Of a DNA stretch of 28,074 bases, positions 1 through 28,074 are shown piece by piece. Within the stretch, counting starts at the first letter, position 1. Every line of letters starts with the position of its first letter. The notes beneath the pieces were generated by a model. The model did no database searches. It saw nothing but the letters and a program-made list of their open reading frames with translations, and was not told where the DNA came from. Position numbers and translations under genes: made by a program. The stretch comes from Clostridium sp. CAG:413 (GTDB lineage: Bacteria > Bacillota > Clostridia > Oscillospirales > Acutalibacteraceae), in assembly GCA_000431775.1 (NCBI GenBank), contig FR888212.1, positions 1 through 28,074 of the forward strand, given 5' to 3'.

Positions 1-4
1 AACA

Positions 5-48
5 ACAAATCCGAACCCCTCGCCAACCGGCATTAGGTTCGGATTTGT
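5..48 (-). terminator. Inverted repeat after tRNA-Ala, possible terminator
   Basis: A 13-base arm at 5-17 (ACAAATCCGAACC) is exactly complementary to 36-48, with an 18-base loop. It lies 7 bases beyond the 3' end of the minus-strand tRNA, where a tRNA transcript would need to stop. The tail on the minus strand is only GTTGTT, so the U-tract is weak. It could also belong to a gene lying left of the window. Confidence 0.55.
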
Positions 49-54
49 ACTGTT

Positions 55-130
55 TGGTGGACCTGAAGGGATTCGAACCCACGACCTCTCGGATGCGAAC
101 CGAACGCTCTCCCAACTGAGCTACAGGCCC
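55..130 (-). tRNA. tRNA-Ala, anticodon CGC
   Basis: Read on the minus strand, this gives a 76-base cloverleaf with the CCA end encoded in the DNA (55-57). The acceptor stem GGGCCTG pairs with CAGGTCC and includes a G3-U70 wobble, the main identity element for alanyl-tRNA synthetase. The D arm reads GCTC-AGTTGGGA-GAGC. The anticodon loop is TTCGCAT, giving anticodon CGC, which reads GCG (Ala). The T arm has GTTCGAATCC. The 3' end points left, away from the large operon. A consensus promoter lies just upstream at 164-192. Confidence 0.96.
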
Positions 131-163
131 ATACTATTCGGATGTTATCCATAATGCTCTGAA

Positions 164-192
164 ATTATAACTCTTTTTTGCCGTCTTGTCAA
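164..192 (-). promoter_or_regulatory. Sigma-70 type promoter for tRNA-Ala
   Basis: On the minus strand, TTGACA (187-192) is separated by exactly 17 bases from TATAAT (164-169). Both hexamers match the consensus fully. The expected start is about 7 bases further on, some 25 bases before the tRNA 5' end at 130. Such a strong core promoter is usual for stable RNA genes. Confidence 0.9.
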
Positions 193-245
193 CACCGTAT
201 TTTCAAAACGGTGAGATTTTTCCCCGCCGCTCGGCGGTGAGCGGT
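193..245. other. GC-rich hairpin cluster between HD gene and tRNA promoter
   Basis: Two short palindromes lie in the 147-base gap between the tRNA and the HD-domain gene. CACCGT (193-198) pairs with ACGGTG (208-213), followed on the plus strand by gagattttt. CCGCC (224-228) pairs with GGCGG (233-237) around GCTC. Neither has a clear U-tract on the minus strand, where the HD gene would need to stop, so a terminator role is only possible. The first hairpin directly abuts the tRNA -35 box. Confidence 0.4.
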
Positions 246-277
246 CGCGGAGCGACAGCGGTATGATAAAACTGAGC

Positions 278-895
278 TTATTTCTTCATGAAACTGCGGC
301 AGATTTCGTCGAATTCCCCGCGGTTTGCAAGTAGGCGGCGTATCTCCGCGAGAGCCGCGGCGTTCTGAGCCGAGGCAAGGCGCAGCTTCAGATATCCGCC
401 CTCGCCGTATTTCTCCGCCACATGGGAGTGCGCCCGCTCGATCTGCCCGGCCTCGTCAAGCTCCGGGTAATTCGCAAGACCGTATTGCACCGTGCGGCGC
501 AGCACTGTCATCGGGTCAAGCTGCCTGTCCGCTTCGCTGACTATCAGCCCATAGATCGAGCGAGGCTCGTGCTTCGATGAGGCGCGGTGATCCTCGACCG
601 CCTGCGCCATCGTCTCTATCTGCTCCGCCGTGAAGAATTCACGCAGGGCGGCATCGCGGCGCATGAGGCGACCCGATGAAAGCTCGTGACCGTCCCTGCC
701 GAAGCACAGCCCGAGATCGTGGCAGGCGGCGACGGCGTAGACCATGTCGATATCGACGTCAAAATTTTCCGCCAGCTCCATGCTCTTTGAAATGACCGCC
801 AGCGCATGGTCGACTCGGTGACCGGCGTCGAAATCCTCATACTGCGGCAGGATGCTGCCCTCAATATATTCTTTCAGTCTTTCGTTCACTGCCAT
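278..895 (-). CDS. HD-domain phosphohydrolase, 205 aa
   Basis: The protein has the HD superfamily metal-binding pattern: His30 (in GHRVDH), the His59-Asp60 pair in ACHDLG, His103 and Asp123 (VSEADRQ). HD proteins of this size hydrolyse phosphoester bonds in nucleotides or other small phosphorylated metabolites using divalent metals. The substrate cannot be told from sequence. There is no membrane segment, so it should be cytoplasmic. The ATG at 893-895 is preceded by AAAGGAG (901-907 read on the minus strand) 5 bases away, and a consensus promoter lies at 924-952, so it is probably transcribed alone. The gene is GC-rich (62% at 301-360 by hand count), unlike the large operon to its right. Confidence 0.87.
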   Translation of the reverse strand: MAVNERLKEYIEGSILPQYEDFDAGHRVDHALAVISKSMELAENFDVDIDMVYAVAACHDLGLCFGRDGHELSSGRLMRRDAALREFFTAEQIETMAQAVEDHRASSKHEPRSIYGLIVSEADRQLDPMTVLRRTVQYGLANYPELDEAGQIERAHSHVAEKYGEGGYLKLRLASAQNAAALAEIRRLLANRGEFDEICRSFMKK

Positions 896-923
896 AATCG
901 CTCCTTTGTTGTTTCCGAAGAGG

Positions 924-952
924 ATTATATCAATTTTTCAGTTGCCTGTCAA
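924..952 (-). promoter_or_regulatory. Promoter of the HD-domain gene
   Basis: On the minus strand, TTGACA (947-952) and TATAAT (924-929) are perfect hexamers 17 bases apart. The start site falls about 15-20 bases before the AAAGGAG Shine-Dalgarno. Its -35 box is only 34 bases from the -35 box of the divergent promoter at 987-1015. Confidence 0.9.
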
Positions 953-986
953 TTCGTGAGGCTGTGTAAATCCCGATATTTGTCGG

Positions 987-1015
987 TTGACCGACGCCCT
1001 CGGCGGGGCTATAAT
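987..1015 (+). promoter_or_regulatory. Promoter of the 49-aa peptide gene
   Basis: TTGACC (987-992) and a perfect TATAAT (1010-1015) are separated by exactly 17 bases. The predicted start near 1022 leaves a 5' leader of only about 21 bases before the ATG at 1043, just enough for the Shine-Dalgarno. This promoter is divergent from that of the HD gene. Confidence 0.87.
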
Positions 1016-1042
1016 AAAGCCGTCGAAAGGGGGACATCTAAA

Positions 1043-1192
1043 ATGCTTGCGATCATAGCAATGATCAGCGACCTGCCGGCGATGATAGCCGCCGTCGTTG
1101 AGAAGCTCACGGGAGCCGATCTCTCGGGCATTGTGCAGATGAGCAACGAAGCCATAGCGAAGCTCCTTGAGCTTGCCGACAAGATCTTTTGA
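1043..1192 (+). CDS. Unrecognised 49-aa amphipathic/hydrophobic peptide
   Basis: I do not recognise this protein. The peptide begins MLAIIAMISDLPAMIAAVVEK and has a hydrophobic N-terminal half and an amphipathic, acidic C-terminal half ending in LLELADKIF. By side chains it has six acidic and three basic residues (net about -3). The case for a real gene is the expression unit: a near-consensus promoter ends 28 bases upstream, an AGGGGGA Shine-Dalgarno (1028-1034) sits 8 bases before the ATG, and a strong hairpin starts 12 bases after the stop. A longer in-frame reading upstream lacks a good start signal and would overlap the HD gene and both promoters. Possible roles include a membrane-active peptide, a leaderless bacteriocin-like peptide, or a small regulator. 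None of these can be shown from sequence. Confidence 0.7.
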   Translation: MLAIIAMISDLPAMIAAVVEKLTGADLSGIVQMSNEAIAKLLELADKIF

Positions 1193-1203
1193 TCAGCCAA
1201 ACC

Positions 1204-1250
1204 GCACCCCCGCCTTGCGCTTGATGCAGGGCGGGGGTGCAATATTATTT
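1204..1250 (+). terminator. Rho-independent terminator of the 49-aa peptide gene
   Basis: GCACCCCCGCC (1204-1214) pairs perfectly with GGCGGGGGTGC (1230-1240). Three further pairs can form inside the loop (TGC 1216-1218 with GCA 1226-1228). The tail aatattattt is AT-rich rather than pure T. The very stable 11-bp stem directly after the ORF fits a terminator, and it also separates this unit from the large operon. Confidence 0.83.
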
Positions 1251-1463
1251 AAAATGTATACAGAATAGCGTAAATCTATTATTGCAAGTTGTGCGTCTGA
1301 TCGGTGCGCAAAACGATGACGAAAAGTAACGATTTCTTGCACTATACCTAAGGGAAAAAATCTGCTATAAATTATATTGTAGTATTTTAAATATTGGTGT
1401 CGAAATAACAAGTGGATAAGTTTTACAAAGGAATTATTGCTGTTTATCATTTGGAGGGTCACT
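1251..1463 (+). promoter_or_regulatory. AT-rich leader of the Tad operon, with possible extended -10
   Basis: This 213-base stretch lies between the peptide terminator and the first Tad gene. The best promoter candidate is an extended -10, TGCTATAAA at 1363-1371, without a well-placed -35 (TTGCAC at 1337-1342 would give a 23-base spacer). An imperfect inverted repeat, TTGTGCG/TGCGCAA, lies near 1288-1311 and could be an operator. I see no riboswitch fold. The Shine-Dalgarno GGAGGG lies at 1452-1457. Confidence 0.4.
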
Positions 1464-2525
1464 ATGAAAATTAAGGTTGCAATACTTGATGAGAATGTCA
1501 GCTATTTGAACAGATTGGCCGCTGCATTTGCCAGCAGATTTGCAGAGAAGCTTGAGGTGTATTCATTTTCAAACCAGGAATCTGCGTTGACCAGTTTGCA
1601 AAACAACAGGATAGATGTTTTCCTCTCCAGCGACCGTTTTGATATTGACTATAATAGGTTGCCAAAAAGATGTGGATTTTCATATTTGGTTGATTCGGCC
1701 GGAATTGAGTCATTTAAGGAAAAACCTACGATATGCCGATTCCAAAAGGTTGAGATGATATACAAAGAGATATTAGGAATTTTCTCTGATATTTCACCAG
1801 ATACAATTAAATTTGAAACCGGCGACGGCGGAGCAATTGTTTCCTTTATGTCGACCTGTGGAGGAGCAGGAAGTTCTACAGTTGCGGCAGCGTTTGCCAA
1901 AAGGCAAGCAATGTTTGGTAAAAAAGTTTTATATCTCAATCTTGAGCAATTCGGTAGTGCAGAATCGTTTTTTGATGGAGAAGGACAATTTGGACTTAGT
2001 GATGTGATTTTTGCCGTTAAAAGTAAGAAATCAAATTTAGCCCTAAAAATGGAGAGCTATATTAAAACAGACCCCTCCGGTGTATATTTCTATTCTGCTG
2101 CCAAAAATCCGCTTGATATCATTGAAATCGGTAGCGAAGATATTGATAGTTTGGTTGCGGCCATGAGGGCAATAGGTTCGTTTGACATAATTGTTGTTGA
2201 TGCGGATTTTTCAATTTCTGCGGATGCAATAGAACTTATAAAGCAGTCAACGGCTACAGTTTTTGTCTCAACAGGTACTGACATAGCTAACACGAAATTT
2301 TTGCGAGCGATCAGTGCTCTGGAAACTTATGAGCAGCAGAATGACGTAAGCGTTTTGGGTAAGATTTTGCTACTTTATAATAGATTCAGCAGCGAGGTTT
2401 GCAAAATGCTTTCAGATTCGCCGGTCAGAGTTTGCGGAGGAATCTCGAGAATCGAAAATGCAAGCGAGAGACGAGTGGTGGAGCAGGTTATGCAGAATAA
2501 TGTGCTTGATAAAATATTCGGATGA
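1464..2525 (+). CDS. tadZ: TadZ/CpaE-like pilus localisation ATPase, 353 aa
   Basis: This is the first gene of the Tad operon. Residues about 1-110 look like a degenerate receiver domain (KVAILDENVSYLNRL). Residues about 125-350 have a MinD/ParA-like fold. The P-loop region at residues 130-139 reads STCGGAGSST: the MinD-family signature lysine is Cys132 and the P-loop lysine is replaced by Ser. A Walker B-like strand, FDIIVVDAD, lies at 240-248. TadZ/CpaE proteins place Tad machinery in the cell, and an atypical receiver and atypical ATPase domain have been described for TadZ of Eubacterium rectale. The start is the ATG at 1464, preceded by GGAGGG, rather than an in-frame ATG at 1437 that has no such site. 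The gene is AT-rich (about 30% GC at 1981-2040 by hand count). Confidence 0.87.
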   Translation: MKIKVAILDENVSYLNRLAAAFASRFAEKLEVYSFSNQESALTSLQNNRIDVFLSSDRFDIDYNRLPKRCGFSYLVDSAGIESFKEKPTICRFQKVEMIYKEILGIFSDISPDTIKFETGDGGAIVSFMSTCGGAGSSTVAAAFAKRQAMFGKKVLYLNLEQFGSAESFFDGEGQFGLSDVIFAVKSKKSNLALKMESYIKTDPSGVYFYSAAKNPLDIIEIGSEDIDSLVAAMRAIGSFDIIVVDADFSISADAIELIKQSTATVFVSTGTDIANTKFLRAISALETYEQQNDVSVLGKILLLYNRFSSEVCKMLSDSPVRVCGGISRIENASERRVVEQVMQNNVLDKIFG

Positions 2526-2536
2526 GGTGTTGAGTC

Positions 2537-3775
2537 TTGAATGCAGAGAGAGAAGCTGCGCTTATTGCGGAGATAAAAGGCTATGTTGTTGAGAATTTGC
2601 CGCTAAATAAAATGGAAGACGATGAACTTGAGGATAAAGTGGAGGAGATTGTCAGATCTAGAGTGGCAAATGAGTATTGCCCTATTACTCAAATACTTTC
2701 AATAGTCAATCAGGTATACAGCTCAATAAGAGGTTTTGGCTTGCTTGATACGATCATAAGCGACGATACAATAACTGAAGTTATGATTAACGGGCCGGAG
2801 AATATTTTTATTGAGCAAAACGGTCGTCTTTTTAAGCTGGATAAACAATTTGAGAGTCAAAGAAGACTTGAAGATGTTATACAGAGGATTGTTGGCCTTG
2901 CCGGCAGGGAGGTCAACCAGGCGAATCCGATATGTGACACGAGACTTCCGGATGGCTCTCGTGTTAATGTTGTGTTGCCGCCGATCGCCCTGTGCGGGCC
3001 GACAATCACTATTCGTAAATTCTCTAAAACTCCTATGACGATCGAGAAGCTGATACAATACGGCTCAATAACTAAAGAAATAGCTGCTCAACTTGAGAAA
3101 CTCGTTAAAGCTAAATACAATATTTTTATCAGTGGAGGTACCGGATCAGGTAAAACGACTTTCCTTAATGCCCTGTCAAATTACATACCAAAAGAGGAGA
3201 GGGTTATAACCATTGAGGACTCTGCAGAGCTTCAGATAACCGGTATTGATAACCTTGTGAGCATGGAGACGAGAAATGCAAATGCTGCTGGTGTAGGTCA
3301 GATAACCATAAGAGACTTGATAAAATCATCTCTGCGAATGAGACCTGAGCGCATAGTGGTCGGCGAAGTTCGCGGAGGCGAAGCGCTTGATATGCTTCAG
3401 GCGATGAATACCGGTCACGACGGCTCGCTTTCAACAGGCCACGCGAACTCGGTAAAAGATATGCTCAGCAGACTTGAGACTATGGTGCTGCAGGGTGCTG
3501 ACGGCTTGCCGCTTGAGGCGATACGTCAGCAGATAGCTTCTGCCGTTGATATAATCATACACCTTTCAAGACTTCGTGACCATTCGAGGAAAACTATGGA
3601 GATATGCGAAGTTACGGGATATCAAAACGGCGAAATACAATTAAATCCGCTTTATGTTTTTGAAGAAGACGAAAGGTCAACTCTCTCAAAAGTTTCAGGC
3701 TCACTCAAACGAACGGCTAACCCAATGGTAAATGTGCAAAAACTTAGGCTGGCGGGTCTCACAACAGATATATAG
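2537..3775 (+). CDS. tadA: TadA/CpaF secretion ATPase, 412 aa
   Basis: This is the hexameric type II/IV secretion ATPase that powers Tad pilus assembly at the inner face of the membrane. The N-terminal domain contains DDTITEVMINGPENIFIEQNG, as in CpaF proteins. Walker A is SGGTGSGKTT at residues 199-208 (Lys206). The Walker B region is VVGEVRGGEALDM around 274-286, with Glu277 and Arg279. The His boxes are TGHDGS (His294) and STGHANS (His302). All catalytic elements are present and the length is normal. The start is a TTG at 2537, 9 bases after GATGAGG (2521-2527); an ATG at 2541 is out of frame. It starts 11 bases after tadZ. GC rises to about 57% around the conserved Walker B/His-box segment (3361-3420). 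Confidence 0.96.
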   Translation: MNAEREAALIAEIKGYVVENLPLNKMEDDELEDKVEEIVRSRVANEYCPITQILSIVNQVYSSIRGFGLLDTIISDDTITEVMINGPENIFIEQNGRLFKLDKQFESQRRLEDVIQRIVGLAGREVNQANPICDTRLPDGSRVNVVLPPIALCGPTITIRKFSKTPMTIEKLIQYGSITKEIAAQLEKLVKAKYNIFISGGTGSGKTTFLNALSNYIPKEERVITIEDSAELQITGIDNLVSMETRNANAAGVGQITIRDLIKSSLRMRPERIVVGEVRGGEALDMLQAMNTGHDGSLSTGHANSVKDMLSRLETMVLQGADGLPLEAIRQQIASAVDIIIHLSRLRDHSRKTMEICEVTGYQNGEIQLNPLYVFEEDERSTLSKVSGSLKRTANPMVNVQKLRLAGLTTDI

Positions 3776-3787
3776 GAGGACTGTGCT

Positions 3788-4657
3788 ATGAAGATTAGTA
3801 TTTTTAAAAAAGAAGAAAAAGAGCCTCCTGAGCCGCAGTATTATACCTCGGCTACTAATATGCCTACATTAAACTATAAAGTGTATTACATGAGTAAAGT
3901 AGAAAAACTGCTTTATTCTCTTTTGGCGTTTGCTGTGGGTGCCGGAGTTGGCTATCTGTTTTACGGCGGAATGGGCAAGAACGAATTCGGTGAGGCAACG
4001 ACCACAACATATGTTCTGAATACGGTTATTTCGTGCATTGTCGGCGCAATAGCGGCAAAGCTCTTTATTCCGATAAGGACCAAACAGATAATTGACAAGC
4101 GTCGCAAGCAGCTCAGTGTCCAATTCAGGGATATGCTGGATTCGTTGAATACTTCACTGGGGTCAGGCAAAAATGTGCCGGATTCTTTCTCGACGGTTTA
4201 CGGTGACATGAAGCTACAGTACGAAGAAGGGGCGTTTATCCTGAATGAGCTGGAAATTATCCTCTCCGGTATGCAGAATAATATTGCAATTGAGGATATG
4301 CTCTACGACTTCGGCACAAGAAGCGGTATTGATGATATAAAGAGCTTCGCCGATGTTTTTAAGATAAGTTACCGTAAGGGCGGCAACATGAAAGATATAA
4401 TTCGCAATACCCATGCGATTCTTTCAGATAAAATGGAGATCAAAGAAGAGATAGAAACCACAGTCTCTGCAAGTAAAATGGAGCAAAACATTATGCTTGT
4501 TATGCCGATTTTAATTATCGGCATGATAAAAGTTATGAGTCCGGAGTTCGCGGATAATTTCACAACATTTGCCGGCATTGCTTCCACGACGGTTGCTATT
4601 GCTCTCTTTATCGCGGCATATTTCATCGGCAAGAAGATACTTGATATCAAGATCTGA
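3788..4657 (+). CDS. tadB: TadB-like membrane platform protein (T2SSF domain), 289 aa
   Basis: This is one of two GspF/T2SSF-type membrane proteins that form the platform on which the TadA ATPase acts. There are two membrane segments near residues 40-60 and 75-95, a cytoplasmic helical T2SSF domain (QFRDMLDSLNTSLGSGKNV onward), and C-terminal membrane segments (IMLVMPILIIGMIKVMSPEF and the final FIAAYFIG stretch). The GNMKDIIRNTHAIL segment is typical of TadB. Start ATG at 3788 after ATAGGAGG, 12 bases past the tadA stop. TadB and TadC are distinguished here mainly by gene order. Confidence 0.92.
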   Translation: MKISIFKKEEKEPPEPQYYTSATNMPTLNYKVYYMSKVEKLLYSLLAFAVGAGVGYLFYGGMGKNEFGEATTTTYVLNTVISCIVGAIAAKLFIPIRTKQIIDKRRKQLSVQFRDMLDSLNTSLGSGKNVPDSFSTVYGDMKLQYEEGAFILNELEIILSGMQNNIAIEDMLYDFGTRSGIDDIKSFADVFKISYRKGGNMKDIIRNTHAILSDKMEIKEEIETTVSASKMEQNIMLVMPILIIGMIKVMSPEFADNFTTFAGIASTTVAIALFIAAYFIGKKILDIKI

Positions 4658-4673
4658 AACGGAGGCCAAAAGA

Positions 4674-5546
4674 ATGTTTTTATCTGTAGTAGATATTGCG
4701 ATAATTATCCTGGGCTTTGTCTGGCTTGCCATATGGATGTTCTTTTACATAAAGGGTAAAAAGAATGCGGAGCTTTTTGAGGGGCTTGACGAAACGGAAT
4801 TTCGACTTAAGGATATATATTTTGTCGGCTATGAGGTGCTGGAGACTTTTAAGTATAAATATCGCTCAAGGGCAGACAGACGTCTTAAGCGAGAGATAGA
4901 GGTGCTTTATGACCCGAGATATGTTGACTATTATCTGCGGGTGATTCATGCGCAAAAGATGACCGTAGCCATGACAATTCTTCAGTTTGCCTTTATCGCC
5001 TACGGGCTGACGCAGGAAATACTTATATTCTTTATTTTAGTCGGTATGGCGGGCCTGATGTATTATTACTTTGGCACAATGACCACCAAAAAGCTGACCG
5101 CAAGGTCAGAGGAGATGCTTTCCGATTTCTCCGAAGTGATTTCAAAGCTGGCGCTTATGACGAATGCCGGCATGATCCTGCGCGAGGCGTGGGAGCTTAT
5201 CGCCTACGGAGACGAGACGGCGGTGTATAAGGAAATGCAAAAAACCGTTGAGGATATGAGAAACGGTATGTCCGAGATCGACGCATATCACGCGTTCGGC
5301 AAGCGCTGCGTGATACCGGAGATCAAGAAATTCTCCGCCACGATAATCCAGGGTGTGACCAAAGGCTCGTCGGAGCTTGTGCTCATGCTGCAGGATCAGA
5401 ATAAAGAGATCTGGGAGGCCAAGAAGCAGTCGGTCAAGAGGCAGGGCGAGAAGGCGGCGAGCAAGCTGCTCTTCCCCATGGTCGTCATGTTTCTCGGCAT
5501 CCTCATCATGATCATGATACCGATATTCTCAAATCTGGGAATATAA
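4674..5546 (+). CDS. tadC: TadC-like membrane platform protein (T2SSF domain), 290 aa
   Basis: This is the second T2SSF-domain platform protein. It has an N-terminal membrane segment (VDIAIIILGFVWLAIWMFFYIKG), paired central segments (MTVAMTILQFAFIAYGLTQ and ILIFFILVGMAGLMYYYFG), the T2SSF helical domain (EEMLSDFSEVISKLALMTNAG, NGMSEIDAYHAFGKRC) and a C-terminal hydrophobic anchor. The start is the ATG at 4674 with GGAGG 8 bases upstream. A longer reading from 4569 overlaps tadB and gives an unlikely Arg/Leu-rich N-terminus. GC climbs from about 42% at the 5' end to 50-58% in the 3' third (hand counts). Confidence 0.92.
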   Translation: MFLSVVDIAIIILGFVWLAIWMFFYIKGKKNAELFEGLDETEFRLKDIYFVGYEVLETFKYKYRSRADRRLKREIEVLYDPRYVDYYLRVIHAQKMTVAMTILQFAFIAYGLTQEILIFFILVGMAGLMYYYFGTMTTKKLTARSEEMLSDFSEVISKLALMTNAGMILREAWELIAYGDETAVYKEMQKTVEDMRNGMSEIDAYHAFGKRCVIPEIKKFSATIIQGVTKGSSELVLMLQDQNKEIWEAKKQSVKRQGEKAASKLLFPMVVMFLGILIMIMIPIFSNLGI

Positions 5547-5579
5547 GTATATAAAAACAGAGGAAAGGAGGGGAAAGAA

Positions 5580-5798
5580 ATGACTAAGAAGATCAATATG
5601 GCGGCAATAAGACTCAAGGTCTTTATCGACAGCTTCCTTCATCAGGAGAGGGGCGCGGTTGATATCGTTGCGATTGTCATCCTTATTGCCATTGCTGTTG
5701 TTTTGGCTGTTTTCTTTAAAGAGCAAATAGCAAGTCTTTTGAAAACCATGATGAAAACCATTCAAGAGAAAGCAGGCGGACTATCTCAGAATATTTAA
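5580..5798 (+). CDS. Flp1-like type IVb pilin, 72 aa
   Basis: This is the likely major pilin. A 25-residue leader ends QERG, and prepilin peptidase should cut after Gly25, leaving a 47-residue mature pilin. The mature protein starts AVDIVAIVILIAIAVVLAVFF, the hydrophobic stalk, followed by a short Lys-rich amphipathic helix. The usual Glu at mature position +5 is absent; an Asp at +3 is the only acidic residue nearby, as seen in Flp1-like pilins of Bacillota. The Shine-Dalgarno GAAAGGAGGGG is the strongest in the operon, as expected for a structural subunit. The gene is followed by a stable hairpin (5815-5838). A prepilin peptidase is encoded at 11474. Confidence 0.88.
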   Translation: MTKKINMAAIRLKVFIDSFLHQERGAVDIVAIVILIAIAVVLAVFFKEQIASLLKTMMKTIQEKAGGLSQNI

Positions 5799-5814
5799 GA
5801 TAGTGCGGCCAAAA

Positions 5815-5838
5815 GTGCGCCCCGGTATCGGGGCGCAC
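5815..5838 (+). terminator. Stable hairpin after the pilin gene (attenuator or mRNA stabiliser)
   Basis: GTGCGCCCCG (5815-5824) and CGGGGCGCAC (5829-5838) form a perfect 10-bp stem closed by a GTAT tetraloop, 16 bases after the pilin stop codon. It is followed by gatcccccaaag, with no U-tract, so it is not a standard intrinsic terminator. The placement suits either a 3' stabiliser that lets pilin mRNA accumulate, or a partial attenuator that lowers expression of the downstream genes. Confidence 0.72.
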
Positions 5839-5879
5839 GATCCCCCAAAGATTTAATCCTCCGTCAGGAGTTGAGTTAT

Positions 5880-6545
5880 ATGATCAAAAAATTTATTAAA
5901 GAAGAAAAAGCGGTTGCAACCATAGTGGAGGCGACCATAGTGTTCCCCGTCATGTTTTTGGTTATTATCTTTATGCTGTTTATGGGGAACGCCTATTATC
6001 AGATGTCACGCATAGACGCTATCGTTGCCGAGTGTGCGATGGAGGGTGCCGCCGCCTGCACCGACCCATTCTATTATCGCGTACGCGATGAAGTGAAAAA
6101 GAGCGGCGATGCTCCGATAAGCAATAACGATATACAGCCGTATCGTTATGTTATCGGAGTTAACGGCAACTCGGGCAATATCAAAGAGGTACGAATAAAG
6201 ATCGAGGAGAAGCTGACAAAGGCGATCAAGGATACGGGCTTTTTCGGCGGCATGAAGCCGACGATAACGGCTCATCAAGTGCAGTATAAGAGCAATTTCT
6301 TTTACGCCACCTTCGCCGTCGAGGTGCATTATCGTATAACAATTCCGGTAAGGCTGCTCGGCGAGCGGAATTTTGAGATATTAAAGAGCTCGGCACGTTC
6401 CGAGGTTGCAGTCAATGACCCGGCGGATTTCATACTCAATACCGATATGGTTTTGGATTATATAGAGGGTTCCAAGACAGGCCAAAAGGCGATTCAAAAG
6501 ATCCAGGAAGCCATGGGTAAGGTCAGAGAATTTCTCAATCTCTAA
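5880..6545 (+). CDS. TadE-like pseudopilin, 221 aa
   Basis: A short basic N-terminus (MIKKFIKEEK) is followed by AVATIVEATIVFPVMFLVII, the TadE hydrophobic segment with its conserved Glu, and then by an extracytoplasmic domain of about 170 residues. TadE proteins are minor pilins/pseudopilins of the Tad pilus, cut by the prepilin peptidase. If the Glu is placed at mature +5, the residue before the cut is Val rather than Gly, so processing is uncertain. The start is the ATG at 5880, 9 bases after AGGAG (5866-5870). A TTG at 5871 touches the Shine-Dalgarno and cannot be the start. It is separated from the pilin gene by 81 bases containing the hairpin. Confidence 0.85.
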   Translation: MIKKFIKEEKAVATIVEATIVFPVMFLVIIFMLFMGNAYYQMSRIDAIVAECAMEGAAACTDPFYYRVRDEVKKSGDAPISNNDIQPYRYVIGVNGNSGNIKEVRIKIEEKLTKAIKDTGFFGGMKPTITAHQVQYKSNFFYATFAVEVHYRITIPVRLLGERNFEILKSSARSEVAVNDPADFILNTDMVLDYIEGSKTGQKAIQKIQEAMGKVREFLNL

Positions 6546-6562
6546 AGTGAGGAGGCAGAGCA

Positions 6563-9500
6563 ATGTTTCACGGATTTAAGAAGACAAAGGGAGTTATATC
6601 CATTTTCCTTGTAATAATACTCGTACCTATGCTGACTGCGAGCAGCCTGTTTGTCGATGTCAGCAAGATGGTGCTGGCTCATTCGGTAGCCGAGTCGGCA
6701 GCGGATCTGGCGCTGAATACCGTGCTTACTCATTATGATAAGGAGCTGAATGAGTACTTCGGCCTTATCGCTTCGGCTCAGAGCATGGATGAGGCATATA
6801 AGACAGCTAAAGATTTCTTTGTCTCATGTATGAAATCGCAGGAGATAAGCGAAGAGGATGCATCAAACCTTACAAACGCTCTGAATAAGTATCTGTTCAG
6901 CAATTCCTCGGAGGGCTTTTCGGATTTTCTCGGTATTTATACCGATGAGGACAGTCTTGATGTTGAACCGATTAAAAACGGCAATCTTGCCAACCCCGCT
7001 GTGTTCAAAACTCAGGTTGTGGAGTTTATGAAGTACAGAGGCCCCATAAATGCTGTCACGGAGTTCTTTAGTTTTCTCAAGAGTAACAGTGAGCAGCTTT
7101 CTCAGATGGATGAGATAACGGAAATGACCGAGAAAAAGCAGGAATTCTATGAGGCGGAAAGCGGCCTGATGCAGACACTCTATGATCTGTATAAAAGTCT
7201 CAAGGAGTATGATGCGTGCAATCTTACTGCCGAGACGCTGAGGACGGTTCATAATAATATCAAGCACGGTGCCAAATATGAGGGGGCCTACCGGGAAATC
7301 CACAAAAACATCATCAGCAACGCTATAAATACGGAATGGTATAACAGCGAATATGAGAAAACAAGTTTTCCGACAGCCAATTTAGCAGGAGCAGCAAAAT
7401 TGAAAAGCACAAAAGCGACTGTTACCAGCGGGGATTCAACCATCCAGGTAAGTGTACCGGATGTTCAAGCTGCTGCAAATGCTTTGATTAATGCATATAA
7501 GGTTTATAAAGACGGAGTTACCACCGTACTTAATGGACTGGAACTCTGCGGAGCCTTGGAGAGCAAAGAGTGCGTATACCATAATAAAAAAGACCAAATC
7601 CACGATATACAATATTTCGGAATCGTCGGAGGAACCGTTAAAGGAAGTAATCTGTTTACAAATTTTCAAGCGCAGGTAAATGCCTTTGAAAGAGCATATC
7701 TGAATTATGAAGTTACTTGTAAAAAAATGAAGGAATTTGAAAAAAATTACGGGTATGGTTATTCTGATGATATCTCATTAGAGTGGCAAAGCGATTTTCG
7801 CAACGATGCAAGATTAACGGAAACTGAGTGCTCTCCGGAAGCTTTTCTTGATAAAGCCACAACGCTGCGAAGAGGGATTTATGGCGACGGCAGTGCGGTA
7901 GCTCTCTGTAAAGATATTGATAATCACTTAGCAACAATAGCGGGAAGTATCATTGGAAAAACCTATACAGACCGAACCAGATCTGTGGCGAACAGCATCT
8001 CCAAAATCAGCGAAGAGATCAAGGGTTATAAAACGACGCTTGACACGGCGTCAAAGGCGCTTGACACCGCTTTGGTCAATGCGGGCAATGTGTTGGATGC
8101 ACTTAACGGATATAAGACGGGTCTTGATAATTGGGATAGTGCCGCAAATAAGGCGAGCTTGGACAGTGCCGCAGGCAATGGCAGCATAGTAGAAACGGAT
8201 AGGGATGAAATCGCAACAAAGAGAAGTAATAAGGTTACTCCCGAAACTAAGAGTGCCAAGCTGCTCGGAGAGATAAAAGAGGATGAGGTTAACGCTCTTG
8301 TAACTCGTCTGACGGCTATTAAGGCCAGGATAGATTTTCTGCTTAACGGGCTTGACTGCTGCATATACATAGGCAATAAAATAGAAGATCTTTGGCTTGA
8401 GCAAGTGACACAATCTATGAGAGCTTCAAAAGAACTGAACACGAGCAGTTTTATGGAGAAGGATGTTCAAGACAATATAAACGCCTTTGATAAGCTTTAC
8501 AAAACATATGAAGACAACGAAGTGCTGAAAGAAAACATAATAGAAGCAAACGCCGATAACAATCCGAAGATTGAAAATGGTCAGTTGGCGTTCAGAGACA
8601 AGCTTTACAAATACTTTGAAGAGGCAAAGAAAGACCAAGCGACATCCGGTAGAACTGAGGAAAATGCAAAAGAAGATAAAGGAAAGCTCGAAAAAGCCGG
8701 GAAAGCAGGAAAGGAAGACAGCCCGGATTTTGAAAGCGGCTCAGTCGGCGGCAGCTCAGATAAGGAGATATCTAAGGAGTTGAATTTGCCATCAAAAGGA
8801 ACCGGTGACGACGACAAAAGCGCAAAAAAATCAAACAAGCTGTCGGAAGTCAGCAATTTTGTTACTGCGCTGTTTAAGGACTTCAAGGCGACCGCTTCAT
8901 CGGCAATGGTGAATTTGCGGGATGATTTGCTTTTCTCGGACTATGTGATGAGTATGTTTTCCTATGACACGTTTGAGAGAGAGGGTGTTCTCGACTACGC
9001 TGTCAAGGAAGGGTATGAGCTCAGTGGCGTCTTGGATTGGAAAGGCAATATGAGCTCATATTCCGGCGGCTGGAGTGATAATGCAGATCCGACATTCCAC
9101 TACAATAAAACACTGAGAAATAATCCGATCAACAATAATACTTGCTTCTCCTACGGCAATGAGGTCGAGTACATTCTGTATGGCAAAACGAATGCAGTGA
9201 ACAAATCAAAGGCATACACAAATATCTACGCCATTCGATTTGCCTGTAACCTGATTCCTGTTTTTAAGGAGTATTGGGGAAATCACACAGTCGCTGAATT
9301 GGCAGCGTCGATATCTGCGGCAACTCTCGGAATTATACCTGTTCCTGCCGTTAAGCTGCTTATTTGCCTGGGTGTGCTCGCCGCCGAATCCGCAGTAGAT
9401 CTAACAGCATTAAGGGAAGGCGTTGGCGTAAAATTCATAAAGACGCGGAGCAACGAAGGAAACGGGCTGTTTATTGATGTTGACAGGTGGATAAACGATG

Positions 9501-9856
9501 CACTTAGCGGCAAAAAAAACAACAGCAACAGCAGCAACGGTATTATCGGCACAGAGCTCCCATTTTTCAGATACAGCGACTATTTGAGATTTTTCCTGAT
9601 ACTAAAGCTGCTCGGCAGCGGAGAGGACGGCGTTTGCCGACGAACCGCAGATGTTGTGCAGGTCAATATGAAGAAAAGCTTAGGCAAAGAATCTACATTT
9701 GCGCTTGCCCAATCAAAGGTCTATTTTAAGATTAATGCGAATGTCAAGGTAAGACCGCTGATGCTTTCGCTGAGCATTAATGCAAGCGAGGCCAATCCGT
9801 ACACCTCACTCAGCGAATTGGCATCATTTGACTACGAGATGATACGAGGATATTAG
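6563..9856 (+). CDS. TadG-like / DUF5702 large surface protein, 1097 aa
   Basis: The N-terminus (KKTKGVISIFLVIILVPMLT, then ASSLFVDVSKMVLAHSVAESA) resembles the Tad-like segment of TadG and DUF5702 proteins of Bacillota. The central part (about residues 130-690) is long and helical, with many Lys/Glu and probable coiled coil. A charged low-complexity linker (about 690-770, rich in Lys, Glu, Asp, Gly, Ser) follows. The C-terminal conserved region contains a hydrophobic stretch near residue 910 (AELAASISAATLGIIPVPAV) and ends in ASFDYEMIRGY. It is probably anchored by its N-terminal helix with the bulk outside the membrane. Start ATG at 6563 after GAGGAGG. Base composition is uneven, with low-GC blocks (28-35% by line) at 7681-7800 and 58% at 8041-8100. 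Confidence 0.8.
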   Translation: MFHGFKKTKGVISIFLVIILVPMLTASSLFVDVSKMVLAHSVAESAADLALNTVLTHYDKELNEYFGLIASAQSMDEAYKTAKDFFVSCMKSQEISEEDASNLTNALNKYLFSNSSEGFSDFLGIYTDEDSLDVEPIKNGNLANPAVFKTQVVEFMKYRGPINAVTEFFSFLKSNSEQLSQMDEITEMTEKKQEFYEAESGLMQTLYDLYKSLKEYDACNLTAETLRTVHNNIKHGAKYEGAYREIHKNIISNAINTEWYNSEYEKTSFPTANLAGAAKLKSTKATVTSGDSTIQVSVPDVQAAANALINAYKVYKDGVTTVLNGLELCGALESKECVYHNKKDQIHDIQYFGIVGGTVKGSNLFTNFQAQVNAFERAYLNYEVTCKKMKEFEKNYGYGYSDDISLEWQSDFRNDARLTETECSPEAFLDKATTLRRGIYGDGSAVALCKDIDNHLATIAGSIIGKTYTDRTRSVANSISKISEEIKGYKTTLDTASKALDTALVNAGNVLDALNGYKTGLDNWDSAANKASLDSAAGNGSIVETDRDEIATKRSNKVTPETKSAKLLGEIKEDEVNALVTRLTAIKARIDFLLNGLDCCIYIGNKIEDLWLEQVTQSMRASKELNTSSFMEKDVQDNINAFDKLYKTYEDNEVLKENIIEANADNNPKIENGQLAFRDKLYKYFEEAKKDQATSGRTEENAKEDKGKLEKAGKAGKEDSPDFESGSVGGSSDKEISKELNLPSKGTGDDDKSAKKSNKLSEVSNFVTALFKDFKATASSAMVNLRDDLLFSDYVMSMFSYDTFEREGVLDYAVKEGYELSGVLDWKGNMSSYSGGWSDNADPTFHYNKTLRNNPINNNTCFSYGNEVEYILYGKTNAVNKSKAYTNIYAIRFACNLIPVFKEYWGNHTVAELAASISAATLGIIPVPAVKLLICLGVLAAESAVDLTALREGVGVKFIKTRSNEGNGLFIDVDRWINDALSGKKNNSNSSNGIIGTELPFFRYSDYLRFFLILKLLGSGEDGVCRRTADVVQVNMKKSLGKESTFALAQSKVYFKINANVKVRPLMLSLSINASEANPYTSLSELASFDYEMIRGY

Positions 9857-9868
9857 GAGGAGAGTACA

Positions 9869-10678
9869 TTGAAAAAATTACTGGCTGCTTTTTTTGCCTT
9901 AGCTTTAGTGTTTTCCGTTTCTTCCTGCGGTAAAACGGGAGCGAATTCGGAGAGCGGAGAAGGAGGGTCGCAATCATTGACCGATACCGGAGCGGCAACC
10001 ACCGCGGAGCAAGAAATAACAGAGAGTGATTCTGCAAGCCAAGAGGGCTTTATAACGGACGAAATCGAAGACGGTATTTGCATTGACGGTTATAACGGTA
10101 CAGCAAGCGAAATCGTCATTCCGAGCAGCATAGACGGCAAGCCGGTCGTGTCGATAGCGTATCTTGCATTTTGCGGAAATGAGACTATAAAAAAGCTTGT
10201 TATACCCGAAACGGTAAAAATGATAGGAACACGAGCTTTTTGGAAGTGCAAGTCTCTGGAAAGCATTACATTCAATGAAGGGATCGAGATTATCGATGAG
10301 GGCGCTTTCTCAGACTGTTATAAGATCACAAGCGTAGTCTTTCCTTCAAGCATTAAGGAGATACGCAACAATGCTTTTGTAAAATGTAGCAATTTGAAAA
10401 CGATTGAGTTTGTCGGCGCACACGATTTGAAAATTCGGCAAAACGCATTCGGAGAGACCGCCGTAGAGAACATAATATTGCCGGAGGGGGTGACGGAAGT
10501 CGGGCATGAGGCATTTTCCTATATGCCGTTAAAAACCGTGTATATCCCTGCGAGTGTAACAAGTATTGATCCCGCTGCTTTTATGTATAGCGCTACAGAT
10601 CTGACAATAAGGGGAAAAGCCAGTTCTGTGGCTGAGTCATATGCCAAAGAACAAGATATCCCCTTTGTAACCGAATAA
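9869..10678 (+). CDS. BspA-type LRR_5 lipoprotein, 269 aa
   Basis: The type II signal peptide ends in a lipobox, SVSSC, with Cys20 as the predicted lipidated residue, so the protein is tethered to the outer face of the membrane. A low-complexity Ser/Gly/Thr/Glu linker (about 21-60) follows, then about six BspA-like leucine-rich repeats (LRR_5), with units such as IKKLVIPETVKMIGTRAFWK and LESITFNEGIEIIDEGAFSD. LRR_5 proteins of gut bacteria are generally surface binding proteins; the ligand here is unknown. The start is a TTG at 9869, 8 bases after AGGAGG (9855-9860). It sits between the TadG-like gene and the second TadE-like gene, which suggests it works with the pilus. Confidence 0.9.
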   Translation: MKKLLAAFFALALVFSVSSCGKTGANSESGEGGSQSLTDTGAATTAEQEITESDSASQEGFITDEIEDGICIDGYNGTASEIVIPSSIDGKPVVSIAYLAFCGNETIKKLVIPETVKMIGTRAFWKCKSLESITFNEGIEIIDEGAFSDCYKITSVVFPSSIKEIRNNAFVKCSNLKTIEFVGAHDLKIRQNAFGETAVENIILPEGVTEVGHEAFSYMPLKTVYIPASVTSIDPAAFMYSATDLTIRGKASSVAESYAKEQDIPFVTE

Positions 10679-10685
10679 TATTGAC

Positions 10686-10701
10686 GGAGGCGAGAATGTG
10701 A
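10686..10701 (+). promoter_or_regulatory. GGAGG site with overlapping ATG-stop and GTG start
   Basis: GGAGG (10686-10690) is followed by cgagaATGTGaag. The ATG at 10696 would be followed directly by TGA (10699-10701), a start-stop pair. The real frame starts with the overlapping GTG at 10698, 7 bases from the Shine-Dalgarno. Initiation at the ATG would abort after one codon, so this arrangement may lower expression of the following pseudopilin. Confidence 0.5.
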
Positions 10702-11420
10702 AGAATAACGAGCGTGGAGCGGTTGTCATAGAGGCGACGATAGCGCTGACAACATACATATTTGTTATTTATACCATACTTACTTTGGTTAATATTTGCT
10801 TTGCCCAAGCTAAAATCGGCATAGCCGTAAATTGTGCGGCCAAGGAAATTTCGCAGTATTCTTATCTTTATTCGCTGACCGGAATTAATGATTTGAAGAA
10901 AGATGCAAAAGAAGCCGGCAAAAAATCTGATGCGGCGGTCAATGATATGGTCGGCGGTATTGAGACTATGTATAGCATGATAGGCAATGTGAATGCCGAT
11001 AATATCTCAGAGTCTTATAATACCGGGAAAAAAGCTTACGAATCAATTAAAAGCGGAGCACAGACCGTTATTGAAGACCCTAAAGAATTTGTTCTCGGTT
11101 GTGCGTACTCAGGGGCATCTGATTTGGCAGATAAAGCGGTAGGAAGTGCTTTTGCTCAGCTTGCAAAAGTTTTAGTAAAGAAAAACTTAGTTACTACTGA
11201 AGGAGCCAATTGCGAAGCACTGCTTAAATATCTCCGGATCGTACCAAAGGACGGTTCATATTTCGATGGCATAAGTTTCTCCGGCACAGAGGTGCTGCCG
11301 GGCGAAACGAACGCAGTTAAAATCGTAGCAAGCTATGACATAACTGTTATAAAGCTGCTCGATATTGATTTTAAATTTCACTTTTGCCTTTGCGGCAAGA
11401 CCGAGGCGTGGTCGGCTTAA
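10698..11420 (+). CDS. TadE-like pseudopilin with canonical cleavage site, 240 aa
   Basis: The N-terminus MKNNERG-AVVIEATIALTTYIF has a Gly before the cut and Glu at mature +5, the canonical type IV prepilin processing motif, followed by a hydrophobic helix of about 22 residues. The remaining 200 residues are extracytoplasmic, with a helical region (LKKDAKEAGKKSDAAVNDMV) and a C-terminal beta-rich part holding Cys residues (FHFCLCGKTEAW). It should be a minor pilin processed by the peptidase encoded next. The start is GTG at 10698; the overlapping ATG at 10696 is out of frame. Confidence 0.82.
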   Translation: MKNNERGAVVIEATIALTTYIFVIYTILTLVNICFAQAKIGIAVNCAAKEISQYSYLYSLTGINDLKKDAKEAGKKSDAAVNDMVGGIETMYSMIGNVNADNISESYNTGKKAYESIKSGAQTVIEDPKEFVLGCAYSGASDLADKAVGSAFAQLAKVLVKKNLVTTEGANCEALLKYLRIVPKDGSYFDGISFSGTEVLPGETNAVKIVASYDITVIKLLDIDFKFHFCLCGKTEAWSA

Positions 11421-11473
11421 CGCACCTAATTAAAAAGGTTTACAATCACTGGCGAAAGAATTGAGGGACATGG

Positions 11474-12151
11474 ATGAAGCAAAATATTTTACTTGCGTCA
11501 TTGACACTTGTCATGTGTTTTATTGCGATGTTTTCAATAAAATATACTCCAATAAAAAGAGCGGAGCAAATGAAAGAAAAGCTGAAAGCGTTTTTTCATT
11601 CTACTGCAAAAGAAGCAGTTACTTTTATTGCAATGTTCTTATCTGTGGCGGCAGTAAGCTTGATGCTTGTACTTTTTTATGAGAACAACACCGTATTGTT
11701 TAACATAAAAAGAATGGTTTTGGTTTCGCTATTGTGGATTGCGGCATATTTTGATTTTAAAAGTTATCGCATTCCGAATAAGTTGATTTTGCTCGGTTTA
11801 GCATTAAGAACAGTTATATTAATGTTTGAACTTGTTTTTGAACGAGAAGAAATACTTTACATATGCGTATCGGAACTGATAGCTGCAGCCATACTGCTTG
11901 TTATGTCTTTCGTTGCCATGTTTGTTGTTAAAAATGGACTTGGAATGGGGGACGCAAAGCTGTTTGCTGTGATGGGGCTGTATCTTGGCATTCAAGGCTC
12001 CCTCAGTGCAGTTTTTATGTCACTTATAGCGATATTCTTTATTTCCGTTATCTTAATGATAAGGAAAAAGAAAAAGCGCAAGGACAGTCTCCCATTTGCA
12101 CCTGCAATTCTTGTAGGAACGACGGTGGCCGTTTCAATATTTGGAGCATAA
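11474..12151 (+). CDS. tadV: A24-family prepilin peptidase (TadV/CpaA-like), 225 aa
   Basis: This is an aspartic membrane protease that removes the leader of pilin and pseudopilins. Both catalytic aspartates are visible: Asp94 in YFDFKSYRIPNKL and Asp160 in GLGMGDAKLF, the GxGD motif. There are about six hydrophobic segments. The domain that N-methylates mature pilins in larger enzymes is absent, as usual for Tad peptidases. An N-terminal extension of about 75 residues with one membrane helix and a Lys-rich stretch (KRAEQMKEKLKAF) is longer than the minimal CpaA form. Start ATG at 11474 after GAGGGA; an ATG at 11470 is out of frame. It is the last core Tad gene in the operon. Confidence 0.92.
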   Translation: MKQNILLASLTLVMCFIAMFSIKYTPIKRAEQMKEKLKAFFHSTAKEAVTFIAMFLSVAAVSLMLVLFYENNTVLFNIKRMVLVSLLWIAAYFDFKSYRIPNKLILLGLALRTVILMFELVFEREEILYICVSELIAAAILLVMSFVAMFVVKNGLGMGDAKLFAVMGLYLGIQGSLSAVFMSLIAIFFISVILMIRKKKKRKDSLPFAPAILVGTTVAVSIFGA

Positions 12152-12166
12152 GAGGTGGATATTTAG

Positions 12167-13471
12167 ATGAAAAGAATAAAAATGTTGGCACCGCTGTTAC
12201 TAATACTCTTAACTGTTTTTTCTTCGTACTCGTTGATATCCGGCGCTGCTCAAAAAAATAGCGAATTTAAGCAGCACATACAGAAAGCACATGAGTTGTC
12301 GGAACAAGGTATAATTGTTGACGCTGCAAAGGAATATGATGACGCGTTAGAAATGAAGCCGTCTATCGATCTCTACCTTGAAAAAGGTGAAATGTTCAAA
12401 AAAAATGATATGAACGGGAATGCGATTTCACTCGGAGAACTTGTCCTTGAGAAGTATCCTAAGGAAAGCAGGTCGTATGATTTTTTGCTTGAATGTTACT
12501 TAAAGAACAAAGACTATGAGGAGTGCTACGACCTTCTTGATAACGCTAAGAAAAGAAACCTTTCATCAGATATTATAAATGCAGCGATAAAAGAATTGCG
12601 ATATAAATATGAGTTGGACTATAAAGGATATGATGACGTTTCTGTGTTCGGAGGGGGATACTGTGCAGTAAAAAAAGGTGAATTGTGGGGCTATGTTAAC
12701 GAAAGCGGGAAGCTGTCAATTAACTATGTCTTTGAAAGTGCAGGCGTTTTTTCTGAGGATTTAGCAGCTGTTAGGGATACAGAAAAGAATATGTACTATA
12801 TTGATACACAAGGAAACCGAAAGAAAAATATAAACTCATCTGTAAAACCCGATGAAGCGGGATCGTTTTCCGGAGAGCTGGTTGCTATAAAGACAGGAAG
12901 CGATTATGCATACTATGATGACAATTTTGAGAAAAAGTCTGCGAATTATAGTTTTGCAGGTACATATTCTGAGGGGATCGCTGCTGTTTCAGAGAACGGA
13001 AATTGGTACTTGATAAATGAAAAAGGGAAAAAAATTAATTCACAGCCTTATGAGAGCGTTGCAATGAACGAAAACAGAGTCGCATTCTCAGGCGGGGTAG
13101 CATTTGTCGAGGAGAACGGAAAATATATCATGGTTGACTCCAAGGCCGAGAGAGTCGGTAGCCAAAGTTTTGATGAAGCGAAACCATTTGAAAATGGCGA
13201 AATGGCTGCTGTAAGAATCGGCGAAAAATGGGGTTTTGCAGATAAGGACGGAAATGTAATAATTGAAGCAAAGTATGATGAAGCAAGATCGTTTTCCAAT
13301 GGGCTTGCGGCAGTGCGTGAAGGTGAAACGTGGGGCTATATTAATGCGGAAAACGAAACCGCTATTGAATTTGCTTTTACGGACTGCAAAGACTTCAATA
13401 ACCACGGATGCTCTTTTGCCAAAGACGGGGAAGAGTGGGTATTGATAAAGTTGTTGGAGAAAAATCATTAA
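12167..13471 (+). CDS. Exported TPR and WG-repeat protein, 434 aa
   Basis: A signal peptide or membrane anchor (residues 1-28, MLAPLLLILLTVFSSYSLIS) has no lipobox Cys. Residues about 32-150 form TPR-like helical hairpins (AHELSEQGIIVDAAKEYDDA, ECYLKNKDYEECYDLLDNAK). Residues about 160-430 hold six or seven WG-type beta repeats, with units such as KKGELWGYVNESGKL, RIGEKWGFADKDGNV and REGETWGYINAENET. WG repeats are common in exported proteins of Bacillota and Bacteroidota and probably mediate binding; no enzymatic residues are visible. Start ATG at 12167, 8 bases after AGAGGTGG. It lies between the prepilin peptidase and the FHA gene and may be an external sensor or scaffold. Confidence 0.85.
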   Translation: MKRIKMLAPLLLILLTVFSSYSLISGAAQKNSEFKQHIQKAHELSEQGIIVDAAKEYDDALEMKPSIDLYLEKGEMFKKNDMNGNAISLGELVLEKYPKESRSYDFLLECYLKNKDYEECYDLLDNAKKRNLSSDIINAAIKELRYKYELDYKGYDDVSVFGGGYCAVKKGELWGYVNESGKLSINYVFESAGVFSEDLAAVRDTEKNMYYIDTQGNRKKNINSSVKPDEAGSFSGELVAIKTGSDYAYYDDNFEKKSANYSFAGTYSEGIAAVSENGNWYLINEKGKKINSQPYESVAMNENRVAFSGGVAFVEENGKYIMVDSKAERVGSQSFDEAKPFENGEMAAVRIGEKWGFADKDGNVIIEAKYDEARSFSNGLAAVREGETWGYINAENETAIEFAFTDCKDFNNHGCSFAKDGEEWVLIKLLEKNH

Positions 13472-13486
13472 CGGAAGGGCTATGCT

Positions 13487-15001
13487 ATGTTTAATATAGA
13501 AAATCAAGGTGTTAATACATATCTCACTTATAAAATCAGCGAAGAGGATATTGTTGATTCACTAAGTCTTGGGATGCTAACAAACAACAAGATACCCGGG
13601 GTAGCGGATGTACTGTTTACGCAAATGAACGATGACCGATATTTGAAATACAACATTTCATCAAGAATCTCGGTTAAGCAATTTTTTGAGGGCATTGTAA
13701 CAAAAAAACGTTTTCTTTCAGTATTGTCGGGGATTGCAGGAGCACTTATAGCAGCAGAAGAATACATGGTCGATCCGTCGCTGTTCATTTTAAACCCTGA
13801 TTATATATATACAGATGCTTCGACCTGTAAAACATTACTGATTTGTTTGCCGATTGAAAAGAGATCTTTTGAGCATGGCGACATCCAGTCGCTTGTTCGC
13901 AGTATAGTTTTTTCAACTCAGTATGATCAGAGCGAAAACTGTGATTATGTCCCAAAGATGATTAACTACCTGAACGGTTCGGCTTCATTCTCGATTTCGG
14001 ATTTCAAACGCTTTGTTGACAGTATAAATATCAATGCCGGCGCCAATCCAGTACATGTGATACCGCGGAATTCTCAAGAAGATAAAGTGAAGTCAAATGT
14101 CGGATATAGTTTAGTAAATCAACGCAAGATCGTTGGAAAGGCACCGGCATCACCAGCGGTTTCGACGCCTTCTGTAACGGTTGGTAGAAACGAGCAAAAT
14201 GTAAATATTCCGGCCCTAGAAATCAAAACAGGGCTTGCGATTCCTCAGGTTTTCAAAACTCCAGAAAAAAAGGACAACAAGCAGCAAAAGCAGAAAACGC
14301 CTGTAGGAACGGATGAAAAAAAGATATCTTTAATTTATTTACTACGACATTACAACAAAGAAACATTAGAGCTTTATAAAGCGCAGCATCAGGAAAGCAA
14401 TAAAGACAAAGGACACCCGGTCAAAGAAAGTGAAAAAAAGCCCAAAATCAAGATAGATGATGGATTTGCAATTCCGGGACAAAAAAATCTCAGTTTCGGA
14501 AATGGAACTGTAGCTACAAGAAACAATACGAAAACCGAAGAAAAGGAGCCTGCACCTATATCAGCGGGAAATGGCGACGTTTCGAACGGTGCAGTTTCTC
14601 TGGCGCAGCTCGGCTCTTTTGGTGAAACCACGCTTCTTGCCTCATCAGGCTTTGGCGAAACCACTGTTTTAGGCGATGAGAATGCGGCGGTGCAATCAAT
14701 GTCACAAAATGCATACCTTATAAGAGAGAAGACCGGAGAAAAAATTTTGATAAACAAGCCGAGATTTAGGGTCGGAAAAGAAAGAAGTTATGTGGATTAC
14801 TTTATCGGCGATAATACAGCAATCAGTAGAAGTCATGCCGACATTGTTTGCAGAGACAACAGATACTTTATTGTTGATATGAGATCGACAAATCACACAT
14901 TTGTAAATGAAATGTTGGTTCAAAACGGTGAAGAACGCGAGATACAATCAGGCGACAAAGTGCGGCTGGCAAACGAGGAATTCGATTTTGAGATTCGATG
15001 A
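13487..15001 (+). CDS. DUF6382-FHA domain signalling protein, 504 aa
   Basis: Residues about 1-185 match my memory of DUF6382, a kinase-fold-like domain found with FHA domains. Residues 186-410 are a low-complexity linker. Residues about 410-504 are a forkhead-associated domain that binds phosphothreonine: Gly430 in RVGKE, the SRSH motif at 447-450 and Asn469 in STNHTF are the usual ligand-contact residues. The linker carries two near-identical segments, GETTLL (379-384) and GETTVL (390-395), resembling the ETT phospho-switch of GarA/OdhI, so it may bind its own FHA domain when phosphorylated. No membrane segment. Start ATG at 13487 after GGAAGGG. The phosphatase and kinase genes follow directly. 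Confidence 0.88.
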   Translation: MFNIENQGVNTYLTYKISEEDIVDSLSLGMLTNNKIPGVADVLFTQMNDDRYLKYNISSRISVKQFFEGIVTKKRFLSVLSGIAGALIAAEEYMVDPSLFILNPDYIYTDASTCKTLLICLPIEKRSFEHGDIQSLVRSIVFSTQYDQSENCDYVPKMINYLNGSASFSISDFKRFVDSININAGANPVHVIPRNSQEDKVKSNVGYSLVNQRKIVGKAPASPAVSTPSVTVGRNEQNVNIPALEIKTGLAIPQVFKTPEKKDNKQQKQKTPVGTDEKKISLIYLLRHYNKETLELYKAQHQESNKDKGHPVKESEKKPKIKIDDGFAIPGQKNLSFGNGTVATRNNTKTEEKEPAPISAGNGDVSNGAVSLAQLGSFGETTLLASSGFGETTVLGDENAAVQSMSQNAYLIREKTGEKILINKPRFRVGKERSYVDYFIGDNTAISRSHADIVCRDNRYFIVDMRSTNHTFVNEMLVQNGEEREIQSGDKVRLANEEFDFEIR

Positions 15002-15021
15002 AACGTTTTTAGGAGTGGAAC

Positions 15022-15789
15022 ATGCAATATATTATATCTGCAAGTACAGATGTCGGCATCAAAAAGAGCACTAACCAGGATAGCCTCTCCGTGCTAAAAA
15101 TGAATTCGTCAATAGGTGAATTGGTTTTTGCTATTTTTTGTGACGGCATGGGCGGACTCAAAAAAGGCGAGGTTGCGAGCGCTTCAGTTATTAAAGCGTT
15201 TGATTCGTGGGTCAAAGATAAGCTTGGCAGTTTGTTAGCTCACGGTTTTAATAGTGATGATATATATACACAGTGGGACGACATTATTAGGACCCAAAAC
15301 AATAAAATTATGAGCTTCGGCAGAAATCTTGGAGTAAGCGTTGGGACTACAATCGTCGCAGCACTATTTGTTGGAAACCAATATTATGCGGTTAATGTCG
15401 GCGACTCGAGAGCATATGAGATAAAAGCAGAAGTCCGACAGCTCACCCATGACCATACTGTTGTTGCGCGAGAGATTGAGCTTGGTATGCTGACAAAAGA
15501 GGAAGCGGAGTCGGATCCGAGAAGGAATGTTTTGCTCCAATGTATAGGTGCCTCCGATGAGGTTCAGCCCGAGTTTTATTCCGGCAGTATAGAAAAAAAT
15601 GCTGTCTACATGATTTGTTCAGATGGCTTTATTCATGAAATAACAGAAGATGAAATTTATGATGTATTACAGCCGGACAAGATGAACGATAGTGAAGGTA
15701 TGAAGACCAATGTTGATTCACTTATAGAGCGCGACAAAAATCGTAAGGAAAAAGATAACATTTCGGTGATTACAATCAGAACGTTTTAG
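15022..15789 (+). CDS. PP2C-family Ser/Thr phosphatase (PrpC-like), 255 aa
   Basis: This is a metal-dependent protein phosphatase that would reverse the action of the kinase encoded next. Motifs in order: STNQDS near residue 18 (metal Asp), FCDGMGG with Asp41, VGDSRAY with Asp128, LTHDHT, ICSDGF with Asp201 and the C-terminal KDNIS with Asp245. All PP2C metal ligands are present. There is no membrane segment, and the length is normal for bacterial PrpC/Stp. Start ATG at 15022, 6 bases after AGGAG. It sits between the FHA gene and the kinase gene, as in PrpC-PrkC pairs. Confidence 0.95.
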   Translation: MQYIISASTDVGIKKSTNQDSLSVLKMNSSIGELVFAIFCDGMGGLKKGEVASASVIKAFDSWVKDKLGSLLAHGFNSDDIYTQWDDIIRTQNNKIMSFGRNLGVSVGTTIVAALFVGNQYYAVNVGDSRAYEIKAEVRQLTHDHTVVAREIELGMLTKEEAESDPRRNVLLQCIGASDEVQPEFYSGSIEKNAVYMICSDGFIHEITEDEIYDVLQPDKMNDSEGMKTNVDSLIERDKNRKEKDNISVITIRTF

Positions 15790-15805
15790 GGGGCAGATTG
15801 AAGAG

Positions 15806-17530
15806 ATGCTGCAGATTGGATCCGTTCTTGACGGGAAATATAAAATACTGAGTGAAATCGGCCACGGCGGTATGAGTGTAGTCTATATGGCGCTTAATGA
15901 AAAAGCTAATAAAACGTGGGCGGTTAAAGAAATACGTAAAGACGGAAGAATGGATTTCAATGTTGTCAAGCAGGGGCTTGTTGCTGAGATAGAAACGTTG
16001 AAGCGATTAAAGCACCCAAATCTTCCGAGTATAGTTGATGTTATTGAAGACGAGGATTCGTTTATTATAGTCATGGACTATATTGAGGGAAAATCGTTGG
16101 ATAATACGCTTGCGGAGCATGGAGCTCAACCGCAGGAAAATGTCATTGAATGGGCAGAGCAGCTTTGCGATGTGCTCGGTTATCTGCATTCCTGCAATCC
16201 ACCGATTATATACAGGGATATGAAGCCAGCCAATATAATGCTGAAGCCCGATGGAAACATAACGCTTATAGACTTTGGAACGGCAAAAACATATGATGTA
16301 GACCTTGGTCAAACTACAGGTATAGGCACAATAGGATATGCAGCACCAGAGCAGTTTATAAACAGCGGTATGGGTAGGACTGACGCAAGAACAGATATAT
16401 ACTGCCTCGGAATGACGTTGTATCATTTGTTGACTGGAGTAGATCCTTGTAAGAATGTCTTAGAGAGTAGATCCATACGGGCGGTCAATCCTATGCTTTC
16501 GCCCGGACTTGATGCAATTATATTGAAATGCACGGAGAGATTGCCACAAGACAGATATCAATCTTGTGCGGAGCTTCTTTATGATTTGGAGCATCAAGAA
16601 GAAATGACCGTGCCGTACAGAAAAAGGCAGTTAAAGAAGCTGACGGTGTTTTTGGTATGCGTAGCGTTATCGATATTAATGGCGGTTGCCTCCGTTGCTT
16701 TTTTTGTTGCGGCAAGCGGAAAAAGGGCAGAGAACTATGGGCTGTATATTGAGAAAGCTGCGGATCCGAGTATTTCGCAGAAAGAGCGAGAAGACTTATA
16801 TATGAAAGCGATTGAGGTTGATCCAACCAAAAAGGATGCCTACATAGACCTTGTTAATCTCTTCCTAAACAGCACGAATAACGGAATTGCATTTGAGAAA
16901 ACAGAGGCGGCAAAAATTGTTAAGCTCAATGCCGGAGTGGATACTGAAGGGAAAAATGGGTATCTAACGACGATATATCCATTTGAGCAGTTGAAAAAGA
17001 GTGATCCGAATGGATATGCCGAAGTTTGTAACGATATAGGGCTCGCTTACTGGTATGATTATGAAGTCGAATCGGAGCGATATTCGTTGGCAACAGAGTG
17101 GTTTGAAAAAGCGGCCGAAAAGTATCCGTTAGCGCAGGTTTTTTGTGATATTGGTAAATGCAAAATAGAAATAGCAAAGTACCGAGATCAAAAAAGGACA
17201 GAAAAGATGTATGCGGCATATGATGTGCTTTGGACTAAAACAAAGGATCTTGTTAAGAATGCCGGTACACTTGACGATAACGATATTAAGATACTTGTTT
17301 GGAATGAAACCATAAATAATATTTATAGTGAAATACAATACTTCCTTGTAAACATATCGGAATCTGACATTTATGGATTGCTTGACGAGATTATACTCAA
17401 TGCCGAAGATCTAAAAAAGACAACTTCTTTAAGCGAAGTAAAATCACTTCTGGATGAGGTTATCCTGAATGCAGATGTAGCGAAGCAACGCACAAGAGAA
17501 GCAGTTGCGGCAAGAAGGGGTGATAGATAA
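15806..17530 (+). CDS. Transmembrane Ser/Thr protein kinase with external TPR-like region, 574 aa
   Basis: The cytoplasmic Hanks-type kinase domain (about 10-270) has the Gly-rich loop GHGGMSVVY (19-27 region), catalytic Lys41 in AVKEI, catalytic loop YRDMKPAN with Asp138, DFG at 156-158 and APEQF in the activation segment. HRD is changed to YRD, common in bacterial kinases, so the enzyme should be active. A single membrane helix spans about 280-303 (FLVCVALSILMAVASVAFFV). Residues 304-574 are predicted outside and resemble TPR-type helices (ERYSLATEWFEKAAEKYPLA) rather than PASTA domains, so the signal is probably not muropeptide. Start ATG at 15806, with AGGGGG about 12 bases upstream. It begins 16 bases after the phosphatase. 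Confidence 0.93.
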   Translation: MLQIGSVLDGKYKILSEIGHGGMSVVYMALNEKANKTWAVKEIRKDGRMDFNVVKQGLVAEIETLKRLKHPNLPSIVDVIEDEDSFIIVMDYIEGKSLDNTLAEHGAQPQENVIEWAEQLCDVLGYLHSCNPPIIYRDMKPANIMLKPDGNITLIDFGTAKTYDVDLGQTTGIGTIGYAAPEQFINSGMGRTDARTDIYCLGMTLYHLLTGVDPCKNVLESRSIRAVNPMLSPGLDAIILKCTERLPQDRYQSCAELLYDLEHQEEMTVPYRKRQLKKLTVFLVCVALSILMAVASVAFFVAASGKRAENYGLYIEKAADPSISQKEREDLYMKAIEVDPTKKDAYIDLVNLFLNSTNNGIAFEKTEAAKIVKLNAGVDTEGKNGYLTTIYPFEQLKKSDPNGYAEVCNDIGLAYWYDYEVESERYSLATEWFEKAAEKYPLAQVFCDIGKCKIEIAKYRDQKRTEKMYAAYDVLWTKTKDLVKNAGTLDDNDIKILVWNETINNIYSEIQYFLVNISESDIYGLLDEIILNAEDLKKTTSLSEVKSLLDEVILNADVAKQRTREAVAARRGDR

Positions 17531-18043
17531 ATGGATTATGAATCTTACATGAATCTTTGCTACGCCGCCGCGGCAGTAAGTGGTTTTTTTGTGATTGTTT
17601 CTACAATACTGTTCTTCAAACTGAAGATTTTATCGGTTGTTGGTGACTTGAGTGGCGTTACCGCTAGAAAAGCAATAGAAAATATTCGCAATCAAAATGC
17701 TGCAACAAAAAATAAAGCTCACAAATCAAGTCTTGTCAATCAAGAAAGAGGAAAGGTTACAGATAGAATTACTCCGTCAGGCAAGCTTTTGTCGAGTGAA
17801 AGCGGAGGCGTTTATGTCAATGTCGGCACAGAGAAAATTATGGGCAGCGAAGAGACGACGGTTTTAAAAACCAACTCAGCCAAAGATAGCACAACTTTGA
17901 TGCCTTCACACACTAACGAGTTACCCTTTGATACGGATAACTTTTTACAACCTGAGGAAACAACCGTGCTTGAAACGGTGGGTTCATTTGTTGAGATCGA
18001 AGAAAAAATTACATTTATACACTCTAATGAGAGTGTTGAGTGA
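17531..18043 (+). CDS. Small membrane protein with two EETTVL motifs, 170 aa
   Basis: I recognise no named family. One membrane helix (about 10-30, AAAAVSGFFVIVSTILFF) is followed by a basic cytoplasmic tail that becomes acidic. The tail holds EETTVL at residues 107-112 and again at 142-147, with STTLM between them. These match the ETT-V-L motifs in the FHA protein linker, so the tail is a likely kinase target and FHA docking site. The ATG abuts the kinase stop codon (TAA-ATG), with AAGGGG inside the end of the kinase gene, suggesting translational coupling. It may tether the FHA protein to the membrane near the pilus base. Confidence 0.75.
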   Translation: MDYESYMNLCYAAAAVSGFFVIVSTILFFKLKILSVVGDLSGVTARKAIENIRNQNAATKNKAHKSSLVNQERGKVTDRITPSGKLLSSESGGVYVNVGTEKIMGSEETTVLKTNSAKDSTTLMPSHTNELPFDTDNFLQPEETTVLETVGSFVEIEEKITFIHSNESVE

Positions 18044-18054
18044 GGAGAGGAAAA

Positions 18055-18501
18055 ATGGATAAAAGCAAAAATTTGGCAAAAGTGACGCTTGTGGCGGAAA
18101 TTATTTTTATGGTGATGTTATCTGTCTCTTTTCTGATAATGCCGTTTGCAAACAAAATGTCGCTCAATGAAGGGAAGAACACGCTGCTATACTTTTCCGG
18201 GGCAATGTTTTGGGCATCGTTGGTTTTTGAGGCGGTTTTCCTCATTGCAAATGGAGCCATATGCAAAAAAAGAATAATGCCGGAAAATAAAAGTCGACCG
18301 GGAGCTTTGAGGTTTTTTACCAACACAACGGCAAAAATTATTGATATATTGGCTATCCTATCAATTATAGGGTTTGTCATATGCGCTTTTTTGACCGACA
18401 AGTATGTTACTTATGGCTTTTTGTCGGCAATGCTGCTTCTGGTTCAGTTGCACTGCGTTGTAAACGGCAAGAATTTTGAATATATTAATTCGTTATCATA
18501 A
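18055..18501 (+). CDS. Four-helix membrane protein of unknown function, 148 aa
   Basis: I do not recognise a family. Four hydrophobic segments are visible: VAEIIFMVMLSVSFLIMPF, MFWASLVFEAVFLIANGAI, IIDILAILSIIGFVICAFL and YGFLSAMLLLVQLHCVV. A basic loop (KKRIMPENKSRP) between helices 2 and 3 suggests a cytoplasmic loop. The start is the ATG at 18055, 7 bases after GAGGAG (18042-18047). An in-frame GTG at 18040 overlaps the previous stop and has no site. It lies directly before the giant surface protein gene, so a role in its export or anchoring is possible. Confidence 0.7.
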   Translation: MDKSKNLAKVTLVAEIIFMVMLSVSFLIMPFANKMSLNEGKNTLLYFSGAMFWASLVFEAVFLIANGAICKKRIMPENKSRPGALRFFTNTTAKIIDILAILSIIGFVICAFLTDKYVTYGFLSAMLLLVQLHCVVNGKNFEYINSLS

Positions 18502-18515
18502 GAGGAGACATAACA

Positions 18516-21500
18516 ATGAAAAAGACGGTTAACTCAAAATTCATTAAGGCAATTTCCTTTGTGCTGGCATTGCTGATGGTTGTCGGAGTGGTGCCAATTC
18601 ACAGAGGTCTGTTTGAGGCGGCGGCTACGGCAGGCGATCGACTTTGCTTGCAGGTTATACGCAGTGGTGCCGTTGTAAAAAACGATGAGAAATTTAACTG
18701 CACGATTACAAATTCAGACTCTTCGTTTTCATATGCCGGCACTACAGGAGCAAGCGGTGTTTGGGAGACGGACTATGTTGTCGGAGATGACTATGCAGGC
18801 GATAATGATTTTACCGTTTCTGTCGGCACAAAAACAGTTGCGATTTCAAAAGATCTCCGTACGGCGGAGAAGTATTTTATATATGATCTAAATGACGGAA
18901 GTGTGAGTTGGTCGGAAAATGCTGTGACAAAGGCTGCCCTTATAAGCGTTGCCAGTGTTTCGGATATTACCGGACTTTCAAACGGCACGGAGAAAACCGC
19001 AGCAGCGTTTGGCTTGCCTGAGACGGTTAACGTCATAACGACAGCGGGAGAAAAAGAACTTGATGTTACATGGGGCGTTGAAGCATCAAAGTATGATCCG
19101 GCAATCCACACGGCGCAGGAATTTGTTGTTAACGGTACGATTTTACTTGACGACGAGACAATCAATCCTGATAGCGTTTCACTTTTAGTCTCGGTTACTG
19201 TGTCGGTCAATGCCGATGATGATGCAACGGTTTCTGTTTCTCCTGGTAGTGTTAGCAAAAAGGCCGGCGAGACGGTTGTTTTAGTTGCTTATGCAACTTT
19301 ATCGGATGGTGCTTTTACATGGTATAAAGGCAACAAAGTTATAACCGGTGAAAATAAGTCAGAGCTTACGATAAAGAATATTACCTCTGATGATGCAGGC
19401 GAATATAAATGCGCAGTAAAGGGCTTAAACGGTAACACTATATTCAGCAACTCGGTCAATGTTTCAGTTGACAAGTTGCCGGTAACGATATCTTTGACAA
19501 CATCCGAGAAGTCTATGGTAAGACCGGTTAAAAAAGGACTCGTTTTAAGTGTTAATGGAATTCCGACAGATGCCAAAGGTACGGTAACATTTTATGCGGG
19601 TAGTGAAGTTATCTCAAGCGGAACGGATAACAAAGTGACATTTGTCCCTGCAAAAGAAAACGATTATAGATTTAGGGTTGTATTTTCGGGTGACGAAAAG
19701 TATTCTTCGGCTTCGGATGAGCTGGATTTCTCTTTTGTCAAGGGTGCGCAAAGCGCACTTTCATTCAAATCCGTTATTCCTTCTGAGATATGGATAGGTG
19801 ACATATCTTTTGCTGTGAGGACAAATGGTGGCTCCGGTGACGGAGATGTTGTTTACTCGATCGTCGAGCAAAAGGATGAATACGGTAAGGAATCGACGGG
19901 TATTGCACGAATTACGACTAACGGAACAGTATTTGTTGAGAAAGTCGGCGAATTCAAAATTGAAGTAAAAAAACTCGGTGATAATGATTACAATGATAGT
20001 GACCTACTTACAAGCGATGCTATAAAAGTTGTTAAAAGGACTCAAAGCAATTTTGAGTTTGCTATAGCGGCTCCCGAGACGATAAAATTTAATGAAAATA
20101 ACAATGAATTTGTAAATGCTGCGAACGGTGGAAGCGGTTCGGGTGAAATCACTTATTCTGTAAGTGACAAAAGTATAGCCGAGATCGACGCGGTAAATCC
20201 ATCTAAAATTCATATTAAAAAGGCAGGTACGGTTATAGTTACTGCTTTGCGCAGTGGTGGTGAGAAGTATCTTGACGCTAAAGCGTCTTATACTTTGACA
20301 GTCGAAAAAGCTGATCAGGTTATAGAGTTCGCAGAGGATGCTCCAAAGGAGATCTTTTACGGGCAGGATTTGATTTGTGCGGCGAAGGAAAGAGAAGACG
20401 CATCAAAACCTGATGGAAAGGGTTATGGTTCCGGCGAGATTACATATTCAATTTCTGAGGGTCAGGGAATTGCATCCATTGATGAAAAAACCGGCAAGCT
20501 GATTTTTGCTGATGAAGCTGTTGGACTTGTTACAGTCAAAGCTAAAAAGACAGCTTGTGACAGTTATAATGAGGCAGTTGCCACATATAGCTTTGAAGTA
20601 AAGCCTTTTGTAATTGATGGTGTACCATATGAAATCGGCGGCGAAACGAAAAATGAAAGCGGATGGTATACCAGTGATATCACTGTTACTGCAGTGACTG
20701 GATACACACTAAGTGCCAGCAAGAGCCGTCTTGACAGCAACTCTTGGGATAACCGTTCTTTGGTTATTAGTAAAGAAGGTGTCGAAAACGGAATAACTCT
20801 ATACTTCAGAAGCAGCGAAACGGGAGCGATCAGCGAGGGAGTTACGCTTGAAAATGACAAGCTCAAAATTGATAAGGAAAAGCCCTACGATCTTGCTATA
20901 ACATATTCAAATGAATACTGGTGGGAAGATATTGCCAAGGCCGTAATGTTTGGCACATATGACAGCAATATAAGCTTTACCGTTGAGGCTAGGGACGCTT
21001 ATTCGGGTATAGAGAGGTTTGAATGGGAATATAATCGCGATAAAAATGCTGCAGAGAATATCGTTGAGCATCTTGAAGGTAACGGAGACGCCCAAAAGAA
21101 CGGAGAAAACAGCTACTCAGCAACATTTACACTCCCCATCACCGATATCTCGCAGATAAGGGGTAAAATATCCTTTAGTGCTTTTGACATTGCAGGTTGG
21201 CAGGAGAGCTTTGAGGATACAAGGCTTATTATCATTGACACAATGGATCCGGCAATTGATATTGCTTATGAAGGCGATTATAAAGGATCTGTAGATAAAA
21301 ACAATAAAGAAGTACCCAAAGATTCAGAAAATGCAAGGCTCGTTTACGGTAGCGACATCAAAGCGAAGATATCGGTGAAAGAAGCAAATTTCTGGCCGGA
21401 AATCGTTAATGTTACACTTGACGGCAATGATGTTTTTTGCACATGGGATAAAGATAGCGATTGCTATGTGACGGAGGTAGATATTACCGGTGACGGTGAA

Positions 21501-24500
21501 CATACTCTCTGCGTTACGGCGCTTGATGCCACATATAATAATGTAGCCGACAAGGACAAACATAAAGTTGAAGTTCGCTCTTGTGTGCTTATTGATACTG
21601 TTTCTCCAAGTGTCGACATAAAGGACCCCCAAAGTAGCAGTGAACCTAAGAACGGCAAATATTTCTCGGACGACGCTTCTGTGGAAATAGTTATTAATGA
21701 AGAGAATTTTAACCCCGATGGTGTGGTTGTTTCTGTGGAAACGACAAATGCTGAAGGCGAAAAGATAGGGATTTCTGATGATTTCGGAAGTTTTGTAAAG
21801 AATCCTAATAATTGGGCCTCAGACGGAGCTGAGCATATATTGACACTTAATTTTGTCGAAAGTGCAAGATACATTCTAAGTGTGGCATATACCGATCTGG
21901 CGGGGCTGAGGAGCAGCAAGGACCTCGATGAGTTTGTTATTGACAAAACTGCGCCGAATAAAAGCGACATCGTTATTACATATAACGAAGAGGATATCGT
22001 TAACAAACTTGCAAATATCCTTTATTTCCGCACGGTTCGTATTACAGTAACTGCGTCAGATGACATTTCCGGTATAGACCGCATTGAATGGGGGTATGAG
22101 AAAACCGCCGGCGCAAGTGAGGCAAATGTAGAGGCTGCAAGCGGAATAGTGGAGCACAAGAATTTGCACAGAATCGGCGAAAGCAAGTATTCGGCATTAA
22201 TCAAGATTCCGAGAGAACTTGTTGAAAACGAACAGTTTGACGGCAAATTCAACGCAGAAGCATTCAACATGGCTGGCCTCGGAAGCGAGAACGTGACGGA
22301 CGAGCGAAGAGTAATTGTGGATTCAATTGCGCCCGGAAGGTCTGTTAACTACGGCACGCCTCATATCATTTCTGCGGATACTGCAACTGACAAGGAATAC
22401 TTTAGCGAAGGCGAAAATGTTAAACTCTTTTACGCAGAAAAAGCCGAGCTCAAGCTAACAATAAACGAAGCAAACTTCTATGCGGAAGATATAAATACCG
22501 TGTCCGATGCGCTTAACGGTTTGAACTGCAAGGTTACGGTCGTGAAGGATTCAGGCGCACCCTGCGATTTGACTCCTACGAATTGGGAATCGGACGGTGA
22601 TAATCATACCGGTAGCATCGTTCTTGACACCGATGGAGAATACACCATTACAATTGACTACACGGATCGCAGCGGCAATGTGATGGAGCAGTATACTACA
22701 CCGCTAATTATTGTCGATAGCGTTGCGCCGGTTATCAGTGGCACAATTTCTCCTGAAGGTAGGTATGGAACAGATAAGCGTGAAATACATGTTGCTGTAA
22801 ATGAAAAGAACTTCAGAGCTTCGGACTTTGATATATTAATCAAAGAGTTTGACCTTGACGGAGCTGAAACAGTAAAAACCGTTGTTGACGAGTGGATACA
22901 TAACGGTGATGAGCACACGCTCACATTTATAGTTGACAATGAGTCTCGCTATGCCGTTACGGTCAACGGAAAGGATCTCAGCTTAAATGAAGCAGAGAGC
23001 TTTACCTTCGACGAATTCGTGATTGACCGCACAAAGCCGGAAATCAAAAGCATAGAGTATAAGACTCCTGTTAATGAAGCGATAATCAATGCCGTAACAT
23101 TCGGATATTTCAATCCCTCAGTTGAGGTAACCATAACGGCACATGACGGTGTTTCAGGTGTTGATAAAATCCTTTGCAATTATTTGAGAGCAAATGGTGT
23201 AAGCTCAGTAAATGAAGAAAGTTGGAGCGATTCATTTGCATTTGAACAGAGTGATGATTTAGCGATAGCGCAGGCAGTGTTCATCCTTCCTGAGAAATCT
23301 TATAACGGTCATTTTTCATGCGATGCAATAGACAGGGCGTCCAATTCAACTGTTGGTACTAACGGCTCATATACTGATGGTAAGTATAGGGTCGTTGTTG
23401 ACAGTACTGCGCCGGAGTGGCTCGAATCATATATTTCGGCAGAACAATACATAAACGAGGCAACTCTTGACGTAATCGATACCCCGGATAAAACATCCGA
23501 CACATGGTTTGCAATAAGCCAAAACGAAGCGATCATTAAATTCAAGATTAATGAGGCTAATTTTTATTCAGAGGATTTTAATGTCGCAGGGACAAGCTTT
23601 AATAACATGAATTGTACAGTTACACTCAGCAAAGATGGCGGTGCCCCATATCCGGTTACTGCAGAGTGGAGCGATGAAGGAGATGTTCACTCCGGAACAG
23701 TCGTAATATCTGAAGAAGGCGATTATCGACTGAATGTAAGTTACAGTGATCGCAGCGGCAATGCGATGAATTCATATATATCACCGAAGATAGTGATTGA
23801 TCGTACGGCACCGGTAATATCGGCAGAATACAACAGCACTATGCCTCCCAATAATGGGAATTGCTACAGAAAGGATGTCAGCGTTACCATTACAGTAAAA
23901 GAACGCTATTTCAGAGCAGAAGATATGGCTTTCAGTCTCACTGAAGCTAAAGATGTTTCCGGCAAAATCATAGATGGGTTTGCTGAGATAGAAGATAACT
24001 TCTTGCAAGCGCTTAAAGACAGAAATAATTGGAGTAGCAGCGGAGATATACATACGGCAACGATCACTTTCTCCACGGATGCAAACTATGCGTTTGCTCT
24101 TAACTGTACGGATGTTGCCGGAAACTCTTCTGAACAATTTGATTCGGAGAAGTTTACAGTTGATAAGACTTCTCCTTATGGTATTACAATTGATTACAGT
24201 GAACCAAGGCTTAGCGCTGTGATCAGTGCAGTTACATTCAATTACTATAATCCTTCTGCAACTGTTACAATTACAGCAAGTGATGATACTTCGGGAATTG
24301 ACAGCATTTCTTGGAATTACAACCGCGCCGACGGTGCGAGCGGCACAAATGTTGTGTCAGATTCCGGCGTCATAAGTGATTTGGATTATTCTGCCGGTGG
24401 ACGAATTGCCACGGGAAAATTTGTGCTTCCGTATTCAGGCAGTAATGGACAGTATTATGGGAATATAACCGTTTCCGCTGTGGATAAAGCCGGAAATTCT

Positions 24501-27098
24501 TCGCCGGAGTACAGGGACGACGGCACCATGGTTGTAATCGATACAATAGCTCCCACTAGGGAGGTGGAGTTCAGCCCCGCAAAGCAAGTACTTCAGGCAT
24601 CGGATAACTCAACTTTTGCAAATTATAATTATAAAACCGAAGGAAGCAAATACAAGATTTATTATGATGCAACGGCAACTGCAACAATCAGAATAAATGA
24701 AGCGAACTTCTACCCAGAGGATGTTATTGTAAAGGTTAACGGTGAACGCACGAACATCAGCAACTGGAGTCAGAGCGGAGACCTTTGGATAGGAACTTTG
24801 AACTTTGCAAAAGACGGACACTATGTGGTTACCATTGAGTATACAGATCGCTCGCAAAACGGAATGGTTTCATATGTTTCCAACGAAGTGATAGTTGACA
24901 CCGTTGATCCAGTAATAAAGGTTACTTATTCACCAGATAAGGTTATAAAAACGATCGATAAACGGAAATACTATGACAATGTTCAAAAGGCAACGATAAC
25001 AATAACGGAGCATAACTTCAGGGCATCTGATGTTGCAGCTGTTGTTACGGCGACTGATATAAGCGGTGCAAAGGTCAATGTTGAAAATTATGCAGAGTAT
25101 CTAAAAAAGGAAAGCAGTTGGAGCGCATCTGGAGATGTCCATACTGCGACGATAACATATTCTGCGGATGCCAACTATACTTTTGATATTGATTATATTG
25201 ATTTGGCGCTTAGGAAGGCAGCAGATTACCCAGAAGATAGTTTTAGTGTTGATACTACCGCACCTGAAAACTTGAAAATAGCATATAGCACCAGTGTTCT
25301 TGATACGGTTATCAACTCAGTTGCATTCAGCTTTTATAATTCCAAAGTGAGAGCAACGATAACTGCAAGAGATATAACATCCGGAGTTAACAGCTTTAAG
25401 TATAGCTACATAAAAGCAGCTGGCGTAAGCGCTGTAAATGCAGAGTTGATTGACCAAGAAATCTCTGAGAGTAATATTTCTTATTCTGATGGCGGCAAGA
25501 CAGCGACGGCATATTTTGATATCCCCAGACAGGTGCTTGATGTGGCAAATCAGTTCAAGGGAACCGTGAGGTTTAGTGCGACGGACAGAGCGGGGAACGT
25601 ATCTGAAACTTTGGCAGATAATCGCACGTTGGTTGTCGACAATATTGCTCCGGTTGCACAGATAACATTTAATCAGCCGGTCGGTACGGTAAACGGAGTT
25701 TCGTATTACTCGGGAGACATTGTTGCGTCTATTCAAATAACTGAAGCAAACTTTTATCCCGAAGATGTTGTGGTTACTGTTAACGGAAGTGTAGTTTCTA
25801 CAGGCAAATGGTCTCAGAGTGGAGATGTATGGTCAAGCACTCTGACGATATCTGCGGATGGCGAATATAAAGTTGCAGTTTCGTACAGAGATCGCTCAAA
25901 GAACACAATGCCTGATTACGAATCCGGTCAGCTTGTCATTGACAGAACGAAGCCGGTTGTAACTGTAAGCGGCATAAAGAATGAATCGGCAAACAAAGGT
26001 GCGAGGATTGGCTTCAGAATAAGTGCGACTGATACGAACCTTGACATTGCCGAGTTTAAGCCTCAACTTACGGCGGTAGTTATGAACGAAAATGGAGCGT
26101 TTGTGACAGAGAGTATAAATCTTGGATCAATCCAAACTGTCGAGAGCGGAAAGAGTTATTTCTGCACTGTCGAGAATCTCGAAAAGGACGCAATATATAC
26201 TCTTACTTGTAAAACAACTGACCGATCCGGAAATGTCAACGATGTGATGATTGTCTCTGATTCCGGTAACGCTCAACTGGCGCGAGTAATGTTCTCGGTC
26301 AACAGAAACGGTTCAACGTTTATGCTCGATAATTATACCCGTAGCATAGTTGACAAATACTATCTTGGCAGCATCGACAACAATATTGTGATCATTGAAA
26401 CAAATGTAGATCAGCTTACATCCCATGAGGTTAAGCTGAATCAGAAGACACTTGTCCAAGGTAAAGATTACACGATAACAAGGTCGGGCGGCGGAGACAC
26501 TTGGAATAAGTATACTTACTCGATAGATTCGGAGCTTTTTGCGACAGAGGGTGAGTATAACGTGGTTGTTTCTTCGGTAGACAAGGCAGAAACAATGTCG
26601 TTCAGCGATATAAGGAATGCAGAAGTATCATTCCTTGTCGATAAAACGGCTCCAAGTGTTACAGTATCTGGACTCACAAAAGACGGAAGATATCAGACCG
26701 ACAAGCAGCTTGTTACAATTATTCCCACAGACGATGCGGGAAAAATCTACTCGATCAAAGTAGTTGTTAAAGATGACAAGGGCACTGTTATCGCGATACC
26801 TATTGACCTTTTCGGAAATGAGCTTATTTCTGAGCTTGAAGCAAATGGTAATAAGCTGACGTTTGAACTTGGAGAGGGGATGTATCAGAATGTCGAGATA
26901 ATATGCACCGACAAGTCAGGAAACGAATATGTTTCAGGCAATGATTACTTTAATGTTACGGTTTCTCCGAGTGGATGGATTATTCTTTGGGTAAACCCGG
27001 TGTTCAAATGGAGCTTCTTCAGTGCAATTGGAGCGGCGATATTGATTATATTCTTTATTATTTTCTTTAGGAGACGCAAAAAGAATGAAAGCAAGTAA
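18516..27098 (+). CDS. Giant Ig-like domain surface protein, 2860 aa
   Basis: This is an adhesin-like surface protein. Signal peptide about 1-37 (AISFVLALLMVVGVVP). Then a Big_4-like domain near 151 (NGTEKTAAAFGLPETV), an Ig domain (about 239-318) with the eukaryote-like DDAGEYKC motif and Trp/Cys core, a Big_3-like domain (about 325-410, FSGDEKYSSASD), and three repeats with GSGEITYS (about 412-700). Residues 796-2484 are 14 Ig-like domains in A-B-C order (see repeat feature). Two divergent domains follow, then a C-terminal membrane helix (about 2830-2852) and RRRKKNESK. There is no LPXTG, so it is held by the membrane rather than by sortase. Start ATG at 18516 after GAGGAG. It is the last gene of the operon. 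Confidence 0.88.
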   Translation: MKKTVNSKFIKAISFVLALLMVVGVVPIHRGLFEAAATAGDRLCLQVIRSGAVVKNDEKFNCTITNSDSSFSYAGTTGASGVWETDYVVGDDYAGDNDFTVSVGTKTVAISKDLRTAEKYFIYDLNDGSVSWSENAVTKAALISVASVSDITGLSNGTEKTAAAFGLPETVNVITTAGEKELDVTWGVEASKYDPAIHTAQEFVVNGTILLDDETINPDSVSLLVSVTVSVNADDDATVSVSPGSVSKKAGETVVLVAYATLSDGAFTWYKGNKVITGENKSELTIKNITSDDAGEYKCAVKGLNGNTIFSNSVNVSVDKLPVTISLTTSEKSMVRPVKKGLVLSVNGIPTDAKGTVTFYAGSEVISSGTDNKVTFVPAKENDYRFRVVFSGDEKYSSASDELDFSFVKGAQSALSFKSVIPSEIWIGDISFAVRTNGGSGDGDVVYSIVEQKDEYGKESTGIARITTNGTVFVEKVGEFKIEVKKLGDNDYNDSDLLTSDAIKVVKRTQSNFEFAIAAPETIKFNENNNEFVNAANGGSGSGEITYSVSDKSIAEIDAVNPSKIHIKKAGTVIVTALRSGGEKYLDAKASYTLTVEKADQVIEFAEDAPKEIFYGQDLICAAKEREDASKPDGKGYGSGEITYSISEGQGIASIDEKTGKLIFADEAVGLVTVKAKKTACDSYNEAVATYSFEVKPFVIDGVPYEIGGETKNESGWYTSDITVTAVTGYTLSASKSRLDSNSWDNRSLVISKEGVENGITLYFRSSETGAISEGVTLENDKLKIDKEKPYDLAITYSNEYWWEDIAKAVMFGTYDSNISFTVEARDAYSGIERFEWEYNRDKNAAENIVEHLEGNGDAQKNGENSYSATFTLPITDISQIRGKISFSAFDIAGWQESFEDTRLIIIDTMDPAIDIAYEGDYKGSVDKNNKEVPKDSENARLVYGSDIKAKISVKEANFWPEIVNVTLDGNDVFCTWDKDSDCYVTEVDITGDGEHTLCVTALDATYNNVADKDKHKVEVRSCVLIDTVSPSVDIKDPQSSSEPKNGKYFSDDASVEIVINEENFNPDGVVVSVETTNAEGEKIGISDDFGSFVKNPNNWASDGAEHILTLNFVESARYILSVAYTDLAGLRSSKDLDEFVIDKTAPNKSDIVITYNEEDIVNKLANILYFRTVRITVTASDDISGIDRIEWGYEKTAGASEANVEAASGIVEHKNLHRIGESKYSALIKIPRELVENEQFDGKFNAEAFNMAGLGSENVTDERRVIVDSIAPGRSVNYGTPHIISADTATDKEYFSEGENVKLFYAEKAELKLTINEANFYAEDINTVSDALNGLNCKVTVVKDSGAPCDLTPTNWESDGDNHTGSIVLDTDGEYTITIDYTDRSGNVMEQYTTPLIIVDSVAPVISGTISPEGRYGTDKREIHVAVNEKNFRASDFDILIKEFDLDGAETVKTVVDEWIHNGDEHTLTFIVDNESRYAVTVNGKDLSLNEAESFTFDEFVIDRTKPEIKSIEYKTPVNEAIINAVTFGYFNPSVEVTITAHDGVSGVDKILCNYLRANGVSSVNEESWSDSFAFEQSDDLAIAQAVFILPEKSYNGHFSCDAIDRASNSTVGTNGSYTDGKYRVVVDSTAPEWLESYISAEQYINEATLDVIDTPDKTSDTWFAISQNEAIIKFKINEANFYSEDFNVAGTSFNNMNCTVTLSKDGGAPYPVTAEWSDEGDVHSGTVVISEEGDYRLNVSYSDRSGNAMNSYISPKIVIDRTAPVISAEYNSTMPPNNGNCYRKDVSVTITVKERYFRAEDMAFSLTEAKDVSGKIIDGFAEIEDNFLQALKDRNNWSSSGDIHTATITFSTDANYAFALNCTDVAGNSSEQFDSEKFTVDKTSPYGITIDYSEPRLSAVISAVTFNYYNPSATVTITASDDTSGIDSISWNYNRADGASGTNVVSDSGVISDLDYSAGGRIATGKFVLPYSGSNGQYYGNITVSAVDKAGNSSPEYRDDGTMVVIDTIAPTREVEFSPAKQVLQASDNSTFANYNYKTEGSKYKIYYDATATATIRINEANFYPEDVIVKVNGERTNISNWSQSGDLWIGTLNFAKDGHYVVTIEYTDRSQNGMVSYVSNEVIVDTVDPVIKVTYSPDKVIKTIDKRKYYDNVQKATITITEHNFRASDVAAVVTATDISGAKVNVENYAEYLKKESSWSASGDVHTATITYSADANYTFDIDYIDLALRKAADYPEDSFSVDTTAPENLKIAYSTSVLDTVINSVAFSFYNSKVRATITARDITSGVNSFKYSYIKAAGVSAVNAELIDQEISESNISYSDGGKTATAYFDIPRQVLDVANQFKGTVRFSATDRAGNVSETLADNRTLVVDNIAPVAQITFNQPVGTVNGVSYYSGDIVASIQITEANFYPEDVVVTVNGSVVSTGKWSQSGDVWSSTLTISADGEYKVAVSYRDRSKNTMPDYESGQLVIDRTKPVVTVSGIKNESANKGARIGFRISATDTNLDIAEFKPQLTAVVMNENGAFVTESINLGSIQTVESGKSYFCTVENLEKDAIYTLTCKTTDRSGNVNDVMIVSDSGNAQLARVMFSVNRNGSTFMLDNYTRSIVDKYYLGSIDNNIVIIETNVDQLTSHEVKLNQKTLVQGKDYTITRSGGGDTWNKYTYSIDSELFATEGEYNVVVSSVDKAETMSFSDIRNAEVSFLVDKTAPSVTVSGLTKDGRYQTDKQLVTIIPTDDAGKIYSIKVVVKDDKGTVIAIPIDLFGNELISELEANGNKLTFELGEGMYQNVEIICTDKSGNEYVSGNDYFNVTVSPSGWIILWVNPVFKWSFFSAIGAAILIIFFIIFFRRRKKNESK
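20901..25967 (+). repeat. A-B-C three-domain super-repeat, 4.67 units
   Basis: By eye, Ig-like domains recur in fixed order inside the giant gene. Super-repeat units start at 20901, 21978, 23055, 24192 and 25281, with lengths 1077, 1077, 1137, 1089 and a partial 687 bases (A and B only). A domains carry NPSATVTITASDDTSGID and NYxRA. B domains carry INEANFYPEDV, WSQSGD and TDRSGN. C domains carry EHNFRASDV and WSxSGDxHTATI. B domains start at 21264, 22350, 23430, 24567 and 25665; C domains at 21621, 22743, 23826 and 24924. Most end in V-[IV]-D-x-x-x-P. Protein similarity is clear but DNA copies have diverged. Confidence 0.88.
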
Positions 27099-27140
27099 GC
27101 TGAAATGATTAGAATTTTTAGCACATATCGTAACTGAAGG

Positions 27141-27173
27141 AAATGCCCCCTGTCTTTATGGCAGGGGGCATTT
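27141..27173. terminator. Bidirectional terminator between the Tad operon and tam
   Basis: AAATGCCCCCTG (27141-27152) pairs perfectly over 12 bases with CAGGGGGCATTT (27162-27173) around a 9-base loop. It lies 42 bases after the giant gene and 7 bases before the stop of the convergent tam gene. The A/T ends of the stem give a short U run in either direction, so it can end both transcripts. It marks the right end of the roughly 25.6-kb operon. Confidence 0.88.
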
Positions 27174-27180
27174 GGTGTTG

Positions 27181-27948
27181 TCATTTCACCGCCGTGAAGA
27201 AGAGGCGTGGCGTTTTTAATATGACCGAGCCGTTTTGGCGGGAGGGGAAGTTTGCGGCTACGGTGCTGCGCAGATCGGCAAGGAATTCCTCTTTTTCACC
27301 GCTGTCGAGCAGGTCAATATAGGGTCGCAGGCCGCTGCCCTTATACCACTCTATGACCCCGTCGGGCGACTGGACGGTGTGATAATATGTCGTCTCCCAT
27401 ATCGCAAAGCCGCTGCTCAGTTCGCCGAGCAGGTCATAGTATTCCTCGGGGAGCAGGTTGTGGAAATTGTGCACTTCGGAGAGCCGCTGCCATCCGCCGT
27501 CGGCAACAAGCTCATCAAGCAGACGATAAAAGAGGGCGTGCTGAATGAGCGGTATCTGCACAGCCAGCGTGCCGCCGCTGCTTAGCTTGCCGAAGAGAGC
27601 CTTCAGCAGCGCCGCCTGACCCGGGATCCAATGAATGCAGGCGTTTGAGAATATCAAATCGAATTCACCGTCAATGCGGTCGAGCTCGTCGGGCACGCTG
27701 CATCTGACGAATTCAAGTTTGGGGTGGGTCTCCCGCGCCCGTGCAAGCATGTCCTCGGAGTAGTCAATGCCGAGTATCTCGGAGCCGGTGAAACGCTCTG
27801 CGAGTGCTGCTGTGCTGTTGCCGGGACCGCAGCCGAGGTCGAGAACTCGGGCGGGCGTGATGCCGCCGAGACGGTTTATCAGGTCGGCGGAGGGCTGAGT
27901 GCGCTCCCTGCCGAATTTCATATACTGAGATGAATTCCAGTCGGACAT
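27181..27948 (-). CDS. tam: Trans-aconitate 2-methyltransferase, 255 aa
   Basis: This is a class I SAM-dependent methyltransferase. Motif I VLDLGCGPGNST is at residues 35-46, IDYSEDML follows near 60, and FDLIFSNACIHWI is motif IV with the SNA.HW signature of the Tam family. The N-terminus MSDWNSSQYMKFGRERTQP is close to that of known Tam proteins. Tam methylates trans-aconitate, which forms spontaneously from cis-aconitate and inhibits aconitase. The length matches the family. The start has AGGGGA upstream on the minus strand. The gene is GC-rich (58% at 27301-27360 by hand count). It is convergent with the Tad operon and starts 46 bases after the end of the partial gene at the window edge, so the two may be co-transcribed. 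Confidence 0.9.
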   Translation of the reverse strand: MSDWNSSQYMKFGRERTQPSADLINRLGGITPARVLDLGCGPGNSTAALAERFTGSEILGIDYSEDMLARARETHPKLEFVRCSVPDELDRIDGEFDLIFSNACIHWIPGQAALLKALFGKLSSGGTLAVQIPLIQHALFYRLLDELVADGGWQRLSEVHNFHNLLPEEYYDLLGELSSGFAIWETTYYHTVQSPDGVIEWYKGSGLRPYIDLLDSGEKEEFLADLRSTVAANFPSRQNGSVILKTPRLFFTAVK

Positions 27949-27994
27949 ATGATATCCCCTTTTATTTAATACATTACATATACCGCCGTTTCGG

Positions 27995-28074
27995 TCACTC
28001 CACGGGAATGCTTATCTCTGTGACGAATTTATCCGGGTCGGCGGTGAGGCCGTAGTCTATCATCGTTATCTCCC
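27995..28074 (-). CDS. 3' end of a gene, possibly a GyrI-like/effector-binding domain protein (partial)
   Basis: Only the last 25 codons and the stop lie in the window, on the minus strand. The frame reads EITMIDYGLTADPDKF then VTEISIPVE. A final strand of the EIxIPV kind with a short tail is typical of GyrI-like small-molecule-binding domains, found alone or after MerR/AraC-type DNA-binding domains. The match is short, so the call is tentative. The 46 bases between its stop and the tam start contain no evident terminator. Confidence 0.5.
   Translation of the reverse strand, partial: EITMIDYGLTADPDKFVTEISIPVE

Follow-up and report, generated by a model that had tools for sequence, protein, structure and literature searches.

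A candidate phosphothreonine switch beside the Tad pilus genes of Clostridium sp. CAG:413

Do the kinase, phosphatase and FHA genes that follow a Tad pilus operon in Clostridium sp. CAG:413 form a switch for the pilus machine, or do they only lie beside it? The type VI secretion system (T6SS) is gated by threonine phosphorylation and carries, in Pseudomonas aeruginosa, the trio PpkA-PppA-Fha1. The ppkA-pppA genes are named in H1-T6SS (PMC3224232), and threonine phosphorylation has also been suggested for type VII secretion system (T7SS) subtypes. Our window, i.e. the whole stretch of 28,074 nucleotides that was analysed, resembles the T6SS with PpkA-PppA-Fha1/TagH in having kinase, PP2C and FHA genes alongside a surface machine.

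All the genes discussed lie on the + strand. Pfam profiles and open reading frames (ORFs) identify a TadZ-like protein (1437-2525) and CpaF (2537-3775), followed by TadB (3788-4657), whose T2SSF match falls under the cut-off (21.7 vs 25.2 bits), and TadC (ORF from 4569 to 5546, the real start being probably later). Next come a Flp1-like pilin (5580-5798), a TadE-like protein (5871-6545), a DUF5702/Tad protein (6563-9856), a BspA-type LRR protein (9869-10678) and, after a pseudopilin-like protein (10698-11420), a prepilin peptidase (11474-12151); all have Pfam matches except the pseudopilin-like protein, labelled from its hydrophobic N-terminus and its place. The window thus holds the parts by which a Tad locus was recognized, namely a CpaF ATPase, two T2SSF platform proteins, a Flp pilin, a prepilin peptidase and TadE/TadG-like proteins (PF00437, PF00482, PF16982, PF01478, PF07811 and PF13400). 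A protein with a hydrophobic N-terminus and TPR-like and WG beta repeats (12167-13471; PF14903 in five stretches) precedes the signalling genes, which encode a DUF6382-FHA scaffold (13487-15001; 504 aa, PF19909 and PF00498), a PP2C phosphatase (15022-15789; 255 aa, PF13672/PF00481), a Hanks-type kinase (15806-17530; 574 aa, PF00069) and a small membrane protein (17531-18043; 170 aa, TseK/TseH-like). A preliminary description of this DNA had placed these four genes consecutively downstream of the core Tad genes with gaps under 25 bases, and so they are, the gaps from the WG-repeat gene onwards measuring 15, 20, 16 and 0 bp. The boundary drawn at 13487-18043 was however too short, since a small multi-pass membrane protein (18040-18501; an ORF with no Pfam match) and a giant Ig-like protein (18516-27098; 2860 aa, Pfam, TseI/TsdI-like) continue downstream with spacings of -4 and 14 bp. 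The latter has a signal-like N-terminus, Ig-like domains, a C-terminal hydrophobic stretch and a basic tail. Among 78 related loci, which were retrieved by scanning with conserved peptides of the scaffold and are biased towards the window's subgroup, homologues of the WG-repeat protein occur in 72 (often directly 5' of the FHA gene), of the giant protein in 38 and of the multi-pass protein in 29. Going by record titles, many of these loci originate from animal-gut samples.

Linkage of the scaffold to Tad was measured in a class panel of 196 Clostridia genomes, selected independently of the module and centred on a genome (G014) that has it. With DUF6382 counted at E 0.001 (63 genomes, 59 of them over cut-off) and CpaF from 200 bits upwards (77 genomes), Tad CpaF is present in 61/63 genomes with DUF6382 vs 16/133 without (Fisher p 6e-33); taking all 84 CpaF genomes gives a table of 61, 2, 23 and 110 (p 9e-29). 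This panel rules out that the two are chance neighbours. cpaF lies within 20 kb of 48 of the 68 panel DUF6382 matches, 47 of the 48 being downstream of it on the same strand, and a core Tad gene lies within ~11 kb of 57. Among the 11 matches with no core Tad label at that distance, L116, L133, L134 and L136 have at most 3.4 kb of upstream sequence visible, L153 (twice) and L150 have cpaF 21-23 kb off on the same contig, L082 adjoins EssC, L161 is a weak match with two stops, and L114 and L129 are unexplained. Core Tad genes are likewise found in 67/78 of the window's relatives; seven of the 11 others have less than 3.5 kb upstream, L018, L021 and L030 retain peptidase, pseudopilin-like and WG genes, and L061 is a stand-alone module (TadZ-like, scaffold, PP2C, kinase and small protein) with neither core Tad genes nor EssC. 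FHA, PP2C and kinase genes are adjacent in 51 of these 78 loci and the small protein comes next in 48. These data support a conserved gene unit that is linked to Tad loci. The preliminary description had made its proposal depend on the module not being equally often away from Tad genes, which is borne out, but the unit is not exclusive to Tad, as it also occurs with EssC (L081) and alone (L061). Nor are the enzymes a general Tad feature: kinase and phosphatase accompany only 7/57 Tad-linked panel DUF6382 matches vs 62/70 among the window's relatives, and are a lineage-specific addition to a Tad-linked DUF6382.

Both enzymes keep their catalytic positions. The kinase is complete and transmembrane, as first described, with an N-terminal kinase domain, one membrane-spanning stretch and an all-helical C-terminal part, which the AF2 model resolves into a long helix (269-319) and further helices to 573. 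Its Lys41, Glu61, Arg137-Asp138, Lys140, Asn143, Asp156-Phe-Gly158 and Glu182 are identical in 41/41 rows of an alignment (A2) of 39 of the 78 loci, the window and L081. It does not reach the PASTA kinase Stk1/PrkC model NF033483 (202 vs 450 bits, the match spanning profile positions 1-272 of 563). In the phosphatase, D41, D201 and D245 are kept in 71/71 aligned rows and D20 in 70/71, which agrees with the earlier claim that all metal ligands are present, if these four residues are, as we presume, those ligands. PADLOC matches are limited to the kinase domain and the phosphatase, the scaffold and both small membrane proteins having none, and a defence island was rejected.

The scaffold consists of DUF6382 (residues ~1-183), a mostly disordered linker and an FHA domain (~407-504), according to Pfam and an AF2 model. 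In this model and in fold searches DUF6382 has a protein-kinase fold (6z0f, 3uqc and 8cba in the Foldseek list, E 2e-4 to 3e-4 over ~210 columns), and the 13487-15001 product has no Pkinase profile match. Its fold resembles the YukC/EssB pseudokinase, the kinase-homology domain of Rv3910 and TraF at 11-14% sequence identity, but unlike them it shares its polypeptide with an FHA domain. Judged on the model, the protein looks like a pseudokinase-FHA scaffold. The closest solved FHA domains by sequence are those of OdhI and GarA (E 4e-5 to 3e-4), which have Arg where the window has Lys at residue 431; the fold lists also contain the FHA domain of DgcB with its own phosphopeptide. Taken together, and as far as sequence can tell, gene anatomy supports a fit to a kinase/phosphatase/FHA switch. 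The T6SS analogy made in the preliminary description survives in its logic, but not as kinship of the FHA proteins: the scaffold scores 31.1 bits vs the 120.25 of the TagH/Fha1 model TIGR03354, and a T6SS-type FHA protein was rejected.

Candidate phospho-acceptors lie directly before the FHA domain, where 14621-14671 (+) encodes the tandem sites GETTLL (Thr381/382) and GETTVL (Thr392/393). T381, T382, L384, T392 and L395 are invariant, and T393 is at least 90% conserved, in 52 aligned sequences (A1: the window and 51 of the 120 homologues listed among 1857 found). The small membrane protein, which by eye has a single hydrophobic stretch in its N-terminal part, followed by a long polar tail, carries EETTVL (Thr109), STTLM (Thr121) and EETTVL (Thr144), and its homologues also carry repeated sites. 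A strict motif, [DE]TT[VLIM][LIVM], is present in 68/153 proteins of the FHA group and 41/60 small proteins (19/60 thus lacking it), vs 0/77 CpaF, 0/95 TadB, 3/87 kinases and 7/1413 unlabelled ORFs; these counts draw on the complete set of 161 loci, which includes some overlapping stretches and near-copies. With a broad motif, the 60 residues preceding the FHA domain in 73 kinase-linked scaffolds contain 116 sites in all, vs a mean of 3.3 and a maximum of 11 over 1000 shuffles, and the tails of 60 small proteins contain 175, vs a mean of 13.7 and a maximum of 25 over 300 shuffles. The GETTVL-type motif is thus common to scaffold linker and small membrane protein, far above chance. All scaffold tables (strict motif, broad motif and Ser) exclude L079-L096, as well as any scaffold that lacks a kinase and has less than 3.5 kb of sequence visible downstream, and the broad-motif table also drops linkers under 80 aa. 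The idea that the motif marks scaffolds with a linked kinase was rejected. The single-Thr broad form precedes the FHA domain in 29/35 scaffolds without a linked kinase vs 63/73 with one (Fisher p 0.77), and in the panel alone the direction is opposite (23/28 vs 5/10, p 0.09); for the strict form, an association with a linked kinase appears only when samples are pooled (p 3e-7, vs 0.62 and 0.28 within samples), so that sample and descent may make the signal. The broad motif is common in CpaF too (136 sites, 4.7 per 1000 aa), most of them at a pair of conserved positions, T80 and T315 of the window's protein, that probably reflect the fold, and CpaF was set aside as a further FHA target.

Whether the FHA domain still reads phosphate bears on one alternative, in which DUF6382-FHA acts structurally, as an adaptor of clostridial Tad machines that does not depend on phosphorylation, its FHA domain and motif no longer being phospho-reading and the kinase having its targets elsewhere. 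Gly replaces the phosphate-site Ser in 28/41 panel scaffolds, and in T7SSb the FHA domain of EssC has no binding site and docks on the EssB pseudokinase, presumably free of phosphorylation (PMC11217815). Against this, the Ser is present in 71/75 scaffolds of the window's group and in 58/60 scaffolds with the strict motif. In favour of the switch itself, it is kept in 66/73 kinase-linked vs 13/35 unlinked scaffolds, although in the panel alone this correlation, which ignores kinship, is weak (6/10 vs 7/28, p 0.06). We consider a phospho-independent adaptor very improbable.

Another question is which machine the cassette serves. Parts of the same kinds have been published as the core components D, F, J, K/H and I of T7SSe and T7SSj (Garrett et al. 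2024, PMC11217815): a transmembrane kinase, a PPM phosphatase, a DUF6382-FHA protein, a single-TM protein with an unstructured cytoplasmic stretch, and a giant Ig-like protein with a signal peptide and a C-terminal TM. By domain and by homology to L081, the window has the D kinase, F phosphatase, J DUF6382-FHA and I giant Ig protein (the last 34.5% identical to its L081 counterpart over 1272 columns), while the small membrane protein is homologous to that of L081 over 40 aa and, from its sequence, would fit the H/K single-TM type. The window differs in having a Tad operon and no identified gene for an EssC-type ATPase, YukD or WXG100: no FtsK/SpoIIIE (EssC/TseC) match over cut-off was found in 20 window proteins scanned, including every ORF of at least 200 aa, and no WXG100 or YukD among the same 20, in which only some short ORFs are included. 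Tad neighbours have been noted for T7SSg and T7SSh, none being mentioned for T7SSe/j in the text of that paper available to us (PMC11217815). The cassette might then be a T7SS regulator merely beside Tad, with the ATPase and WXG100 elsewhere in the genome. In L081 the six cassette genes are indeed all present, and behind them lie an FHA gene, an AAA ATPase gene (TadZ-like by profile), YukD and EssC; L086 and L087, at the same places as L044 and L069, combine Tad, DUF6382-FHA, EssC, WXG100 and YukD-like genes in one stretch (the L087 YukD match being under cut-off); and EssC is commoner in panel genomes with DUF6382 (9/63 vs 3/133, p 0.002). Yet 54/63 of these genomes have no EssC at E 1e-60, EssC is over cut-off in only 7 of 40 Tad-type scaffold genomes searched (among those of the 78 loci) and missing at that level from the other 33, and it lies within 20 kb of 1/68 panel DUF6382 matches, vs 48/68 for cpaF, and in 2/78 relatives' loci. 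We regard this possibility as unlikely.

The scaffold and small protein of L081 share, by eye, another form of the motif (EATGLL repeats and KT[DE]LL). In a kinase tree of 37 rows (20 named from the 78 loci, plus the qualifying kinases of L079-L161), L081 falls next to L153, short of strong support (87/67), both within one starred set of 26 rows that includes the window's kinase; long branches preclude reading a direction of Tad/T7SS exchange from it. As the cassette also occurs with a T7SS (L081) and alone (L061), its target need not be the pilus. One could imagine that the switch serves the envelope, the kinase controlling the giant Ig and membrane proteins while Tad and T7SS are neighbours using the same surface. 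The giant and multi-pass proteins do stay with the module in the T7SS locus and in many Tad loci, and L061 has the module with neither core Tad genes nor EssC in the locus, but many loci devoid of the kinase have a Tad-linked DUF6382-FHA, and we find this option distinctly unlikely.

We therefore favour, with a probability of about two in three, a candidate phosphothreonine switch attached to the Tad pilus machine. Its gene content, Tad linkage, intact kinase and phosphatase residues, modelled DUF6382 kinase fold, shared enriched motif and FHA domain close to those of OdhI and GarA all point this way. In such a switch, the transmembrane kinase would read an outside signal via its helical outer part and phosphorylate ETT-[VL]-L sites at their first Thr, both in the scaffold linker and in the presumably cytoplasmic tail of the small membrane protein. 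The scaffold FHA domain might bind its own linker, giving a closed state, or alternatively the repeated tail sites, by which it would be recruited to the membrane; the kinase-fold domain would then contact some part of the Tad machine, so that pilus extension would be either permitted or blocked, and PP2C would reset the switch.

Parts of this scheme have precedents. The FHA domains of OdhI and GarA bind such a motif within themselves, an N-terminal ETTS (PMC8546545), and resemble the window in having a Thr-Thr motif in a disordered stretch directly before the FHA domain; the scaffold differs in its extra kinase-fold domain and in a motif that is doubled and repeated on a second protein, and it does not reach the NCBIfam OdhI model (26.1 vs 200 bits). 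In Bdellovibrio DgcB, the FHA domain binds its own phosphorylated N-terminal tail, the +3 residue being important (PMC6733907), but the output there is a GGDEF enzyme, where the scaffold has a kinase-fold domain instead. As for Tad itself, our literature search found no described kinase/phosphatase/FHA switch of a monoderm Tad pilus. The broader statement in the preliminary description that no phospho-switch was described for Tad pili needs qualifying, however, since signalling through an FHA domain had already been proposed for Kil, a Tad-like apparatus of Myxococcus (PMC8460266; the word 'kinase' is absent from the main text) and some CpaF proteins, of class III, bear an FHA domain (PMC12019362). 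These are also Tad-like machines with FHA domains, but from other phyla and with the FHA domain fused to the ATPase.

The preliminary description missed the T7SSe/j publication, the DUF6382 kinase fold and the shared GETTVL-type motif. We offer a wider picture tentatively, as possible rather than probable. One exchangeable clostridial phosphothreonine cassette (kinase, PP2C, pseudokinase-FHA scaffold, multi-site tail and giant Ig envelope protein) would serve two unrelated machines, Tad and T7SS; the ETTVL repeats of the tail would be a dose-counting docking strip, gathering several scaffolds at the base of the machine and gating it; DUF6382-FHA would be a general, unrecognized part of clostridial Tad, and what have been called 'T7SSe core components' would for the most part be carried by Tad loci. 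What can be said more firmly is that the exact residues for testing the switch are now named, that DUF6382 has been connected both with Tad loci and with a kinase fold, and that, across the genomes searched here, a set of genes described in the literature as T7SS components is mostly found with Tad loci.

From position 1437 to 27098, the plus strand of the window reads as a single run of genes. According to Pfam, its upstream part is a plus-strand series of Tad genes encoding a TadZ-like receiver, a T2SSE ATPase (CpaF), two T2SSF proteins (the match in TadB lying below the cut-off), a Flp1-like pilin, TadE, a DUF5702/Tad protein, a BspA-type leucine-rich-repeat protein and a type IV prepilin peptidase. 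Then follow, on the same strand, genes for a WG-repeat protein, a DUF6382-FHA protein (13487-15001, here called the scaffold), a PP2C phosphatase (15022-15789) and a Hanks kinase (15806-17530), and the run ends with two small membrane proteins (17531-18043, here the small protein, and the multi-pass 18040-18501), neither of which has a Pfam match, and a 2860-aa Ig-like protein (18516-27098), after which comes a methyltransferase gene on the opposite strand. The preliminary description had placed the FHA, PP2C, kinase and small membrane protein genes consecutively after the Tad genes with gaps under 25 bp, and this is how they lie, with measured spacings of 15, 20, 16 and 0 bp (the first counted from the WG-repeat gene). 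Upstream of the operon, a tRNA-Ala (cgc) and an HD-domain gene on the minus strand are found at 55-130 and 278-895. Among 78 related loci, collected by searching contigs for conserved peptides of the scaffold (sample 1), the TPR/WG-repeat protein that precedes the FHA gene (12167-13471) has a homologue in 72 and may belong to the system; the BspA-type protein within the Tad operon (9869-10678) has one in 18.

Both enzymes appear intact, as initially described. Across the aligned kinases, taken from the window, from 39 of the sample 1 loci and from L081, a type VII secretion system (T7SS) locus, the catalytic residues of a complete Hanks kinase (Lys, Glu, RD, Lys, Asn, DFG and the Glu of APE) are identical in 41/41, and the metal ligands of the PP2C are present in 71/71 aligned rows for D41, D201 and D245 and in 70/71 for D20. 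In the kinase model, a long helix (residues 269-319) leads into an all-helical part extending to residue 573. The closest of the 37 kinases compared is that of L048, labelled a Clostridia MAG (85% identity over 266 columns).

By sequence, the closest solved relatives of the scaffold FHA domain are OdhI and GarA, which are named among self-interacting FHA domains (PMC6733907) and whose ETTS motif is phosphorylated (PMC8546545). In the window's group, His450 and Asn469 are found in 75/75 sequences and Ser447 in 71/75, while Lys occupies residue 431 in 70/75, where OdhI and GarA have Arg. A second sample is a panel of 196 Clostridia genomes, spread evenly around a centre genome with the module but otherwise chosen irrespective of it; there, Gly replaces Ser447 in 28/41 scaffolds and Arg occupies residue 431 in 30/41. 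Ser447 is present in 66/73 scaffolds with a nearby kinase vs 13/35 unlinked ones. In the panel alone these values are 6/10 vs 7/28 (p 0.06), or 9/14 vs 4/24 when a linked kinase or PP2C is counted (p 0.005), and no association with a linked kinase was found within the 78 loci alone (60/63 vs 6/7, p 0.35). Retention of Ser447 alongside a linked kinase or PP2C thus hints that phospho-reading may accompany the enzymes, in statistics that ignore descent.

What the FHA domain might read is suggested by the linker in front of it. Little of this linker is conserved across 52 aligned sequences; the exceptions are a tandem motif of the GETTVL type directly before the FHA domain, in which T381, T382, L384, T392 and L395 are invariant (52/52), and, further up, a short helix and an FAIPG-like stretch. 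The scaffold model has a pLDDT under 50 at residues 362-404. Recognition by FHA domains frequently involves the residue at +3 (PMC6733907), which is Leu when counted from the first Thr of ETTVL. The motif is common to the scaffold and the small membrane protein. In its strict form ([DE]TT[VLIM][LIVM]) it occurs in 68/153 FHA-group proteins and 41/60 small proteins, the latter carrying up to five copies (none in 19/60, and many near-copies in a row in some), vs 0/77 CpaF, 0/95 TadB, 1/105 TadC, 2/88 TadE, 2/109 DUF5702, 0/116 peptidase-like proteins, 1/92 PP2C, 3/87 kinases, 1/20 EssC (the T7SS ATPase) and 7/1413 unlabelled ORFs over 150 aa. A broad form, defined by an acidic residue within three positions before Thr, then x-[VLIM]-[LIVM], gave 116 sites in the last 60 residues before the FHA domain of 73 kinase-linked scaffolds (1000 shuffles: mean 3.3, maximum 11) and 34 in those of 35 unlinked scaffolds (mean 1.7, maximum 7), vs 3 and 4 sites, respectively, in the remainder of the linkers; 60 small-protein tails yielded 175 (300 shuffles: mean 13.7, maximum 25). 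This form is not specific to these two proteins: in CpaF it occurs 136 times (4.7 per 1000 aa), largely at two conserved positions, T80 and T315 in the window's copy (2774-2782 and 3479-3487), which probably reflect the fold but might be candidate FHA targets. It is rare in the remaining Tad and module proteins of the window, with two sites in DUF5702 and none in TadZ, TadB, TadC, Flp, TadE, the peptidase, the PP2C or the kinase.

The best-supported reading is that of a reversible threonine switch attached to the Tad machine, in which the scaffold FHA domain would read either its own linker or the small protein's membrane tail, and the kinase-fold domain of the scaffold would act on the Tad machine; any statement on the Tad component targeted, on the sign of the effect or on the signal is a guess. 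Its probability was lowered slightly, to about two in three, because the strict motif shows no association with a linked kinase inside either sample and the broad one is also common in CpaF. The initial view that no phospho-switch had been described for Tad pili holds in part. The listings from a search for a Tad pilus kinase/FHA switch, with bioRxiv preprints and most subscription papers outside its scope, gave no sign of this module having been described at Tad loci, but FHA signalling has already been suggested for the Tad-like Kil system (PMC8460266), and class III CpaF proteins contain an FHA domain (PMC12019362).

In the literature searched, the source naming DUF6382, PMC11217815, ties it to T7SS. 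The T7SSe described there comprises a kinase (TseD), a PPM phosphatase (TseF), a DUF6382-FHA protein (TseJ), two proteins that each have one TM helix and a short disordered segment in the cytoplasm (TseK and TseH), and lastly TseI; the T7SSd relative of the latter, TsdI, is large, with a signal peptide, Ig-like domains and a C-terminal TM segment. The window holds a comparable set of genes but, unlike T7SSe, without an EssC gene. L081 carries the entire cassette in the window's gene order, with identities of 55% (FHA part of the scaffold), 47% (PP2C), 37% (kinase), 45% over 40 aa (small protein), 29% over 90 columns (multi-pass protein) and 34.5% over 1272 columns (giant protein), followed by an FHA gene, an AAA ATPase gene, YukD and EssC. 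This second FHA gene (DUF6382 match below cut-off) and the AAA ATPase gene, found with a custom TadZ profile and lacking a TadZ receiver domain by Pfam, occupy L081:11049-13039 directly upstream of YukD and EssC, and are perhaps further components common to Tad and T7SS. L086:1-14501 and L087:1-16060, the places of L044 and L069, are merged Tad/T7SS loci, in which Tad genes, then DUF6382-FHA, precede EssC and WXG100 genes (YukD is present in L086, with a sub-threshold match in L087). Across the genomes of 40 of the 78 loci, EssC exceeds the cut-off in 7 of the 40 with a Tad-type scaffold, the remaining 33/40 being an upper estimate of absence, as some assemblies may lack sequence and there are a few additional long but weak matches; judging from these gene contents, the cassette must therefore usually function without the EssC ATPase.

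The preliminary description tied the whole module to Tad, which two samples bear out most broadly for the scaffold. In sample 1, core Tad genes are found in 67/78 loci; FHA, PP2C and kinase genes adjoin in 51, in 48 of them followed directly by the small protein, and of the 70 scaffolds that had a kinase or no less than 3.5 kb of visible downstream sequence, 62 have both enzymes within 6 kb on that side. Two of these loci, L054 and L030, carry the module like Clostridia, in records labelled Lactobacillus rogosae and Bacteroidales, labels that look doubtful. In the panel, DUF6382 was detected in 63/196 genomes (59 over cut-off), CpaF at E 1e-30 in 84 and EssC at E 1e-60 in 12. CpaF of at least 200 bits is found in 61/63 DUF6382 genomes vs 16/133 others, a stronger association than that of EssC (9/63 vs 3/133). 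A second type of CpaF match (350-396 bits), with no DUF6382 match within 25 kb in 16/21 cases, may mark another Tad subtype. Within 20 kb, cpaF accompanies 48 of the 68 DUF6382 matches, 47 of these 48 being downstream on the same strand, and EssC accompanies one. The cassette can also exist outside a Tad context, as in L081 and L061. At L061:8206-14071, genes for a TadZ-like protein, a zinc-ribbon protein, DUF6382-FHA, PP2C, kinase and small membrane protein adjoin glycosyltransferase genes; no core Tad gene or EssC was found in this 21-kb locus, and a CpaF gene is present on a different contig of the genome. On inspection of the surroundings, 57/68 DUF6382 matches proved to have a core Tad gene no more than about 11 kb away; on the same strand, at least 10 of these 57 have a kinase, at least 9 a PP2C and at least 7 both, all lower bounds as some contigs end early. 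DUF6382-FHA is thus a common component of Tad loci in Clostridia. Kinase and phosphatase together are an addition specific to certain lineages, almost always present in the branch around the window.
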